Source: Panacibacter microcysteis (GTDB taxonomy: Bacteria; Bacteroidota; Bacteroidia; Chitinophagales; Chitinophagaceae). From it: a DNA stretch of 64,000 bases. Shown here piece by piece: positions 1 through 64,000 of the stretch (positions within the stretch are counted from its first letter, which is position 1; the number at the start of each line of letters is the position of its first letter). The notes below the pieces were generated by a model. It saw only the letters and a program-made list of their open reading frames with translations. It ran no database searches and was not told the DNA's origin. A program made the position numbers and the translations under genes. Location of the stretch: positions 434,001-498,000 of the forward strand of contig NZ_JADWYR010000002.1 in NCBI RefSeq assembly GCF_015831355.1, written 5' to 3'.

Positions 1-282
1 GTTTAGCGTAGTGCCGTCCGGCGTTACATAAATGATCTCATCGTAAGAGCGCTCACTTTTCAGTTGTTCAATCGCTTTTGCAAGTGGCTCACACATCATT
101 ACCATACCGGCGCCGCCACCATACTGGTAGTCGTCAACCTGCCCGTAAGCATTGACAGCCCATTGGCGTAAATTATGCAGGCAGACCTCCAGTAAACCTT
201 TCTCCTTTGCCCTTTTCATGATGCTGTGGTCTAGCGGGCTTTCCAGTAATTCCGGCAATACAGTTATTATATCTATTCTCAT
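1..282 (-). CDS. trmD: TrmD, tRNA (guanine-N1)-methyltransferase (N-terminal part only)
   Basis: TrmD methylates G37 N1 of tRNAs in the cytoplasm using S-adenosylmethionine and so prevents +1 frameshifting. The 94 visible codons begin MRIDIITVLPELLESPLDHS and include the family motif VDDYQYGGGAGMVM near residues 51-64. The rest of the protein, including the SAM-binding trefoil knot, lies beyond the left edge. The ATG lies 6 bp after the stop of the S4-domain gene, so the two are probably co-transcribed. Family assignment is secure from the N-terminal motifs. Confidence 0.93.
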   Translation of the reverse strand, partial: MRIDIITVLPELLESPLDHSIMKRAKEKGLLEVCLHNLRQWAVNAYGQVDDYQYGGGAGMVMMCEPLAKAIEQLKSERSYDEIIYVTPDGTTLN

Positions 283-288
283 ATTGTG

Positions 289-681
289 TTATTCGTTTTC
301 GAGGAAATCGCCCAGGTCCCTGCGCTGTTTTTTCGTAGGACGACCAATTTTACTAAGCCTCTTACCTGTATGAAAAGTTGCAGCCTGGAAGTTTAGTCGT
401 TCCAGTTCTTCTGCCGGTGTAATATCAACATAAAATTTGATGGCTTCTGTATAAGCAACCCGGTTATGTAACAAAGCAGTAACACGAATAACCCATTTAC
501 GCGCTTCTGTTTTTACTTCGTATTCTTCGCCAACATTCACCGTTTTGGAAGCTTTCGCAGTATTGCCCAGCCACTTTACTTTGCCTTTGTCGCATGCATC
601 TGCCGCCTGGCTGCGTGTTTTAAACAGTCGTATAGACCACAGGTATTTATCAATCCGCAGCTTTTCTTTCTGTTCTGTCAT
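289..681 (-). CDS. hslR: S4-domain RNA-binding protein, Hsp15/HslR-like
   Basis: The product has 130 residues. The N-terminal S4 fold (about residues 8-70) contains LRIDKYLWSIRLFKTRSQAADAC, matching Hsp15-type proteins, followed by a basic C-terminal tail with KRLSKIGRPTKKQRR. Hsp15 of Escherichia coli binds 50S subunits that carry a stalled nascent chain and helps recycle them; that role is inferred here. It lies immediately upstream of trmD on the same strand, in keeping with a small translation-related operon. Confidence 0.82.
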   Translation of the reverse strand: MTEQKEKLRIDKYLWSIRLFKTRSQAADACDKGKVKWLGNTAKASKTVNVGEEYEVKTEARKWVIRVTALLHNRVAYTEAIKFYVDITPAEELERLNFQAATFHTGKRLSKIGRPTKKQRRDLGDFLENE

Positions 682-999
682 ACACCAAAATTATAAATAA
701 CCGGTTACAGCGTAAAGAGTAATAAGTAATAAGTAATAAGTGGTAAGTAGTAAGTGGTAAGTAGTAAGTAGTGGGTGGTAAGTGGTTAGTAGTAAGTAAA
801 AGTGATAAGTTGTAAGTGCTATGTAATAAGTGATAAGAGATCGATATTGATATAGCGCGGTAAATTCACCATTCACCATTGATCATTCACCAGCAATAAA
901 AAACATCTGTTATTGATGCTTACAATTGTTATTACGATTTTATATTATCTTCACAACCTTGCTACGATTGCCTGTATAAAGTATGAAAATGTTTAGAAT
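682..999. other. Intergenic region with heptamer array, divergent between hslR and ppc
   Basis: About 318 bp. The left half is a degenerate 7-bp tandem array (separate entry). Positions about 866-890 carry short repeats of the ATTCACCATT type, also found near 18240. A weak promoter-like pair, TTG at 926-928 and TATCTTC at 946-952 with 17 bp between, precedes ppc. No gene is supported; the frame on the minus strand is only translated repeat. Confidence 0.6.
717..840 (+). repeat. Degenerate heptamer tandem array 1 (AAGTRGT type)
   Basis: Consecutive units such as AAGTAAT, AAGTGGT and AAGTAGT repeat with a strict 7-bp period for about 120 bp; the AAGT part is nearly invariant and the last three bases vary. 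Related arrays occur at 12813-12911 (inverted) and 18011-18146. Confidence 0.85.
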
Positions 1000-3579
1000 A
1001 TGGACGTGTATTCAAATAGCGCATTGCAGCAATTCAGGAACCTTGTAGGTATCCGTTTCCAGCTTTACAATAGCTTATTTACTTCGTTGCCCTTTCACCG
1101 TATTGAGAAAACCGGTGTATTGTTGTCATTGTTCCTGCTTCATTGTGAAGAAGGCTTTCTCAAAAAGCAGAGCCCGGTAGAGATAGTGGACAGTTTTCTC
1201 TCCCAGTATACATCTTATAAAAAAGAACAGGAGTTTATAGACCTTTTGTTTCGTTTTATACAATATTCAGAAAGGCAGGTAGTACTTTTTGATGCACTCG
1301 AAGATGCCGCGTTTAAAAACGTAAATGATCTAAACGGAACAGGTACGCTCAAACACCTGGAGTCTGAAGTTATCCAAAACCAGTCAAGGCCCGAACTTGC
1401 CGAAAAGCTGAAGGACTTCTCGGTAAGGCTGGTGCTTACGGCACATCCCACACAGTTTTATCCCGGCGAGGTATTGGGTATCATCAACGATCTTTCTGCG
1501 GCGCTGGCAGAAGAAAATGCGGCCATGATCAACATGTACCTGCAGCAGCTCGGTAAAACGCCATTTCTGAAAAAGCAAAAGCCCACACCTTATGATGAGG
1601 CAGTAAGCCTGCTCTGGTTTTTGGAAAACGTATTTTACCAGGCAGCAGGGGGTATACTGATGAAATTAAAAGATCAGTATGGAGATTTTATACAATCGAA
1701 AAATCCAATCATAAGAATGGGCTTCTGGCCCGGCGGAGACAGGGATGGTAACCCCTTTGTAAAAGCCGACACTACTCTAAAAGTTGCAGACGCATTACGC
1801 AACGGCATTCTGCGGTCTTATTATTTCTCTGTAAGAAGGCTCAAGCGCAGGCTTACTTTTAAAGGCGTTGAGGAACGGTGCATTGAACTGGAAAAGAAAC
1901 TGTACGATAATCTTTTTGTACCCGGTCACAAGGCCAACATCACACAAAAAGAAATACTGCAAACCCTCAATGAAGCCAGAAGGATTTTGATAGAGCAACA
2001 CAATGGGTTGTTCCTTCACCTGCTTGATAACGTTATTTGTAAAGTAGAAATATTCGGGTTGTTCTTTGCCTCGCTGGATTTAAGGCAGGATAGCACCGTA
2101 CACGGCAAAGCCCTTGATGCTATTGCAACAGTGAGCAACATTTTACCACCCGGCTATAGCGAGATGACCAACGATGAGAAGATCGGCGTTTTGCAGGATG
2201 TTCACCTTGCATTTCCAATAGAAGGCCTGGAAGATGAATTGTACAAAGACACATTGTTGAGTATGCAGGCAGCAAAGTCTATCCAGAAAACGAATGGAGA
2301 AGAAGGTTGCAACCGCTATATCATAAGCCAGTGCAACAGTGCATTAAACGTAATGGAAGTTTACGGCCTTTTCATGCTGTCCGGCTGGGAAGCAGAAAAG
2401 CTATGTATGGATATTGTGCCGCTTTTTGAGACCATCGGCGATCTCGAAAATGCGCCAGGCGTAATGCGTTCGCTTTATGAAAACAGTGTATACAAACAGC
2501 ACCTTAACAGGAGGCACAATACCCAAACCATCATGCTCGGTTTTTCAGATGGTACAAAAGATGGCGGATACCTGATGGCAAACTGGGGCATTTACAAAGC
2601 CAAGCAGGAACTAACCCGCATTTCAAAAGAGTATGATATAGATGTTGTATTCTTCGATGGCCGCGGCGGCCCTCCGGCAAGAGGTGGCGGTAAAACTCAT
2701 AAGTTTTATGCTTCTATGGGTAAAGACATTGCCAATAAAGAAATACAACTAACGGTGCAGGGCCAGACTGTCAGCTCAAACTTTGGAACGGTAGAAGCAG
2801 CACAGTTTAACATAGAGCAATTAATACATGCCGGCATCTCAAACGAAATTTTCTCCACAAAACAAATAACGCTTAAACAGGAAGAAGAAGCGTTGATACA
2901 AACGCTGGCAGATGACAGCTACAAAGCTTATATCGAGCTGAAAGAACATCCATATTTTGTAGAATACCTGGCGCAGGTAAGCCCGCTGCGCTTCTATGCA
3001 GAAACAAATATTGGCAGCCGGCCTGCAAAACGCGGCGGTTCAGCAAAACTCTCCCTGAAAGATTTAAGGGCTATTCCTTATGTAGGTTCGTGGAGCCAGC
3101 TAAAACAAAACGTTACAGGTTATTATGGCGTAGGCACTGCATTGAAAAAAATAGAAGAAGCCGGCAAATGGAAGCAGGTGCAAAAGCTTTACAAAGAATC
3201 GTTGTTCTTTAAAACCCTGATCGATAACTGTGAGATGGCAATGAAAAAATCTTATTTCCCGCTCACAGAATATCTTTCGTCGCATCCCAAATATGGTGAG
3301 ATATGGCGGAAAACATATGAAGAATATGAACTAACTGTACGCTATGTACTTAAATTATCCGGCAACAGCGAGCTCATGGCCGATTACCCGGTTGATCAAA
3401 TGTCTATCAGTATGCGGGAGAGAATTGTACTGCCGCTTGTTACCATTCAGCAATATGCGCTGTCTAAAGTACGCAATATGGAAGAACAGTTAATTCAAAC
3501 ACCTGTAAAAGATACTTATGGAAAGCTGGCAATGCGTTGCTCGTTCGGTATAATCAATGCAGGCCGTAACTCAGCCTAG
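1000..3579 (+). CDS. ppc: Phosphoenolpyruvate carboxylase
   Basis: The enzyme carboxylates phosphoenolpyruvate to oxaloacetate, replenishing the TCA cycle. The product has 859 residues, normal for the family. The first active-site histidine lies in LVLTAHPTQF (His149), the substrate/metal motif is GFWPGGDRDGNPF (about 243-254), and the glycine-rich mobile loop is FFDGRGGPPARGGG (about 551-565). In classical enzymes such as E. coli PEPC this loop begins FHGRGG, so the second catalytic His is Asp here. The C-terminus, IINAGRNSA, lacks the usual MRNTG-type end. It converges with the HAD gene with only 4 bp between stop codons and no visible terminator. Confidence 0.9.
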   Translation: MDVYSNSALQQFRNLVGIRFQLYNSLFTSLPFHRIEKTGVLLSLFLLHCEEGFLKKQSPVEIVDSFLSQYTSYKKEQEFIDLLFRFIQYSERQVVLFDALEDAAFKNVNDLNGTGTLKHLESEVIQNQSRPELAEKLKDFSVRLVLTAHPTQFYPGEVLGIINDLSAALAEENAAMINMYLQQLGKTPFLKKQKPTPYDEAVSLLWFLENVFYQAAGGILMKLKDQYGDFIQSKNPIIRMGFWPGGDRDGNPFVKADTTLKVADALRNGILRSYYFSVRRLKRRLTFKGVEERCIELEKKLYDNLFVPGHKANITQKEILQTLNEARRILIEQHNGLFLHLLDNVICKVEIFGLFFASLDLRQDSTVHGKALDAIATVSNILPPGYSEMTNDEKIGVLQDVHLAFPIEGLEDELYKDTLLSMQAAKSIQKTNGEEGCNRYIISQCNSALNVMEVYGLFMLSGWEAEKLCMDIVPLFETIGDLENAPGVMRSLYENSVYKQHLNRRHNTQTIMLGFSDGTKDGGYLMANWGIYKAKQELTRISKEYDIDVVFFDGRGGPPARGGGKTHKFYASMGKDIANKEIQLTVQGQTVSSNFGTVEAAQFNIEQLIHAGISNEIFSTKQITLKQEEEALIQTLADDSYKAYIELKEHPYFVEYLAQVSPLRFYAETNIGSRPAKRGGSAKLSLKDLRAIPYVGSWSQLKQNVTGYYGVGTALKKIEEAGKWKQVQKLYKESLFFKTLIDNCEMAMKKSYFPLTEYLSSHPKYGEIWRKTYEEYELTVRYVLKLSGNSELMADYPVDQMSISMRERIVLPLVTIQQYALSKVRNMEEQLIQTPVKDTYGKLAMRCSFGIINAGRNSA

Positions 3580-3583
3580 TCAG

Positions 3584-4435
3584 TTACACCACTGCGCTTT
3601 CACATACATAAGTTGGCAATATACCAGTAGATCGTATCCTGGTTTCAGCATCGTCAGGCAATGTGTTGCCCGATAATACAAGCACGGTGTCGAGTCCAAA
3701 TTTATTACCACCGATAATATCTGTATGCAGTGTATCGCCCACCATTAATATTTCACGCTTGCTTACGCTCATACGTTCACGTATAAGGTCGTAAGCAAAC
3801 ATAAAGATCTGCGAATCTGGTTTGCCAAAACGCAGGAAACGCTTACCCACAATGCTTTCAATCATTGTGGCAATACCACCAATGGCAATAGACACTTCAT
3901 TGCTGCCGCTCAGCGGATAGATGTTATCTGTATTTGCCACAATTGCAGGAATGGTTTTTTTGCGCAGAATGTTTACTGTTTTGTTCAGGTCATCAAACCA
4001 GTTATAGCCTTCATCATCAAGCAGCACAAGTGCGCTTACGTTATGCATATTTTGCTGGTTAATGGCGCTAACCGGCAGCGTATGCAATCCTGAACTATCA
4101 ATGTAATGCGCTGAATTTTGCGTGCCGAGGTAAGCAACAATACCTTCATTAACCTTCAGGTCAAGGTATTCTTTCGCCAGCATACCAGACGAAACAATAC
4201 GATCCTGGTCTATGGCATATAAACCCATTTTGTGGTAAGATTCTGCCAGTTGCTTAGGGCTGCGCGAGGCATCGTTGGTTACAATATAATATTCTTTGCC
4301 CTGGTCTGCCAGGTATGCAAAAGTTTTTTCAATACCCGGCAAAAGACCATTGTAACTTTTGAGTACACCAAAGGCGTCAAAAAAAACGATCCTGTATTTA
4401 TCTACAACAGATTTAAAATCCTGTACCTGCAACAT
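3584..4435 (-). CDS. HAD-superfamily class IIA hydrolase (NagD-like)
   Basis: A 283-residue phosphatase-like protein. HAD motif I is FFDAFGVLK (nucleophile Asp about residue 20, with Phe where many HAD phosphatases have the second Asp), motif II is YYIVTNDAS, the motif III lysine is in RFGKPDSQIF and motif IV is MVGDTLHTDIIGG. The long insertion between motifs II and III marks the class IIA cap type seen in NagD. The substrate is unknown, probably a small phosphorylated metabolite in the cytoplasm. The start codon lies 7 bp from the A-rich end of repeat module R1, which therefore forms its leader. Confidence 0.8.
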   Translation of the reverse strand: MLQVQDFKSVVDKYRIVFFDAFGVLKSYNGLLPGIEKTFAYLADQGKEYYIVTNDASRSPKQLAESYHKMGLYAIDQDRIVSSGMLAKEYLDLKVNEGIVAYLGTQNSAHYIDSSGLHTLPVSAINQQNMHNVSALVLLDDEGYNWFDDLNKTVNILRKKTIPAIVANTDNIYPLSGSNEVSIAIGGIATMIESIVGKRFLRFGKPDSQIFMFAYDLIRERMSVSKREILMVGDTLHTDIIGGNKFGLDTVLVLSGNTLPDDAETRIRSTGILPTYVCESAVV

Positions 4436-4442
4436 GTTGTTA

Positions 4443-4502
4443 TTTTTTATGAACCCGGCTTTATAACAATGATTAAGCTTTTGTTGCGTCGCACTCTTGT
4501 AC
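4443..4502 (-). repeat. 60-bp intergenic module R1 (type B)
   Basis: Core GTACAAGAGTGCGACGCAAC reads on the minus strand from 4502; the A-rich end at 4443 is 7 bp from the start codon of the HAD gene. Outside the core is a ACTACATCAC...GGGCAAC stretch that recurs in other copies. Confidence 0.92.
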
Positions 4503-4589
4503 TACATCACATTGGGCAACATGATACTGCATAGCTTGCAACGCAGCATAAATAAAGGAAAATACTGATCGACAAAACACATTGCACAA

Positions 4590-5645
4590 CTATTTCTTTT
4601 TTGTTTCTTTTATTTTAAGCGCACTGATCAGTTTTTCAGCATCAAAATCTCTGTCAACAGAAGGAAGATAAATATCATACGCTTCTGCCCTTAATTTTTT
4701 CGCATACTGATCGCTGAAGAAATAAGATCCGTCCTTGATCACGTAATTTAATATAAAGAAGCGATAACCTTCTTTCAAAAATCTCAGTTCATCTGCAGTC
4801 AGTGGATTTACTTCATGGTATGCTTCCAGGAACATGATGAACCTGTCTTCCATCATAGGGTTTATGATATAACTGAAAACAGTCTTGTCACCAACATTTG
4901 AAACAACACGGCTGAAAAAATAAAAATCCATCATGCGGCTGCTCATGCGAAACCAGTCATAATCCCAGCGGGAATAAAGTTCCTGCTTGTTGCTTACAGA
5001 GAAGTTACCTATGTTCCAGTCTATAAATACAGGTATTGTTTCAAATGCGGCGGCATTTGTCTTCAACCTGTTTTTCAAAAAAAGGTTGCAATGGTATTTG
5101 ATCATATCTGCCTGTGCCCTTGTACCAAACCTGCTTTCATCTTCTTCCACGCGTTCCAGCAGGGTGTAAATATCTGTACGCAATGTTTTGGAAGATTTTG
5201 GCAGCACATTTTTTACTTTGGAGCAGGCTTTATGAAATTTGCCGATCTGCTGACCAAACTTCCTGATGTGCGATTCTTCCAGCCTTCTTGGCAACCGTTG
5301 CATTACCCGCACAGGGTTATAAAAGATCACCCAGGCGTCATTCTTACCATGTTTGTAATGGTAGGTGTACACACGGTTATTTTTCAATAATGACTTGGCC
5401 AGTAAATTTTCAAACGGATAAAGCAGGTTATTAGAGAGTGCATGAATGATGCGGTGATCTTCTTTAAAATGCTCGTATTTGCCGAAGTAGGAAAATTTGG
5501 CTATAATGATATCTTCATCTTCAAATGTTATACGAAATACGTGATTGGTAGAAACCCTTGCACTTATATCTTCAATCTTGCTGATCTTTTTGGTAGGATC
5601 GTAGCCTTCCCAGGCTTTTTTTATTATCCTTGAGTGGTCTATCAT
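4590..5645 (-). CDS. Aminoglycoside-phosphotransferase-like (APH) kinase family protein
   Basis: A 351-residue protein with the protein-kinase-like APH fold. VFRITFEDEDIIIAKFSYFG (about 36-55) resembles the beta3 strand with the ATP-binding Lys, VFIDWNIGNFSV matches the catalytic loop D-x-x-x-x-N pattern, and the metal-binding Asp is in SRWDYDWFRM. The catalytic loop lacks the usual HGD start. The substrate cannot be read from the sequence; such proteins include sugar, choline and antibiotic kinases. It stands alone between modules R1 and R2, whose cores both face it, and is not obviously part of an operon. Confidence 0.66.
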   Translation of the reverse strand: MIDHSRIIKKAWEGYDPTKKISKIEDISARVSTNHVFRITFEDEDIIIAKFSYFGKYEHFKEDHRIIHALSNNLLYPFENLLAKSLLKNNRVYTYHYKHGKNDAWVIFYNPVRVMQRLPRRLEESHIRKFGQQIGKFHKACSKVKNVLPKSSKTLRTDIYTLLERVEEDESRFGTRAQADMIKYHCNLFLKNRLKTNAAAFETIPVFIDWNIGNFSVSNKQELYSRWDYDWFRMSSRMMDFYFFSRVVSNVGDKTVFSYIINPMMEDRFIMFLEAYHEVNPLTADELRFLKEGYRFFILNYVIKDGSYFFSDQYAKKLRAEAYDIYLPSVDRDFDAEKLISALKIKETKKK

Positions 5646-5915
5646 ATGATTTAATTCATGTATGGCTTAAGCGGGTGCAAATGTAATCATTAAACATCTA
5701 TGATTTGTGTCATGGTAACGATGTTAATGACTGGTTAACACAACTGCTGGTAACCGTTTACGTTTGTAAGGCAGGTAAACGTAAAACCGGCAACTTTTAT
5801 TTGTACATGCGCAAAAAACGAATGCATATGTGCAGCGGCCTTTTTGATTTTGTGCAACGATGGTTGGAGGCCGGTTGCAGAAACACAACGCCACAGCTGC
5901 CATAAAAAACGGAAC

Positions 5916-5975
5916 GCACAAGTGAGTGACACAACCGGCGATGCCATAAAAAACCGGTGCCCGAATAATCATTCA
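5916..5975 (+). repeat. 60-bp intergenic module R2 (type A)
   Basis: The core begins GCACAAGTGAGTGACACAAC (one change from GTAC) and is followed by CGGCGATGCC. The A-rich end is degenerate. It points toward prfC, 162 bp away; the APH-like gene on the core side is 270 bp away. Confidence 0.8.
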
Positions 5976-6120
5976 TGCCAGGTGTAGCGCAGAAATGCGG
6001 CCTTGAAACAAACAACCACGAAACGTTAATGCAGCTAAAGACTGCCTTATACAAAATAGATAACAGATTAAGCTTTCAGGGCATCTGTACCTGTTGCCAC
6101 CCTTATAAGTTCCAAATCCT

Positions 6121-6128
6121 TACTTTTG
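6121..6128 (+). promoter_or_regulatory. -7 promoter element of prfC
   Basis: TACTTTTG matches the Bacteroidota TAnnTTTG box and lies 9 bp before the chosen ATG, so the transcript is predicted to be leaderless or nearly so. No TTG at ideal spacing was found; the nearest is 24 bp upstream. Confidence 0.5.
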
Positions 6129-6137
6129 CGCCCGATT

Positions 6138-7724
6138 ATGAAGTACGAAAAAGAGATCAGCCGCCGCAAAACTTTTGCAATTATTTCTCACCCGGATGCC
6201 GGTAAAACCACGCTTACAGAAAAGTTCCTCTTGTTTGGGGGCGCTATTCAAACTGCGGGTGCAGTAAAGAGCAATAAAATAAAGAAGCATGCAACCAGCG
6301 ACTTTATGGATATTGAAAGGCAGCGCGGCATCTCTGTTGCTACGAGTGTTATGACCTTTGAATACAAAGATTTCCTGATCAATTTGCTTGATACGCCCGG
6401 CCACAAAGACTTTGCGGAAGATACCTACAGAACGTTGACCGCAGTTGACAGTGTAGTGCTGGTGGTAGACAGTGTAAACGGGGTAGAGGCCCAGACACGC
6501 CGGCTGATGGAAGTTTGCCGTATGAGAGATACGCCGGTAATTGTCTTTATTAATAAGATGGACCGTGATGGTAAGAACCGTTTTGACCTGTTGGAGGAAA
6601 TTGAAAAAGAACTGAAGATATCGCTGCACCCGATGACATGGCCCATCAACAGCGGTAAAGATTTTAAAGGCGTATATAATCTTGACGATAAAAGCCTGCG
6701 ACTTTTCACGGCCAATACAAAGGCAGATGACGAAGATGTAATTGCCATCAGCGATCTTGCTGATGCTACACTGGATGCCAGAATAGGCGACCGCGATGCA
6801 GCACAACTGCGCGAAGATGTTGAACTGATTGATGGCGTTTACGGCCAACTGAACTCAGCCGATTACCTGGATGGTAAAATAGCACCCGTATTTTTTGGCA
6901 GTGCTGTTAACAACTTTGGCGTAAAAGAAATGCTTGATACATTTATTCGTATTGCACCAACGCCACGCGACAGGGAAACAACCAGGCGTGAAATTGCTGC
7001 GGGTGAAGACAAATTCAGCGGCTTTGTTTTTAAAATACACGCCAACTTAGACCCCAAGCACCGCGATAGGATTGCTTTTCTGCGTGTGTGCAGCGGCAAA
7101 TTTGAACGCAACAGGTATTACCACCATGTACGGCTGGATAAAGATTTTCGTTTCAGTAATCCATATACGTTTATGGCACGCAGTAAGGATGTGATTGAAG
7201 ATGCCTTTCCCGGAGATGTGGTAGGTTTATTTGATACGGGCAACTTTAAAATTGGTGACACACTTACGGAAGGCGAAGATTTTTATTTTACGGGTATTCC
7301 ATCTTTCTCACCGGAAATATTTAAAGAACTGGTGAACAAAGACCCGATGAAGACCAAACAACTGGAGAAAGGAATACGCCAGCTGACAGATGAAGGCGTT
7401 GCGCAGTTGTTTACGCAGTTTGGCGGAACGAAGAAAATAATTGGTTGTGTAGGAGAGTTACAGTTTGAAGTAATACAATACCGTTTATTACATGAGTATA
7501 GTGCAGCCTGCGAATTCAGGGCATTACCTTTTTATAAAGCCTGCTGGCTTACCAGCAATGATCAAAAAAAGCTGGATGATTTTCTGCGTTTCAAACAAAC
7601 AAATTCCGGTGAGGACAAAGATGGTCACCCGGTTTACCTGGCGCAAAGTGAATGGTTTTTGAATACGGAAATACAGAATAATCCTGATATTCAGTTTCAC
7701 TTTACCAGTGAGATACATAAGTAA
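6138..7724 (+). CDS. prfC: Peptide chain release factor 3 (RF3)
   Basis: RF3 is a GTPase that recycles RF1/RF2 from the ribosome after termination. The 528-residue protein has G1 [13 protein letters not shown], switch I region [14 protein letters not shown]3 DTPGHKDF and G4 NKMD, then the RF3-type domain II and C-terminal domains ([20 protein letters not shown]). I chose the ATG at 6138 ([11 protein letters not shown]) over an in-frame TTG at 6126, because homologues begin here and the TAnnTTTG box ends at 6128. It is convergent with purB. Confidence 0.93.
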
Positions 7725-7822
7725 CCAGAACCTGTGACAACCCTTCCGAACCTTACAGTTTAGTGCCAGGGATTATAAGTTGGGCTTATTCGCAGCGGAC
7801 TAGCAACCTTCGCCTTTTTATT

Positions 7823-9169
7823 TTAATACCCCGGGTTCACACCGGTATAATTGTGTGGTGTAATAGCTTTCAGTTCCTGCTTTATTGCTGTACTTACTTT
7901 AAGTGAAGAAATGAAACTATGAATATCCTGTTTGGTGATGGCGGACTTCCCTCTTGTAAGTTCTTTCAGCGCCTCGTAAGGGTTCGGGTATTGCTCCCTG
8001 CGAAGAATGGTTTGTATGGCTTCTGCAACAACCGCCCAGTTATTTTCAAGGTCATCTTTCAGTTTTGCTTCATGTAATACCAGTTTGCTTAGACCTTTTT
8101 CAAGAGATTTTATTGCAATTACCGTATGTGCCACAGGTACGCCAAGATTTCTAAGTACAGTTGAATCGGTAAGATCCCGCTGCAGCCTTGAGACAGGTAG
8201 TTTGGCCGAAAGATGCTCCAGCAGTGCATTTGCCATACCCAGGTTGCCTTCCGCATTTTCGAAATCTATCGGGTTAACCTTGTGCGGCATAGCGCTTGAG
8301 CCAACTTCTCCTTTTTTTACTTTTTGCTTGAAATAGTCCATGCTGATGTATGTCCATATATCGCGGCAAAGATCAACCAGTATATTGTTGATGCGTTTAA
8401 GTGCATCGAAATGTGCAGCCAGGTTATCGTAGTGCTCAATCTGCGTGGTAAACTGCATGCGTTGCAACCCCAATACATTTTCTACAAATTCATTACCGAG
8501 TGCTACCCAGTCTTTCTTAGGGTATGCAATTTTATGGGCATTAAAGTTGCCGGTGGCACCGCCAAATTTTGCGGCATATGGTATATAAGAAAAAAGCTGT
8601 ACCTGGTTTTCCAGCCGCTCTACAAAAACCATCAACTCTTTGCCCAGTTTGGTTGGCGATGCAGGCTGGCCGTGTGTTCTGGCAAGCATAGAAACGTCTT
8701 TCCATTGCTTTGCAAGCGTAAGTAAATTCGATTGCAGGTTTATTAGCATGGGCAGGTAATCATGCTCCATGCAGTTTTTCCAGCTGAGAGGTATAGAAGT
8801 ATTGTTGATGTCCTGAGATGTAAGGCCGAAATGTATCCACTCTTTGGCCTCTGCAGCCTGCGCTTTATCAAGCTGTTCTTTCAGAAAGTATTCAACGGCT
8901 TTTACATCGTGGTTGGTTACACGTTCAATGTCTTTTATCTGCTGAGCATCATCAATGGAAAATTCTGCTGCCACTTTACGCAAATGCTGGCGTGCTTTTA
9001 CATTGAGCCTGAAAAATTTCTTATCGGCAAGAAAAAGAAAGTATTCAATTTCTACAATTACACGGTATTTCATTAAAGCGTATTCTGAAAAATATTCGCC
9101 GAGGTGTGCAACCTGTTTGCGGTAGCGACCATCGACAGGAGAAATGGCAGTAAGGTTTGTAAGCTCCAT
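7823..9169 (-). CDS. purB: Adenylosuccinate lyase
   Basis: PurB performs two fumarate-releasing steps in purine synthesis: SAICAR to AICAR, and adenylosuccinate to AMP. The 448-residue protein carries the fumarase/aspartase superfamily signature GSSAMPHKVNPIDFENAEGN and the catalytic-histidine region ARTHGQPASPTKLG. I place the start at 9169 (MELTNLTAISPVDGRYR), the usual N-terminus. The frame stays open another 48 codons upstream, but that extension runs into repeat module R3 and has no homologous character. Upstream is the divergent mqnA. Confidence 0.92.
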   Translation of the reverse strand: MELTNLTAISPVDGRYRKQVAHLGEYFSEYALMKYRVIVEIEYFLFLADKKFFRLNVKARQHLRKVAAEFSIDDAQQIKDIERVTNHDVKAVEYFLKEQLDKAQAAEAKEWIHFGLTSQDINNTSIPLSWKNCMEHDYLPMLINLQSNLLTLAKQWKDVSMLARTHGQPASPTKLGKELMVFVERLENQVQLFSYIPYAAKFGGATGNFNAHKIAYPKKDWVALGNEFVENVLGLQRMQFTTQIEHYDNLAAHFDALKRINNILVDLCRDIWTYISMDYFKQKVKKGEVGSSAMPHKVNPIDFENAEGNLGMANALLEHLSAKLPVSRLQRDLTDSTVLRNLGVPVAHTVIAIKSLEKGLSKLVLHEAKLKDDLENNWAVVAEAIQTILRREQYPNPYEALKELTRGKSAITKQDIHSFISSLKVSTAIKQELKAITPHNYTGVNPGY

Positions 9170-9263
9170 TGAAGTTTGTTGTTTCCAGTTGCGGGGTTTC
9201 GCTTGCCCGTTTGCAGTAACTGGTAACTGGTAACCGGTGTGGTTACATTTTTGTAATGCTGAT

Positions 9264-9323
9264 TTAATTATGTTGCAGGCTTTCTGTTCTTTGGTCATCG
9301 CCTGTTGTGTCACTCACTTGTAC
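9264..9323 (-). repeat. 60-bp intergenic module R3 (type A)
   Basis: Core GTACAAGTGAGTGACACAAC reads leftward from 9323 and is followed by AGGCGATGAC. The A-rich end is 94 bp from the purB start. It forms a head-to-head pair with R4, cores facing each other across 89 bp. Confidence 0.9.
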
Positions 9324-9412
9324 ATTCGGAAGAAGAATCAACAAAGCAGCACGCAAAGGGTACAGGCATTACTATGCATTGCTGGCTGTTTATTGTTCAT
9401 TTATATTCAACA

Positions 9413-9472
9413 GTACAAGAGTGCGACGCAAGGGACGATGCCATTCCACACAAAAGCCGGGTTCATAAAAAT
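9413..9472 (+). repeat. 60-bp intergenic module R4 (type B)
   Basis: Begins GTACAAGAGTGCGACGCAAG and ends AAAGCCGGGTTCATAAAAAT, 29 bp before the mqnA start. It is one of the best-preserved copies. Confidence 0.92.
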
Positions 9473-9501
9473 CCCTTTATTTTGCGGCAAAAATAATTGA
9501 A

Positions 9502-10260
9502 TTGAAGAAGATTAAAGTAGGTGCGGTAAGTTATTTGAATACAAAACCTTTATTATATGGCATAAAACGCAGCCCTGCGTTAATGCAGATGATAGACCTT
9601 ATTGAAGATTACCCGGCAAACATTGCGGCAAGGCTGGCAGCAGGAACAATAGATATAGGGTTAGCGCCGGTGGCCGTTATTCCTAAACTGAACGAATGGC
9701 ATATTGTAAGCGATTATTGTATCAGCGCAGAAAATGACGTTGCCAGTGTTTGTCTTTTTAGTGATGTAGCGGTTGATAAAATAGAAAAAGTATTACTCGA
9801 TTACCAGAGCAGAACATCTGTCAACCTCTGCAAAATATTGCTCAAACATTACTGGCATATAAACCCTGTACAGGAGGAAGCGAAGGAGCATTACATTAAT
9901 GCCATAAAGGGCACCACTGCCGGCGTTGTAATAGGAGACAGGGCGTTGAAACAACGTGCAAATTCTGCATATATCTACGATCTTGCGGGTGCCTGGAAAA
10001 ATATGACCGGCCTGCCTTTTGTATTTGCAGCATGGATTGCTAACAGCCAATTGCCGCAGGATTTTATTACGCTCTTTAATGAAGCCAATGCGCTGGGTTT
10101 ACAGCACCTGGATGAAGTGATTGCTGAAAACCCTTATACAGCCTACGATCTGCACACTTATTATACTGCTAACATCAGCTACACACTTACTGCGCAAAAA
10201 ATAGAAGGTATGAACAGGTTTCTCGATTACCTGCGTACAGCCAGTGCCGCGCTTGTGTAA
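9502..10260 (+). CDS. mqnA: MqnA, chorismate dehydratase of the futalosine menaquinone pathway
   Basis: MqnA dehydrates chorismate to 3-enolpyruvyl-benzoate, the first committed step of the futalosine route to menaquinone. The 252-residue protein has the periplasmic-binding-protein-like fold, with the N-terminal signature VGAVSYLNTKPLLYG and DIGLAPVAVIP near residue 51. No ATG lies at the expected N-terminus; TTG at 9502 is the best start, giving MKKIKVGAVSY. The his attenuator and operon follow on the same strand, but with their own promoter. Confidence 0.87.
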   Translation: MKKIKVGAVSYLNTKPLLYGIKRSPALMQMIDLIEDYPANIAARLAAGTIDIGLAPVAVIPKLNEWHIVSDYCISAENDVASVCLFSDVAVDKIEKVLLDYQSRTSVNLCKILLKHYWHINPVQEEAKEHYINAIKGTTAGVVIGDRALKQRANSAYIYDLAGAWKNMTGLPFVFAAWIANSQLPQDFITLFNEANALGLQHLDEVIAENPYTAYDLHTYYTANISYTLTAQKIEGMNRFLDYLRTASAALV

Positions 10261-10327
10261 TGATATTGTTTAGTCATTGTTGGTTATGCTTAGATTTTGT
10301 CAACAATTATTTAATATTTAATAAAAT

Positions 10328-10357
10328 TTGTTCAATTAAAATACAGGCTTATTTTTG
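10328..10357 (+). promoter_or_regulatory. Promoter of the histidine operon
   Basis: TTG at 10328-10330 and TATTTTTG at 10350-10357 are separated by 19 bp, a perfect match to the Bacteroidota TTG-N19-TAnnTTTG consensus. Transcription should begin near 10364, about 10 nt before the leader-peptide ATG. Confidence 0.8.
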
Positions 10358-10373
10358 CGCAACATTTGAAACA

Positions 10374-10424
10374 ATGAGATTATATCTGCACATACATCAT
10401 CATCATACCTTGCCAGCGCGGTAA
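10374..10424 (+). CDS. hisL: Histidine operon leader peptide (16 residues)
   Basis: The reading frame encodes MRLYLHIHHHHTLPAR and stops with TAA at 10422-10424. Five of 16 codons are His, four of them consecutive (10395-10406). Its stop codon lies inside GGTAAGCC (10420-10427), the sequence that can compete for the terminator stem. A ribosome stalled at the His codons would leave this segment free and prevent termination; a ribosome reaching the stop would cover it. This is the arrangement of classical his attenuators. It is too short to be found by ordinary gene callers. Confidence 0.85.
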   Translation: MRLYLHIHHHHTLPAR

Positions 10425-10490
10425 GCCGGTGTTGTTTGTGTGTACACATGATAAAACAGGAAGGGCTTACTAAACGGTAAGCCTTTTTTT
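10420..10490 (+). promoter_or_regulatory. his attenuator (competing antiterminator and terminator stems)
   Basis: GGTAAGCC at 10420-10427 is an exact duplicate of the terminator's 3' arm at 10476-10483. Both can pair with GGCTTAC at 10464-10470, so the two structures are mutually exclusive. Stalling on the leader His codons favours the distal (antiterminator) pairing and read-through into hisG. Confidence 0.8.
10464..10490 (+). terminator. Attenuator terminator hairpin upstream of hisG
   Basis: GGCTTAC (10464-10470), a six-base loop, GTAAGCC (10477-10483) and a run of seven T (10484-10490) form a standard intrinsic terminator. Confidence 0.85.
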
Positions 10491-10547
10491 ATGCTCTTTG
10501 CTCAGGTGGTAACTAAACAAAACAGGTACGATTTACAACAGGTTTAT

Positions 10548-11438
10548 ATGAAATCAACTAGCAACTTTTCTTTGGAAACCGGCGACAGGCTTAAGATAGC
10601 AATTCAAAAATCAGGCAGGCTGCACGATGATTCTATGAGGCTGCTGAAAGAGTGTGGCATAGATGTAAGCAATGGCGTAAACAAACTAAAAAGCGAGGCA
10701 AGTAATTTTCCGCTGGAAGTATATTTTCTCCGCGATGATGACATTCCGCAATACGTGGAAGATGCGGTGGCCGACATTGGTTTTGTGGGGGAGAATGTTG
10801 TGTATGAAAAAGAGAAAGCTGTGGATGTGGTGGAAAAACTTGGCTTTGGAAAATGTAGGTTATCTATTGCAGTAAGGAGGGAGGAAGCTTATGATAAAGT
10901 TGCCTCGCTCAATGGAAAACGTATTGCCACCAGCTACCCGGTACTGGTAAAAAAATTTCTTGACAGCAACAACATCACCGCAGAAATTCATGAGATAAGC
11001 GGCAGCGTAGAAATAGCGCCGGGTATAGGTTTGGCAGATGCTATATGCGATCTTGTAAGCAGTGGCTCTACTTTGTTTATGAATGGTTTAAAGGAAAGTG
11101 AGACCATTCTGCAGTCGCAGGCTGTATTGATAAAAAGCAAGACGCTTGCGCCTGCAAAGCAGTTACTGCTGAACAAGCTTTTGTTCAGGATACAATCTGT
11201 AAAAAAGGCCCGGAACAATAAATATGTTTTGTTGAATGCACCGAACGACAATTTACAGCAGATCATTTCACTTTTACCAGGTATGAAAAGCCCAACGGTA
11301 TTGCCATTGGCTGAAGAAGGCTGGAGTAGTGTACACAGTGTAATAAGTGAAAATGAGTTTTGGGATATTATTGAAAAACTGCGCGATGCAGGCGCACAGG
11401 GTATTCTTGTGGTGCCAATAGAAAAAATGATCATCTAA
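10548..11438 (+). CDS. hisG: ATP phosphoribosyltransferase, long form
   Basis: HisG condenses ATP with PRPP, the first step of histidine synthesis. From ATG 10548 the protein has 296 residues, the length of long-form HisG. The catalytic domain starts RLKIAIQKSGRLHDDSM and the PRPP loop region is around ISGSVEIAPGIGLADAICDLVSSGSTL. The C-terminal ACT-like regulatory domain (about 220-296, ending DAGAQGILVVPIEKMII) binds histidine in homologues, so feedback inhibition is likely in addition to attenuation. An ATG at 10491 is possible but falls directly after the attenuator T-run and adds residues without family character. Confidence 0.92.
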   Translation: MKSTSNFSLETGDRLKIAIQKSGRLHDDSMRLLKECGIDVSNGVNKLKSEASNFPLEVYFLRDDDIPQYVEDAVADIGFVGENVVYEKEKAVDVVEKLGFGKCRLSIAVRREEAYDKVASLNGKRIATSYPVLVKKFLDSNNITAEIHEISGSVEIAPGIGLADAICDLVSSGSTLFMNGLKESETILQSQAVLIKSKTLAPAKQLLLNKLLFRIQSVKKARNNKYVLLNAPNDNLQQIISLLPGMKSPTVLPLAEEGWSSVHSVISENEFWDIIEKLRDAGAQGILVVPIEKMII

Positions 11439-11448
11439 TTACACATTT

Positions 11449-12735
11449 ATGCAGGTAATTATCAATCCTCACCGGGAAACATGGGCAGACATTTTACAAA
11501 GACCGGCGATAGACAACAGCGAACTGATGGAAAAAGTACAGGCTGTTTTGGAAGATGTAAAAGCAAATGGTAACCGTGCGGTAAAAAAATACACCATCGA
11601 TTTCGATAAGGTAATGCTGAACCACTTTGCGGTTACTACAGAAGAAATTGAAGAAGCTGCAGATAATTTAACACCTGCACTCAAAGAAGCCATGAGACAG
11701 GCTGCCGCCAATATACAGGCTTTTCATAGCAGGCAGGTAACCGAACCTGAAATGATTGAAACGATGCCGGGTATTCATTGCTGGCGCAAAAGCACAGGTA
11801 TAGAAAAAGTGGGGCTGTATATACCCGGTGGCACGGCCCCGCTGTTCTCTACAATATTAATGCTGGCGATACCTGCTCACATTGCAGGTTGTAAGGAAAT
11901 TGTGTTGTGCACGCCGCCTGCAAAAGATGGCAGGCTGCCTGCAGCTATTCTTTATGCAGCGCACATTACCGGCGTTACCAAAGTTTTTAAAATTGGCGGG
12001 GTGCAGGCTATTGCTGCGATGGCTTACGGCACGGAAACAGTGCCGCAGGTATACAAGATTTTTGGCCCGGGCAACCAGTATGTAACCTGTGCCAAACAAC
12101 TGGTGCAGCAAGAAGGCATTGCCATTGATATGCCTGCAGGCCCCAGCGAAGTGTGTGTGTGGGCTGATGATACTGCCGATGCCGCATTTGTTGCCGCAGA
12201 TCTTTTGTCGCAGGCAGAGCACGGTGCAGACAGCCAGGTATTGCTTGTTTGCAACAAAGCTGCCATTGCGAATAATGTTATTGCGGCAATGGAGGAGCAG
12301 CTAAAAATACTTCCCAGGCAGCAGTTTGCCGTGAAAGCTCTTGCAAACAGCAAGATCATTGTACTTGACAATACGGGAGATGCAATAGAGCTCATTAACC
12401 GTTATGCGCCGGAACACCTGATCATTTCCTGCGCCAACGACACACAGCTTGCAGAAAACATTACCAACGCAGGTTCGGTGTTTTTGGGTAACTATTCACC
12501 GGAGAGTGTGGGCGATTATGCCAGCGGTACCAATCATACGTTGCCAACAAACGGTTTTGCCCGTGCTTACAGTGGTGTAAGCGTTGACAGTTTTGTAAAA
12601 AAGATCACTTTTCAAAAACTTAGCTGGCAGGGCTTGCAGCATATCGCGCCAACGGTGATTGCTATGGCCGAAGCAGAGGGCCTGGATGCACATGCCAATG
12701 CGGTGAAAGTGAGGCTGGGGAAAGGTGAGGGGTGA
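11449..12735 (+). CDS. hisD: Histidinol dehydrogenase
   Basis: HisD oxidises L-histidinol to L-histidine in two NAD-dependent, zinc-assisted steps. The 428-residue protein includes GLYIPGGTAPLFST, KIFGPGNQYV, PAGPSEV, the zinc/catalytic block LLSQAEHGADSQVLLV and the Glu-His pair in RYAPEHL. It starts 10 bp after hisG. The final codons (GKGEG) and the stop TGA run directly into the repeat block shared with 18147-18262, so the last few residues may be repeat-derived. Confidence 0.93.
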   Translation: MQVIINPHRETWADILQRPAIDNSELMEKVQAVLEDVKANGNRAVKKYTIDFDKVMLNHFAVTTEEIEEAADNLTPALKEAMRQAAANIQAFHSRQVTEPEMIETMPGIHCWRKSTGIEKVGLYIPGGTAPLFSTILMLAIPAHIAGCKEIVLCTPPAKDGRLPAAILYAAHITGVTKVFKIGGVQAIAAMAYGTETVPQVYKIFGPGNQYVTCAKQLVQQEGIAIDMPAGPSEVCVWADDTADAAFVAADLLSQAEHGADSQVLLVCNKAAIANNVIAAMEEQLKILPRQQFAVKALANSKIIVLDNTGDAIELINRYAPEHLIISCANDTQLAENITNAGSVFLGNYSPESVGDYASGTNHTLPTNGFARAYSGVSVDSFVKKITFQKLSWQGLQHIAPTVIAMAEAEGLDAHANAVKVRLGKGEG

Positions 12736-12812
12736 ATGGTGAAGGGTAGATCGTGAAACGTGAGACGGTAGACGTGAGAAGGGGGAGTTATAACCATTAC
12801 CAGCTACTTTCC
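12731..12812 (-). repeat. Shared block of the composite repeat, copy 1 (inverted relative to 18147-18262)
   Basis: This block, beginning GGTGAATGGTGAAGGGTAGA, is the near-exact reverse complement of the block at 18147-18262. The 18-kb copy carries one extra 14-bp unit (ACGGTAAACGTGAG type). It abuts heptamer array 2 and overlaps the hisD stop codon. Confidence 0.88.
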
Positions 12813-12911
12813 ACTAACCAACGATTACTTATCTCTTAAAACTTATTACTTAAAACTTATCACTTAAAACTTATCACTTACAACGTACTACTCACCACTT
12901 ACTACTTAACC
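12813..12911 (-). repeat. Degenerate heptamer tandem array 2
   Basis: Units such as ACTTATC, ACTTAAA and ACTACTT are the complement of the AAGTRGT-type array and continue the inverted repeat with 18011-18146. Confidence 0.82.
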
Positions 12912-12942
12912 GCTGATCCCGTGCTCAATAAAGTGCTGAACG

Positions 12943-13002
12943 TACAAGTGAGTGACACAACAGAAGCCTCATAGTAATACTAAAGCTGATAACACAATTA
13001 TA
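12943..13002 (+). repeat. 60-bp intergenic module R5 (type A)
   Basis: Core GTACAAGTGAGTGACACAAC followed by AGAAGCCTCATAGTAATACT. Its right end is 5 bp from the hisC start codon. The 30 bp before the core also match, inverted, the flank of R7 near 17983-18005, so this module belongs to the long inverted repeat. Confidence 0.9.
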
Positions 13003-13007
13003 ATAAC

Positions 13008-14069
13008 ATGTTCGATTTAAATAACCTGGTAAGAGCAAACATTCAGAAGCTGGTTCCTTATTCCTCTGCACGCGACGAATTTAGCGGCGAAGCAAAAGTT
13101 TTTTTAGATGCAAACGAAAACAGTCTTGGTTCACCGTTATCCAAATGGTACAACCGCTACCCCGATCCACACCAGCATAAAGTAAAAGATGCCATTTCAA
13201 CAGTAAAGGGCATAGCGCCTGAGCACATTTTCCTGGGCAATGGCAGTGATGAATGCATTGATTTATTGTACCGTTGTTTTTGTAATCCCAGTACAGACAA
13301 TGTCGTTATTTGTCCACCTACTTACGGCATGTACGAGGTAAGTGCCAACATCAACGACATAGAAGTGAGAAAAGCTTTACTCACCGAAGACTTTCAACTG
13401 GATCTTGTTCATCTCGAAAACCTGATTGACGAAAAAACAAAACTGGTATGGATATGCTCACCTAACAACCCTACCGGCAACTCGCTCAACAGGAACGATA
13501 TTGAGATGCTGCTCAACAATTTCGACGGACTGGTTGTAGTAGACGAGGCATACATTAACTTTTCCAAACAAAAATCGTTTATACAGGAGCTGGCAGAATA
13601 CCCGAATCTTGTGGTGATGCAGACTTTCAGCAAAGCCTGGGGCCTTGCCGCATTAAGGCTGGGCATGGCTTTTGCGTCAACTGAGATCATCAACATTTTA
13701 AATAAAGTAAAACCACCTTACAATATCAACCAGGCTACCCAGGAACTCGCATTAAAAGCGCTGGAAGAAGTGGGCCAGGTAAACGATATGATTCACCTGC
13801 TGGTAGACATGCGCAATGCACTTAGCGAAGTGTTTGAGCAAATGCCCACCGTAGAAAAGGTGTACCCTTCAGATGCAAACTTTATCCTGGTGAAAATACA
13901 AAACGCACGAAAAGTGTACGCGTTTCTGCTTACGAAAGGCATTGTGGTAAGAGACAGGAGCAATGTAAAACTATGCGATGATTGTTTACGCATTACCATT
14001 GGAACGGAAGAGGAAAACACCGCACTCGTTGATGCAATACAGGACTGGCTTTTGAAACAGGATAAATAA
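13008..14069 (+). CDS. hisC: Histidinol-phosphate aminotransferase
   Basis: HisC transaminates imidazole-acetol phosphate to histidinol phosphate with PLP. The 353-residue protein has the fold-type I landmarks: NENSLGSP near the N-terminus, GNGSDECIDLL, CSPNNPTGN, the PLP-Asp in VVVDEAYINF, the PLP-lysine in QTFSKAWGLAALRLG and the C-terminal CLRITIGTEEEN. It is separated from hisD by 272 bp of repeats (composite block, heptamers and R5). The next gene starts 10 bp downstream. Confidence 0.93.
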   Translation: MFDLNNLVRANIQKLVPYSSARDEFSGEAKVFLDANENSLGSPLSKWYNRYPDPHQHKVKDAISTVKGIAPEHIFLGNGSDECIDLLYRCFCNPSTDNVVICPPTYGMYEVSANINDIEVRKALLTEDFQLDLVHLENLIDEKTKLVWICSPNNPTGNSLNRNDIEMLLNNFDGLVVVDEAYINFSKQKSFIQELAEYPNLVVMQTFSKAWGLAALRLGMAFASTEIINILNKVKPPYNINQATQELALKALEEVGQVNDMIHLLVDMRNALSEVFEQMPTVEKVYPSDANFILVKIQNARKVYAFLLTKGIVVRDRSNVKLCDDCLRITIGTEEENTALVDAIQDWLLKQDK

Positions 14070-14078
14070 ATTATACAT

Positions 14079-15347
14079 ATGAAAAGAACATTGTTATGCA
14101 TTATTGGTATTGCAGCAGGTATTGTTGCTTTTGCCAGCAATGAGAAAGACACCACGAAACAAGCAGCAGATGAAACAGCCATCAAACTGCCTCAGGGATT
14201 TATAATAAGCGAAGTGGCTACCGGTTTAAAAGAACCAAGGCATATTGCAGTAAATGCAAACGGCAGTATGTTCGTTAAACTCGGCAACCTTATGGACGGT
14301 AAAGGAAACCTGTTGTTGCAGGATGAAAACAAAGATGGCAAATACGATAAACAGACTGGTTTTGGTGCGTATACCGGTACAGGTATGTTTATAAAAGATG
14401 GCTTTCTCTATGCATCATCAGACACAGAGGTGTTTCGTTACAAGCTGGATGATAAAGGAAACATAGCAAACGATGTAAGGCCGGAGACGATTATTACCGG
14501 CCTTATAGACAGGCGCCAGCACTCATCCAAATCGATTGTGCTGGATAATGCCGGTAACATTTACGTAAACATTGGCGCCTACTCCAATTCCTGCCAGGAA
14601 AAAGACCGCGCAAGAGGTGCAAAGGGTATGCAACCTTGCCCCATACTCGATTCCGCAGGCGGTATATGGCAGTTTAATGCAGCAAAAACAAACCAGACGT
14701 ATAAAGATGGTGTACGTTACGCCACCGGTTTGCGCAATGTAGTGGGGCTCGACTGGAACAACAGTACCAACGGCCTTTTTGTAATGCAGCATGGCAGGGA
14801 TGGTTTGCACGACCTCTTTCCTGATATGTACGACACCAAACAAAGTGCAGAATTACCTGCAGAATGCATGTACCAGTTGAACAAAGGCGATAATGCAGGC
14901 TGGCCTTATATTTACTATGATCAGTTGCAGCATAAAAAAATACTTGCACCCGAGTATGGCGGCGATGGTAAGAAAGAAGGCGATGCGACTATCATCAATC
15001 CTGTTGTAGCATTTCCGGGGCACATGGCACCTAACGGTTTACTGTTTTACACGGGCAATATGTTTCCTGAAAAATATAAGAATGGAGCCTTCATCGCTTT
15101 TCACGGATCGTGGAACCGGGCACCCGAACCTCAGAAAGGATATTTTGTTGCCTTTGTGCCATTTAAAGATGGAAAGCCAAATGGCGATTGGGAAATCTTT
15201 GCAGACAATTTTGCCGGCGGCCCCGAATTTGTATCGCCCGGTAAAGCAAAACACCGTCCTACAGGTTTGGCACAGGGTCCTGATGGAGCCTTGTATGTAT
15301 CAGATGATAAAGGAGGTGTAATTTACAAGATCACGTATAAGCAATAA
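14079..15347 (+). CDS. PQQ-dependent sugar (sorbosone-type) dehydrogenase, secreted
   Basis: A 422-residue protein with an N-terminal signal peptide (MKRTLLCIIGIAAGIVAFAS). The remainder is a beta-propeller of the soluble glucose/sorbosone dehydrogenase type, with the blades LKEPRHIAVN, DNAGNIYVNIG, GLRNVVGLDW, MAPNGLLFYTG, FIAFHGSWNRAPE and GPDGALYVSDDKGGVIYKI. Such enzymes oxidise aldoses in the periplasm with pyrroloquinoline quinone. The cytochrome c gene 3 bp downstream is a plausible electron acceptor. The location between hisC and hisB is unexpected: nothing links it to histidine synthesis. The substrate is unknown. Confidence 0.8.
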   Translation: MKRTLLCIIGIAAGIVAFASNEKDTTKQAADETAIKLPQGFIISEVATGLKEPRHIAVNANGSMFVKLGNLMDGKGNLLLQDENKDGKYDKQTGFGAYTGTGMFIKDGFLYASSDTEVFRYKLDDKGNIANDVRPETIITGLIDRRQHSSKSIVLDNAGNIYVNIGAYSNSCQEKDRARGAKGMQPCPILDSAGGIWQFNAAKTNQTYKDGVRYATGLRNVVGLDWNNSTNGLFVMQHGRDGLHDLFPDMYDTKQSAELPAECMYQLNKGDNAGWPYIYYDQLQHKKILAPEYGGDGKKEGDATIINPVVAFPGHMAPNGLLFYTGNMFPEKYKNGAFIAFHGSWNRAPEPQKGYFVAFVPFKDGKPNGDWEIFADNFAGGPEFVSPGKAKHRPTGLAQGPDGALYVSDDKGGVIYKITYKQ

Positions 15348-15349
15348 GC

Positions 15350-15760
15350 ATGAAAAAAGTAACAACGACCATTTTTGTTCTAACAGCAATAACATTGTTC
15401 AGTTTCACGAAACCCGCGCCACCACAGGATTCCAAAACACGCGGTAAAGCATTGTACGAAACTTACTGCCTTACCTGTCACCAGGACGATGGCAGCGGCG
15501 TACCAAAACTTAACCCGCCATTATCAAAAACCACATGGGTAAACGGCGACAAGAAAAAACTGATCAAATGGGTGTTAAGCGGCAGTACAGATAAAGTGCC
15601 GATTGATGGTGTAACGTACGATAACAACATGCCTCCGCAGGATTACCTGAAAGACGAAGAAATAGCAGATGTACTTACATACGTTCGAAGCAGTTTTGGA
15701 AACAAGTCATCCGCGGTTACACCTGCAGAAGTAAAAGCAGTGCGTGCAACAATAAAGTAA
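15350..15760 (+). CDS. Secreted monoheme cytochrome c
   Basis: A 136-residue protein with a signal peptide (about 1-20), one heme-binding CLTCH motif (about residues 41-45) and a probable axial Met in NNMPPQDYL. It starts 2 bp after the sugar dehydrogenase stop codon and is therefore co-transcribed with it; it probably takes electrons from that enzyme in the periplasm. Its stop codon overlaps the A-rich end of module R6. Confidence 0.85.
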   Translation: MKKVTTTIFVLTAITLFSFTKPAPPQDSKTRGKALYETYCLTCHQDDGSGVPKLNPPLSKTTWVNGDKKKLIKWVLSGSTDKVPIDGVTYDNNMPPQDYLKDEEIADVLTYVRSSFGNKSSAVTPAEVKAVRATIK

Positions 15761-15818
15761 ATTTATGGGCCGGGCTGTTGCATAAGCATTGGGCGTCCGT
15801 TGCGTCGCACACTTGTAC
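15759..15818 (-). repeat. 60-bp intergenic module R6 (type B)
   Basis: Core GTACAAGTGTGCGACGCAAC reads leftward from 15818. The A-rich end overlaps the last two bases of the cytochrome c stop codon. The core end is 95 bp from hisB. Confidence 0.92.
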
Positions 15819-15913
15819 GGCATCTCTTTATGCAACAGTTCCGGGTCTGTTGCCGTATTGTTTTTCAGCCACAACTTTTTTAAACGATCAAACATTAATA
15901 AACAACCATTGTA

Positions 15914-17086
15914 ATGAGCCAGATTGCTGATTCAACACAGGGCAGCGGTAAGCGTGTATTATTTATCGACAGGGACGGAACACTGATCAAAGAAGCACCA
16001 CCCACGTACCAGATAGATAGCTGGGATAAGCTGGAGTTTTATCCTGATGCTTTTAAATACATGAGCCGTATTGCTGCGGAACTGGAGTATGAGTTGGTAA
16101 TGGTCAGCAACCAGGATGGTCTTGGTACAGAAAGCTTTCCTGAAAATACTTTCTGGCCTTTGCAGGACTTTGTACAAAAGACTTTCGAAAACGAAGGCGT
16201 ACATTTTGCTGCGTTCTTTTTCGATAAAACATTTGCAGCAGAAAATGCACCAACACGCAAACCCAACACGGGTATGCTTACTGCTTACATCGATAACCCG
16301 GCGTATGATATTGCCGGTTCTTTTGTAATAGGTGATCGAATTACCGATGTACAACTGGCCAAAAATCTGGGATGCAAAGCAATCTGGTTAAACAACGATC
16401 CCCATCTTGGCGGTGCAGAAATAAGTGATTCTGTAAAATCACTGGCAGAAGTTATTGCGCTGGAAAGCATACACTGGAAAGATATCTACGAGTTCCTTAA
16501 ACTGGGCCTCAGAAAAGTAACACACGAAAGAAACACGAACGAAACAAAAATCCATATTGAACTCAACCTGGACGGTAGTGGAAAAGCAACTGTTGATACC
16601 GGCCTGGGTTTCTTCGATCATATGCTCGACCAGATTGCGCGGCATGGTAAAATGGATCTCACCGTTATTACCAAAGGTGATCTGCATATAGATGAACATC
16701 ATACCATAGAAGATACCGGTATTGCATTGGGTGAAGCATTTGCAAAAGCTTTGGTTGACAAAAAAGGAATGGAGCGCTATGGTTTTGCCTTACCAATGGA
16801 TGAGGCCGAAGCAAAAGTGCTGATCGATTTCGGGGGCAGAAACTGGATTGTTTGGAATGCTGAATTCAAAAGAGAAAAAATAGGGGAGATGCCTACAGAA
16901 ATGTTCTTTCATTTCTTCAAGTCCTTCAGCGACGCAGCAAAGTGTAACCTCAATATAGCGTGCAATGGAGACAATGAACATCATAAGATCGAAGCAATAT
17001 TCAAAGCCTTCGCAAAGGCTATAAAAATGGCGGTAAAGCGGGATCCACTGTCTAATTATCTGCCAAGTACAAAAGGTGTTCTATAA
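15914..17086 (+). CDS. hisB: HisB, bifunctional histidinol-phosphatase / imidazoleglycerol-phosphate dehydratase
   Basis: The 390-residue protein fuses an N-terminal HAD phosphatase (about 1-190; nucleophile motif [10 protein letters not shown] with Asp19 and Asp21, and [16 protein letters not shown]) to an IGP dehydratase (about 200-390; [48 protein letters not shown]). It catalyses the sixth and eighth steps of histidine synthesis. The zinc-binding Cys cluster of the E. coli phosphatase domain is absent; the matching stretch reads [16 protein letters not shown]. It is cut off from the upstream his genes by the sugar dehydrogenase, the cytochrome and R6. hisH, hisA, hisF and hisI are not in the window. 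Confidence 0.93.
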
Positions 17087-17087
17087 A

Positions 17088-17116
17088 GCAAAAGCCACGC
17101 CCCGCGTGGCTTTTGC
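17088..17116. terminator. Bidirectional terminator between hisB and csaA
   Basis: GCAAAAGCCACGC and GCGTGGCTTTTGC form a perfect 13-bp stem with a CCC loop, with A-rich and T-rich arms suited to termination on both strands. It fills the 33-bp gap between the convergent stop codons. Confidence 0.9.
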
Positions 17117-17119
17117 ATG

Positions 17120-17449
17120 TTATCCTATCTTCAGTCCGTTACCGGTGCTTTTTGTCGGTTGTAGCAGTACCACGTTATTGTCTTCATCATATACACCCAG
17201 CACAAGACATTCGCTTATAAAATTGGCAATCTGTTTTGGTGGAAAATTTACCACTGCAATCACCTGCCTGTTGAGTAAAGCTTCTTTAGTATAATGATGG
17301 GTTATTTGTGCAGATGACCGCTTTGTGCCAAGGGTTCCAAAATCGATCGTTAACTGGTATGCAGGTTTCCTTGCTTTTGGAAAGTCATTTACTGCAATAA
17401 TGGTTCCCGTACGCATTTCTACTTTTTCAAAGTCCTCCCAGGTGATCAT
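17120..17449 (-). CDS. csaA: CsaA-like tRNA-binding-domain (OB-fold) protein
   Basis: The 109-residue protein is a single EMAP/tRNA-bind OB fold with VEMRTGTIIAVNDFPKARKPAYQLTIDFG, IGTKRSSAQI-like segments and QVIAVVNFPPKQIANFISECLVLG. CsaA of Bacillus has chaperone/export-related activity and binds RNA; the role here is inferred only from the family. It is monocistronic and convergent with hisB. Confidence 0.85.
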   Translation of the reverse strand: MITWEDFEKVEMRTGTIIAVNDFPKARKPAYQLTIDFGTLGTKRSSAQITHHYTKEALLNRQVIAVVNFPPKQIANFISECLVLGVYDEDNNVVLLQPTKSTGNGLKIG

Positions 17450-17514
17450 CTTTTTGTTTCAAACATATGTCATGTTGTTTCAAAAATCAATCGCAAATAT
17501 TTTCAGGGCAGTGT

Positions 17515-17522
17515 TATCTTTG
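17515..17522 (+). promoter_or_regulatory. -7 promoter element for the 17528 gene
   Basis: TATCTTTG lies 5 bp before the ATG, predicting a leaderless transcript. No clear TTG element was found at 17-20 bp upstream. Confidence 0.5.
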
Positions 17523-17527
17523 CACCA

Positions 17528-17917
17528 ATGAAAAAAATGGCGGCCATACTCCTGCTTTGTTTGTATGTCTTCGGTGCTACCGATGCTTACCAACTGCTGA
17601 AGCTGCCAAAGTTTGTACAACATTATGTAGAGCACAGGCACGAAAACCCCAATCTAAGCCTGGCAGATTTTATACAGATCCACTACCAGGATCAACTTGT
17701 CATAGATGCAGATTTTCAGCAAGACATGCAACTGCCTTTTAAAACGCACAACAGCGATTGCTGTGTGGCCATGTCTATTGCAACCATTGTTCCGGCACCT
17801 ATAGAAGTTAAGATCAACGCACCTGAGCAGGTAACTGTAGTGCACATCTTATTCAACGATGATGTGCCTTTGTTGCACGCCGCACCTTCTGTTTTTCAAC
17901 CTCCCAAAGTGGCTTAA
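17528..17917 (+). CDS. Small secreted protein of unknown function next to the metal-efflux genes
   Basis: A 129-residue product with a signal peptide (MKKMAAILLLCLYVFGATDA) followed by YQLLKLPKFVQHYVEHR, a mature body with DCCVAM, and a Pro-rich end. I do not recognise a named domain. Small proteins with a LLKLP...HY.EH start often precede CzcA/CusA operons in Bacteroidota, so a periplasmic metal-related role is possible; this is inference. Candidate metal ligands are the His residues of the HYVEHRHEN segment and the Cys pair. Module R7 starts 5 bp after the stop. Confidence 0.6.
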   Translation: MKKMAAILLLCLYVFGATDAYQLLKLPKFVQHYVEHRHENPNLSLADFIQIHYQDQLVIDADFQQDMQLPFKTHNSDCCVAMSIATIVPAPIEVKINAPEQVTVVHILFNDDVPLLHAAPSVFQPPKVA

Positions 17918-17922
17918 AATTT

Positions 17923-17982
17923 TTCCTTTTTTTACGGGCTTATGTACTGCTATGATGCTTTTGTTGTGTCACTCACTTGTAC
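17923..17982 (-). repeat. 60-bp intergenic module R7 (type A)
   Basis: Core GTACAAGTGAGTGACACAAC reads leftward from 17982. The A-rich end is 5 bp after the stop of the 17528 gene. It is the inverted counterpart of R5 within the long inverted repeat. Confidence 0.9.
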
Positions 17983-18010
17983 GTCCGGAACTTTATTGGG
18001 CATGGCGATG

Positions 18011-18146
18011 AGTGAATAAGTGGTAATTGGTAAGTAGTAAGTGGTAAGTAGTAAGTGGTGAGTAGTAAGTGGTGAGTAGTAAGTTGTAAGTGATAAGTTT
18101 TATGGTAAGTGGTAAGTAGTAAGTGATAAGTTATCGGTGGTAAGTG
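18011..18146 (+). repeat. Degenerate heptamer tandem array 3 (AAGTRGT type)
   Basis: Units AAGTGGT, AAGTAGT and GAGTAGT run with a 7-bp period for about 135 bp. The array is the longest of the three and pairs, inverted, with 12813-12911. Confidence 0.85.
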
Positions 18147-18262
18147 GAAAGTAGCTGGTAATAGTTAGAACTCCCCCTTCTCACGTTTACCGTCTCACGT
18201 CTACCGTCTCACTTTTCACGATCTACCTTTCACCATTGGCCATTCACCATTGACCGTCCTCC
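18147..18262 (+). repeat. Shared block of the composite repeat, copy 2
   Basis: Contains ACTCCCCCTTCTCACGTTTA, then 14-bp CCGTCTCACGT(T/C)TA-type units, a CACGATCTACC stretch and CATTCACCATTGACC. It is the reverse complement of 12731-12812 with one extra 14-bp unit. Confidence 0.88.
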
Positions 18263-18300
18263 ATCACCTGCATCGCTTCCCTGCTCAGTCATGCTATACA

Positions 18301-18360
18301 GTACAAGAGTGCGACGCAACAGGCGATGCCACAAGTACAATAGCCCGGTACATCATGTCT
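18301..18360 (+). repeat. 60-bp intergenic module R8 (type B)
   Basis: Core GTACAAGAGTGCGACGCAAC followed by AGGCGATGCC; right part TAGCCCGGTACATCATG. It ends 37 bp before czcA. Confidence 0.92.
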
Positions 18361-18397
18361 TTCATTGCTCATTCATCAGCGTATTTAATTTACAACA

Positions 18398-21300
18398 ATG
18401 CTACACGCGATTATCCGCTTTTCAATAAAGAACAAACTCATTATTGGTTTGCTGGTATTGGGTTTAATCGGCTGGGGTATTTACTCGGTTACAAAACTCC
18501 CGATTGATGCAGTGCCCGATATAACCAACAACCAGGTACTGGTCATAACATCGGCACCAAGCCTTGGTGCACCGGATGTGGAAAGGTTTATTACCGTTCC
18601 TGTGGAGCAGGCCACCCGCAATGTACCCGGCATTATTGAGCAACGAAGTTTTTCCCGGTTTGGCCTTAGCCTGGTAACCATTGTATTTGAAGATGATGTA
18701 GATGTTTACTGGGCAAGGCAACAGGTAAGTGAAAGGCTTACACAGGTGCGGCAACAGATACCGGCAGGCATGGGCGAACCCGAACTGGGGCCGGTAACCA
18801 CGGGGCTGGGGGAAATATTTCAATACGTGGTAAAGACCAGGCCTGGCTATGAAGGAAAATATGACCTTACCGCGCTGAGAGACATACAGGACTGGATTGT
18901 AAGAAGGCAACTGCTTGGTACGCCCGGCGTGGCAGATGTAAGCAGTTTTGGTGGCCAGGTAAAGCAATATGAAGTGGCCATTAACCCGGATAAGCTGAAG
19001 AATTTTGCATTAACAATTAGTGATGTATTTGAGTCGCTGCAGGCTAATAACCAGAATACGGGTGGTGCATATATAGAAAAAGGCCCGAATGTTTTATACA
19101 TACGCAGCGAGGGTTTGGTTACCAACCTGGAAGATATTGGAAGCATAGTGGTAAAGCAGGTGCGCAGCAGCGTACCCGTACTGGTGAGGGATGTTGCAGA
19201 AGTAAAAATCGGGAGTGCTATCAGGTACGGTGCCACAGTGTTTAACGATGAAGGAGAAGTTGCAGGCGCCGTGGTAATGATGCTTAAAGGAGCCAACAGC
19301 AATGAAGTGATAAAAAGCATTAAAACGAAGATTGCCGATATTGAAAAGACGCTTCCGGAAGGAGTGGCAATAGAACCTTTTCTTGACCGGACAAAAATGG
19401 TAAATAACGCTATCTCTACCGTAGAGCAAAACCTGCTGGAAGGCGCATTGATCGTGATCTTTGTATTGGTAATGTTCCTGGGAAATCTTCGGGCAGGTTT
19501 AATTGTTGCCTCTGTTATTCCGCTGTCTATGCTGTTTGCCATAATAATGATGAATCTCTTTGGTGTAAGCGGTAACCTGATGAGCCTTGGTGCTATTGAC
19601 TTTGGGTTGCTTGTAGACGGCGCTGTAATTATCGTGGAAGCTGTAATGCACAGGTTGAGCCACAGTAAAATGTATGCGCAAACAGTAAGGATAACGCAGG
19701 AGAAAATGGACGGCGAAGTGGAAACTTCTGCAGGCACCATGATGAACAGTGCCGTTTTTGGGCAGATCATTATTTTGATCGTGTACCTGCCCATACTTAC
19801 ACTGCAGGGCATTGAGGGGAAGATGTTTAAACCAATGGCAGAAACAGTGTCTTTTGCTATCATCGGCGCGTTTATCCTGTCTCTTACTTACGTACCCATG
19901 ATCAGCACGGTGTTTATCAGTAAAAAGCTTAACCATAAAGACACGTTTGCTGACAAAATGATCAACAAAATTCAGAGTTGGTATCAGCCTGTTCTACAAC
20001 GTGCATTGCGTATACCGGCAATTGTTGTTGCCATTGCCTTCACTATGTTTGCAGCGGCCGTTTTTGTAGTAACTACATTAGGGGGTGAATTTATACCGCA
20101 ACTGGAAGAAGGTGATTTTGCAGTTGATACCAGGCTGTTGACCGGCTCCTCGCTTTCCCATACCATCAACACCACACAACAAACCGCAAAAGTGCTGCTG
20201 GACAAGTTTCCGGAAGTGGAAAAGATTGTAAGCAAGATCGGTTCCGGAGAAATACCAACTGATCCCATGCCATTGGAAGCCGCCGACATGATGGTCATTC
20301 TCAAAGACAAAAAGGATTGGACAAGTGCCGAAAGTTTTCCTGAACTGGCCAATAAAATGAGTGAGGCATTACAGGAAGTGCCCGGCGTTGCAACCGGCTT
20401 TCAGTTTCCTGTGCAGATGCGGTTTAATGAACTGATGACAGGCGCGAGGCAGGATGTTGTCTGTAAAATTTTTGGTGACGATCTTGATACGCTGGCCCAT
20501 TATGCTGAGCAACTGGCAAAAGTGATCAACTCTGTAGAAGGAGCAAAAGACCTTTATAAAGAAACCGTAACAGGTATTCCGCAAATGGTTATTTCTTACG
20601 ACAGGGAAGCTATAGCAAGGTATGGCGCCGGTATAGCAGATATCAACAATACAATACAATCTGCCTACGCCGGTGCTGTTGCAGGTCTTGTATTCGAGGC
20701 AGATAAAAGATACGACCTGGTGATACGGATGAATGAAGAACAAAAAAAGAATGCAGGTGAAATAGGTAACCTGCTGGTTGGTTTGCCCAATGGAACACAG
20801 GTGCCACTGAACCTGCTCGCGGATGTTACCATGAAAGACGGCCCCTACCAGATTCAGAGAGAAGATGCAAGAAGGAGAATCACGGTTGGCTTTAATGTAC
20901 GCGGCAGAGATGTTCAAAGTATTGTTACAGAGCTGCAGGAAAAAGTTACCGCAAAAATTAATTTTCCTGTTGGTTACTACATTACCTATGGAGGGCAGTA
21001 TGAGAACCTGCAACACGCCACTCAACGGTTAAGCATTGCTACGCCTGTAGCATTGTTACTAATATTCCTGATGCTCTTTTTTGCCTTCCACAGGCTTAAA
21101 TACTGCCTGCTGATATTTTCTGCCATACCACTTTCTGCAATAGGTGGCGTGTTTGCTTTGTGGATAAGGGATATGCCCTTCAGTATTTCTGCAGGCATTG
21201 GTTTTATAGCACTCTTTGGTGTAGCAGTATTGAATGGCATTGTACTAATCAGCGAAATGAATCGGATTAAAGAAGAAGGTTTAACCGATATAAACAACAT

Positions 21301-22756
21301 TATCATGCAAGCAACTAAAAACAGGTTGAGACCTGTACTGATGACTGCGGCTGTAGCATCGCTGGGCTTCCTGCCAATGGCATTAAGTAACGGGGCAGGT
21401 GCAGAAGTGCAAAGACCTTTGGCAACCGTTGTAATCGGTGGCCTGGTAACAGCGACATTGCTTACGCTTTTCGTGTTGCCATCGTTATACAAGTTATTTG
21501 AAAAAGGTTTCAACAAAAAAGCAATACTCAACAGTACAGTGTTTGTCATCGTTTTTTTAATACCATTTACAGGCCGTACACAAACCAAAGTACTTGGTCT
21601 TGGGGAAGTCATTAAGATAGCCAAAGTACAAAACCGGCAAATAGAAGTAAGTAAACTCACTGAGCAATATTACGCGGCGCTTACATCTGCTGGTATAGAT
21701 GTACCAAAAACGCAATTCAACGCAGAAGTCGGCCAGGTGAACAGTAAAAACCTTGACAACAGGTTTACCCTGTTGCAGGGTTTTGCGATGCCTGCATTGT
21801 ACAACCGGCAGCATGGTGTACTGGAACAGCAGTTCCGCGGGGCTCAGTTGCAGACGATGATACGTCAGACAGAAATCATTAAAATGGTAAAGCAGGTGTA
21901 CCTGCAGTTACAACTGGCAGATGAAAGAGCAAAGCTGCTGCAACAAACCGACAGTATTCTATCCCGCTACCAGCAAATTGCCAAACTACGTTTTGAAAAA
22001 GGAGAGACCAATCTGCTGGAGAAAACAACGCTCGATAACCACGTGCAACAACTGCACATGCAAATGCAGATGATACAGGCCGACAAAAAAACTGCACAGG
22101 CAGAAATGGCTGTACTGCTTGATTCATCAATAGTGATTGAACCGGCAGATGTTTTAAACGAAACATTTGTATTGTTTGACAGCTCCCTCATTGCCAAACA
22201 TCCTTTTCTTTATTATTACGAGCAACAACAGAAGATTGCCGGCGCCCAAACACAGTTGGAAAAAGCAAAATTACAGCCGGAATGGTTGCTTGGGTATACC
22301 AATCAATCCATCATCGGTTACCAGATGAACAAAGACAGAACGGAAACTTATTACGATGGTGGTAAAAGATTTTCAACCGTACAACTGGGGTTAGGTATTC
22401 CTATTTTTTCCAAAGCGCAAAGGGCAAGGATAAAAGCAGCACAGCAAAATGAAATCGTTTCACAGGCATCCACAGAACTGGCCAGGCAGCAGCTTGAGCT
22501 GAACCTGCAAAGGCAATGGAACGAATATGTAAAATACCAGCAGGTTATCCTGTATTACAAAACCAGCGCATTATCGCAGGCACAGGTAATTATTAAAACA
22601 GCAAACCTCAACTACAAAAATGGTGAGATCAACTATATCGAATGGGGAACACTCATCAGCAACGCAATCAATGTGCAAACGCAGTACCTCGATGCACTGC
22701 AATCGCTAAATATTGCCCGCACAGAACTTGAATATTTATTACAACCAAATGAATAA
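18398..22756 (+). CDS. czcA: CzcA-type heavy-metal RND pump fused to a TolC-like outer-membrane factor
   Basis: The 1452-residue protein has an RND exporter (about 1-1035) that pumps divalent metal ions out of the periplasm/cytoplasm. The TM4 motif GAIDFGLLVDGAVIIVEAVMH fits the divalent-cation (Zn/Co/Cd) subclass rather than the Cu/Ag subclass. At about 1037-1060 a hydrophobic stretch (VFVIVFLIPFTGRTQ) resembles a signal peptide. From about 1065 to 1452 the sequence is a coiled-coil TolC-family protein (LGLGEVIKIAKVQNRQIEVS; LNLQRQWNEYVKYQQ). The two parts must sit in different membranes, so cleavage at the internal signal is likely but not shown. The czcB start overlaps its stop. Confidence 0.9.
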   Translation: MLHAIIRFSIKNKLIIGLLVLGLIGWGIYSVTKLPIDAVPDITNNQVLVITSAPSLGAPDVERFITVPVEQATRNVPGIIEQRSFSRFGLSLVTIVFEDDVDVYWARQQVSERLTQVRQQIPAGMGEPELGPVTTGLGEIFQYVVKTRPGYEGKYDLTALRDIQDWIVRRQLLGTPGVADVSSFGGQVKQYEVAINPDKLKNFALTISDVFESLQANNQNTGGAYIEKGPNVLYIRSEGLVTNLEDIGSIVVKQVRSSVPVLVRDVAEVKIGSAIRYGATVFNDEGEVAGAVVMMLKGANSNEVIKSIKTKIADIEKTLPEGVAIEPFLDRTKMVNNAISTVEQNLLEGALIVIFVLVMFLGNLRAGLIVASVIPLSMLFAIIMMNLFGVSGNLMSLGAIDFGLLVDGAVIIVEAVMHRLSHSKMYAQTVRITQEKMDGEVETSAGTMMNSAVFGQIIILIVYLPILTLQGIEGKMFKPMAETVSFAIIGAFILSLTYVPMISTVFISKKLNHKDTFADKMINKIQSWYQPVLQRALRIPAIVVAIAFTMFAAAVFVVTTLGGEFIPQLEEGDFAVDTRLLTGSSLSHTINTTQQTAKVLLDKFPEVEKIVSKIGSGEIPTDPMPLEAADMMVILKDKKDWTSAESFPELANKMSEALQEVPGVATGFQFPVQMRFNELMTGARQDVVCKIFGDDLDTLAHYAEQLAKVINSVEGAKDLYKETVTGIPQMVISYDREAIARYGAGIADINNTIQSAYAGAVAGLVFEADKRYDLVIRMNEEQKKNAGEIGNLLVGLPNGTQVPLNLLADVTMKDGPYQIQREDARRRITVGFNVRGRDVQSIVTELQEKVTAKINFPVGYYITYGGQYENLQHATQRLSIATPVALLLIFLMLFFAFHRLKYCLLIFSAIPLSAIGGVFALWIRDMPFSISAGIGFIALFGVAVLNGIVLISEMNRIKEEGLTDINNIIMQATKNRLRPVLMTAAVASLGFLPMALSNGAGAEVQRPLATVVIGGLVTATLLTLFVLPSLYKLFEKGFNKKAILNSTVFVIVFLIPFTGRTQTKVLGLGEVIKIAKVQNRQIEVSKLTEQYYAALTSAGIDVPKTQFNAEVGQVNSKNLDNRFTLLQGFAMPALYNRQHGVLEQQFRGAQLQTMIRQTEIIKMVKQVYLQLQLADERAKLLQQTDSILSRYQQIAKLRFEKGETNLLEKTTLDNHVQQLHMQMQMIQADKKTAQAEMAVLLDSSIVIEPADVLNETFVLFDSSLIAKHPFLYYYEQQQKIAGAQTQLEKAKLQPEWLLGYTNQSIIGYQMNKDRTETYYDGGKRFSTVQLGLGIPIFSKAQRARIKAAQQNEIVSQASTELARQQLELNLQRQWNEYVKYQQVILYYKTSALSQAQVIIKTANLNYKNGEINYIEWGTLISNAINVQTQYLDALQSLNIARTELEYLLQPNE

Positions 22757-23897
22757 AATGAATAAGCTTCTATTATACGCAGCTATAGTTGCATGGTTTG
22801 CTTCGTGCACCGCCACGCCTGATGTAAAGGAAAACAAGGCAGATACAATAAATGACAACCTTGTTGTACTGGACAGCATTCAGCTTAAAAATGCCGGCAT
22901 TGTCACTGGTCAGCCACAGGTGCAGGATATACACAATACCATCAGGGTAAATGGTACAGTAGATGTACCACCCCAAAGCCTTGTATCTGTAAGTTTTCCA
23001 TTGGGCGGCTACCTGAAAGCTACATCCTTACTTCCCGGTTACCCGGTGCATAAAGGCCAGGTTATAGCTACTATGGAAGACCAGTCTTATGTACAATTAC
23101 AACAGGATTATCTTACAGCCAAAGCCAGGATGGAGTACCTGTCTGCAGATGTGGAGAGACAAAAAGAGTTAAGCGATGCAGACGCTACCAGCAGGAAGAA
23201 TTACCAGCTTGTAGCAAGCGATTTTAAAACGCAGCAGGCTATTATCAGGTCATTGGAAGAGAAGTTGCGCATCATCAATATCAACCCGCAAACACTTACT
23301 GTTAACAGTATGTCGAGAATGGTACCAGTGTATTCACCCATCAATGGCTATGTCACACAAGTGAATGTAAACATTGGCAAGTATGTCAATCCTTCAGATG
23401 TAATGTTTGAGCTGGTAAATCCTGACGATATACATGCGGCCATCACTGTTTTTGAAAAGGATATTACCGTATTCCGCAAAGGCATGCAGGGCAAAGTTGC
23501 CCTTACCGATAAACCGGGTGAATGGTTCGATGTAGAGGTCATCCTCGTTACTAAAAACATAGATGAATCACGTGCCGGCCTGGTGCATTGCCATTTTGAA
23601 AATCCACGGCACGATTTGTTGCCCGGCATGTTTTTAACCGGTGTTTTTGAAATAGATGGCAAAGCCGCAACCGTTGTTCCTGAAGAAGCAGTGGTGCGCT
23701 ATATGGGTAAACAATATGTCTTTATCGCTGAAGATTTCAACAGGTTTTTATTAACCGAAGTTCAAACCGGCGTTACAGAAAATGGTTTTGTAGAATTGCT
23801 GCAATCACCGCAAACAGATTGGATCAGAACAAACATCGTAAACAAAGGTGCCTATACACTCCTGGGTGTATTGAAAAACAAAATGGAAGATGAATAG
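22749..23897 (+). CDS. czcB: CzcB-type periplasmic adaptor (membrane fusion) lipoprotein
   Basis: The 382-residue adaptor links the RND pump to the outer-membrane factor. The start MNKMNKLLLYAAIVAWFASC gives a lipoprotein signal with Cys at the lipobox. The lipoyl/barrel-sandwich halves are around VSVSFPLGGYLKATSLLPGYPVHKGQVIATMEDQ and RMVPVYSPINGYVTQVNVNIGKYVNPSDVMFEL, separated by a helical hairpin. A C-terminal beta-barrel follows (LLPGMFLTGVFEI). The ATG at 22749 overlaps the czcA stop by 8 bp, so translation is coupled. Confidence 0.88.
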   Translation: MNKMNKLLLYAAIVAWFASCTATPDVKENKADTINDNLVVLDSIQLKNAGIVTGQPQVQDIHNTIRVNGTVDVPPQSLVSVSFPLGGYLKATSLLPGYPVHKGQVIATMEDQSYVQLQQDYLTAKARMEYLSADVERQKELSDADATSRKNYQLVASDFKTQQAIIRSLEEKLRIININPQTLTVNSMSRMVPVYSPINGYVTQVNVNIGKYVNPSDVMFELVNPDDIHAAITVFEKDITVFRKGMQGKVALTDKPGEWFDVEVILVTKNIDESRAGLVHCHFENPRHDLLPGMFLTGVFEIDGKAATVVPEEAVVRYMGKQYVFIAEDFNRFLLTEVQTGVTENGFVELLQSPQTDWIRTNIVNKGAYTLLGVLKNKMEDE

Positions 23898-23947
23898 TGT
23901 CATTCGTTAAGTAAAAAGATTACGTGGCGAGAAATGCAAAACCTTTA

Positions 23948-23978
23948 TTGCTTTACAGGTTGCTTAACTATATCTTTA
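23948..23978 (+). promoter_or_regulatory. Probable promoter of the DUF2911 gene
   Basis: TTG at 23948-23950, 20-bp spacer, TATCTTTA at 23971-23978 (one mismatch to TAnnTTTG). It predicts a 5' leader of about 50 nt. Confidence 0.45.
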
Positions 23979-24033
23979 CCGCCATTTTGAAAGCTGTCCA
24001 TATAAGCTGATACACCAATTAAACTGTTTTTTT

Positions 24034-24864
24034 ATGAAAAGAATTTTTTTTGCTGCAGCGTTGCTTTTCGCTGCCTCGGTTAATGCCCAGAACCTCGTGG
24101 TTCCACAACCATCACCAACCCAGCAGGTCAAACAGGAGTTCGGGTTGTCAAACATCGAATTGTCATACTCACGCCCTTCCATGAAAGGGCGCAAAGTATT
24201 TGGAGACCTGGTACCCTATGGCAAAGTATGGCGCACCGGTGCCAATGGCGCCACCACGCTCACTTTTGGCGATGAAGTTACCATCGGCGGTACCAAAATA
24301 CCTGCCGGCAAATATGGCTTGCTCACCATTCCTGAAGCAAATGAATGGACCATCATCATCACAAAACAAACAGATGTTACAAGTCCCGCAGCATACAAGC
24401 AGGATCAGGATGTGGTAAGAGTAAAAGTAAAACCTGAAACAATGCCCTTTTCCATCGAGTCTTTCACCATTATGTTCAGCGATGTAAAACCATCCAGCGT
24501 AAACCTGGAATTGTTATGGGATAATGTGTATGTTACGCTCCCTGTAACAACTGATATAGATACAAAGATCAATGCACAGATCAGGCAGATCATGGAAGGT
24601 GATAATAAACCCTATTTCCAGGCAGCGTATTACTACATTGAAAGCGGGAAGAATCTTGAGCAGGCTGTAACCTGGCTCGACAAAGCTATCGCGGCAAACC
24701 CTGATGCTTTCTGGATGCAATATCAAAAAGCACGTGCCCTGGCAAAACTGGGTAAAAAGGCTGACGCGCTGGCCGCCTCCAATAAATCTGTGGAGCTGGC
24801 AAAAAAAGCAAAGAATGATGATTATGTTGCGCTCAACGAAAAGTTGCAAAAAGAACTCAAATAA
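24034..24864 (+). CDS. DUF2911 protein with C-terminal TPR-like helices, secreted
   Basis: The 276-residue protein has a signal peptide (MKRIFFAAALLFAASVNAQ). The DUF2911 domain (about 25-165) shows IELSYSRPSMKGRKVFGDLVPYGKVWRTGANGATT and IPAGKYGLLTIPEANEWTIII. The remaining 100 residues form TPR-like helical pairs (LEQAVTWLDKAIAANPDAFWMQYQKARALAKLGK). DUF2911 has no known activity. It ends at a strong terminator and has its own promoter, so it is probably monocistronic. Confidence 0.82.
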   Translation: MKRIFFAAALLFAASVNAQNLVVPQPSPTQQVKQEFGLSNIELSYSRPSMKGRKVFGDLVPYGKVWRTGANGATTLTFGDEVTIGGTKIPAGKYGLLTIPEANEWTIIITKQTDVTSPAAYKQDQDVVRVKVKPETMPFSIESFTIMFSDVKPSSVNLELLWDNVYVTLPVTTDIDTKINAQIRQIMEGDNKPYFQAAYYYIESGKNLEQAVTWLDKAIAANPDAFWMQYQKARALAKLGKKADALAASNKSVELAKKAKNDDYVALNEKLQKELK

Positions 24865-24885
24865 GTTGTTCAATAATCAATGCCT

Positions 24886-24913
24886 GCCGCCCACCAGGGC
24901 GGCATTTTTTTTT
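24886..24913 (+). terminator. Terminator after the DUF2911 gene
   Basis: GCCGCCC (24886-24892), loop ACCA, GGGCGGC (24897-24903) and a T-run of nine bases from 24905. Confidence 0.92.
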
Positions 24914-24981
24914 GATAAAAAAATTAGCACATATATAAAATTTTTGTAACTTGGCCGCATTGTTAAACTAAATTCAGTGTT

Positions 24982-25407
24982 ATGATTAAACTACAAGTGA
25001 TTGGTAATCTCGGTAAAGATGCAATTGTCAACAACGTAAACGGTAAGAACGTTATTAATTTCAATGTTGCCCACACAGAAAAATATCGTGACGCACAGGG
25101 CAACCAGAAAGAAAGAACTACCTGGGTAGAATGTGCTTACTGGACAGACAAAACAGCCGTGGCACCTTATCTTAAAAAGGGCAACCAGGTTTATGTAGAA
25201 GGTACGCCCGATGTTCGCACTTACCAGACCAATGATGGCCGCCAGGGCGCAGCATTAAGCCTCCGTATTTCAACCGTACAATTGCTCGGTTCACGCAATG
25301 CAGATGGGCAATCAGCCAACAATTACAACGCGCCTGCCGCAGGTTACAGCAATCAGCCGGCGCCGGCAAACGATATGGCTGAAATAGCAGATGATCTTCC
25401 TTTCTAA
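24982..25407 (+). CDS. ssb: Single-stranded DNA-binding protein
   Basis: The 141-residue protein has an OB fold (MIKLQVIGNLGKDAIVNNVNGKNVINFNVAH; WVECAYWTDKTAVAPYLKKGNQVYVEG), a Gln/Asn/Pro-rich linker and the acidic C-terminal tip DDLPF that recruits repair and replication partners. It acts on ssDNA in the cytoplasm. It is flanked by terminators on both sides, so it is a single-gene unit. Confidence 0.95.
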   Translation: MIKLQVIGNLGKDAIVNNVNGKNVINFNVAHTEKYRDAQGNQKERTTWVECAYWTDKTAVAPYLKKGNQVYVEGTPDVRTYQTNDGRQGAALSLRISTVQLLGSRNADGQSANNYNAPAAGYSNQPAPANDMAEIADDLPF

Positions 25408-25430
25408 CGATCAGGCCGCAAATTTTTCCG

Positions 25431-25459
25431 AAAGAGCAGTTTAATACTGCTCTTTTTTT
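25431..25459 (+). terminator. Terminator after ssb
   Basis: AAAGAGCAGT (25431-25440), loop TTAAT, ACTGCTCTTT (25446-25455), then T-run to 25459. The T-run is shared with the A-rich end of module R9. Confidence 0.92.
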
Positions 25460-25514
25460 ATTGTTACCGTCGGCATTGCTACTATTAAGCTTTGGTTGTG
25501 TCACTCACTTGTAC
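25455..25514 (-). repeat. 60-bp intergenic module R9 (type A)
   Basis: Core GTACAAGTGAGTGACACAAC reads leftward from 25514, followed by CAAAGCTTAATAGTAGCAAT. Its terminal AAAAA is the complement of the ssb terminator's T-run. Confidence 0.9.
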
Positions 25515-25665
25515 TGCATCCCGTTATGCAGCAAGGGTCACAGTTTTCAAAAGCCAGTTACAATCTTCGTATTATGCAGTTTTCTGCACGGCTTTTCCAA
25601 CCTTTCCCAGCTATAACAATATTTTTATGGCTATTCGCTTATTTTGCACTGCCTAACAAAATCAA

Positions 25666-26358
25666 ATGATCAGACTTACCGGCTTTTTGCTCATATGTGT
25701 ACTTTTAAGTGTCTGCGGTTTAACAGGTGGCGAAACAACGGCTCCTGCTGCCGGTATCTATGTGGTTAATGCATCGCCCGATGCACCTGCAATAGATGTA
25801 TCGCTCAATAACAACGTAATCGCAAACACCTTTGGTTATGGAAAAGACAGCGGTTACTTTTTAACTTACCCGGGTACTTACCCGCTTAAAGTTTCGCAAA
25901 GTAACACCGCTACAGTGTTTGTCGATAACTTTGTAAGTTTTGGCGCCGGTAAGTATTACAGTCTTTTCCTGGTAGATTCTTTTGCTCAAAGGCAATTGCT
26001 TTTTTTCGAAGATGATTTGTCGATTGATTCCGTTCAAAAAGCCGGCGTTCGTTTTTTTAACCTGTCACCCAATAGTCCGGACTCTGTTTATGTAATATTT
26101 TATAACACCGCCACGACTGACTCACTCAAGTACAAGAACAGGAAATTCAACGACCAGGCGGCTTCTGTTACATTCAGGCGTTTCAGTTCGGTGCCCGCTG
26201 GTAGTTACAACCTCGATTTGTACACCAGGGATACATTACCCATACAAAAACTTGGCAGCATGTCTTTTGCAGCAGGAAAGTTTTACACCGTTTACCTCAA
26301 AGGCTTTTATCAAAACACTGCCACACCTTTAGACAAAGGAGTTATCGAACACAACTGA
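25666..26358 (+). CDS. DUF4397 domain protein, exported
   Basis: A 230-residue protein with an N-terminal export signal (MIRLTGFLLICVLLSVC). Cys17 could be lipidated, but Val at -1 is unusual for a lipobox. The body shows the DUF4397 pattern twice: VVNASPDAPAIDVSLNNNVIANTFGYG and VRFFNLSPNSPDSVYVIFYN, each followed by Tyr/Leu-rich strands (KYYSLFLVD; KFYTVYLKG). Function is unknown; such proteins are cell-envelope beta-sandwiches. No operon partner is evident. Confidence 0.75.
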   Translation: MIRLTGFLLICVLLSVCGLTGGETTAPAAGIYVVNASPDAPAIDVSLNNNVIANTFGYGKDSGYFLTYPGTYPLKVSQSNTATVFVDNFVSFGAGKYYSLFLVDSFAQRQLLFFEDDLSIDSVQKAGVRFFNLSPNSPDSVYVIFYNTATTDSLKYKNRKFNDQAASVTFRRFSSVPAGSYNLDLYTRDTLPIQKLGSMSFAAGKFYTVYLKGFYQNTATPLDKGVIEHN

Positions 26359-26457
26359 TATGTGCTGTAAACGCTCAATAAAATAAGCAGGCCTTTACAA
26401 GCCACTTTTATGCACATGCCTGCTTAAAAAGCATCCGTGCCATTTTTGTATTACCCT

Positions 26458-26465
26458 TACCTTTG
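26458..26465 (+). promoter_or_regulatory. -7 promoter element of the aminotransferase gene
   Basis: TACCTTTG lies 26 bp before the ATG and matches TAnnTTTG. A correctly spaced TTG was not found. Confidence 0.45.
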
Positions 26466-26491
26466 CCATCCAAAAAACGAAGCAACTGACA

Positions 26492-27682
26492 ATGAAACTA
26501 TCTTCTCTACTCGACAGGTTTGCAGAACCTGAAACGCTCAAAATGGCTAAGCTCGGCCGTGAGTTACGTGCCAAAGGCATTGATGTAATTGATCTGAGTC
26601 TTGGTGAGCCCGATTTCGACACACCACAACATATTAAAGATGCTGCAGTAAAGGCAATAGCTGATAACTGGAGCCACTACACACCGGTAGCAGGTTTTCC
26701 GGATCTGCGCCAGGCTGTATGCGATAAACTAAAACGCGACAACAATCTTGATTACAAACCGGAGCAGATCGTAACATCAACGGGTGCCAAGCAAAGCCTT
26801 GCCAATGCAATACTGGCGTTGGTAGATGATGGTGACGAGGTGATTATTCCAACACCGTACTGGGTTACCTATTCAGAACTGGTAAAGATTGCCCGTGGTA
26901 AAGTAGTAGAGGCGCATACTACGCTGGAAAGCGGTTTTAAAGTAACGCCGGCACAACTCGAGTCTTTTATTACAGGTAAAACAAAACTTGTAATGTTTTC
27001 ATCGCCCTGTAATCCTTCCGGTGCTGTTTACAGTAAAGAAGAATTGTCTGCACTCGCAGATGTGTTCAGGAAATATCCTGATGTATACATTATCTCAGAT
27101 GAGATTTACGAGTACATCAACTTTGTTGGTAAACACGAAAGCATTGCACAGTTTGAAGACCTGAAAGATCGTATCATTCTTATCAATGGCTTAAGTAAAG
27201 GTTTCGCAATGACAGGCTGGCGTCTTGGCTATACTGCATCCAGCGTGCCTGTTGCCAAAGCAATGGAAAAATTGCAGGGGCAGTTTACCAGCGGTACATG
27301 CTCCATTACACAAAAGGCTGCAGTTGTAGCACTCACAGCCGATTTAAAGCCGTCTATGGAAATGGCTGAAGAGTTTACACGCAGAAGAGCAAAAGTGCTG
27401 GAACTGGTAAAAGAAATTCCCGGTATCAAATGTGGCGAGCCTGAAGGCGCATTCTATATTTTTCCGGATGTTTCTGCGTACTATGGCAAGAGCGATGGGG
27501 AGAATACAATCAGCAATTCTGCAGACTTCTCCATGTACCTGCTGAATACCGCGCATGTATCATCTGTAATGGGTGATGCGTTTGGCGAGCCAAAATGTGT
27601 ACGGTTCTCGTTTGCCAACAGCATGCCTAACATCGAAAAAGCATGGGCACGAATAAAAGACGCATTGGCCAAATTAAAATAG
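26492..27682 (+). CDS. aspC: Class I aminotransferase, aspartate aminotransferase type
   Basis: The 396-residue PLP enzyme interconverts aspartate and 2-oxoglutarate with oxaloacetate and glutamate, by family inference. It shows the Igamma-type features: SLGEPDFDTPQHI, TGAKQSLANAI, FSSPCNPSGAVYSKEEL, SDEIYEYINF and the PLP-lysine in LINGLSKGFAMTGWRLGY, with the carboxylate-binding Arg in KCVRFSFANSM. It ends at a bidirectional terminator. Confidence 0.88.
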   Translation: MKLSSLLDRFAEPETLKMAKLGRELRAKGIDVIDLSLGEPDFDTPQHIKDAAVKAIADNWSHYTPVAGFPDLRQAVCDKLKRDNNLDYKPEQIVTSTGAKQSLANAILALVDDGDEVIIPTPYWVTYSELVKIARGKVVEAHTTLESGFKVTPAQLESFITGKTKLVMFSSPCNPSGAVYSKEELSALADVFRKYPDVYIISDEIYEYINFVGKHESIAQFEDLKDRIILINGLSKGFAMTGWRLGYTASSVPVAKAMEKLQGQFTSGTCSITQKAAVVALTADLKPSMEMAEEFTRRRAKVLELVKEIPGIKCGEPEGAFYIFPDVSAYYGKSDGENTISNSADFSMYLLNTAHVSSVMGDAFGEPKCVRFSFANSMPNIEKAWARIKDALAKLK

Positions 27683-27694
27683 ACAGCTCTGTTT

Positions 27695-27734
27695 AAAAAA
27701 AACTCCGTGGTTATGCTACCACGGAGTTTTTTTA
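27695..27734. terminator. Bidirectional terminator between aspC and the 27760 lipoprotein gene
   Basis: ACTCCGTGGT (27702-27711), a six-base loop and ACCACGGAGT (27718-27727), flanked by an A-run on the left and a T-run on the right, serving both convergent genes. Confidence 0.93.
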
Positions 27735-27759
27735 TGCCTGCCATAACAGCAAGAAATAA

Positions 27760-28131
27760 TTACCGGTAAATAAACGGTTTGTCAGACCCCTCGAAGAAAA
27801 TTTCACCTGCGCTGTGTTTAATTCCGATGTAGTGATCACTGGTCATTTTAAACGCGTATTGGGTTTCTGCAGTTCTGTTTATAATCACTTTTAGTACATG
27901 ATTACCGGTATTAATGTTCGTGGCAAATCTCCCGTTTTCGCAAACCGTTATTACGGGGCTGCTTGTAAGCGTATCATTGATGATCTCTTTTGAATCAAGC
28001 AACACCTGTACATGATCTTCTTTAAAAGTCGCCTGTACATCAATACCTAATGTTGCAGTATTGGTTTCCTTGTTACACGAAAAAAGAAAGCTACAGGCAG
28101 TTATTGCAAACACTGTAAAAACTGTTCTCAT
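27760..28131 (-). CDS. Small lipoprotein of unknown function
   Basis: A 123-residue protein with a lipoprotein signal (MRTVFTVFAITACSFLFSC, lipobox LFSC). The mature part is beta-rich (HVQVLLDSKEIINDTLTSSPVITVC; NINTGNHVLKVIINRTAETQYAF) and resembles a single small beta-sandwich. I recognise no family. It converges with aspC. Confidence 0.65.
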   Translation of the reverse strand: MRTVFTVFAITACSFLFSCNKETNTATLGIDVQATFKEDHVQVLLDSKEIINDTLTSSPVITVCENGRFATNINTGNHVLKVIINRTAETQYAFKMTSDHYIGIKHSAGEIFFEGSDKPFIYR

Positions 28132-28243
28132 CGGTTTTAATTTAGTGGATGTTCTTGTGTATGTTGAGGTACTGACAAGAATCGTAACGGAAACGTTGTA
28201 TGTATAGAGAACTTTTACTCTTTTGTTTAAACCAATGGCTGAT

Positions 28244-29479
28244 TTAATAGTTAGCCATTTTGTTTGGGAGCCTTAAGAGCAGGCGAAGCGACCAGAAAAG
28301 TATGCTTAGAATGATCAGGCTATACAATTGGAATTGTAACCGCCAGGCTTTGGAAGTATTACATGCTTGTTCTTTAGTCATTTCAGTGGTATGTGCCCAG
28401 GCTATAAAAACATCGGCCATAGGCCACTGGCCCAGCAGGTATTTCTTTTCATTCTCGCTGGTATAAGCCAAACCAAAAGCCTCTATACCATTACGTACTG
28501 CAAGTGCACGTGTACTATCATTATATAAGGCCAAAACCCGTATACCAACTATAGTGGCTGCGCTGCCCATTGACAGAATAACCGGGCCCGAATCAACATC
28601 ACCTGTATTATCATTCCCTTTTGGGAATTCTCTTATGCCTGGCAATCCAAAACGGTAATCAAGAAATGCTTTTTGGTATAAAGCAAATTGTTGGTTTGCA
28701 AAAGCAGGATCAATATCAATAAGAAAGTTTAGGATTAAGCTTTCGGATGAACCGCGTGCTATATGTTGCGGCGTTCCATCAACTGAAGCATCGTAAGGTA
28801 TAAATCCATTCTGGTCCGTAGTCTTTTTTACGCGTTCAATCCACAAATGCAGACTCTGCCGGTATAAAGGTTCAAACAACTGATCATGCAACTGTAAAGA
28901 AGCAGCTGCCACAAATACATCCGCCGGCCATGAGAAGCCACTGTAAGATTCCGGGTAAACTTCTTGTTGTAATGCGCTGTCAATTTGCGCGCATACCTGT
29001 TTAAAATGTTTTATAGCAGCAGTATCTCTTTCGTGCGGAAGTTGTACCGTTAATTTTTTACCTAGTAGATAATTGCTCCAGCCTGCATAATAGGCACCAA
29101 AAGGTATCGCCAGTGTACTGTCAAAACCTCCTTGCCCTTCGGAAGAGCTTAGTTGTTCTGAGGCATAAGATATTTCATGTATTGCTTCTTTATATAGCGC
29201 AGTACGGTGTTCCAGCCTTGCGGCAACTTCGCACCACGATAAGCCATACACAGCCTGCGTAAAAACAAAACCTTCAGGATATGCCTGCTGCATGGTAGTA
29301 GCGGCGCCATTATGTATTGTTGATTTAAGAAAATGTAGTTGGTTTATAATATCGGTATTTATGTAGGGAGCTTCGCTGGCAAAGGTGGGCCGGTAGTAAA
29401 GTTTTACATTCAGGTAAAAGATAAACGCTGTGCTTGCAAACAGCACAATGCTGAAGATTACTGTGAGAAATTTTTTCAT
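28244..29479 (-). CDS. Membrane-anchored protein with predicted alpha/alpha-barrel domain, function unknown
   Basis: The 411-residue protein has a TM segment at each end (about 4-25 and 383-402). Between them lies a helical, Trp/Tyr-rich domain with GFVFTQAVYGLSWCEVAARLEHR, SYSGFSWPADVFVAAASLQLHD and DQNGFIPYDASVDGTPQHIARGSS. The spacing recalls (alpha/alpha)-barrel enzymes such as the linalool dehydratase-isomerase-like group, but this is a weak impression. Gene order gives no clue: it lies alone between the lipoprotein gene and module R10. Confidence 0.55.
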   Translation of the reverse strand: MKKFLTVIFSIVLFASTAFIFYLNVKLYYRPTFASEAPYINTDIINQLHFLKSTIHNGAATTMQQAYPEGFVFTQAVYGLSWCEVAARLEHRTALYKEAIHEISYASEQLSSSEGQGGFDSTLAIPFGAYYAGWSNYLLGKKLTVQLPHERDTAAIKHFKQVCAQIDSALQQEVYPESYSGFSWPADVFVAAASLQLHDQLFEPLYRQSLHLWIERVKKTTDQNGFIPYDASVDGTPQHIARGSSESLILNFLIDIDPAFANQQFALYQKAFLDYRFGLPGIREFPKGNDNTGDVDSGPVILSMGSAATIVGIRVLALYNDSTRALAVRNGIEAFGLAYTSENEKKYLLGQWPMADVFIAWAHTTEMTKEQACNTSKAWRLQFQLYSLIILSILFWSLRLLLRLPNKMANY

Positions 29480-29588
29480 AAAGGGGGTTGAAATTAGATG
29501 AAATAAGTGCGTGGTATTTATGAATGCCGTTTCGCAACCGGTTTATATAGGTTTACACTCTTACACTATGCCTCACCAACATCCGGCA

Positions 29589-29647
29589 GTACAAGTGTGC
29601 GACGCAACGATGCCTCATAGCAGCAATGCAGCCGGGTACATAAAAAT
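29589..29647 (+). repeat. Intergenic module R10 (type B, 59 bp)
   Basis: GTACAAGTGTGCGACGCAAC, one base shorter than usual in the middle, ending GCAGCCGGGTACATAAAAAT. Its right end abuts exactly the stop codon (29648-29650) of the LolD-type gene on the opposite strand. Confidence 0.92.
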
Positions 29648-30301
29648 CTACCCTACAATTAAACCATCTTTCATGTGCAGTGTGCGGTCGCTCATGCCGG
29701 CCAGTTCTTCGTTGTGCGTAACAATAAGAAAGGTTTGATTGAATTCATTGCGCAGGCGCACAAACAGGTCGTGCAGTTCTTTGGCATTTTTACTGTCCAG
29801 GTTGCCGGTAGGTTCATCTGCAAAAACAATGGCCGGTTTATTAATCAGCGCCCTGGCCACGGCCACACGCTGCTGCTCACCACCACTCAGCATATTTGGT
29901 TTATTATCCAGCCGGTCACCAAGGCCCAGCATGGTCAGTAGTCTTACCGCATCATCTGTGGTTTCCTTTTTGCGGCGGCCGGCAATCCAGCCGGGTATGC
30001 ACACATTTTCCAGCGCGGTAAACTCGGGCAGCAAATGATGAAACTGGAACACGAAACCGATCTCTTTATTCCTGAATGCAGCAAGGCTTTTCCCTTTCAG
30101 TTCGTGTACCGCAACAGCACCCAGGAAGATCTCGCCACCGGCCGGTTCATCCAGCGTACCCAGGATGTGCAGGAGGGTACTTTTGCCAGCACCCGATGAT
30201 CCAACGATCGATACGATCTCGCCTTTCTTTACGGTAATATCCACCCCCTTCAGCACATGTAACTTTTCGTAATACTTATGAATACCCGTGGCTTTTAGCA
30301 T
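29648..30301 (-). CDS. lolD: LolD-type ABC transporter ATP-binding protein
   Basis: The 217-residue ATPase has Walker [15 protein letters not shown]-loop [12 protein letters not shown], signature [15 protein letters not shown], Walker [13 protein letters not shown] and the H-loop His in [10 protein letters not shown]. It belongs to the MacB/LolD group that powers extraction of lipoproteins from the inner membrane or similar mechanotransmission. The permease partner (LolC/E) is not adjacent. I start at [13 protein letters not shown] (30301); a longer in-frame start at 30343 would add 14 residues without homologous character. Confidence 0.85.
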
Positions 30302-30404
30302 GTTTTTGCTATTAATAACTTTATATAAATGTAGCGCCTGCAAAGAAACAAGTCTTTTGAGAATGTTTTTAAATTTAATTTAAACCGTGCAGGCAATAGC
30401 AGAT

Positions 30405-30434
30405 TTGGATATTTCGTTACAACACTTACATTTG
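30405..30434 (+). promoter_or_regulatory. Promoter of the DUF2795 gene
   Basis: TTG (30405-30407), 19-bp spacer, TACATTTG (30427-30434): a full match to the Bacteroidota consensus. Transcription should start about 10 nt before the ATG at 30451. Confidence 0.75.
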
Positions 30435-30450
30435 CGCAAAATTTGATACT

Positions 30451-30672
30451 ATGTTTTGGACACTGGAATTAGCAAGTTACCTGGAAGAAGCGCCCTGGCC
30501 GGCGACAAAAGATGAGTTGATCGATTATGCTATCCGCAGCGGTGCTCCTATTGAGGTTGTTGAAAATCTGCAGGAACTCGAAGATGAAGGAGAGGTGTAT
30601 GAAAGTATTGAAGACATCTGGCCCGATTACCCCAGCCAGGAAGACTTTATGTTTAACGAAGACGAATACTAA
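30451..30672 (+). CDS. DUF2795 family protein
   Basis: A 73-residue, very acidic protein: MFWTLELASYLEEAPWPATK, then DELIDYAIRSGAPIEVVENLQELEDEGEVY and EDIWPDYPSQEDFMFNEDEY. The central helix-turn-helix-like segment with the VVENLQ stretch is typical of DUF2795. Molecular function is unknown. It has its own promoter and terminator, which suggests a strongly expressed single-gene unit. Confidence 0.85.
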   Translation: MFWTLELASYLEEAPWPATKDELIDYAIRSGAPIEVVENLQELEDEGEVYESIEDIWPDYPSQEDFMFNEDEY

Positions 30673-30693
30673 AACATTCTTTTCGATAATGCA

Positions 30694-30719
30694 GGCCGGT
30701 ACATTTACCGGCCTTTTTT
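30694..30719 (+). terminator. Terminator after the DUF2795 gene
   Basis: GGCCGGT (30694-30700), six-base loop, ACCGGCC (30707-30713), T-run to 30719. The end of the T-run overlaps module R11. Confidence 0.92.
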
Positions 30720-30777
30720 ATTGGTGTACCCGGCACCGGGTACACCATGCAGCTTTTCTTGCGTCGCACTCTTGTAC
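30718..30777 (-). repeat. 60-bp intergenic module R11 (type B)
   Basis: Core GTACAAGAGTGCGACGCAAG reads leftward from 30777. The A-rich half contains a perfect inverted repeat, GGTGTACCCGG-CA-CCGGGTACACC (30723-30746), without a T-run. Confidence 0.88.
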
Positions 30778-30915
30778 GGCATATCTTATGGCAGCAACGA
30801 TACTGCATGCCGGGCCGGTGATGATGTACTGCACACACAAATTTTACCATTGTATTTTTTGAAAAAAACTTTGTAAAAAAATTTGGCAGAGAAAATAATT
30901 TTTCTTCACTTTACT

Positions 30916-30927
30916 ATGTCTGAACAT
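30916..30927 (+). promoter_or_regulatory. Putative GntR operator, copy 1
   Basis: ATGTCTGAACAT (half-sites ATGT/ACAT) lies 20 bp before the gntR start codon and recurs exactly at 31715-31726, upstream of susC. Its location fits autoregulation. Confidence 0.55.
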
Positions 30928-30946
30928 TCAAACAAATACTTGCCTG

Positions 30947-31687
30947 ATGGATGTAGAATCTTTTGTAATAGACCACAGCAGCGTTTTACCGCTGCACTAC
31001 CAGGTAGAAGATCTGTTGCGCAAGCTGATAGAGCAGCCCGAGTACCAGAATGGTAAGTTGCTGCCCAACGAGGTAGACATTGCCAAGAAGCTGGGTATTT
31101 CGAGAAATACGGTGCGCCAGGCCACCAATAAACTGGTATACGAACAACTGCTGGTGAGAAAGAAAGGTGTAGGAACAAAAGTTGCCAAAAAGAACATAAC
31201 CACCAAGCTGGATAAATGGACAAGCTTTACACATGAAATGGATGAGAAGGGTGTAAAGTTTAGAAATTACAGTTTAAAAATAAGTTGGGAAGTAGCTGAT
31301 AGTGAGTTAAGTAAGGTATTTAACATCGACAAAAAAACGAAGATATTAAAGCTTGAAAGAGTGCGTGGCATTGCTTCTGAGCCTATTGTGTACTTTATCT
31401 CGTACTTCCATCCCAGGGTTGGTTTAACAGGCGATGAAGATTTTTCGCAGCCGCTTTATGAAATGCTGGAGCATGAGCACCATATCTCCGCATCTGTTTC
31501 GAGGGAAGGCATCAGTGCTATACTGGCCGACGAAGAGTTGTCAGATGTGTTGCGGGTGCCTGTAGGAGACCCCATACTTTTCCGCAAAAGAGTGGTTTTT
31601 GATCCGGGTGAAAGGCCCATTGAATATAATATCGGGTATTATCGCGCAGACAGGTTTACATATACGATAGACATAGCAAGGGGTTGA
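30947..31687 (+). CDS. GntR-family (HutC/UTRA type) transcriptional regulator
   Basis: A 246-residue regulator with an N-terminal winged helix (about 15-80; LPNEVDIAKKLGISRNTVRQ, then RKKGVGTKVA) and a C-terminal UTRA effector domain (about 95-240; ILKLERVRGIASEPIVYFISYF, ISAILADEELSDVLRVPVGDPILFRKRVVFD). UTRA domains usually bind sugars or sugar phosphates. The gene directly precedes the susC/susD locus. A 12-bp sequence, ATGTCTGAACAT, occurs upstream of both gntR and susC, so it probably controls itself and the carbohydrate locus. Modules R11 and R12 bracket it. Confidence 0.88.
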   Translation: MDVESFVIDHSSVLPLHYQVEDLLRKLIEQPEYQNGKLLPNEVDIAKKLGISRNTVRQATNKLVYEQLLVRKKGVGTKVAKKNITTKLDKWTSFTHEMDEKGVKFRNYSLKISWEVADSELSKVFNIDKKTKILKLERVRGIASEPIVYFISYFHPRVGLTGDEDFSQPLYEMLEHEHHISASVSREGISAILADEELSDVLRVPVGDPILFRKRVVFDPGERPIEYNIGYYRADRFTYTIDIARG

Positions 31688-31714
31688 TCATTCATCTAAA
31701 ATTTGTCTTCTCAT

Positions 31715-31726
31715 ATGTCTGAACAT
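31715..31726 (+). promoter_or_regulatory. Putative GntR operator, copy 2 (upstream of susC)
   Basis: Second exact copy of ATGTCTGAACAT, 172 bp before the susC ATG and 27 bp after the gntR stop. The shared flank extends a little (CTATGTCTGAACATT against ATATGTCTGAACATT). Confidence 0.5.
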
Positions 31727-31789
31727 TTGTACTTTTTGTTTACAGTGCTGCTGGTTGCAGCATGTACAGCAATGTTCTATGGGCTGCTG

Positions 31790-31842
31790 TGTGCGACGCA
31801 ACAGAAGCCTCATAGTAGCAAAAAAGCCGGGCTCAAAATAAA
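31790..31842 (+). repeat. Intergenic module R12 (type B, core truncated)
   Basis: The first seven core bases (GTACAAG) are replaced by GCTGCTG; TGTGCGACGCAAC and the rest are intact, ending AAAGCCGGGCTCAAAATAAA, 56 bp before susC. Confidence 0.85.
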
Positions 31843-31898
31843 GAACCATAGACGTTAAAAGGCGTCAGCATATAACCTTATACTTAACGATTGTTGCA

Positions 31899-34800
31899 AT
31901 GAAAAAATTAAAACCAGCAAGACTGCTTGCCCTTATTGTGCTTGCTTACATGTGCTCCGTTCAGCTTGTTGCTGCACAAACATCAAGAAAAATTACCGGT
32001 AAAATAACGGCCGAATCAGGCGAAGTTTTGGCAGGCGTAACCGTTCAGCTAAAAGGCACCAACAATACCGTTACCTCTGGTGATGACGGAAGTTTCAGGA
32101 TTAGTGTAGCGGGGAATGATGCTGTACTGCTGATCTCTTACGTAGGCTATACCAGGCAGGAAGTTGCCGTAAAAAGCAAATCAACTGTAGATGTGGTGAT
32201 GGCGCCTGATAAAAACGAACTCTCGCAGGTAGTGGTAATCGGCTATGGTACTGTAAAGAAAAGTGATCTTACCGGTTCTGTGGTCTCTGTAAAAGCAGAA
32301 GATCTGAAGGCGATACCAGCCACGAGTTTTGACCAGGCATTGCAGGGTCGTGCAGCAGGGGTGCAGGTTACACAGCTTTCCGGTAAACCGGGTGCAGAAA
32401 CATCTATCCGTATACGTGGCACTACATCTATCAATGCCGGTAATGAACCCCTGTATGTGGTAGATGGTTTGCTCATCTCCAGCGATGGCGGCGACCAGAG
32501 TGGCGGTGCAACACTTGGCCCCAGGATAGGGCCATTGTCTGCCATTAACCCCAATGACATTGAGTCCATTGAAATTTTAAAAGATGCATCAGCTACGGCC
32601 ATCTATGGTTCCAGAGGTGCAAATGGTGTGGTCATCATCACCACCAAACGGGGAAGGGCAGGGAAAGGTTCCGTAACGTTGGATAGTTACTACGGCCTGC
32701 AACAGGTTGCCAATAAAGTGCAGGTGCTGAATGCGCAGCAGTTTGGCGATTTTGTAAACGAAGCAAAACTTAATGCCGGGCAAACACCGGTATATGTAAA
32801 TCCAAAAAATCTTACCACTACAGACTGGCAGGATGAAATAATGGGCAATGCCCCAATGGCCAACTACCAGCTTACATTTTCCGGCGGTGATGAAAAAACA
32901 AAATATGCCATTACAGGCTCCTATTTTACACAGGATGGTATCATTACCAATTCGGATTTTAAAAGATATTCTTTCCGTTCAAATCTCGACCGGGAAGTAA
33001 GTAAGCGACTGACCGTAGGTACCAGCGTAACATATGCCAGGGTAACCTCAAACGGGGTACTTACAAATGCAGGTACCATTGTACCTGGTGTGGTTACAGA
33101 TGCGTTGCTGTTTAATCCTATTCTTCCTGTTTATGACTCCACGGTTGTTGGCGGTTATACGTATGAAAACGACCGCGGAAAATTACTGGGCAATCCTGTT
33201 GCAGAAGTTGACAAATACAATTCTTACACCGTTTCTTCCAGGTTTTTTGGAAACCTGTACGCACGGTATAAGATCATGGAAGGGCTTGAATTTAAAACCA
33301 GCTTTGGCGCAGATGCATTTTCTAACAGGGACAACTCCTATGCACCGTATTATTTAAAGAGGGCACAGGCCAGTAAAGGTGAAGCTTCTTTGGGTAGTGT
33401 ACAAGGTTTAACATGGCTGAACGAAAATACATTCTCCTATAATAAGCAGTTTAAAAACGATCATAGTCTGAATGCAGTTGCAGGCTTTACTGTTCAGCAG
33501 TTTCAGAATGAAAGTATGTTTGTGTACGCATTTGATTTTCCGGATGACAGAACAGGTTACCACGATATTTCGGCAGCGTTAAACCCGCAGAAGCCTTTCA
33601 ACGGCGAATCAAAATGGAGCCTGGTTTCTTTCCTCGGCCGTATCAACTATACCATAAAAGACAAATATCTTTTTACACTTACAGGTCGTTCAGATGGTTC
33701 ATCCAAATTTGCCGATGGCAACAAGTATGGCTACTTTCCTTCCGGTGCTTTTGCATGGCGTGTGTCAAAGGAAAAGTTTATGGAGGATGTGCGTGCAGTT
33801 TCCGATCTTAAATTCAGGGCGAGCTATGGCGTTATCGGCAACCAGGCCATACCACCATACCAGTCGCTGGCATTGGTTGGGCCTTATGGCGAAGGGGTAT
33901 TCAACAGCGCATTGGGCAGCGAAGTATATACAGGCCGGGAACCGCTTAGTTATGTAAACAAAAACCTGAAATGGGAAAGTACCAGGCAACTTGATATTGG
34001 TATCGACCTTAGTTTATTCAATAACCGTATCACATTTACCGGCGATTATTATTCAAAGAAAACTTTTGACCTGTTGTTGTCAACACCAATACCCACCACA
34101 TCAGGTTTTACAACAACGCTGCTCAACGTGGGCAATATTGTAAACAAAGGCTTTGATCTTGACTTGCGCACCGTTAATACCACCGGCATTGTAAAATGGA
34201 ATTCTGCTATCAATGTGTCGATCAATAAAAATGAGATGACCAATCTTAATACCAACACAGATGTTTACCTGCCCGGCGGCATCATTTTAAGAGAAGGCCT
34301 CTCCATCGGTACATTTTATGGTTATGAATTTGATGGCATCTTCCAGTCAGATGCAGAAGCGGCATCAAGCCCGGTGCTTACAGGGCAGGAGCCAACATCG
34401 CCCAACCCTGCCTCTGTTGCAAAAGCCGGCGACAGGAAATACAAAGACATTAATAAAGACGGCGTAATAAATGCCAACGACAGAACCATCCTTGGCAGTG
34501 CACAGCCCAAATTTACCTGGGGTTTCAACAATACATTATCTTTCAAAAATCTCGATTTCAGTTTTTTCTTCCAGGGTTCACAAGGCAATAAAATGGCCAA
34601 TCTCAATAACCTGGACCTCCTGAATTTTACCGGCCAGAACAATGTGTTGGCAGAAGCGGCACTAAACAGGTGGACACCCGAAAACCCGGGCAATAAATAT
34701 CCCCGTGCGCTTTCCAACGGAAGTGTGGACGTAGGCATATTTTCTTCCAATATTGTAGAAGACGCTTCTTATGTAAGGCTGAAAAATGTAACGCTGGGCT

Positions 34801-35009
34801 ACAGGATGCCTTCGCGCATACTTTCCAAAGCAGGTATCCAGAGCTTCAGGATCTATGCAGGCGCTACCAACCTCTGGACACTCACAGACTATAGCGGGTA
34901 CGATCCTGAAGGCAATACTTACGGGCAAAGCACCACATTGATTGGTATCGATTACGGCGGTTATCCGCAGACAAAAACATTTACGCTTGGTGTAAACATC
35001 GGGTTCTAA
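31899..35009 (+). CDS. susC: SusC/RagA-type TonB-dependent outer-membrane transporter
   Basis: The 1036-residue protein has a signal peptide (about 1-27), a CarboxypepD_reg-like N-terminal domain (ITGKITAESGEVLAGVTVQLKGTNNTVTS), the plug with VVVIGYGTVKKSDLTGSVV and YVVDGLLI...IESIEILKDASATAIYGSRGANGVVIITTK, and a 22-stranded barrel ending TFTLGVNIGF. It imports oligosaccharides bound by its SusD partner, energised by TonB. The substrate is not readable from sequence. It is followed 20 bp later by susD; gntR and a putative operator lie upstream. Confidence 0.95.
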   Translation: MKKLKPARLLALIVLAYMCSVQLVAAQTSRKITGKITAESGEVLAGVTVQLKGTNNTVTSGDDGSFRISVAGNDAVLLISYVGYTRQEVAVKSKSTVDVVMAPDKNELSQVVVIGYGTVKKSDLTGSVVSVKAEDLKAIPATSFDQALQGRAAGVQVTQLSGKPGAETSIRIRGTTSINAGNEPLYVVDGLLISSDGGDQSGGATLGPRIGPLSAINPNDIESIEILKDASATAIYGSRGANGVVIITTKRGRAGKGSVTLDSYYGLQQVANKVQVLNAQQFGDFVNEAKLNAGQTPVYVNPKNLTTTDWQDEIMGNAPMANYQLTFSGGDEKTKYAITGSYFTQDGIITNSDFKRYSFRSNLDREVSKRLTVGTSVTYARVTSNGVLTNAGTIVPGVVTDALLFNPILPVYDSTVVGGYTYENDRGKLLGNPVAEVDKYNSYTVSSRFFGNLYARYKIMEGLEFKTSFGADAFSNRDNSYAPYYLKRAQASKGEASLGSVQGLTWLNENTFSYNKQFKNDHSLNAVAGFTVQQFQNESMFVYAFDFPDDRTGYHDISAALNPQKPFNGESKWSLVSFLGRINYTIKDKYLFTLTGRSDGSSKFADGNKYGYFPSGAFAWRVSKEKFMEDVRAVSDLKFRASYGVIGNQAIPPYQSLALVGPYGEGVFNSALGSEVYTGREPLSYVNKNLKWESTRQLDIGIDLSLFNNRITFTGDYYSKKTFDLLLSTPIPTTSGFTTTLLNVGNIVNKGFDLDLRTVNTTGIVKWNSAINVSINKNEMTNLNTNTDVYLPGGIILREGLSIGTFYGYEFDGIFQSDAEAASSPVLTGQEPTSPNPASVAKAGDRKYKDINKDGVINANDRTILGSAQPKFTWGFNNTLSFKNLDFSFFFQGSQGNKMANLNNLDLLNFTGQNNVLAEAALNRWTPENPGNKYPRALSNGSVDVGIFSSNIVEDASYVRLKNVTLGYRMPSRILSKAGIQSFRIYAGATNLWTLTDYSGYDPEGNTYGQSTTLIGIDYGGYPQTKTFTLGVNIGF

Positions 35010-35029
35010 ACTAAATTCAAAAAGCCATT

Positions 35030-36514
35030 ATGAAACGCATATCTCCATACAGGAAAATACTTGTGGCATTGGTTGCATTGTCAACGATTGCTACCTCATG
35101 TAAAAAGTTCTTAACAGAAGATCCAAAGAATGTTGTGGCTGTTACCAACTTTTACAAAACAGAGCAGGATGCTGTTTTTGCGGTGAACGCTATTTACGCG
35201 TGGCTCAATTCCATCAGCTCCGGTTCTTATGCCGGTGTTTATCTCAATTCGTTCTGGGTTACGGCAGGGCTTGCATCAGACGAACTGAACAACCAGGAAA
35301 TTTTTTCACCGTACTACGATCAAACGGCCACGTTTACCTATAACCCGCAAAACACAGCATTGCAGGAAATCTGGTACACGCACTATAAAACCATCACACT
35401 GGCAAATATTGCCATAGAACGCATTCCGGCAATACAAATGGATGCAACCCTCAGGGCAAGACTGGTGAATGAAGCCAAATTTTTGCGTGGGCTCTTATAC
35501 TTTGATATGGTGCGCATGTTTGGAGAAATTCCCCTGGTGTTAAAAGAAACAGAACCGCTTACACCCACTGTTGCAGGGGTAGATGATATTTATGCACAGA
35601 TCATTACAGATCTCACAGACGCGGAAGCGTTACCTGCCGTTTATCCGCCGGGCGCAGGCCGGGGCCGTGCTACAAGCGGCGCTGCAAAAGCCATACTGGC
35701 CAAGGTTTACCTTACAAGGAACAACTGGCAGGGCTGTGTAGATAAATGTAAAGAAGTGATCAATTCCGGCGAGTATGCCTTGTGGGATGATTTTGCAGAT
35801 GTGTTCAAACTTTCCAGCCGCGGTGGCAAAGAAGCGGTTTTCTCCGTTGGTTTTGGAGATGCGGGCGGCGCCATCATCTTTTGGGAAGTGGGTCAGTTCA
35901 ACGTGCGTTTACTGGCTCCTGCATTAAGTGCAGAAGGTGTTGAAAATGCCCAGGGCTGGCAGGTTCCCACGCCTGATTTGTATGAAAGCTACGAATCAAA
36001 TGACAGGAGAAGAAGCGTAACGTTTGTTACCGAAGTACACAACCCCGATGGCAGCATTACAAGCATTAATCCTTACATACAAAAGTATTGGGATCGTGAA
36101 GCAGAACCCAATGCAAACGGGTCTGCCAATGATTATCCTGTTATCCGTTATGCAGATGTGTTACTGATGATGGCTGAAGCCAGCAATGAATTGGGCAATA
36201 TGACAGATGCATACAATTACATCAACATGGTGCGTAAACGTGCAAGGTTCGATGGCACAGTGTACCGCGATGTACTGCCCGATTATACCAATCTTTCCAA
36301 AGATGCATTTAAGGCCGCAGTACTTGAGGAAAGACGCCGGGAGTTTGTGGCAGAAGGTCAGCGCTGGTTCGATCTTGCCCGCACCGGAACATTGGAAACA
36401 CTGGTACCTGTGGCAAAGCCGGGCGTAACGCCGCAGCAGAAGCATTATCTTTTTCCTATACCGCAACGCGAAGTTGATCTGAATCCCAACCTTATTCAAA
36501 ACGACGGATACTAA
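35030..36514 (+). CDS. susD: SusD/RagB-type glycan-binding lipoprotein
   Basis: The 494-residue lipoprotein (lipobox IATSC) has the SusD TPR-rich fold: FLTEDPKNVVAVTNFYKTEQDAVFAVNAIYAWL at the N-terminus, YWDREAEPNANGSANDYPVIRYADVLLMMAEASNELG, and the C-terminal EERRREFVAEGQRWFDLARTG and HYLFPIPQREVDLNPNLIQNDGY. It caps SusC on the cell surface and binds the glycan. Module R13 begins 3 bp after its stop. Confidence 0.95.
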   Translation: MKRISPYRKILVALVALSTIATSCKKFLTEDPKNVVAVTNFYKTEQDAVFAVNAIYAWLNSISSGSYAGVYLNSFWVTAGLASDELNNQEIFSPYYDQTATFTYNPQNTALQEIWYTHYKTITLANIAIERIPAIQMDATLRARLVNEAKFLRGLLYFDMVRMFGEIPLVLKETEPLTPTVAGVDDIYAQIITDLTDAEALPAVYPPGAGRGRATSGAAKAILAKVYLTRNNWQGCVDKCKEVINSGEYALWDDFADVFKLSSRGGKEAVFSVGFGDAGGAIIFWEVGQFNVRLLAPALSAEGVENAQGWQVPTPDLYESYESNDRRRSVTFVTEVHNPDGSITSINPYIQKYWDREAEPNANGSANDYPVIRYADVLLMMAEASNELGNMTDAYNYINMVRKRARFDGTVYRDVLPDYTNLSKDAFKAAVLEERRREFVAEGQRWFDLARTGTLETLVPVAKPGVTPQQKHYLFPIPQREVDLNPNLIQNDGY

Positions 36515-36517
36515 AAA

Positions 36518-36577
36518 GAAAATGATGAGCCCGGCAGCAGTGCAATGCTCATCGTCCCTTGCGTCGCACTCTTGTAC
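36518..36577 (-). repeat. 60-bp intergenic module R13 (type B)
   Basis: Core GTACAAGAGTGCGACGCAAG reads leftward from 36577; it ends CTGCCGGGCTCATCATTTTC, 3 bp after the susD stop codon. Confidence 0.92.
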
Positions 36578-36757
36578 TGTATAACATGCAGGAGCAGCAC
36601 CGGTGCGGTCTGCGTTTGTAAACAAAGGGTACGCACGGTTCAAAGTTTACAGTGCCTTGCAGCCGGGCATACGCAAACGGAGGAAAGAGAAGCATTTGCA
36701 GACATGATCTGCAACAGGGTAAATGACCAGGCATCGTAAGCTCAGTAAAGCGCAGCA

Positions 36758-36817
36758 GTACAAGTGAGTGACACAACAGGCGATGCCAAAAGATATAAAG
36801 CTGGTAACAAAAATATT
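36758..36817 (+). repeat. 60-bp intergenic module R14 (type A)
   Basis: Core GTACAAGTGAGTGACACAAC followed by AGGCGATGCC; the A-rich end is 34 bp before the ROK gene. Confidence 0.92.
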
Positions 36818-36851
36818 CCGGTAAAAACGCGTGCCGCGGCACATACAAAAC

Positions 36852-37793
36852 ATGAACAAACCTGCACTGGCAATAGATCTTGGCGGAACCAATATAAAAA
36901 TTGGTTTGGTACAGTCGCATGTAATAGTAGCACAGGTATCATTGGATGCACACTCAGGCAGCGGCCTGCAGGGAAGATTGCCTTTTATAGAAAAAGCCGT
37001 ATTCAACCTGCTGGTAGAACACAATATTTTGCTGAGTGATCTTGCAGGAATGGGCATGTCGGTACCAGGTATTGTTGACAGTACACAGAAGCGCATTCTT
37101 TCCATCGACAGAAAATTTGGCGACGCGCCGGGTATTGATTTTTCAGCCTGGTGCGATAAAGCATTTGGTTTAAAACTCGCCATGGAGAACGATGCCCGCA
37201 GCGCATTGATAGGTGAGTGGAAATTTGGCAAAGCACAGGCTTATGACAATGCTGTACTCATGACACTCGGTACAGGCGTAGGCAGTGCCGCCATTATACA
37301 AGGGCAACTGTTGCGCGGCAAACACTTTACTGCGGGTATCTTGGGCGGTCACACTATTATAAACTATAACGGTAAAGACTGCAACTGCGGCAATAAAGGC
37401 TGCGTGGAAACAGAAGCATCTACCTGGTGCATTGCAGGCAAGGTAAAAGCAATGGAAGGTTATACTACCAGCAAACTTGCGGAGGAAGAAAAGATAGATT
37501 TTGAATCCATTTTCCGTTGTGCTGCAATGGGCGATGCGGTAGCTGTAAAAGCAAGAACCGAAAGCCTTGATGTGTGGTCTGCCTGTGCCATTAACCTTAT
37601 TCACGCTTACGATCCTGAAATATTATTGCTTTCAGGAGGTATTATGGCCAGCAGCGAAACAATTGTACCATATATTGAAAAGCAGGTGCACCAACATGCA
37701 TGGACGCCCTGGGGTAAAGTAAAGGCAGAAGCTGCATCTTTTCCCGCATCGGCAGCATTATTGGGTGCTGGTTATTTAGTATCAAACGCGTAA
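36852..37793 (+). CDS. ROK-family sugar kinase (glucokinase type)
   Basis: The 313-residue kinase phosphorylates a free hexose or N-acetylhexosamine with ATP. It has the phosphate motif LAIDLGGTNIKIGLV, the catalytic Asp region MENDARSALIGEW, TLGTGVGSAAI, the ROK zinc motif CNCGNKGCVET with an upstream His in GGHTII, and adenosine motif ILLLSGGIM. I chose ATG 36852 (MNKPALAIDLGG) over a GTG 21 bp upstream. It leads a tight three-gene operon with the isomerase (12 bp) and the sugar porter (5 bp), so its substrate is probably a hexose imported by that porter. Confidence 0.86.
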   Translation: MNKPALAIDLGGTNIKIGLVQSHVIVAQVSLDAHSGSGLQGRLPFIEKAVFNLLVEHNILLSDLAGMGMSVPGIVDSTQKRILSIDRKFGDAPGIDFSAWCDKAFGLKLAMENDARSALIGEWKFGKAQAYDNAVLMTLGTGVGSAAIIQGQLLRGKHFTAGILGGHTIINYNGKDCNCGNKGCVETEASTWCIAGKVKAMEGYTTSKLAEEEKIDFESIFRCAAMGDAVAVKARTESLDVWSACAINLIHAYDPEILLLSGGIMASSETIVPYIEKQVHQHAWTPWGKVKAEAASFPASAALLGAGYLVSNA

Positions 37794-37804
37794 ACGAAAC
37801 ACAG

Positions 37805-39577
37805 ATGAAATCAAACTTCGATAAATTTCCGGAAGTAGCTGTTACAGGACATGCCTGCTACTCGGGCTGGGATAATGTGGTTGAAGAAATACAGAAAGCC
37901 ATACAGCAGCCGGGCAAAACAACAGTAGTGGTGGCAATAGAATGCTACCATGGCGTGCTGGCAAAAGAAATCATTAAACATATTAACCAGGAATTGCAGC
38001 CTGCATTACTGCTGCAGTCAAACGCAGCATTTAAAGATGAGCAGGCCATTGCAGCTATGGTGCAGCCGTTTGTAACAGACGATCCTGTGTTTGGATATAT
38101 TACATCACTGGAACTGGCAGATTATTTTGATGAAACGCGCCTGCAGGAAATGCGCACGGCAGTAGCAGGCAGTAGCGGGGTTACTGTAATAACAGGTGCA
38201 GGCGCCACGATTGTTGCAGGGCAGCCCGATGTACTCATCTATGCAGACATGCCACGCTGGGAGATTCAACTGAGATTCAGGAGAGATGCGGTTGGTAACC
38301 TGGGCAAAACAAATAAAACAGACACATTTGCTTATAAATACAAACACGCTTATTTCGTAGACTGGCGTGTGTGCGATAAACACAAGAAGCATATTTTCAG
38401 TACCATCGATTATATACTTGATACAACGATTGAGGAAAACCCCAAGCTTATTACCGCAGCAGCGTTACAAGATGCTATGCAACAGGTGGTAACCAGGCCA
38501 TTCAGGGTGGTACCATTTTTTGATCCCGGACCATGGGGCGGGCAATGGCTGAAGGAAGTGTGCGACCTTGACAGAAGTGCGCAAAACTTTGCATGGGGTT
38601 TCGATTGTGTACCCGAAGAAAACAGCCTGATGCTGCGCTTTCAGCATGAAGTGGTGGAAGTACCTTCAGTAAACGTTGTTTTCTTTCAGCCACAGGCATT
38701 ACTGGGTAAACAGGTCTATAACGCTTTCGGGGATGAGTTTCCCATACGCTTCGATTTTCTCGATACCATGGAAGGTGGAAACCTTAGCCTGCAGGTACAC
38801 CCGCTTAAAGAATACATACGCGAAAAATTTGGCATGCCTTATACGCAGGATGAAAGCTATTATTTTCTCGACGCAAAAGACGAGGCTTTTGTTTACCTCG
38901 GCCTTAAAGAATCGGTAGAGCCTGCAGCCATGGTAGCAGAACTGGAATCTGCGCAAAAAGGCGAAGCGCCTTTCGATGCAGAGAAGTATGTACAAAAATG
39001 GCAGGTACGCAAGCATGATCATGTGTCTATACCTGCCGGCACAGTGCATTGTTCTGGTGCCAATACCGTGGTGCTTGAGATAAGTGCCACACCATACATC
39101 TTCACCTTTAAACTGTGGGACTGGGGCCGTATGGGCCTCGATGGCAAGCCGCGTCCCATCTCGCTGGAACATGGTAAAAATGTTATCCAGTGGGATCGTA
39201 CCACCAACTGGACAAAAGACAACATCCGCAGCCTTGTCCAACCGGTAGCAGAAGGCGATGGCTGGCGCGAAGAGCGTACGGGCCTGGATGAACATTCATT
39301 CATCGAAACGAGAAGACATTGGTTTACCAAAACGGTGGCGCATAACACCAATGGTGTGGTAAACGTGCTAAACCTCATCGAAGGCCGCGAGGCAATCGTT
39401 GAAAGCCCGTCTAATGCTTTCGAGCCGTTTGTTATACACTATGCAGAAACTTTTATTGTACCCGCAGCAGTTGGTGAATATACGGTGCGCCCACATGGCG
39501 AAAGCGAAGGTCACCAATGTGCTACCATGAAAGCCTATGTACGGACAGAAAAACTAGTTGACATCAGCATAAACTAA
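37805..39577 (+). CDS. Class I mannose-6-phosphate-isomerase-like protein with a large N-terminal extension
   Basis: The 590-residue protein has a C-terminal half (about 235-590) resembling zinc cupin phosphomannose isomerases: PWGGQWL, LSLQVHPLKEYI, SIPAGTVHCSGANTVVLEIS and TPYIFTFKLWDWGR. The product would be fructose 6-phosphate from mannose 6-phosphate. The first about 225 residues are extra. KTTVVVAIECYHGVLAKEII and VLIYADMPRWEIQLRFRR resemble a nucleoside/uridine-kinase-like P-loop fold, but no intact GxxGxGKS is present, so catalytic activity there is doubtful. It is coupled to the upstream kinase and downstream porter. Confidence 0.75.
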   Translation: MKSNFDKFPEVAVTGHACYSGWDNVVEEIQKAIQQPGKTTVVVAIECYHGVLAKEIIKHINQELQPALLLQSNAAFKDEQAIAAMVQPFVTDDPVFGYITSLELADYFDETRLQEMRTAVAGSSGVTVITGAGATIVAGQPDVLIYADMPRWEIQLRFRRDAVGNLGKTNKTDTFAYKYKHAYFVDWRVCDKHKKHIFSTIDYILDTTIEENPKLITAAALQDAMQQVVTRPFRVVPFFDPGPWGGQWLKEVCDLDRSAQNFAWGFDCVPEENSLMLRFQHEVVEVPSVNVVFFQPQALLGKQVYNAFGDEFPIRFDFLDTMEGGNLSLQVHPLKEYIREKFGMPYTQDESYYFLDAKDEAFVYLGLKESVEPAAMVAELESAQKGEAPFDAEKYVQKWQVRKHDHVSIPAGTVHCSGANTVVLEISATPYIFTFKLWDWGRMGLDGKPRPISLEHGKNVIQWDRTTNWTKDNIRSLVQPVAEGDGWREERTGLDEHSFIETRRHWFTKTVAHNTNGVVNVLNLIEGREAIVESPSNAFEPFVIHYAETFIVPAAVGEYTVRPHGESEGHQCATMKAYVRTEKLVDISIN

Positions 39578-39581
39578 TTAC

Positions 39582-40970
39582 ATGCAACAACAAAACTCCT
39601 GGTACATCTATAAAGCAACACTGGTGGCGGCTGTTGGTGGCCTGCTATTCGGTTACGATACGGCCGTTATTGCCGGTGCAATCGGTTTTATGAAAACCTT
39701 TTACAATCTGTCAGACGCCATGACCGGCTGGGTGGCATCATGCGCATTGCTGGGCTGTGTGGCCGGCGCCATGTATGCAGGCAAACTAAGCGATAATGTG
39801 GGCAGGAAAAAAGTGCTCATGCTGGCTGCCTTGCTTTTTGCTGTTTCATCGCTCGGTACAGCCATGGCTCCCAACCTCAATTTCTTCGTGGTATTCAGGA
39901 TTGTTGGCGGCATGGGTATCGGTATCGCATCTGTTTTATCACCCATGTATATTTCAGAGATGGCACCTGCAGAAATAAGGGGTAAACTCATTTCTATTTT
40001 CCAGCTGGGTGTGGTCTGCGGCATATTGCTCATCTATTTCGTAAATGCAGGGATTGCCGGTCTGTACGATGAATCCTGGAACGTAAGCACTGGCTGGCGG
40101 TGGATGTTTGGTTCCGGCTTACTTCCTTCCATTGTATTTGTGTTGTTGTTGTTTGGTGTGCCCGAAAGTCCGCGCTGGCTTGCAAAGCAAAGACGCACTT
40201 CAGAAGCGCTGGATATACTTACAAAGATCAACGGTACTGCAAAAGCACAACAGGAACTGAATGATATTAATGCTGCCCTTGCAGAAGAAACAGTATTGCC
40301 GTTGTCAGAAATGTTCAGGCCGGGTTTGCGCACTGCCATGATCATCGGTATCGTGCTGGCTGTTTTTTCGCAGGTTACCGGTATCAACGCCATCATGTAC
40401 TATGCACCGGAAATTTTTAAATCTACCGGCGATGGTTCAGATTCCGCACTTATGCAAACCGTATTGGTGGGTATCATCAATGTGGTGTTTACGCTTGTGG
40501 CCATCAGGTATGTAGACAAACTGGGCCGTAAAAAATTATTGCTCATCGGTATTGCCGGTATGGTTGTCTGTCTGCTGCTGGTAGGTGGTGCATTTTATTT
40601 AAACATGCAAAAAGGTTACCTCGTACTTATTGCCATACTTGCATATATAGCCTGCTTTGCTATTTCCCTGGGGCCGCTTACGTTCGTGGTTATTGCAGAA
40701 ATATTTCCAACCAAAGCAAGAGGCACCGCTATGTCGGTGGCAACGTTTATACTCTGGATCACCGTATTCATTGTATCACAAACATTCCCCATACTCATGG
40801 GTTCTATTGGTAATGCGTTTACATTCTGGATATACATGTTAATGGCAGTATGCGCCTTTTTCTTCGTTTGGAAAATGGTGCCTGAAACAAAAGAAAAAAC
40901 GCTGGAAGAAATTGAAGCATACTTCAAAGCCGGCGATGCGCCTGTGGCATTAAAACCGCGCAAAGTATAA
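39582..40970 (+). CDS. MFS sugar porter (sugar:H+ symporter family)
   Basis: The 462-residue inner-membrane protein has twelve predicted TM segments and sugar-porter signatures: GGLLFGYDTAVIAGA in TM1, the loop GKLSDNVGRKKVL, PESPRWLAKQ after TM6, VTGINAIMYYAPEIF in TM7, DKLGRKKLLL and the C-terminal PETKEKTLEEIE. It carries a monosaccharide, possibly glucose, galactose, mannose or xylose, with protons. It is the last gene of the kinase-isomerase-porter operon; module R15 follows 4 bp after its stop. Confidence 0.92.
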   Translation: MQQQNSWYIYKATLVAAVGGLLFGYDTAVIAGAIGFMKTFYNLSDAMTGWVASCALLGCVAGAMYAGKLSDNVGRKKVLMLAALLFAVSSLGTAMAPNLNFFVVFRIVGGMGIGIASVLSPMYISEMAPAEIRGKLISIFQLGVVCGILLIYFVNAGIAGLYDESWNVSTGWRWMFGSGLLPSIVFVLLLFGVPESPRWLAKQRRTSEALDILTKINGTAKAQQELNDINAALAEETVLPLSEMFRPGLRTAMIIGIVLAVFSQVTGINAIMYYAPEIFKSTGDGSDSALMQTVLVGIINVVFTLVAIRYVDKLGRKKLLLIGIAGMVVCLLLVGGAFYLNMQKGYLVLIAILAYIACFAISLGPLTFVVIAEIFPTKARGTAMSVATFILWITVFIVSQTFPILMGSIGNAFTFWIYMLMAVCAFFFVWKMVPETKEKTLEEIEAYFKAGDAPVALKPRKV

Positions 40971-40974
40971 AGTG

Positions 40975-41034
40975 AAAAGTATGTACCAGGCTGTATTACT
41001 ACTATCAATCGCCTGTTGCGTCGCACTCTTGTAC
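40975..41034 (-). repeat. 60-bp intergenic module R15 (type B)
   Basis: Core GTACAAGAGTGCGACGCAAC reads leftward from 41034, followed by AGGCGATTGATAGTAGTAAT; the far end is 4 bp after the sugar-porter stop. Confidence 0.92.
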
Positions 41035-41135
41035 AGTTGGTTCTTTATTTAGCAACTGCAACCGGCATATATTTCAATAACCAGCCTGTAATGCAGGTGG
41101 TAACAATAACATAACAAACATAATCTCTAACGAAT

Positions 41136-41930
41136 ATGAACCGATCCTTTTTAGTCGTAGCGGCTTTAGCCATCTGCAGTACCGGCTTTTTTACCGGCTG
41201 CGAAAAAGACAAAGTGGAAACAGATAAGCCTGCATTGCGACTTACGCCGGATAAAGTAAGCGGCAAATCTGGTTTCCCCGTTTCTGCAACGCTTTCCGGC
41301 GAAGTGCCCAATGGTGTAAAAAATTTTTACATCTCCAAAACAGTAAACCTGAAAGTTGACAGCTCATGGGGTACCAATGGTGTGCTAACCGTAAGTGAGC
41401 TTTCCGGGCAAACAAGCGTTGATTACACATTCGATTATGTGTTGCAGGATGCAGAAGTGGATAAACTGGTTGGCTTTAACTACCGTATAGAAGATGGCCA
41501 GGGTAAAGCATCTGAAAAAGATCTTACCGTAAACACCATTGCATCAGGTGCACAGATCATTGCATCGCACCCGTGGAAACTTACCTCTAAGATATGGAAG
41601 ACAGACACACCACCTTCCGAGAACCTGCAGGAGTGTGAAAAGGACAACGTTTTTACCTTTAAAAGAGACAGCACCATTTTGCTTAACTACGGCGCAGCAG
41701 GCTGCCTGTTCGATGGATTGAACATCTATGATAAATGGACTTTGTCAGAAGATGAAAAAACATTTACGCAGCGGTACTACAGCGTGTTTGACCCCTCGAA
41801 GATTACAATAGAAACCTATACCGTTACAACGCTTACCAAAGACAAATGGGTAATGGAGATCGTGCTCGATCTTAGTGTATTTGGCCTTTCAGACCACGAG
41901 GTGTTTGAATATACATACGAGCCTGCATAG
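41136..41930 (+). CDS. Lipoprotein with lipocalin-like C-terminal domain
   Basis: A 264-residue lipoprotein (signal ending GFFTGC). Residues about 35-140 look like an Ig-like/beta-sandwich domain (KVSGKSGFPVSATLSGEVPNGVKNFYISKTVNLK). From about 145, HPWKLTSKIWKTDTPPSENLQECEKDNVFTFKRD with a later YDKWTLSEDEKTFTQRYYS resembles lipocalin-like domains (DUF5004 type). Its place between the porter and the tandem lipoproteins suggests a surface accessory, perhaps glycan-binding; that is inference. Modules R15 and R16 bracket it. Confidence 0.65.
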   Translation: MNRSFLVVAALAICSTGFFTGCEKDKVETDKPALRLTPDKVSGKSGFPVSATLSGEVPNGVKNFYISKTVNLKVDSSWGTNGVLTVSELSGQTSVDYTFDYVLQDAEVDKLVGFNYRIEDGQGKASEKDLTVNTIASGAQIIASHPWKLTSKIWKTDTPPSENLQECEKDNVFTFKRDSTILLNYGAAGCLFDGLNIYDKWTLSEDEKTFTQRYYSVFDPSKITIETYTVTTLTKDKWVMEIVLDLSVFGLSDHEVFEYTYEPA

Positions 41931-41949
41931 TGCCGACATTCTTGTTGCC

Positions 41950-42009
41950 GTACAAGTGTGCGACGCAACAGGTGTTCAATAGCAGCAATGCAGCCTGGCT
42001 CATAAAAAA
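41950..42009 (+). repeat. 60-bp intergenic module R16 (type B)
   Basis: GTACAAGTGTGCGACGCAAC to TCATAAAAAA, ending 7 bp before the ATG of the first tandem lipoprotein gene. When translated in that frame it gives a spurious N-terminal extension containing YKCATQ. Confidence 0.93.
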
Positions 42010-42016
42010 AACTTAC

Positions 42017-43213
42017 ATGAAAAACAAGCTTGGAATATTCGCAGCGGTTCTGGTGGCATTATCCTCGTGCAAAACAGCACAGAAAGTGCCCGTAAATACA
42101 GACATCAACAATTTAAAGTTTACGGTAGAAGAAGCACCGGAATGGACGAAGCTGCTCAACCGGCAGCACGGCTGGTTTGGTGCTGACGGCATATTTGTAT
42201 TACCCGCCAATGGCGTGGATAAAGCCGACAGTAATGTTGAAAATACCATTCTCTTTAGCGATACCATGATCGGTGATATTATCAACGACAGGCCGAAAGA
42301 AGGATTCATTATGGTGCATAACTCTATCGCCTTGCTGAAGGGTTATGAGCCGAAAGAAGAAAACGTACAGTTTAAGTGGAAAGCTACAAAACCCAGGAAG
42401 GAAGGTTCATACTTTATTCCGCAAACGCCCAATGCGTTGCCAAACGACTACTACTGGCTGGGAGATGGTTTTGTAAACCACGATATGGGTGATAAAACAT
42501 ATATTTTCAGCTACCGTATAAGAGATACTGCAGACAATGCTTTTCTTTTTCAGCAGGTAGGCAATGCAATGATCATTTTGCCAAAAGGAAGCAAAGATCC
42601 ATATACAGATCAAAAGCAGGTAGATGCACCGATATATGCTGTAGACAATACTGCTAAGTACCCCAATAATTACATCTCTTTTGGTTCTGCCGTATTCCCG
42701 AATACAAAGAGTGCCGGCGCGCCAGACCCAGATGGTTATGTGTATGTATACGGTGTGGGTGGCGATGTAAAAAAAGTAATGGTTGCAAGGGTAAAATCAA
42801 CAGCGTTTGAAGATTTTTCCCAATGGCGTTACTGGGATGGTGCAAACTGGCAAACAGACATTCTTAAAGCTGCTACCATTGCAGACCGGGCATCGAACGA
42901 ACTAAGTGTTACGCCTTTACCTGATGGCCGCTATGCAATGGTCTTCCAGACCGATGGCATAGGAAGCGCAGTAGGCATGCGTTTGAGCACAACACCATAT
43001 GGCCCTTTTGGCCCTATCATAAAAATATGGGAGTGTACCGAGCAAAAAGAGTCAAAGAATTTTATTGTGTACAATGCAAAGGCGCATCCCAGTTTATCGA
43101 AGCCGGGCGAAATGCTGATCAGTTATAACGTAGGGTCATTTGATTTCTGGAACGATGTTAAGAATCATTCAAACTTTTACAGGCCAAGATTTATACGCGT
43201 AAAACTGCAATAG
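42017..43213 (+). CDS. Tandem lipoprotein 1, DUF4185/DUF5005-like beta-propeller
   Basis: A 398-residue lipoprotein (signal MKNKLGIFAAVLVALSSC). It shares with the next two proteins a set of blocks: WTKLLNRQHGWFGADGIFVLP, LFSDTMIGDI, MVHNSIALLKG, YYWLGDGFVNHD, DGYVYVYGVGG, FSQWRYWDGANWQTD, SNELSVTPLPDGRYAMVF, YNAKAHPSLSKPGEMLISYNVGSFDFW and YRPRFIRVK. The pattern resembles five-bladed propellers of the DUF4185/DUF5005 type, which are often annotated near glycoside hydrolases. A glycan-cleaving or glycan-binding role is possible but unproven. The start at 42017 avoids translated repeat sequence. Confidence 0.75.
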   Translation: MKNKLGIFAAVLVALSSCKTAQKVPVNTDINNLKFTVEEAPEWTKLLNRQHGWFGADGIFVLPANGVDKADSNVENTILFSDTMIGDIINDRPKEGFIMVHNSIALLKGYEPKEENVQFKWKATKPRKEGSYFIPQTPNALPNDYYWLGDGFVNHDMGDKTYIFSYRIRDTADNAFLFQQVGNAMIILPKGSKDPYTDQKQVDAPIYAVDNTAKYPNNYISFGSAVFPNTKSAGAPDPDGYVYVYGVGGDVKKVMVARVKSTAFEDFSQWRYWDGANWQTDILKAATIADRASNELSVTPLPDGRYAMVFQTDGIGSAVGMRLSTTPYGPFGPIIKIWECTEQKESKNFIVYNAKAHPSLSKPGEMLISYNVGSFDFWNDVKNHSNFYRPRFIRVKLQ

Positions 43214-43228
43214 CAGGTAAAAACAGTT

Positions 43229-44461
43229 ATGATCAACTTACAGGGTACAAAGAACAATTATACGAATGCATTACTTGCTGCAGCAATCTTTTGTTGCGGA
43301 AGCTGCAATAACGCAACAGAGCAACATACAGTCAGCGAAAACCTGGACACCTTAAACTACACTGTAGAAGCGGCACCTGAATGGGATGCAATGTTCAACC
43401 GCAAACACGGCTGGTTTGGTGGCGATGGTATTTTCTCTATTCCTTTAAACGGTGTTGATACTTTCAGCAGTACAGATACCGCCACTGTCGCATTCCTCTT
43501 CAGCGATTCAATGATCGGTGATATTGAAAATGATTCGCTGCAACCCGGCTACAGCATGATCCATAATTCTGTTGCATTGCTGAAAGGCAGGCAGCCTGCA
43601 GATAGCAATATTTCCTTCGAATATGTAAAAGAGCCGGGCAACAAGCCGGGCACACTTTTTACACCCGCTATGCCACCGGCCGAAAAAGGCGACATATACT
43701 GGCTGGGAGATGGGTTTGTAAATACAGCGCTCGACAGTAGTTTGTTCATCTTTGGTTATATCATTCACAATACCACAGACAATGACTGGGGTTTTGCCGA
43801 AACCGGTAACATGCTGATAGAAATTCCAAAGAACAGCAAACCACCCTATACAAACTATACACAAACGCCAACACCGTTTTTTATAAAAGGTGCATCAGAT
43901 ACTGCCAGCGACCAGGGTTCTTTTGGTGCAGGCATTTTTGTAAATACCAAAGAAGCAGGTATAAGCAACGGAGATGGTTATGTGTATGTATATGGTGTGC
44001 GCGGCAAGCAGAAGAATGTAATGGCTGCCCGTGTAAAACCAGCACAGTTTAAGCAGTTTGATGAATGGACCTTCTTCGATGGTACAAACTGGGTAAAAGA
44101 CATTACAAAAGCCGCAGCTATTACAGACAGTGCGTCGAATGAACTAAGCGTAACACCACTGCCGGATGGCAGGTACATCATGGTTTTTACAGTAAACGGG
44201 CTGGGTTATGATGTGGGCATAAGAGTAGGCAAATCCCCGGTAGGCCCATTTGGCAAAGTGATGAAGATCTGGAACAGCGATACGCTCAAGAGCATGTCTA
44301 AACAGATCTTTTCTTACAATGCAAAAGCGCATCCCGCTCTCTCAAAACCGGGCGAACTGCTCATCAGCTACAATGTAAATTCGTTCGATTTTCACAAAGA
44401 GATCAAACAGTTTCCTGATCTCTATCGCCCTCGTTTTATACGTTTAAAAATTGAGCCATAA
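43229..44461 (+). CDS. Tandem lipoprotein 2, DUF4185/DUF5005-like beta-propeller
   Basis: A 410-residue paralogue of its neighbours, starting 15 bp after copy 1. The N-terminus (AAIFCCGSC) looks like a lipoprotein signal; the first MINLQGTKN residues are polar and a later start is possible. Conserved blocks include FNRKHGWFGGDGIFSIPLNGVD, LFSDSMIGDI, IYWLGDGFVN, GDGYVYVYGVRG, FDEWTFFDGTNW, SNELSVTPLPDGRYIMVF and YNAKAHPALSKPGELLISYNVNSFDF. The repeated Asp and Trp positions in WFGxDGI and WLGDGF are candidate substrate-contact residues. Confidence 0.75.
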   Translation: MINLQGTKNNYTNALLAAAIFCCGSCNNATEQHTVSENLDTLNYTVEAAPEWDAMFNRKHGWFGGDGIFSIPLNGVDTFSSTDTATVAFLFSDSMIGDIENDSLQPGYSMIHNSVALLKGRQPADSNISFEYVKEPGNKPGTLFTPAMPPAEKGDIYWLGDGFVNTALDSSLFIFGYIIHNTTDNDWGFAETGNMLIEIPKNSKPPYTNYTQTPTPFFIKGASDTASDQGSFGAGIFVNTKEAGISNGDGYVYVYGVRGKQKNVMAARVKPAQFKQFDEWTFFDGTNWVKDITKAAAITDSASNELSVTPLPDGRYIMVFTVNGLGYDVGIRVGKSPVGPFGKVMKIWNSDTLKSMSKQIFSYNAKAHPALSKPGELLISYNVNSFDFHKEIKQFPDLYRPRFIRLKIEP

Positions 44462-45664
44462 ATGAAATACAAGGGTTACATAACAGCGTTGTTATGCATG
44501 TTTGCGGCAATTGCCTGTAAAACAAAAGATGCTGCAGAGGCTGATAAAAAAGACGAATACAGCAAGTCGAGAATTACCACGCAGGCGGTACCCGGGTGGG
44601 CAGAAATGTTACGGCACGATAGCGGCTGGATAGGGGCAGACGGCATTTATTGTACGGCGCTCAACGGTGTTGAGAAACCCGGTGCAATGAATGATGCATC
44701 AGAAACGATGTTCTGGTTCAGCGATTGTATCATCGGCGATATCGATACCGAAGCAGACACGCTTAAAGGCAGCTGGCAGATGATGAATAATTCAGTGGCG
44801 TATTTTACCGGCGCATCACCCGATCCTGGTAAAATAAAATATTTCTGGCGCAAAGACAGTGCGGGCAACCCTTTGTCCATGTTTGAGCCAAACACACCCA
44901 ATGCGCCGGAGAAAAGTTATTACTGGCTGGGCGATGGCTTTATGAATCACGCCAGAGACAGTACCATTTACATCTTCGCTTACCTTATCAGGAACATTCC
45001 CGGCGGCATTTATCCGTTTGAAGACATTGGTGTATCAATGATTGCATTACCCAAAAACAGCCGCCCGCCTTATGCCGGTCAGCAACAGAAAGAAACACCA
45101 TTGTTTTTTACTGATGCAAAAGGTAAAACGGTGTTTGGTATTTGCGTGCTGCCCAATACAACAGGCGCAGGCGCACCAAAGCCCGATGGATATGTGTATG
45201 TGTATGGCGTTCGCGGCATGAACAAAGAACTGGTTGTTGCAAGGGTGCAGGATACCGCTTTCGATAACTTCAGCGAATGGCGCTTTTGGGATGGCCTTTC
45301 ATGGAATACAGATATGCATGCCTGCGCAGCACTTACAGACAACATCTCCAATGAAATGAGTGTCACGTTTATGCCCGATGGCCGTGTTATAGCCGCTTAC
45401 CAGCTAAAGACCGCCAATACAACTGTTGCCATCGCTGCAGGTGCCACACCATGGGGTCCGTTTCAGCCTGCAAAAAAGGTGTGGGAAACACCGGAAGCAT
45501 ACGACGATCTTGATTTTTACACATACAACGCCAAGGCTCATCCTAATTTATCAAAGCCGGGGGAACTGTTGATCAGTTATAACGTTAACTCCTTTGACTT
45601 TTTAGATGATATTGTAAAGCATCCGCATCATTTGCGGCCAAGATTTATTTCAGTGAAGTATTAG
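44462..45664 (+). CDS. Tandem lipoprotein 3, DUF4185/DUF5005-like beta-propeller
   Basis: A 400-residue paralogue that starts directly after copy 2's stop codon (0-bp gap). The signal ends FAAIAC. Blocks: MLRHDSGWIGADGIYCTALNGV, FWFSDCIIGDI, YYWLGDGFMNHARDST, DGYVYVYGVRG, FSEWRFWDGLSW, SNEMSVTFMPDGRVIAAYQ, YNAKAHPNLSKPGELLISYNVNSFDF and LRPRFISVKY. It diverges most: HGWFG is SGWIG. Module R17 begins one base after its stop. Confidence 0.75.
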   Translation: MKYKGYITALLCMFAAIACKTKDAAEADKKDEYSKSRITTQAVPGWAEMLRHDSGWIGADGIYCTALNGVEKPGAMNDASETMFWFSDCIIGDIDTEADTLKGSWQMMNNSVAYFTGASPDPGKIKYFWRKDSAGNPLSMFEPNTPNAPEKSYYWLGDGFMNHARDSTIYIFAYLIRNIPGGIYPFEDIGVSMIALPKNSRPPYAGQQQKETPLFFTDAKGKTVFGICVLPNTTGAGAPKPDGYVYVYGVRGMNKELVVARVQDTAFDNFSEWRFWDGLSWNTDMHACAALTDNISNEMSVTFMPDGRVIAAYQLKTANTTVAIAAGATPWGPFQPAKKVWETPEAYDDLDFYTYNAKAHPNLSKPGELLISYNVNSFDFLDDIVKHPHHLRPRFISVKY

Positions 45665-45665
45665 G

Positions 45666-45725
45666 AAAATGATGTGCCCGGCTGCAGTGCAGGCATGAGG
45701 CTTCCGTTGCGTCGCACACTTGTAC
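45666..45725 (-). repeat. 60-bp intergenic module R17 (type B)
   Basis: Core GTACAAGTGTGCGACGCAAC reads leftward from 45725, ending GCAGCCGGGCACATCATTTT one base after the third tandem lipoprotein's stop. Confidence 0.93.
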
Positions 45726-45807
45726 TGCAGGAGCATTATGCAGCAGTGCGGAGATCGACCGGTCTGACGGTCCTCCGTCTGACCGGTAAGCAAAGAACAA
45801 CAAACAA

Positions 45808-46854
45808 ATGAATAAGCAGCTTCCCATACAACTACAAAATACAGTCTGCTCACTAACGGTTGATCTGTATGGTGGTGCCATTACTGATTTTCACCTGCAC
45901 CATAACTTGGTCAACCCTTTGTCATTCCGGTTCAGGGAAGATGAGATGCCCGCCAACAATAAAGGTGGAGCCTGTTACCAGGGCCATTTTATCTGCGGGG
46001 GGCGCTGGGGTGCGCCTTCGGCAGGGGAGATGCTGGCAGGTTTACCCAACCATGGCGAACCGGCGAATATTGTATGGAGCCTCCGCGAACAAACCAGCCA
46101 ATCGCTTGCGATGCAGGTGCATGCAGCAAAAGAAGGGCTGCAAATACACAGAACCATCAAACTGGCGCATGCATCAGCCATGATCCATGTATCCGAAACA
46201 ATTCAAAACATTAATCCACTGGGCAGGTTGTACCAATATGTGCAACATGCAACCATTGCGGCACCTTTTCTTACAGCAGGTACACAGGTAAACTGCAATG
46301 CCACCAAAGGTTTTGATTACATGCATATCAATGATGCAGCCAGGCCGGTATTGCAATGGCCAGAAGTTTATGATGCCGGTGGAAACATTTTTAGTTTGCA
46401 GGAATCAGGTCATATGTACAACAGTGTGTTCTCTTTTACGGTAAGCAACAACGCTTTGTATGGCTGGCTTACCGCGTATGACCCGCATCATCGACTTCTA
46501 TTGGGTTATGTATGGCCGGCAAAAGATTACCCGTGGATCAATCTATGGCAACATTATGAGGGAAATGAGCCGAAGTACCGTGGCCTTGAATTTGGCAATA
46601 CTGGTCTGCATCAGCCATTTAAAGAAATAATAGCCGGCAATAAATTGGAATTGTTTGGCAAAAAAACGGTGGAATACCTCGATGCCGGAGAAAGCGTAAC
46701 AAAATCATACAGTGCTTTTCTACTGCCGGTAGAAAAACATTTCAGTGGTGTGGCGGAGTTGCTTGTTGAAAACAATGGCTTATATTTAAAAGAAGCAGGT
46801 ACACCAGTTAAAACATTTATCGGTACCATCAATTTTGAAAGCGTTGAAAAATAA
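45808..46854 (+). CDS. Aldose-1-epimerase-like (galactose mutarotase superfamily) protein
   Basis: A 348-residue cytoplasmic protein, no signal peptide, with the beta-sandwich pattern of aldose epimerases: VCSLTVDLYGGAITDFHLH, GHFICGGRWGAPSAGEMLAGLPNHGEP, YVQHATIAAPFLTAGTQVNC, GYVWPAKDYPWINLWQHYEGNEPKYRGLEFGN. The candidate catalytic His is in the PNHGE or YVQHAT segment and the Glu in GLEFGN. A mutarotase would prepare the anomer used by the downstream dehydrogenase. It overlaps the SDR gene by about 11-20 bp. Confidence 0.72.
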   Translation: MNKQLPIQLQNTVCSLTVDLYGGAITDFHLHHNLVNPLSFRFREDEMPANNKGGACYQGHFICGGRWGAPSAGEMLAGLPNHGEPANIVWSLREQTSQSLAMQVHAAKEGLQIHRTIKLAHASAMIHVSETIQNINPLGRLYQYVQHATIAAPFLTAGTQVNCNATKGFDYMHINDAARPVLQWPEVYDAGGNIFSLQESGHMYNSVFSFTVSNNALYGWLTAYDPHHRLLLGYVWPAKDYPWINLWQHYEGNEPKYRGLEFGNTGLHQPFKEIIAGNKLELFGKKTVEYLDAGESVTKSYSAFLLPVEKHFSGVAELLVENNGLYLKEAGTPVKTFIGTINFESVEK

Positions 46855-47596
46855 AACAGCCATCATAACGGGTGCATCGAAGGGAATAGGCCTTGCATGT
46901 GCGCAACTGTTTTTTGCAGAAGGCGCCAATGTTGTATTGCTCGATCTTGTACCGCCATCTGTTGATGTGCATGATAAGCGATGGCTGTTCTTTGCATGCG
47001 ACGTATCGAAAAGCGAAGCGGTAAAAGCAGCGGTTGAAAAAGCGCACAACACTTTTGGCAGCATTGATTACCTCGTAAACAATGCGGGCATTCAGCGGTA
47101 TGGCACTGCCACAACAACCACCGAAGAAGCGTGGGATGAAGTAATGAATGTTAATCTTAAAAGCCAGTTTCTCTGCGCCAGGCATTGCATACCGTTTATG
47201 CAACAAAGCGGTAATGGCGTAATCATCAACATCAGCAGCGTGCAGGCTTTTGTCAGCCAGCACAATGTGCTGGCGTATACCACGGCCAAAACGGCGTTGC
47301 TGGGCTTAACAAGAAGTATAGCGGTCGATTATGCACCGCAGGTAAGGTGTGTTGCTGTGTGCCCCGGCACTATTGATACGCCCATGCTGAGAGAGGCCAT
47401 AAACCTTTCGCCAGACCCGGCTGCAGTAATGCAGGAGTGTGTTGATATGCATCCCGCGGCACGTATTGGTACCCCGCAGGAAGTGGCAGCACTGGTAATT
47501 TTTTTGTGCAGCGATAAAGCTGGATTTATTACGGGGCAGGCCATTAGGATAGATGGTGGCCTGGGAATAACGATCGCTGGCAGTAAGCGTGATTAG
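46844..47596 (+). CDS. Short-chain dehydrogenase/reductase (SDR)
   Basis: The protein has about 250 residues, with the NAD(P)-binding motif TAIITGASKGIGLACAQLF, the adenine-ring Asp region FFACDVSK, NNAGIQRYG and the catalytic Ser/Tyr/Lys in NISSVQAF...LAYTTAKTALLGL, followed by PGTIDTPML. It has no ATG; TTG at 46844 (LKNKTAII) or 46835 is the likely start, both within the end of the preceding gene, so translation is coupled. Context (mutarotase, sugar-acid dehydratase, lactonase) suggests it oxidises an aldose to its lactone. Confidence 0.85.
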   Translation: MKNKTAIITGASKGIGLACAQLFFAEGANVVLLDLVPPSVDVHDKRWLFFACDVSKSEAVKAAVEKAHNTFGSIDYLVNNAGIQRYGTATTTTEEAWDEVMNVNLKSQFLCARHCIPFMQQSGNGVIINISSVQAFVSQHNVLAYTTAKTALLGLTRSIAVDYAPQVRCVAVCPGTIDTPMLREAINLSPDPAAVMQECVDMHPAARIGTPQEVAALVIFLCSDKAGFITGQAIRIDGGLGITIAGSKRD

Positions 47597-47640
47597 CACC
47601 GCAAACCAGTGATGCCATGAAAAGATACAGTTGAACGGAT

Positions 47641-47691
47641 TGCGACGCAACAGGCGATGCCATGAAACCTGCTGCCGGTATCATCATTTTT
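47641..47691 (+). repeat. Intergenic module R18 (type B, core truncated)
   Basis: The first nine core bases are lost; TGCGACGCAAC, AGGCGATGCC and CTGCCGGTATCATCATTTTT remain. It ends 19 bp before the dehydratase gene. Confidence 0.83.
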
Positions 47692-47710
47692 ATAACAGGC
47701 AATAAAGTAT

Positions 47711-48931
47711 ATGAAGATCACAAACATCAGGGCCACCACCGTTGCCATGCCATTGGAGGCACCCATACGGCATTCAAACGGTTGCCACTGGGGCCGTTTT
47801 GTACGCACCATTGTGCAGGTAGAAACAGATGAAGGTATTACAGGTCTCGGTGAAATGGGCGGTGGCGGCGAATCAGCAGAGCATGCAATAACTGCATTGA
47901 ATCAATACCTGGTTGGCCACGACCCCATGCAGCTTGAACAACTGTACTGGAAAGTATGTAACCCCACTGCATCATTGTACAACAACCGTACGCAGCTACA
48001 TGCAGCTATTGAGTTTGCATGTATAGATATCATTGGTAAAAAGCTTGGCATACGTGCCTGCGATTTATTAGGTGGCGCTTTGCGGGAAGAAGTGCCTTTT
48101 GCATCGTATATCTTCTTTCGTTATAAAAATGAAGATACAGGTATTGGCGGCGAGGAAACTCCCGGGGCAATTGTGGCACATGCCAAAGAACTGGTAGCCA
48201 AATATGGTTTTACATCGCACAAACTGAAGGCGGGAGTTTTTCATCCAGATCATGAGATTGCAGTGTTCAAAGCTTTATCGGCAGCTTTTCCGCAACACAG
48301 GGTACGTATAGATCCCAATGCAGCATGGAGTGTGGAAGAAGCAATCAGGATAGGCAAAGCCATAGAAGATTTGCCCAACGATTACTACGAAGATCCTACG
48401 TGGGGCATGGAAGGTATGCGGCGTGTGCGGGATATGGTGCGTATACCAACATCAACAAATACTGTTGTGGTGAATTTTGAACAGCTGGCTGCATGTATAC
48501 GTACCAGCGCAATTGATGTAATACTGCTCGACACAACCTTCTGGGGCGGTCTCCGCCAGGCCTGGAAAGCAAGTGTGGTGTGTGAAAAATTCCAGGTGGG
48601 TGTGGCCGTGCACAGTTCCGGCGAGTTGGGCATACAACTGGCCACCATGCTGCATCTTGGGGCTGCTATACCCAATCTTTCTTTTGCTGCAGATGCGCAT
48701 TATCATCACATAACAGACGACATCATTAAGGGTGGTAAAATGCAATATGTAAACGGTGCAATAAAAGTACCGCAGGGCCATGGCCTGGGTGTTGAGCTGG
48801 ACGAAGACAAACTGAAGCAATACAACGAATACTACAAGGCTGTTGGGGGTTACCGTTACGACCGCGATCCGCAAAGACCAGAATGGTTTAGCGTGTTACC
48901 GGAACGCAATTGGGCGAAGCCTTTGCAATAA
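47711..48931 (+). CDS. Enolase-superfamily sugar-acid dehydratase (glucarate dehydratase-like)
   Basis: A 406-residue protein of the mandelate racemase/glucarate dehydratase group. The capping domain starts [30 protein letters not shown]. The barrel has the KxK base in [11 protein letters not shown], metal ligands in RIDPNAAW and YYEDPTWG, an Asn in [11 protein letters not shown], and the catalytic His in [22 protein letters not shown], as in glucarate dehydratase. It dehydrates an aldonate or aldarate to a 2-keto-3-deoxy acid. The neighbouring SDR and lactonase argue for an aldonate as substrate. Confidence 0.85.
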
Positions 48932-48991
48932 TTTTTTTTGAGCCAGGCTACAATGCAGGCATTGAGCTGTTGTTGCGTCGCACACTTGTAC
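48932..48991 (-). repeat. 60-bp intergenic module R19 (type B)
   Basis: Core GTACAAGTGTGCGACGCAAC reads leftward from 48991; the A-rich end (eight T on the plus strand) begins at the base directly after the dehydratase stop codon. Confidence 0.93.
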
Positions 48992-49038
48992 TGCATCACC
49001 AGTGGCAGCACGATGCTAAAGAAACTAAAATTGTTTAT

Positions 49039-49887
49039 ATGAAGATCGCGATAAAGGGTGTACAGGTTTTTGCAGATGGTCTCGATCATCCTGAATGTGT
49101 GGCCGTGCACCCTGATGGCTCCGTGTGGGCGGGTGGTGAAGCGGGGCAGATCTATAAAATATCGAAAGATGGTACCAGTATAACAACAGTTGCCAACACC
49201 GGTGGCTTTGTCCTGGGCATAGCCTTTGCGCCCGACTGTAGCTGGCTTGCTGTATGTGATTTAAAACACAAGTGTGTATGGAAGCTCGATCTTTCAACGA
49301 TGCAGCTTGAAAAGTTTGCACAAGGTGCTGCGGGCATCAGCTTCAACATTCCAAACTATCCTGTCTTCGATAAATCCGGCAACCTGTATGTGTCAGAAAG
49401 CGGCGCATTCAGGGAAGTATCGGGAAAGATTTTTCGTTTCAGTGCAAATGGCTATGGCAATGTCTGGCACCACGGGCCATTCAATTTTGCCAATGGCATG
49501 GCACTTTCGCCGGGTGAAACATGTTTGTATGTAGTATGTACCTGGCTGCCGGGTATAGAAAGGATCGCTGTAAATCCCGATGGTACGGCCGGCGAAAGAA
49601 CAGTGGTGGTAACCATTCCTGGAACATGCCCTGATGGCATAGCATTCGATAAAGCAGGCAACTTGTACATATCCTGCTACGCGCCTAATACAATATACCG
49701 TTATACAACCGATGGGATATTGGAAACGTTTGTACACGACTGGGAGGCGCACACACTTTCCAATCCTACCAACATCGCATTCGATGGAAACGTGCTGTAC
49801 AGTGCAAACCTGGGTCGCTGGCACATTAGTAAAATGATGGCGGATATAGATGGTTTACCACTTGCCGCGAATAATATTGATCAATAA
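49039..49887 (+). CDS. SMP-30/gluconolactonase-family lactonase
   Basis: The 282-residue beta-propeller has LDHPECVAVHPDGSVWAGGEAGQIYKI, a metal-binding Glu candidate in HPECV, NFANGMALSPGETCLYVV, TCPDGIAFDKAGNLYISCYAPNTIYRY and LSNPTNIAFDGNVLYSANLG, the Asn/Asp positions that bind the metal in SMP-30 enzymes. It would hydrolyse a sugar lactone to the aldonate used by the upstream dehydratase. I start at MKIAIKGVQVF (49039); longer frames run back through module R19 and are not supported. Confidence 0.85.
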   Translation: MKIAIKGVQVFADGLDHPECVAVHPDGSVWAGGEAGQIYKISKDGTSITTVANTGGFVLGIAFAPDCSWLAVCDLKHKCVWKLDLSTMQLEKFAQGAAGISFNIPNYPVFDKSGNLYVSESGAFREVSGKIFRFSANGYGNVWHHGPFNFANGMALSPGETCLYVVCTWLPGIERIAVNPDGTAGERTVVVTIPGTCPDGIAFDKAGNLYISCYAPNTIYRYTTDGILETFVHDWEAHTLSNPTNIAFDGNVLYSANLGRWHISKMMADIDGLPLAANNIDQ

Positions 49888-50075
49888 AAACTACACATGC
49901 ATAAAAAATCAGCTACAGTTAACAGTACTTAGCAGTTGATACAGCAATGTTGTGATGCACAAAAAAATATGCATTCGCTTCACTGCTATTCACGCATTTT
50001 TGTTTTAGCTTTAGAGAGCCATAACAAGGTACCCGACAAGTCTCTCACATTATCTAACGAATCAATAATTGAATC

Positions 50076-51194
50076 ATGAAAAAAGTTTTACTATTATCCC
50101 TCCTTATTGTTGCATGCAATCATATTTATGCTTTTACAACACAGGGCGACTGGCGCTGGAGAAAAGACGATGGCTCCGAAACAGCAGCAACATGGCTGGC
50201 CGATGAAAACACTGAAATTGAAGTTTCAAACATGGGCGAAAATCTGCGTTTGCGTATTAATTTATTTTATGAAGTAGGTGGGTTTTTAGATGATGCAGTT
50301 ATTGAATATTCCACTGATACTGCAAACTGGATTCAGATTAATACTACTGCAACTACTGAGGCATTTATTCTTGCAGGCTCAAGCCCTTATGTAACAGATC
50401 TGGAGGCTACTACAAAGCAGCTTACCGGTGAGGGCTTAGAATTCTACCCCGGTAAGATAATTGTGTCTTCAGAAAAGCTGCCATCGTTTTCATTGGGCAG
50501 AGGGGAAGAAACTGAATTTGAATATTGCATAAAACCAACTGCTAACCTTCTGCCTTCCACTACTTATTTTTTTCGTATAAATGCTGCAGAATACCAGGAA
50601 GATGTGCCTTTTCCTTCTTTGAAAACCGCCGCCACACTACCAATTCAGCTTTCCGATTTCTCCGTTAAACCAGATGGTAAACAGGTGAAAATACAATGGT
50701 CAACAGCCTTTGAGCAAAACAACGACCGCTTCGAAATTGAGCGCAGCACGGATGCCAAAAACTGGAAAACAGTTGCCACAGTAAAAGGCAGCGGTACCAC
50801 CAGTATTAAACATACATACAGTGCTGTTGATCAGCTACCCGTAAAAGGCCTTAATTACTATCGCATCAAACAATACGATCTCGATGGAAAATCAACAACG
50901 TCTGAGTTCAGATCGCTTAAGATGTTTATGGAGAACGTACAGTCAGCCGTGTCTGTGTTCCCCAATCCGGCAAAATCAACCATCAACTTTATGTTGCACG
51001 ATTTTGCAGGTAAAAATGTTGTAGCTACCCTTATCAACAACAGTGGTAGGGTAGTGCATACTGAAACAATCAAGGATATTCAGCCTGATGTAAGATATAC
51101 CTTGCAAACAAGGCAGCAGCCTGCACCTGGCATGTATGTATTACAATTAAAAGGTGATGGCCTTGCTAAATCAATTAAGGTGATCGTACAATAA
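50076..51194 (+). CDS. Secreted protein with type IX secretion C-terminal signal
   Basis: A 372-residue protein with a signal peptide (MKKVLLLSLLIVACNHIYAF) and an unrecognised N-terminal beta-domain (DWRWRKDDGSETAATWLADENT). A fibronectin-like segment with IQWSTAFEQNNDRFEIERSTDAKNWKTVATVKGSGT follows, then the T9SS type A sorting domain (about 295-372; VSVFPNPAKSTINFML and PGMYVLQLKGDGLAKSIKVIVQ). The C-terminal domain is removed on export by PorU-type sortase. The function of the cargo part is unknown. It is monocistronic, with a terminator downstream. Confidence 0.8.
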   Translation: MKKVLLLSLLIVACNHIYAFTTQGDWRWRKDDGSETAATWLADENTEIEVSNMGENLRLRINLFYEVGGFLDDAVIEYSTDTANWIQINTTATTEAFILAGSSPYVTDLEATTKQLTGEGLEFYPGKIIVSSEKLPSFSLGRGEETEFEYCIKPTANLLPSTTYFFRINAAEYQEDVPFPSLKTAATLPIQLSDFSVKPDGKQVKIQWSTAFEQNNDRFEIERSTDAKNWKTVATVKGSGTTSIKHTYSAVDQLPVKGLNYYRIKQYDLDGKSTTSEFRSLKMFMENVQSAVSVFPNPAKSTINFMLHDFAGKNVVATLINNSGRVVHTETIKDIQPDVRYTLQTRQQPAPGMYVLQLKGDGLAKSIKVIVQ

Positions 51195-51214
51195 AATACC
51201 TGATCTGTACAAAT

Positions 51215-51242
51215 AAAGAACCTGCGCAGCAGGTTCTTTTTA
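51215..51242 (+). terminator. Terminator after the T9SS cargo gene
   Basis: AAAGAACCTGC (51215-51225), loop GCA, GCAGGTTCTTT (51229-51239), then a short T-rich tail. Confidence 0.9.
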
Positions 51243-51289
51243 TTTACAATACACAGCAGAAACAATATCCATCTTATCTTTCCAAAAAA

Positions 51290-52306
51290 ATGCACATGCC
51301 GTTAACGGACTTTAGATTTGGTATCATTGGTTGTGGCAGAATTGCTGAAAGACATGCGGCACAGATCGTTCGTTTTGGCAGGTTGGTAGCAGTATGCGAT
51401 ATTATTGCCACCAGCGCGGATACGTTAGCAAAAAAATACAACGCACATGCATGCTATACAACGGCCTCACTGCTGTTGCAGCAGCTTGATATTGTTGTTG
51501 TATGTACACCCAATGGCCTGCATGCCATACATACCATAGAAGCACTGAATGCGGGTTTTCATGTGCTGTGCGAAAAGCCGATGGCCATTCAGTTTGCCGA
51601 TTGCACGAAAATGATGGCAACAGCAGAGCTGAATAAAAAACAGTTGTTTATTGTAAAGCAAAACCGCTTCAACCCACCGGTACAGGCAGTCAAAGCATTG
51701 ATTGATGAACATAAACTTGGCAGGATATACAGCGTGCAACTTAACTGCTACTGGAACCGTGATGCCAGTTATTACAAAAACTCCTGGAAGGGAACAAAGC
51801 AATACGATGGTGGCACGTTATATACACAGTTCTCGCACTTTATAGACCTGCTTTATTGGTTTTTTGGCAATGTAAAAAATGCGCAGGCTATATTGTCAAA
51901 CATTGCTCACCCTGTTATCATCGAGTTTGAAGATACCGGCATAGTAAACCTTGAATTTGAAAATGGAATACTGGGCGGCATACATTACACCGTAAACAGC
52001 TACCGTAAAAACATGGAAGGTTCACTGACCATTTTTGCGGAAAAGGGTACCATAAAGATCGGAGGAGAATACCTGAACGAACTCGAATACCAGCTTATAG
52101 AAAATTATGTCATAAACGATTTGCCCCAGGGTAGTCCTGCCAACAATTACGGCAATTACACCGGCTCTATGAGTAACCACGATAAAGTTTATGAAAACAT
52201 GATTGATGTACTGCTGCATGGTGCTCCCGCCTATGCTAACGCATATGACGGTTTAAAAACGGTGGAGATCATCGGGCGCATTTACAAAGAAGCACGGTAC
52301 ATATAA
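51290..52306 (+). CDS. Gfo/Idh/MocA oxidoreductase, WlbA/WbpB-like (copy 1)
   Basis: A 338-residue NAD(P)-dependent oxidoreductase: Rossmann motif FGIIGCGRIAERHA, HVLCEKPMAIQ (catalytic Lys), and the substrate-domain block LNCYWNRDASYYKNSWKGTKQYDGGTLYTQFSHFIDLLYWFFG. That block resembles WlbA/WbpB, which oxidise UDP-GlcNAc-uronate at C3 during di-acetamido-uronic acid synthesis. A second, similar copy lies convergent at 52480-53487, and WlbB/WbpD- and WbpI-like genes lie at 55-58 kb, supporting that role. The first residues (MHMPLTD) may be one Met too long. Confidence 0.78.
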   Translation: MHMPLTDFRFGIIGCGRIAERHAAQIVRFGRLVAVCDIIATSADTLAKKYNAHACYTTASLLLQQLDIVVVCTPNGLHAIHTIEALNAGFHVLCEKPMAIQFADCTKMMATAELNKKQLFIVKQNRFNPPVQAVKALIDEHKLGRIYSVQLNCYWNRDASYYKNSWKGTKQYDGGTLYTQFSHFIDLLYWFFGNVKNAQAILSNIAHPVIIEFEDTGIVNLEFENGILGGIHYTVNSYRKNMEGSLTIFAEKGTIKIGGEYLNELEYQLIENYVINDLPQGSPANNYGNYTGSMSNHDKVYENMIDVLLHGAPAYANAYDGLKTVEIIGRIYKEARYI

Positions 52307-52319
52307 TTACTGCATAAAA

Positions 52320-52379
52320 TTCTTTTCGGTATCAGCGATGGTTCTCCGTGGCATCGCCTGTTGTGTCACTCACTTGTAC
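52320..52379 (-). repeat. 60-bp intergenic module R20 (type A)
   Basis: Core GTACAAGTGAGTGACACAAC reads leftward from 52379, then AGGCGATGCC; the A-rich end is degenerate (ACCGAAAAGAA) and lies 13 bp after the oxidoreductase stop. Confidence 0.9.
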
Positions 52380-52479
52380 GTTCCGTTTTTATGGCTACTG
52401 CAGCGATCCGCAATACGCTTCCCATCCTTTTCACGCAGCGCCGCAGGACCGGTAAAAAACACTACCGCTTTATTGGTGC

Positions 52480-53487
52480 CTATCTTTTACCCGCCGCATA
52501 AATGCGCTCGATTATATCCACCACCTTCAGGCCTTCCAATGCATTGGTGGTAATCGTTGAACGTGAACGGATCACATCAATCACGTTTTGGATAATGTAA
52601 TTATGATTGGCTGCAGAGCCCTTGTAAGCCCCGTAATCATTACCGGGGTTTGTAGGCGCCAGTTCAGGCATGGTATAATCTTTAATGTGGCAGTATTCCA
52701 CCTTATCCATATACTGACCGCCGATTTTTACACTGCCATGCTCTGCAACAATCGTAATACTGCTCTCCATATTTTTATCCCATACAGAAGTAGAGAAATT
52801 AATGGAACCCATACCACCGCTGCACAGATCAAATGTAACTACACCGCTGTCTTCAAATGCGGTAAGCGACCGGTGATTGAACGAGTGCAGCCTTGATTGT
52901 ATGTTTTCTATATCTCCAAAAAGCCAGTATAAAATATCGATGAAGTGTGAGAATTGTGTAAAGAGTGTGCCACCATCCTGGTCTTTTGTTCCATGCCATG
53001 TATCGCCTTTGTAGTAACGTTCGTCCCGGTTCCAGTAGCAATTTAGCTGCACCATGTAAACATTCCCCAGCTTGCCGCTTTCTATCAGTTCTTTTATCCA
53101 TACTGAAGGCGGTGAATAGCGGTTTTGCATAACGGCAAAAACGTGTTTGTGCGCATGCAGGGCTTTAAAAATAATTTTCTCTGCATCTGCCTTGTTAAGC
53201 GCAATGGGCTTTTCAATAACAACATGTTTGTTGCTGTTAAGCGTTTGCAGCGCAAGCGCAGCGTGTGTGCCATTTGGCGTGGCAATGTTGATTACATCGG
53301 TATGTATACCCGATTGCAAAAAACTTTCAAGTGTTGAAAAGAATGGAACACTATATTGGTCGATTTTTAGAACCTGTTTATCTTTTGTGTCTATCAATGC
53401 TACGAGCTCAGCTTCGGCATTTCGGGTAATCATTTCTGCATGACGTTTGCCAATATGCCCGCAACCAACTACTGCAAATTTTATCAT
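52480..53487 (-). CDS. Gfo/Idh/MocA oxidoreductase, WlbA/WbpB-like (copy 2)
   Basis: A 335-residue paralogue of the 51290 gene, on the opposite strand: FAVVGCGHIGKRHAEMI, HVVIEKPIALNK (catalytic Lys) and LNCYWNRDERYYKGDTWHGTKDQDGGTLFTQFSHFIDILYWLFG. The near-identity of the substrate-domain block with copy 1 suggests the same or a related nucleotide-sugar substrate. It may act as a UDP-N-acetyl-glucosaminuronate 3-dehydrogenase. The 3' end lies 100 bp from module R20. Confidence 0.78.
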   Translation of the reverse strand: MIKFAVVGCGHIGKRHAEMITRNAEAELVALIDTKDKQVLKIDQYSVPFFSTLESFLQSGIHTDVINIATPNGTHAALALQTLNSNKHVVIEKPIALNKADAEKIIFKALHAHKHVFAVMQNRYSPPSVWIKELIESGKLGNVYMVQLNCYWNRDERYYKGDTWHGTKDQDGGTLFTQFSHFIDILYWLFGDIENIQSRLHSFNHRSLTAFEDSGVVTFDLCSGGMGSINFSTSVWDKNMESSITIVAEHGSVKIGGQYMDKVEYCHIKDYTMPELAPTNPGNDYGAYKGSAANHNYIIQNVIDVIRSRSTITTNALEGLKVVDIIERIYAAGKR

Positions 53488-53967
53488 GGGTAATTTTATT
53501 TTCTTTATATTATGTCAAAAGTATGATATATATGTTAAGTATTGTAAGTGAATGCAATAGGATTATGCAGAACTAGTCTCAGAAAAAAGATGCTCTTTTG
53601 ATAAAAAATATTCTTAATAAATATTACTTTTAATTTCCAATTTTTTCAACATCAAAGAATAACCGTTAGAAACTGTCTACTACATGATCATATGTCAATT
53701 GCACTGATACCCGACTTATCGAATAAATTTTACTGGCATTAGTTTAAAACTTTTTTCAAACCTTAACTTAAAAAATTTTTATGAATAAGCGCCATCATAT
53801 TGAGACTTAAGTCATTGAAAGACTTGTGTACCGTTATCAATTTTAAACCTTAATCTTTCTTCAGCTAACTCAACCATACGGATTTTTAAGGCCTGTATAT
53901 GGTCTGTATACTTGCATATCCCTCATTCAGCAAACCGACATTCACTTACTGTCAAAACTAAACCGTT
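53488..53967. other. AT-rich intergenic region upstream of the sulfatase
   Basis: About 480 bp, visibly richer in A+T than its surroundings, with no credible open frame on either strand. A box TATACTTG at 53907-53914 is one base from TAnnTTTG and could be the sulfatase promoter, but no paired TTG was found. No repeat module is present. Confidence 0.5.
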
Positions 53968-55311
53968 ATGAAAAAAATCGCTATTTTTTACTGCCTTATA
54001 TTAATAGGCTGTGAAAAAGTTTTCAACGAAAACATTACTTCAGTCACAAATACCGCAGTCGGAATGGTATCAAATAAGCCTAACGTCATCATTATACTTG
54101 CGGATGACATTGGGTACGAGATACCAACCTATACGGGAGGACAAAGTTATTCTACACCCAATATAGACTTTATAGCTAGAAATGGAATCCAGTTTTGTGA
54201 AATGAGGGCTACACCATTGTGTTCACCGTCAAGGGTGCAGTTATTGACAGGTAAGTACAACTTTAGAAACTACGATAACTGGGGTAAAATTAATCCCGAT
54301 AATTACACTGTAGCCGATCTTATGAAGAGCGCAGGATACAATACATGCATTACCGGCAAATGGCAACTTGGTGGAGCGGATACAAGTATTGTCGGCTGTG
54401 GATTCGACAAATATCTTGTATGGGATCCTTATACGGCTGGTTCTGGTTTAGGCAGAGGCTTTCAGTATAGAAACCCTACACTTTATGAGAATGGCATCTT
54501 ATCTACCTATACCCATGACGAGTATGGTGAGGATATCATTCGGAACTACATGTTTAATTTTATTGACAGCATTAATTCAATCAAGAAAAACTTTTTCTGT
54601 TTCTGGACTCCAAATTTAGGGCATGATCCACATTTGCCTACTCCGGATGACCCGGATTACCTCACCGTTGCGCCCGTTAGAGCCAATTCTGACCTCAAGT
54701 ATTATCCCTCTATGATAAAATATCTTGACAAAGAAATTGGAATGTTGGTAAATCATCTCGAAAGTATTGGTGCAACAAATACCTACATAATTTTTCTTGG
54801 TGACAATGGGACACCACAAGGCATAAGATCAAATTGGCGGGGCAGAACTGTAAATGGAGGAAAAAATACAGCACTGGATCATTGGGGTACCCATGTGCCA
54901 ATGGTTGTGTATAAAAAAGGGATAATTCCACGCATTGATTCTACTTTAGTGGATCTCACAGACGTTATGGCAACGCTGGCTGAAGCTACCGGACAGCAGC
55001 TACCAACTAATGATGAATTTGATGGGCAATCTTTTTGGGATCAAATTAGAGGAGTTAGTAACCCATCTCCAAGGCTTTGGTCTTTCACATATTTTTATCC
55101 TCAACCAATAACACAGCCCACAAACTTGACCAGGTGGGTGGAGGATAAACAATTTAAGTTATACGACAGTTCTTTTGCACCAAGTAAGAAAAATAACATG
55201 TATAGGATTTATACAGATAGCGTGGAAAGGTTTCCGCTTAAATTAATCTACCCGGAAACACAGGCAAAATACGATTACTTTAAGCACATTCTTGATTCAT
55301 TACACAATTAG
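53968..55311 (+). CDS. Type I (formylglycine) sulfatase lipoprotein
   Basis: A 447-residue lipoprotein (signal MKKIAIFYCLILIGC). It has the alkaline-phosphatase-like sulfatase fold: NVIIILADDIGYEIP (metal Asp46/47), the modification motif CSPSRVQLLTGKY with Cys85 converted to formylglycine, TCITGKWQLGG, and FLGDNGTPQG in the second metal site. It would remove sulfate esters from glycans in the periplasm or on the surface; the activating enzyme is not in the window. Codons and spacer are AT-richer than the neighbours, which suggests more recent acquisition. Confidence 0.85.
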   Translation: MKKIAIFYCLILIGCEKVFNENITSVTNTAVGMVSNKPNVIIILADDIGYEIPTYTGGQSYSTPNIDFIARNGIQFCEMRATPLCSPSRVQLLTGKYNFRNYDNWGKINPDNYTVADLMKSAGYNTCITGKWQLGGADTSIVGCGFDKYLVWDPYTAGSGLGRGFQYRNPTLYENGILSTYTHDEYGEDIIRNYMFNFIDSINSIKKNFFCFWTPNLGHDPHLPTPDDPDYLTVAPVRANSDLKYYPSMIKYLDKEIGMLVNHLESIGATNTYIIFLGDNGTPQGIRSNWRGRTVNGGKNTALDHWGTHVPMVVYKKGIIPRIDSTLVDLTDVMATLAEATGQQLPTNDEFDGQSFWDQIRGVSNPSPRLWSFTYFYPQPITQPTNLTRWVEDKQFKLYDSSFAPSKKNNMYRIYTDSVERFPLKLIYPETQAKYDYFKHILDSLHN

Positions 55312-55360
55312 CTTTTAATCACATATGATCTATTATTGTCCAGGTTATTGATAATCGGAA

Positions 55361-55420
55361 GTACAAGAGTGCGACGCAACCAAAGCCTTATAGCAGTAAT
55401 GCAGCCGGCCACCAAAATAA
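55361..55420 (+). repeat. 60-bp intergenic module R21 (type B)
   Basis: GTACAAGAGTGCGACGCAAC, then CAAAGCCTTATAGCAGTAAT, GCAGCCGGCC. It ends 3 bp before the stop codon of the acetyltransferase on the opposite strand. Confidence 0.92.
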
Positions 55421-55423
55421 ACA

Positions 55424-55999
55424 CTACAGTTTATTAACGACACCGTTCTTTAATACATACTGCCCGCCGCTTTCTTTGCAGGTGGCCATGCCATGCTCAT
55501 CGAAAGAAAGCTTATGACCATACTCGCTCATCCACCCCGTTTGTTTGGAAGGATTGCCTACCACCAGTGCATAGGGTTTTACATCTTTTGTTACCACCGC
55601 ACCGGCACCAACAAAAGCATATGCTCCTATATCGTGACCGCAAACGATGGTTGCATTTGCACCGATAGATGCGCCTTTGCCTACGTGTGTTTTCAGGTAT
55701 TCATGCTTGCGCACAATGGCACTGCGCGGATTGATGACATTGGTAAATACACATGAGGGCCCGAGGAAAACATCATCAGCACATGTTACACCCGTATAAA
55801 GCGAGACATTGTTTTGCACCTTTACATTATTGCCCAGCACAACGCCCGGCGAGATCACTACATTCTGGCCAATATTGCATTGCTCACCAATGACTGCATC
55901 TTTCATAATGTGCGAAAAATGCCAGATGCGGGTACCGTTGCCTATTGTTGCCCCTTCATCTATTACCGCGGTTGGGTGAGCGTAAAAATCTGAAGCCAT
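55424..55999 (-). CDS. WlbB/WbpD-like nucleotide-sugar N-acetyltransferase (hexapeptide fold)
   Basis: A 191-residue left-handed beta-helix acetyltransferase: AVIDEGATIGNGTRIWHFSHIMKDAVIGEQCNIGQNVVI, GVTCADDVFLGPSCVFTNVINPRS and IGANATIVCGHDIGAYAFVGAGAVVTKDV, then a C-terminal SKQTGWMSEYG tail. It matches WbpD/WlbB, which acetylates the 3-amino group of UDP-GlcNAc3NA. It is the last gene of the minus-strand cluster wecB-like, GT4, wlbB-like, with a 50-bp gap from the GT. Confidence 0.83.
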   Translation of the reverse strand: MASDFYAHPTAVIDEGATIGNGTRIWHFSHIMKDAVIGEQCNIGQNVVISPGVVLGNNVKVQNNVSLYTGVTCADDVFLGPSCVFTNVINPRSAIVRKHEYLKTHVGKGASIGANATIVCGHDIGAYAFVGAGAVVTKDVKPYALVVGNPSKQTGWMSEYGHKLSFDEHGMATCKESGGQYVLKNGVVNKL

Positions 56000-56049
56000 A
56001 ATAAGATTTTATAAAAAAGTACAAGCAAACCTTTGTGTGTAGTATAAAG

Positions 56050-57249
56050 TTACAATGACTGTAACTGCTGCCAGAATGCTTCGGCAATTTTTTCTCTTCT
56101 GAAATAATTGTTTACGTAAGCTTGCCCGTTGGCGCCCAGTACCGCTGCCATGGAACGATCGTTATACAGTTGCATAATGGAGGCTGACAGTTCTTGGGCA
56201 TTTTCCGGTTCAAAAGCCAGGCCGCCTTTGGCCTCATCAATAAACAATTCTTTTGCTTCGCCCTCTACGCCAAGCAGTATTGGTTTACCAATACCCAGGG
56301 GTTCAAACAACTTGGATGGAATAGCGCCTTTGAAGAGATCCAGTTTGCGCAATGGCACAATATAGGCATCGCAGTTGTGCAGCCATTCCATAACTTTCTC
56401 TGAAGGCTGGTTGTTGACAAACGTGATATTGTTGAGTTGCAGTTTATCGCGCAATTCGAGCAAAGATGCTTTTACGGGGCCATCGCCGATAATAGTAAAA
56501 TGGATATCGCTTTGCTGTTTCAGTTTTGCTGCTGCATGTAAAATAACTTCGAGGCCTTGCGCATGGCCAATAATGCCGGCATACAGTAAAGAAAACCCGC
56601 CGTTACTTTTTGTTGTTGTACCATTGTTTTGCAACCTGTGCAGATCTACACCATTGGGGAACCAAAAAAGTTTTTTTTGTGGCTGCATTGCGGCAATGGC
56701 AGCAACAATACCTTTTGTTTGCCCGCTTATAAGGTCTGCATTTTTATAGATCCAGTTGGCCAGTTTATAAGAGCGGTTAATGACAAATTTGTTTTTGATG
56801 ATGCCCATTTTTTCTGCGCTCTCCGGCCACAGGTCAGACACATTAAACACCAGTTTGCATTTCCATTTGCGTTTGAGTAAAACCGCGGTAATGCCCAGAA
56901 AAAGGGGAGGAGACTCGCAGATGATGACATCTGCCGGCTGCAGCCTTTTTGCCGCGCTGTAATAAGAGCTGACACAAAAAGAGAAGTAGTTCGTTAATCT
57001 TCTCGTTATACCCGTCTTTTTGCTCACATAAATAGAAGACCGGTATACCGGGATATTGGCAATGGTTTCGTGGTAATATTTTTTGCCTTTGTACCCATCA
57101 AATATTTCGCTTTTAGGATAGCTTGGCATTGCAGTAAGTACCTCAACCTGGTTGCCAAATGCGGCTAAATAACCGGCAAGGCTCGATAACCTGTTTTGAG
57201 GTGCGCCGGTTTCCGGCGGGTAGTATTGTGTAAGTATTAGAATGCGCAC
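56050..57249 (-). CDS. Glycosyltransferase family 4, WbuB-like
   Basis: A 399-residue GT-B enzyme. The N-terminal domain starts RILILTQYYPPETGAPQNRLSSLAGYLAAFGNQVEVLTAMPSYP, with VFNVSDLWPESAEKMG in the middle. The C-terminal nucleotide-sugar site is SLLYAGIIGHAQGLEVILHAA, FTIIGDGPVKASL and VPLRKLDLFKGAIPSKLFEPLGIGKPILLG. WbuB-type enzymes add an amino sugar during O-antigen or capsule repeat assembly. Its start lies 2 bp from the stop of the wecB-like gene, so they are co-transcribed. Confidence 0.85.
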   Translation of the reverse strand: MRILILTQYYPPETGAPQNRLSSLAGYLAAFGNQVEVLTAMPSYPKSEIFDGYKGKKYYHETIANIPVYRSSIYVSKKTGITRRLTNYFSFCVSSYYSAAKRLQPADVIICESPPLFLGITAVLLKRKWKCKLVFNVSDLWPESAEKMGIIKNKFVINRSYKLANWIYKNADLISGQTKGIVAAIAAMQPQKKLFWFPNGVDLHRLQNNGTTTKSNGGFSLLYAGIIGHAQGLEVILHAAAKLKQQSDIHFTIIGDGPVKASLLELRDKLQLNNITFVNNQPSEKVMEWLHNCDAYIVPLRKLDLFKGAIPSKLFEPLGIGKPILLGVEGEAKELFIDEAKGGLAFEPENAQELSASIMQLYNDRSMAAVLGANGQAYVNNYFRREKIAEAFWQQLQSL

Positions 57250-57251
57250 TG

Positions 57252-58328
57252 TCAGTTCAAATATTTTTCCAGGATGTTGGCAATGTTTTCTCCGGCTTTT
57301 CCATCACCGTACAATGCAGCTTCGCCGGTAAAGCTGCCGGTTAAAAATTCATTCGCCTGTGTTAGTATGTGCCGTGTATCGCTGCCCGCAATTGTTGCAA
57401 AGCCATGCTCCACCAGTTCTTTCCATTCAGTCTGTTCCCGCATAATAACGCAGAATTTTTTAAAGAAGTATGCTTCTTTCTGCAAACCACCACTGTCTGT
57501 TATCACTAATACACAATGATGCAGCAGTTGCAGCATATCAAAATACCCTACCGGATCAATAATAGTAAAAGCAGGTTTTATATCGAGCTGGTTAATCAAT
57601 TTGGCTGTTCGCGGATGCAGTGGCACAACCACTTCCGTTGTTTTGTGCAGTTCATTCAGCGCTGTAACGATTGCCGCAAGGTGTGCTATGTTGTTGGTAT
57701 TTTCTGCACGGTGTATGGTAGCAAGTATAAATGCGCCGGGTTTCAGTTGCAGCTGTTCGATGATCCTGGGTGCAGACCTTTCAAAGTAAAACTGTGCAGC
57801 GTCATACATTACATCTCCCGTGAGGTGGATGTTATAAAAAGCTTGCGTAAAACCTTCAGCATGTAAATTGTTTACTGCGGTTTGTGTGGGGCAGAATAGC
57901 AGGTTACTTACTTTGTCGGTAACAATGCGGTTGATTTCTTCGGGCATCTGCATATTGAAACTTCTCAGGCCCGCTTCCACATGCGCAACAGGAATATGCA
58001 GTTTTGAAGCCGCAAGCGCCGCGGCCATGGTGCTGTTGGTATCGCCATACACCAGCACAGTTGCGGGTTTCTCATCGAGCAATATTTGCTCTATGCCCAT
58101 CATCATTTTGCCCGTCATCATGCCATGCAGCGATTCTTTGATCTCCAGGTTGTATGCAGGCTTTGGTATTTGCATTTCCTCGAAAAAAATATCACTCATG
58201 TTGGTATCGTAGTGCTGACCGGTGTGCACAATCAGTTCATGCATATTGCTGTGTTGCTGTAACGCTCTTGAAACAACGGCGGCTTTAACAAACTGTGGCC
58301 TGGCACCCACAACAGTAATGATCTTCAT
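57252..58328 (-). CDS. wecB: UDP-N-acetylglucosamine 2-epimerase family (WecB/WbpI-like)
   Basis: A 358-residue non-hydrolysing epimerase: ITVVGARPQFVKAAVVSRAL, HTGQHYDTNMSDIFF, VLVYGDTNSTMAAALAASKL, PVAHVEAGLRSFNMQMPEEINRIVTDKVS and DSGGLQKEAYFFKKFCVIMREQTEW. WecB makes UDP-ManNAc. Here the neighbours point to WbpI-like action on the 2,3-diacetamido uronic acid to give UDP-ManNAc3NAcA; the sequence alone does not decide between the two. First gene of a three-gene minus-strand operon. Confidence 0.85.
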   Translation of the reverse strand: MKIITVVGARPQFVKAAVVSRALQQHSNMHELIVHTGQHYDTNMSDIFFEEMQIPKPAYNLEIKESLHGMMTGKMMMGIEQILLDEKPATVLVYGDTNSTMAAALAASKLHIPVAHVEAGLRSFNMQMPEEINRIVTDKVSNLLFCPTQTAVNNLHAEGFTQAFYNIHLTGDVMYDAAQFYFERSAPRIIEQLQLKPGAFILATIHRAENTNNIAHLAAIVTALNELHKTTEVVVPLHPRTAKLINQLDIKPAFTIIDPVGYFDMLQLLHHCVLVITDSGGLQKEAYFFKKFCVIMREQTEWKELVEHGFATIAGSDTRHILTQANEFLTGSFTGEAALYGDGKAGENIANILEKYLN

Positions 58329-58646
58329 GCAAATGGTTTTCCTGATAAGCGTTTTGGTTTCTTTTGATGCGCCAAATTAGGGGCTTTCCATCAAATATAA
58401 CTTAAATCAACATGAATATTTAGCTGGTTATAATGCGGGAAGATTTTTATAAAGCCGGCAGTAGTATTTCATGGCATCGCCTGTTGTGTCACTCACTTGT
58501 ACGTTCGGTTCATTTGAAAAGTAGTAAGTTGTTCCGACACTTCTCCCGGAGACTCATTATTATCAGGGGTTAAGGCTTAACATGACAAAGGAACAGTTTA
58601 AGCACAAAGAAAAGAGCCTTTCAGGTTCATAGCTCTGGATTAACAT
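58329..58646. other. Intergenic region between wecB and the ORF6N gene
   Basis: About 318 bp: it carries module R22 (58443-58502) and no other recognised structure. A weak five-pair AGAGC...GCTCT hairpin near 58611-58635 lacks a T-run. Confidence 0.5.
58443..58502 (-). repeat. 60-bp intergenic module R22 (type A)
   Basis: Core GTACAAGTGAGTGACACAAC reads leftward from 58502, then AGGCGATGCC and CTGCCGGCTTTATAAAAAT. Best-preserved type A copy; it lies 114 bp upstream of wecB in sense orientation. Confidence 0.93.
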
Positions 58647-59186
58647 TTAGTCGTACATTTTAAATCCTATTTTGTTTCTGGGTGGTGTTGGCTTGCTTTG
58701 TTTTTCTATTAACTCCTTCAATACCATAAAAATATTTTCAATGTCTTTACTATTGCCCCTTACTTCCTTTTCAAGTTTCGATAATTGTAGCAGAATTTCT
58801 TTATGGGTAAGTGCATATTCACGAAGTTTTGTAAATACTCTTATAATCCTGATGTTTACCTCTATTGCAACCTCACTGTGTAGAATACTTGATAACATGG
58901 CTACTCCTTGTTCTGTAAAAGCATTTGGCAATTTGCGCCTGCCTCCCCAGCTTGATGTCGCATTCTGCGACTTCAAGTTGTCATACTCCTTCTGCGTAAG
59001 CATAAACATAAAGTCTTTGGGAAACCTGCTTATATTGCGTTTTACCTGCTCATTTAAACGTCTTGTTTCAACTTTATACATTTCTGCCAAATCTTCGTCT
59101 ATCATTATTTTTTGTCCGCGAACAACATAAATTCTATTCAGTATTTTTTGTTCTGCAACCAATGCGTGTAATTCTTTCTTTGCCAT
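58647..59186 (-). CDS. ORF6N domain DNA-binding protein
   Basis: A 179-residue protein with an ORF6N domain (about 10-100: ILNRIYVVRGQKIMIDEDLAEMYKVETRRLNEQVKRNISRFPKDFMFMLTQKEYDNL, FTEQGVAMLSSILHSEVAIEVNI) and a C-terminal coiled-coil-like helix. The domain is common in phage antirepressors and in many Bacteroidota chromosomes. A transcriptional role is likely but no target is evident. I use the second Met (MAKKELH); 59189 is equally possible. It stands alone between modules R22 and R23. Confidence 0.82.
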   Translation of the reverse strand: MAKKELHALVAEQKILNRIYVVRGQKIMIDEDLAEMYKVETRRLNEQVKRNISRFPKDFMFMLTQKEYDNLKSQNATSSWGGRRKLPNAFTEQGVAMLSSILHSEVAIEVNIRIIRVFTKLREYALTHKEILLQLSKLEKEVRGNSKDIENIFMVLKELIEKQSKPTPPRNKIGFKMYD

Positions 59187-59280
59187 CACATTCGTTTAGG
59201 GATTAATAAATATAAGTTTGATATAAAAATTTGTAGTGAAGATATTCGTACAAAATTACTAACGAAAGGAAGTCGCGGTC

Positions 59281-59330
59281 ATGCTGCAACCAAAGTCCGA
59301 TAGCAGCAATGCAGGCGGGCTCATCATTTC
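59281..59330 (+). repeat. Intergenic module R23 (core lost)
   Basis: Only GCAAC of the core remains, followed by CAAAGTCCGATAGCAGCAAT and GCAGGCGGGCTCATCATTTC. The stop codon of the CapK-like gene (59324-59326) lies inside it. Confidence 0.72.
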
Positions 59331-60712
59331 TTTAGTTTAGAAACAACTGCCTTAAACTTACCATTGGCCGTAAGCGGTATAGCAGCAACTTCTTCTATGG
59401 TCACTGTCATGTCACCAAGCTGGCTCATGATGCGTTGTTTTATCATTTCTTTTTCCGTTGTATCAGCTTTGCCTTCTGTAACAATTTTTACATGTATGGT
59501 ATCTGTCGTTTCCTGTATTACCTGCGCCTGCTTCACGTTACGCAGGTTGTTGAATACACTATGAAAGCGTACCATTTGCCTGCCGTCTTTGCCTACAATG
59601 ACATCTTCCACACGGCCGAGTATTTCCTGCACTACGGGCATGTGCCTTCCGCAGGAGCATTGTTTGTCAGCCAGTATAATTTTATCACCAATATTGTAGC
59701 GGATCAATGGCTGATCATAGTTTAAAAAGCCTGTGCAATAAACGGTGCCTGCTATACCGGCCGGTACCGGTTGCATACGGTCATCCAGCACTTCGAGCAA
59801 ACCCGCATCAGGACTGATGTGCAGGCTGCCTTGTTCACATTCGGTAATAAGTCCGCAGGCTTCCACACCGCTCCAGCCGTCAAATGTTTTACAGTGGTAA
59901 ACATCTGTAAACACCTGGCGCATTTCCGGTGTAAGTTTTTCGCTTGAGGTAATGACTGCTTTCAACTGCGGTGCCTCAATATTCAATTCTTTAAAGAAAC
60001 GGGCCAGGAAAAAGTTGCTCATGGCATAACCCGTCATGTATTGCACGCCATATTTTCGAATGCCCTGTAAATAATTATTTGCGTTTTCCTTACTGATGTG
60101 GTATGCAGAAAAGTACACCTGTTTTTCAAAGAAGTTGTAACGATAAAATGGTGGTTTGTTTGCCGCATCTGCCAGTACCCTTCTGCCACCAATCATGCCA
60201 CGTGGTTCAAAGCTGGTAACACCAGCCCAGTTACGAACCCTCGCTTCAAAAATGGCCATCCAGCGCTGGTGCATGGCGTGCGAAAATAATATTTGTGTAG
60301 GCGTGCCGGTGCTGCCGCTGCTGGCAAAAAAATCACCGTTCTTTTCCCTGGTGGCTGCCAGCAGAGTAGTGGTGCCATACCTGCGCAACAACTCTTTTGA
60401 AAGCACGGGCAACCGGTCAATATCGGCAGTGGTTATCTTTTTAAGAGCGGCCGCATCTATACCGGCGGCAGAGAAGCTTTCTTTATAAAACGGAACATGC
60501 GCAAAGGCTTGCCTCAATATTTGTTGCAATTGTTGCTGCTGGTACTCCTGCCATTGCAGTGCAGTAAAATTTTCCCTTTCTTTTGCGGCTTTATACGTTT
60601 GCGGAAACACCCCGCCAAACCTGCGCTTTTTCCATTGCAGGCCGTAAGCAGATACGAGTATATGCTGCATCCATACGGGACTATTGTTGTATATGTTGGT
60701 GGAAAGACTCAC
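59324..60712 (-). CDS. CapK/phenylacetate-CoA-ligase-like adenylate-forming enzyme
   Basis: A 462-residue protein of the PaaK/CapK group: FFASSGSTGTPTQILFS (AMP-binding phosphate loop), AVITSSEKLTPEMRQVF, KTFDGWSGVEACGLITEC, IRYNIGDKIILADKQCSCGRHMPVVQEILGRVEDVIV and a C-terminal AMP-binding_C-like domain ending ANGKFKAVVSKLKK. Such genes are frequent in polysaccharide clusters, where they may attach acyl or amino-acid groups; the substrate here is unknown. Context (WecB, GT4) supports a surface-polysaccharide role. The stop codon is part of module R23. Confidence 0.78.
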   Translation of the reverse strand: MSLSTNIYNNSPVWMQHILVSAYGLQWKKRRFGGVFPQTYKAAKERENFTALQWQEYQQQQLQQILRQAFAHVPFYKESFSAAGIDAAALKKITTADIDRLPVLSKELLRRYGTTTLLAATREKNGDFFASSGSTGTPTQILFSHAMHQRWMAIFEARVRNWAGVTSFEPRGMIGGRRVLADAANKPPFYRYNFFEKQVYFSAYHISKENANNYLQGIRKYGVQYMTGYAMSNFFLARFFKELNIEAPQLKAVITSSEKLTPEMRQVFTDVYHCKTFDGWSGVEACGLITECEQGSLHISPDAGLLEVLDDRMQPVPAGIAGTVYCTGFLNYDQPLIRYNIGDKIILADKQCSCGRHMPVVQEILGRVEDVIVGKDGRQMVRFHSVFNNLRNVKQAQVIQETTDTIHVKIVTEGKADTTEKEMIKQRIMSQLGDMTVTIEEVAAIPLTANGKFKAVVSKLKK

Positions 60713-60785
60713 ATGTAGTTGGTTGCACCAAAAATAAGCATCTGCAGGTTAAAACGATTACCGAACCAAATTGGCTGCAGCTTGT

Positions 60786-60793
60786 TATTTTTG
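60786..60793 (+). promoter_or_regulatory. -7 promoter element of the 60808 gene
   Basis: TATTTTTG matches TAnnTTTG and lies 14 bp before the ATG. The nearest TTG (60771-60773) is only 12 bp upstream, too close for the usual spacing. Confidence 0.4.
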
Positions 60794-60807
60794 TATAAAT
60801 CTTTTCT

Positions 60808-60984
60808 ATGGGCATCTGGCAGCAATTAATGGAATACCTCTACATCAAAAAACGTGACCCTAATGAGCCACGCACACAATGGATGAAATACATGCATGGC
60901 ATGAACCGTATATCTCTGCTCATGTTCCTGTTTGCATTGCTCGTAATGCTTATAAAATTTGTGATTGTTCCGCTGTTAAAATGA
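60808..60984 (+). CDS. Small membrane protein, DUF6728-like (58 residues)
   Basis: The frame encodes MGIWQQLMEYLYIKKRDPNE, then PRTQWMKYMHGMNRISLLM, and a single TM helix FLFALLVMLIKFVIVPLL. The LMEYLYIKKRDPNEPR...MHGMNRIS pattern matches short single-span Bacteroidota proteins annotated DUF6728; function unknown. A TAnnTTTG box precedes it. The orientation is opposite to both neighbours. Confidence 0.72.
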   Translation: MGIWQQLMEYLYIKKRDPNEPRTQWMKYMHGMNRISLLMFLFALLVMLIKFVIVPLLK

Positions 60985-61017
60985 ACAAAGAAAGGGTATA
61001 GTTTTAAGCTGCCCGGC

Positions 61018-62136
61018 TTACTTTGTTTTTACAAAGTAATATATGCATTCCGCCGCCTTTGCTGAAGCGTTGCCGCCCTGGCTGAGCAATTGTTTAAGTG
61101 CAGCGTAATCCTTTTTTATCGCGTTGATTCTTTCTTCGTTCTCAAGGAGAAGCGTTAGTTCTGCCGACAGGTTTTGCACCGTTAGTTCGTTTTGAATAAG
61201 CTCTGTTACTACAAGCTTATCCATAATAAGGTTTACCAATGAAATATACCTGATCTTTATCAGCCTTTTGGCAATCTGGTAACTGATGTTGTTTCCCTTG
61301 TAACAGACAACTTCGGGTACGCCAAAAAGCGCTGTCTCAAGCGTAGCAGTACCACTGGTAACCAATGCCGCAGCAGATGCAAGCAACAATTTGTAGGTTT
61401 CATTCCTTACGCTGCTTACATTACTGTAAGGCTGTAGCAGTGGCTCATAAAAACTATCTTCCTGGCCGGGAGCTTTTGCCACCACAAATTCATATTCCGG
61501 AAAACGGCCCGCCACTTCGAGCATAATGGGCAGTTTCTTTAGTATCTCCTGCTTGCGGCTGCCGGGCAATAAAGCAACCACGGGTTTTCTTTTTTGAATG
61601 CTGCCTGCCGACTGCTGTTTTTTAATGAATGAATCAACAACTTCCACCAGCGGATGGCCAACATAAATCACTTCCCAGTTCCACCTGTTTTTGTAATAGT
61701 CTTTTTCAAAAGGAAGAATGACCAGCATTTGATCAATATACTGCTTCATCTTTTTTACGCGGCCTTCTTTCCACGCCCATACCTGCGGTGAGATATAGAA
61801 TACTATTTTGAAGCCTTTGCCTTTTGCCCACTCTGCAATGCGGAGATTAAAACCGGGGTAATCAATCAATACCAATACATCTGGCTGAAAAGCTGCGATA
61901 TCTGCTTTACAAAATTTGAGGTTGTTTAAAATAGTGCGCAGGTTCATGACTACTTCTGCAAAACCCATAAACGCCAGTTCGCGGTAATGTTTGATGAGTG
62001 TTGCGCCTGCGGCCTGCATGAGATCTCCACCCCAGCAATGAATGGTTGCGCCTGCATCGAGTTTCTTTAATTCTTTTATGAGATTACTGCCATGTAGATC
62101 GCCACTTGCTTCGCCTGCTATGATGTAATATTTCAT
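61018..62136 (-). CDS. lpxB: Lipid-A-disaccharide synthase
   Basis: LpxB (GT19) joins lipid X and UDP-diacylglucosamine to form the lipid A disaccharide at the inner membrane. The 372-residue protein has the N-terminal signature YYIIAGEASGDLHGSNLIKEL, VLIDYPGFNLRIAEWAKGKGFKIVFYISPQVWAWKEGRVKKM and VALLPGSRKQEILKKLP. I start at 62136 (MKYYIIAGEASG); the frame is open 46 codons further upstream but that part is translated module R24 and is not conserved. Confidence 0.92.
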   Translation of the reverse strand: MKYYIIAGEASGDLHGSNLIKELKKLDAGATIHCWGGDLMQAAGATLIKHYRELAFMGFAEVVMNLRTILNNLKFCKADIAAFQPDVLVLIDYPGFNLRIAEWAKGKGFKIVFYISPQVWAWKEGRVKKMKQYIDQMLVILPFEKDYYKNRWNWEVIYVGHPLVEVVDSFIKKQQSAGSIQKRKPVVALLPGSRKQEILKKLPIMLEVAGRFPEYEFVVAKAPGQEDSFYEPLLQPYSNVSSVRNETYKLLLASAAALVTSGTATLETALFGVPEVVCYKGNNISYQIAKRLIKIRYISLVNLIMDKLVVTELIQNELTVQNLSAELTLLLENEERINAIKKDYAALKQLLSQGGNASAKAAECIYYFVKTK

Positions 62137-62234
62137 TGATGCCTGTGTAGGTAAAAGAGGCCACAAAATACAACTAGTTTGTGGAATGCATGCGCTGGTA
62201 CACCCGGAGCCCGGAGCTGCATAAAGAACCGAAC

Positions 62235-62294
62235 GTACAAGTGAGTGACACAACAGGCGATGATAGCAGTTCAACTGCCCGTTACCAAAAAATT
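62235..62294 (+). repeat. 60-bp intergenic module R24 (type A)
   Basis: Core GTACAAGTGAGTGACACAAC then AGGCGATGATAGCAGTTCAA; the right end overlaps the DinB-family gene's stop codon (62293-62295). Confidence 0.9.
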
Positions 62295-62802
62295 ATACAT
62301 AACGCGCTGCGAGGATGGCTTTGTGGTGCAGCAGATGACCATAGGTAATAAAACACAGCGCATTTACAGTAATATTTTTGTTGCCTGATGTGCCTGCTTC
62401 TGCAAGTTGTGCTTCTGTAAAGCTTTCGAACAACAGGTCTGTTGCCTTGCGCACGGCAACAAACTCATTTTTTAATGATTGCATACTGCGGTTATCGTGC
62501 CCGTCATGATCAGCATAACTGTTTTCATCGAAACCCGGCAATGGCGTTTTGTCTTTTCGCGCTATACACACGGCGCGGTAAGCAAAAATTCTTTCGGCAT
62601 CAATTACATGTTGCAATACCTGCTTAATCGTCCACTTATTATCTGCATAGGCAAAGTCTGCTTTTTCGTCGGGGAGTGACAGGTAAAAATCATTTAGCTC
62701 CTGCGCATGCCGTTGCATAATTGCTGCAACAGAATCGCCCTGTGTATGATTGATGTACCCATGAAAAAATGTTGCTGCATCCTGCGGTGCCGGTCGTGCC
62801 AT
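62293..62802 (-). CDS. DinB-family (DUF1572/DinB_2-like) protein
   Basis: A 169-residue four-helix protein: ADNKWTIKQVLQHVIDAERIFAYRAVCIAR with the first metal His, and ALCFITYGHLLHHKAILAARYV with two further His residues, the usual three-His metal site of DinB folds. Members act as metal-dependent thiol transferases or hydrolases; the specific activity is unknown. It starts 4 bp after the subtilase stop codon, so the two are probably co-transcribed. Confidence 0.82.
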   Translation of the reverse strand: MARPAPQDAATFFHGYINHTQGDSVAAIMQRHAQELNDFYLSLPDEKADFAYADNKWTIKQVLQHVIDAERIFAYRAVCIARKDKTPLPGFDENSYADHDGHDNRSMQSLKNEFVAVRKATDLLFESFTEAQLAEAGTSGNKNITVNALCFITYGHLLHHKAILAARYV

Positions 62803-62806
62803 TGTA

Positions 62807-64000
62807 CTAGTTTTTACCTTCTCTGGGATTTACAAAAACGGGTTGCTTTTCCTTTTTGGTCTGTTTTGTTTTGTTGTCTGCAGGCGGCGCAGCCTTTAGT
62901 GTACCGGCAATTTCTACAGCCGTGTACGCATTTACAAAACCACCTGTTTGAGAGAGCTCATTAAGGGTGGTGGTACTGTCAGAACCCGGAACATTTACGG
63001 TAATTGTATTATTGGCTTGTGCAGATTTATCGATGGCATATTTTACCTGGCTGGCTGACAATTGCGGGTAATAAGACCTGATGATAGATGCAATACCTGT
63101 AACCACCGGTGCGGCCATACTGGTGCCATTTAAAAACCCATATGTATTACCGCCGGGTAACGTTGAATAGATCTTTACACCCGGAGCAAACACATCTACT
63201 GTTTCTTTGCCATAGTTGCTAAAGTCGGCAACCAGCTTTCCCGCTGCCACATGTGCATCTCCGCTGGCGCCCACCGTTATAAAGTTGGTGGCTTTGGTGT
63301 TAAACGTAATCAGGTTTGGGTTGGGAAAATTATCTGTTTTATCTACGTTGTGCGATTCGTTGCCTGCCGCATGTACGATCAGCACATCTTTGGCCTGGGC
63401 ATATTTAATGGCTTCATCAACCCATTTCTTTTCCGGAGAAAAACTTTTGCCAAAACTCATGTTGATCACTTTTGCACCATTATCAACCGCGTAAACAATG
63501 GCGAGGGCTACGTCCTTATCATATTCATCACCGTCTGGCACAGCGCGTATCATCATGATCTTTACATTATCGGCCACACCATCCATACCAATGTTATTGT
63601 TGCGCTGAGCGGCAATTATGCCGGATACATGGGTGCCATGCATGGCATCAGGGCCCATGATATCGTTATTGCCGTAATACTTATCGCTTATCTCATAGTA
63701 ATTGTCTTTCACGGTTTGAGCACGGTAATCAGGTGGTGCCACTTCTTTGGCATCGATGGAAGATTTTTTACCGCTTACATATTCGTCCAGGTCATGTATC
63801 AGATCCTGGTTTGTCTGATCTTCTTCTACGTTCAGCATTTTAAGGCAGGTAATAAAGCCCATCTTAGCCTGTTTGCCTTTGGGTGTAGGCGGTTCAAACT
63901 TTTCCAGTTCATCCCGGGTGTAAGCTTCCTTACCCATTTCTACACGTAAAACAGCGTCGTTTTTTTTCAGCGATTTTGCCAGCACCCCCAGCATCATTAC
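62807..64000 (-). CDS. Subtilisin-like serine protease (S8), 5' part missing
   Basis: About 398 visible residues of an S8 protease; the gene runs off the right edge. The catalytic His is in HGTHVSGIIAAQ, the oxyanion Asn in VIHAAGN-like IVHAAGNESHN and the catalytic Ser in LNGTSMAAPVVTGIAS. The catalytic Asp block must lie upstream of the visible part, because a long insertion (EKFEPPTPKGKQAKMGFI...YYEISDKYYG) precedes the His motif. The C-terminal tail is Lys-rich. It is probably an exported peptidase, but the signal peptide is not visible. Confidence 0.88.
   Translation of the reverse strand, partial: VMMLGVLAKSLKKNDAVLRVEMGKEAYTRDELEKFEPPTPKGKQAKMGFITCLKMLNVEEDQTNQDLIHDLDEYVSGKKSSIDAKEVAPPDYRAQTVKDNYYEISDKYYGNNDIMGPDAMHGTHVSGIIAAQRNNNIGMDGVADNVKIMMIRAVPDGDEYDKDVALAIVYAVDNGAKVINMSFGKSFSPEKKWVDEAIKYAQAKDVLIVHAAGNESHNVDKTDNFPNPNLITFNTKATNFITVGASGDAHVAAGKLVADFSNYGKETVDVFAPGVKIYSTLPGGNTYGFLNGTSMAAPVVTGIASIIRSYYPQLSASQVKYAIDKSAQANNTITVNVPGSDSTTTLNELSQTGGFVNAYTAVEIAGTLKAAPPADNKTKQTKKEKQPVFVNPREGKN

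Follow-up and report, generated by a model that had tools for sequence, protein, structure and literature searches.

Three tandem GH183-like propeller lipoproteins in a Sus-type locus of Panacibacter microcysteis and their possible role in the degradation of a mannose-containing glycan

Proteins of the DUF4185 type (Pfam PF13810) correspond to CAZy family GH183, which was named in 2023 for retaining endo-D-arabinanases, and the characterised GH183 enzymes are described as D-arabinan cutters (PMC10115798, PMC10509167). For AraH2/Rv3707c and DgGH4185a/b a retaining mechanism involving two aspartates has been reported (PMC10115798), while the exchanges D33N, D51N and E243A/Q nearly abolished the activity of EndoMA1 (PMC10509167). 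The two aspartates are 18 positions apart in EndoMA1 (33/51) and in DgGH4185b (170/188); this spacing is shared by characterised members but is not stated as a family rule. GH172 is encoded in both published D-arabinan loci (PMC10115798, PMC10509167), and the D. gadei locus is described as containing a fucose isomerase gene besides GH172. Here, we analysed a stretch of 64,000 nucleotides from Panacibacter microcysteis (the window), for which an initial annotation had described three lipoproteins, here termed P1 to P3, as propellers of unknown activity in a locus with no recognised glycoside hydrolase. This description is outdated, because DUF4185 is CAZy GH183 (PMC10115798, PMC10509167) and all three proteins pass the Pfam DUF4185 gathering score of 39.5 (51.5, 52.3 and 47.0 bits for P1, P2 and P3, respectively), although they cover only about 100 of the 309 positions of the model.

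The coordinates of P1 (42017..43213, 398 aa counted from an ATG, the open frame extending back to a GTG at 41930), P2 (43229..44461, 410 aa) and P3 (44462..45664, 400 aa), all on the + strand like every other gene of the locus, confirm three tandem paralogues with gaps of 15 bp and 0 bp. Pairwise identities amount to 50% (P1-P2), 44% (P1-P3) and 42% (P2-P3), with BLASTP E values of 9e-142, 1e-116 and 4e-104 that are far from chance. The sequence blocks previously listed as common to all three proteins are so only in part: GYVYVYGV is letter-identical in P1, P2 and P3, but WFGADGI is exact only in P1 (the others read WFGGDGI and WIGADGI), as is YYWLGDGFVNH, while SNELSVTPLPDGRY is exact in P1 and P2 and YNAKAHPxLSKPGELLISYN in P2 and P3. 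The suggestion that divergence in the WFG block points to different substrates is unsupported, the tryptophan and the aspartate of this block being invariant in 105 of 105 family members; as P3 represents an old separate clade, a division of labour among the three proteins is nevertheless possible on other grounds. Each protein has a hydrophobic start followed by a cysteine (LSSC, CGSC and AIAC). A crude lipobox pattern occurs within the first 50 residues of 41 out of 105 family members, so a lipoprotein anchor is not established for the family at large. A second genome of this genus (G058) likewise has three tandem matches, separated by 39 and 159 bp according to the match coordinates. Plasmid relatives appear in five records, including Hymenobacter, and the Nonomuraea stretch carries no annotated features; a single record of phage relatives was left out.

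The propeller assignment is backed for P1 by a confident structural model (pLDDT 92.6, pTM 0.90). Its closest counterpart is PDB entry 4hbs (Z 34.3, 324 aligned residues, 2.6 A, 25% identity), followed by the GH183 enzyme EndoMA1 (8ic1; Z 28.1, 300 aligned residues, 3.2 A, 16% identity), and the next entries have Z scores of about 20. GH43 and other five-bladed glycoside hydrolase families reach Z scores of about 19, with weak sequence matches over short stretches. At the sequence level, the P1 profile matches 4hbs over positions 36-398 (E 2e-28), and a profile-profile comparison with seven full-length DUF4185 proteins gave a probability of 99.8 over 307 columns. Scores for DUF5005 (Pfam PF16396; 27.7, 26.3 and 23.6 bits) all fall below the gathering score of 29.6.

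The counterparts of EndoMA1 D33, D51 and E243 are D57, D82 and E295 in P1 (codons at 42185, 42260 and 42899); the corresponding predicted residues are D66, D93 and E305 in P2 and D60, D88 and E298 in P3. EndoMA1 E243 aligns with P1 E295 and also with E267 of the full-length DUF4185 protein L128. EndoMA1 D33 and D51 were placed via a bridge, relying on the 18-position spacing shared by 4hbs and L128-L136 and on a profile-profile alignment in which D57, D82 and E295 of P1 match D31, D49 and E267 of L128. Deeper profiles and less strict limits were also applied to align the aspartate pair of P1 directly with EndoMA1; these alignments begin at chain residue 181 or 97 and do not cover the N-terminal pair. 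Both aspartates are found in 105 of 105 family members and the full Asp/Asp/Glu triad in 103 of 103 core members. On the basis of this conservation, P1 to P3 are predicted to be active glycosidases. The spacing between the aspartates is 25, 27 and 28 in P1, P2 and P3 and 21-28 in the 103 core members, a value of 18 occurring only in two outlying family members; P1 to P3 thus carry 7-10 extra residues between the catalytic aspartates compared with characterised members. At the column of the EndoMA1 subsite residue Arg198, where the loop alignment is ambiguous, P1 to P3 have other residues, and a lysine two places further on (K252) is present in 101 of 105 family members.

The locus begins with a GntR/UTRA regulator (30947..31687; Pfam GntR 57.7 bits, UTRA 104.6 bits), which has an equivalent position in several related loci. 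Adjacent genes for a SusC-type TonB-dependent transporter (31899..35009; TIGR04056, 932.7 bits) and a SusD-type lipoprotein (35030..36514; PF07980, 131 bits) bear out its earlier classification as Sus-type. They are followed by genes for a ROK sugar kinase (36831..37793; PF00480, 156.7 bits), a 590-aa protein whose C-terminal part resembles class I mannose-6-phosphate isomerases (37805..39577; PMI_typeI 19.2 bits, below the cut-off of 22) and an MFS sugar porter (39582..40970; PF00083 421 bits, TIGR00879 414.7 bits). The 590-aa protein matches the mannose-6-phosphate isomerases 1qwr and 1zx5, and its relative on a Hymenobacter plasmid is annotated as a class I mannose-6-phosphate isomerase. 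A two-domain lipoprotein kept beside P1 (41136..41930; 18 relatives aligned, model pLDDT 88.5) gave only weak fold matches in Foldseek, the best being the DUF4466 protein 4ei0, and possibly binds glycan. Downstream of P3 lie genes for an aldose-epimerase-like protein (45808..46854; DUF4432-like, PF14486 23.1 bits, below the cut-off of 32.5), an SDR dehydrogenase (46835..47596; PRK06398 aldose dehydrogenase 288.9 bits, cut-off 341), whose nearest solved relatives 3vtz and 2dtd are named glucose 1-dehydrogenase, a glucarate-dehydratase-like sugar-acid dehydratase of the enolase superfamily (47711..48931; PF13378, 4it1 E 1e-81) and an SMP-30/gluconolactonase-like lactonase (48910..49887; PF08450, 75 bits). 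A scan of the 14 products encoded between 30.9 and 49.9 kb revealed no GH, PL or CE family besides P1 to P3, and no alpha-mannosidase is encoded in the locus. With the conserved triad, this sustains the earlier view that P1 to P3 are the best candidates for the polysaccharide-acting enzymes.

We linked the relatives of the propellers with information about their genetic environment. An alpha-mannosidase (GH92/GH38) match is present in 43 of 80 related loci, which do not represent 43 independent events since the adjacency partly reflects common descent (many loci are from Mucilaginibacter), and in 38 of these 43 it lies less than 1.5 kb from the propeller gene. GH92 and GH38 assignments were confirmed by Pfam in representatives. 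Across 149 genomes of the class, GH92 gave at least 150 matches, from which we estimate a background of less than 1% of 21-kb stretches and about 4% in the richest genomes; propeller-bearing genomes may contain more sugar loci than those of this sample. The cassette, defined as the mannose-6-phosphate-isomerase-like, porter and lipoprotein genes as in the window locus, is represented by one or more genes in 21 of 80 loci; 55 of 80 have GH92/GH38 or a cassette gene and 25 neither. For 20 of these 25, no cassette or GH92-type locus gene is nearby, and in five of the 20 the contig ends within 430 bp. In many relatives, a SASA esterase and/or GH92/GH38 adjoins the propeller gene. The window locus has neither alpha-mannosidase nor SASA esterase, and its propeller genes are multiplied; a second locus of the same genome combines two GH92, one GH38 and three DUF4185-like genes. 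Beside GH92, L148 encodes a GH94-like 777-aa protein with a weak Pfam match (29.6 vs 27 bits).

The reading we prefer, with a probability of roughly 0.6, is that P1 to P3 are outer-membrane-anchored, retaining glycosidases of a GH183-like subfamily of five-bladed propellers, whose action would cut open or trim a surface-bound glycan that contains mannose. For the activity, surface location, substrate and sugar routing of the locus we infer that the glycan products would enter the cell through the adjacent SusC/SusD pair, and that mannose would proceed via the sugar porter to the ROK kinase and the mannose-6-phosphate isomerase; a second, oxidative branch consisting of the SDR dehydrogenase, the lactonase and the enolase-type dehydratase may handle the same or a further sugar. 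Several observations speak against mannose: the isomerase-like protein scores below its Pfam cut-off, a ROK kinase and an isomerase would fit other hexoses too, 25 of the 80 related loci show neither GH92/GH38 nor a cassette gene, the window locus is without alpha-mannosidase, and the characterised GH183 enzymes cut D-arabinan. A farther-reaching version, which we put forward tentatively, is that the GH183 propeller, originally a cutter of D-arabinofuranan, has become a Bacteroidota family of retaining alpha-mannosidases or endo-alpha-mannanases, with the longer Asp-Asp loop and the YWLGDGF block as marks, that does the work of GH92 in some loci.

Among cassette loci of at least 8 kb, GH92 is present in 4 of 18 with P3 versus 9 of 9 without it (Fisher p 1.5e-4). 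Since L165 duplicates L017 and L152 duplicates L029, the figures without repeats become 4 of 17 and 8 of 8; one of the four loci with both genes, L147, has its GH92 some 15 kb away on the opposite strand. A tree of 23 loci, with L147 scored as lacking GH92, showed three changes per state and a median p of 0.5 in a sign test, and P3 as a stand-in for GH92 was accordingly rejected on this tree; replacement of GH92 by P3 is a lead only.

Fold and triad would also suit ordinary GH183 endo-D-arabinanases directed at actinobacterial arabinogalactan or lipoarabinomannan. Lipoarabinomannan contains both mannose and D-arabinose; in this reading the mannosidases of related loci could strip mannose caps, and D-arabinose could be passed to the SDR dehydrogenase, lactonase and dehydratase or to genes elsewhere. 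In the window's genome, a fucose isomerase/GH172/GH116-type cluster without a DUF4185 match is located on another contig and could use the propellers in trans. When genes of this genome served as tblastn queries (E 1e-8) against 121 stretches (107 after removal of repeats, of which 9 span only about 4 kb), however, fucose isomerase and GH172 each matched in 0 of 121 (0 of 107 distinct) and the GH116-type gene in one, unlike the published D-arabinan loci. Moreover, several cassettes (L010-L013, L016-L018) possess kinase, isomerase and porter without a match to the oxidative branch, Arg198 is unmatched at its column, and the segment separating the catalytic aspartates is longer by 7-10 residues. 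We therefore consider D-arabinan an unlikely target.

The same neighbourhoods are also compatible with a target other than a mannosidic bond: the propellers could attack a sugar that caps a mannose-rich glycan, be it furanosyl (a galactofuranosyl or arabinofuranosyl branch, for instance) or of another kind, and thereby expose mannose to GH92. Among the folds nearest to the P1 model are GH183, GH43 arabinofuranosidases/arabinanases, GH62 and levansucrases, which act on furanosides, and both the proximity of GH92/GH38 in 38 of 43 loci and the second locus of the genome would fit; the simplest cassettes, queried with the window's own genes, gave no match to a pathway for a second sugar, and we regard a capping sugar as possible but doubtful. 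Non-catalytic, glycan-binding surface propellers appear improbable. Lipoprotein-type starts and the position beside SusC/SusD and another lipoprotein would agree with such a role, and a common fold is no proof of function, but binding alone would not demand a triad of the EndoMA1 type in 103 of 103 core members, and 13 distinct cassette loci with P3 gave no GH92 match, which would leave such binding proteins without this known partner enzyme.

Compared with known systems, the full-length fold of P1 is most like that of BACOVA_04882 (4hbs), a putative hydrolase from Bacteroides ovatus termed a hypothetical protein in PMC10509167; both have the motifs GW-x-GxDG ... F-x-D, with 18 residues between the aspartates in 4hbs and 25-28 in P1 to P3. 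EndoMA1 from Microbacterium arabinogalactanolyticum (8ic1, 8hhv) shares the five-bladed propeller and the triad predicted for P1, but has an extra CBM-like domain, Arg198 and a D-arabinan locus with GH172 and GH116. AraH2/Rv3707c (8an0) has a related fold (Z 19.4), whereas DgGH4185a/b belong to a locus with fucose isomerase and GH172, unlike the propeller loci described here. The main texts of PMC10115798 and PMC10509167 tie GH183 to one substrate, D-arabinan, and contain no mention of mannosidase, GH92 or GH38; we came across no description of GH183-like genes within GH92 Sus-type loci in the open-licence PMC literature, and DUF4185 was absent from the Bacteroidetes literature on GH92 and mannosidases among the matches listed. 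P1 to P3 look like working enzymes of the type that cuts the tuberculosis-type bacterial cell wall, with gene neighbourhoods favouring a mannose-containing chain, and a change of target from D-arabinan to a mannose-containing glycan is possible in this GH183-like branch, which offers a bench-testable case of substrate change within one fold. The assignment would account for a Sus-type locus seemingly without an enzyme, and with the same catalytic residues next to mannose-type neighbours in Bacteroidota, a DUF4185/GH183 label should not default to D-arabinanase. GH92 Sus-type polysaccharide utilisation loci have SusC, SusD, regulator and porter in common with the window locus, and in relatives of this locus GH92 lies beside the propeller gene.

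The three tandem propeller lipoproteins P1 (42017-43213), P2 (43229-44461) and P3 (44462-45664) are encoded by complete genes on the plus strand, with gaps of 15 bp (P1/P2) and 0 bp (P2/P3), and share pairwise identities of 50, 44 and 42%; each starts with a hydrophobic stretch followed by a cysteine. All three pass the Pfam cut-off for DUF4185, with a coverage of only about 100 of 309 positions, and score slightly below that for DUF5005. When a structure model of P1 built from 54 sequences (pLDDT 92.6, pTM 0.90) was compared with solved structures, Z scores were 34.3 for 4hbs (BACOVA_04882, also retrieved by sequence profile at 2e-28), 28.1 for the characterised endo-D-arabinanase EndoMA1 (8ic1) and 19.4 for AraH2 (8an0), while GH159, GH43, levansucrases and others scored about 18-20.

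For EndoMA1, the published description (PMC10509167) names D33 as nucleophile, D51 as acid/base and E243 as also required; our numbering was verified by chain residue 198, an arginine in agreement with that text. In a profile alignment, P1 E295 aligns with EndoMA1 E243. The two aspartates were placed via a bridge of seven full-length Bacteroidota DUF4185 proteins (alignment A5), in which the motifs GQDG and FGDT are present, in the protein from locus L128 at the same 18-residue spacing as EndoMA1 33/51 and residues 170/188 of the D. gadei GH183 protein DgGH4185b. Against EndoMA1, the profile of the full-length DUF4185 set places E243 on a conserved glutamate of that set, and against the P family (probability 99.8, 307 columns) it places P1 D57, D82 and E295 on L128 D31, D49 and E267. 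Among 105 family members (102 sequences from 80 loci plus P1-P3), both aspartates are present in all and the glutamate in 103; the two lacking it are outlying DUF5005-like sequences, and the remaining core set has D/D/E in 103 of 103. Because this set is complete in each of P1, P2 and P3 and conserved in the family, all three are taken as predicted enzymes. In eight of the nine Bacteroidota loci L128-L136 (all except L136), the gene after the DUF4185 gene meets the end of the stretch at 456-490 aa; the L128 copy, the one scanned, has no Pfam match at 1e-5.

Upstream of P1-P3 lie genes for GntR, SusC, SusD, a ROK kinase, a 590-aa protein whose C-terminal part is mannose-6-phosphate-isomerase-like (37805-39577; its N-terminal ~240 residues have no Pfam family above cut-off), a sugar porter and a small lipoprotein. 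P1-P3 are followed downstream by genes for an epimerase-like protein, an SDR aldose-dehydrogenase-like protein, an enolase-superfamily dehydratase and an SMP-30 lactonase. In the 14 products of the locus, Pfam identifies no further GH, PL or CE family. A sulfatase-family gene (53968-55311) lies near the locus and outside it, beyond two GFO/IDH/MocA oxidoreductases.

Limnovirga soli is the nearest named relative (79% to P1), three tandem matches also occur in a genome of the same genus, and, counting distant DUF4185-like matches as well, 51 of 294 sampled genomes of the bacterial family give a hit at E 0.001. A scan of genome contigs confirmed 282 relatives, and context was counted for the best 80 loci, without p-values since the loci are related by descent. 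GH92 or GH38 is matched in 43 of these 80, in 38 of them no more than 1.5 kb from the propeller gene; the isomerase occurs in 19, and 21 loci have one or more of the isomerase, porter and small-lipoprotein genes, which form a cassette with the propellers. Either mark is found in 55 loci and neither in 25, five of which (L050, L054, L056, L080, L084) contain other parts of such loci. In the remaining 20, no cassette or GH92-type locus gene adjoins the propeller gene; SusC-type genes lie farther away in four, and five are Cyclobacterium loci ending at a contig end within 430 bp. Propeller genes amid genes foreign to both locus types were seen in Pedobacter (L064, L071, L072, L086) and Chitinophaga (L023, L025, L041).

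Further copies of the cassette are found in Limnovirga, Rufibacter, Hymenobacter, Cesiribacter, Cyclobacteriaceae and others; in these, a SASA esterase gene that is absent from the window locus often separates the propeller genes. A Hymenobacter plasmid is annotated in the order GntR, SusC, hypothetical, SusD, ROK, class I mannose-6-phosphate isomerase, sugar porter, hypothetical, DUF4185, sialate O-acetylesterase, DUF4185, with a GH97 gene just upstream and GH92 about 15 kb downstream. GH92 directly follows the propeller in cassettes L029, L082, L087, L157 and L160, and follows SASA in L083 and L163. In L148, and similarly in L149 and L150, the propeller is accompanied by a GDSL-domain GH92 and a ROK kinase; it occurs with GH38 in L156, with GH92 and GH38 in L153, and with GH130 in L080. 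A second locus on contig 3 of the window's genome encodes two GH92, one GH38, three DUF4185-like proteins, SASA, and Lnt-like and Lgt-like proteins. An Lgt (prolipoprotein diacylglyceryl transferase) paralogue, e.g. L058 8805-9971, is present in 34 of the best 80 loci, mostly just before the propeller, and of the Lnt-like and Lgt-like genes of contig 3 (L125 3042-5612), the Lgt-like one is 41% identical to it; such lipoprotein-maturation genes are unusual within sugar loci. From at least 150 GH92 matches across 149 genomes of this class (two of them with at least 10 each), we estimate that an average of <1% of 21-kb stretches contain GH92, rising to ~4% in the richest genomes, a background too low to account for its recurrence beside propellers.

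Because alpha-mannosidases and the isomerase recur in related loci, we putatively assign the window locus to mannose. A mannose-containing glycan would be opened by the surface lipoproteins P1-P3, its fragments imported by SusCD, the sugar carried inward by the porter and passed by kinase and isomerase to glycolysis, a route that is likely as a whole; the oxidative genes, matched in only some relatives, would provide a second outlet. The bond cleaved by P1-P3 may be mannosidic, or that of a capping furanosyl residue whose removal frees mannose for GH92.

D-Arabinan is the substrate to be weighed against this. In both published reports (PMC10115798, PMC10509167), the D-arabinan loci contain GH172, which is accompanied by GH116 in one locus and by a putative GH116 and a fucose isomerase in the second. 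Genes of the window's genome served as marker queries against 121 stretches (107 distinct after removal of 14 repeats, 9 of only ~4 kb): neither GH172 nor fucose isomerase was found in any, and a GH116-type gene in one (L167). Judged by these markers, the window-type locus is predicted not to be a D-arabinan locus. A separate cluster on contig 4 of the same genome has a fucose isomerase, GH172 and two PF04685 genes (listed as DUF608), which we take to be GH116; no DUF4185 match occurs in it, and it is likely a D-arabinan cluster without one. Its genes lie in a row at 2.8-15.8 kb (L174): fucose isomerase, permease-like, GH172, GH116-type, kinase-like and GH116-type, the permease-like and kinase-like calls being made by eye. 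P1-P3 could serve this cluster in trans.

On a 74-row tree, calculated by a quick method with long branches flagged and the root placed by choice on the DUF4185 set, the P family is separate from the full-length DUF4185 proteins. P3 belongs to a fully supported clade of 17 rows spanning several bacterial families, and P1 and P2 fall into other clades; the tandem is therefore not a recent triplication. P3 seemed to take the place of GH92, a pattern that failed a tree-aware test.

The DUF4185 annotation of such proteins and the description of the GH183 family are already known, DUF4185 having been CAZy family GH183 since 2023 (PMC10115798, PMC10509167). The P family differs from EndoMA1 in the distance between the two aspartates, 25, 27 and 28 residues in P1-P3 (21-28 in the core set) versus 18, and in having no counterpart of Arg198 at its column; 101 of 105 members share a lysine two places further along, and a YWLGDGF block is typical of the core set, with D150 in 103 of 103. 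Within the literature searched, what is new is a branch of predicted enzymes with conserved catalytic residues whose gene neighbours point to mannose.
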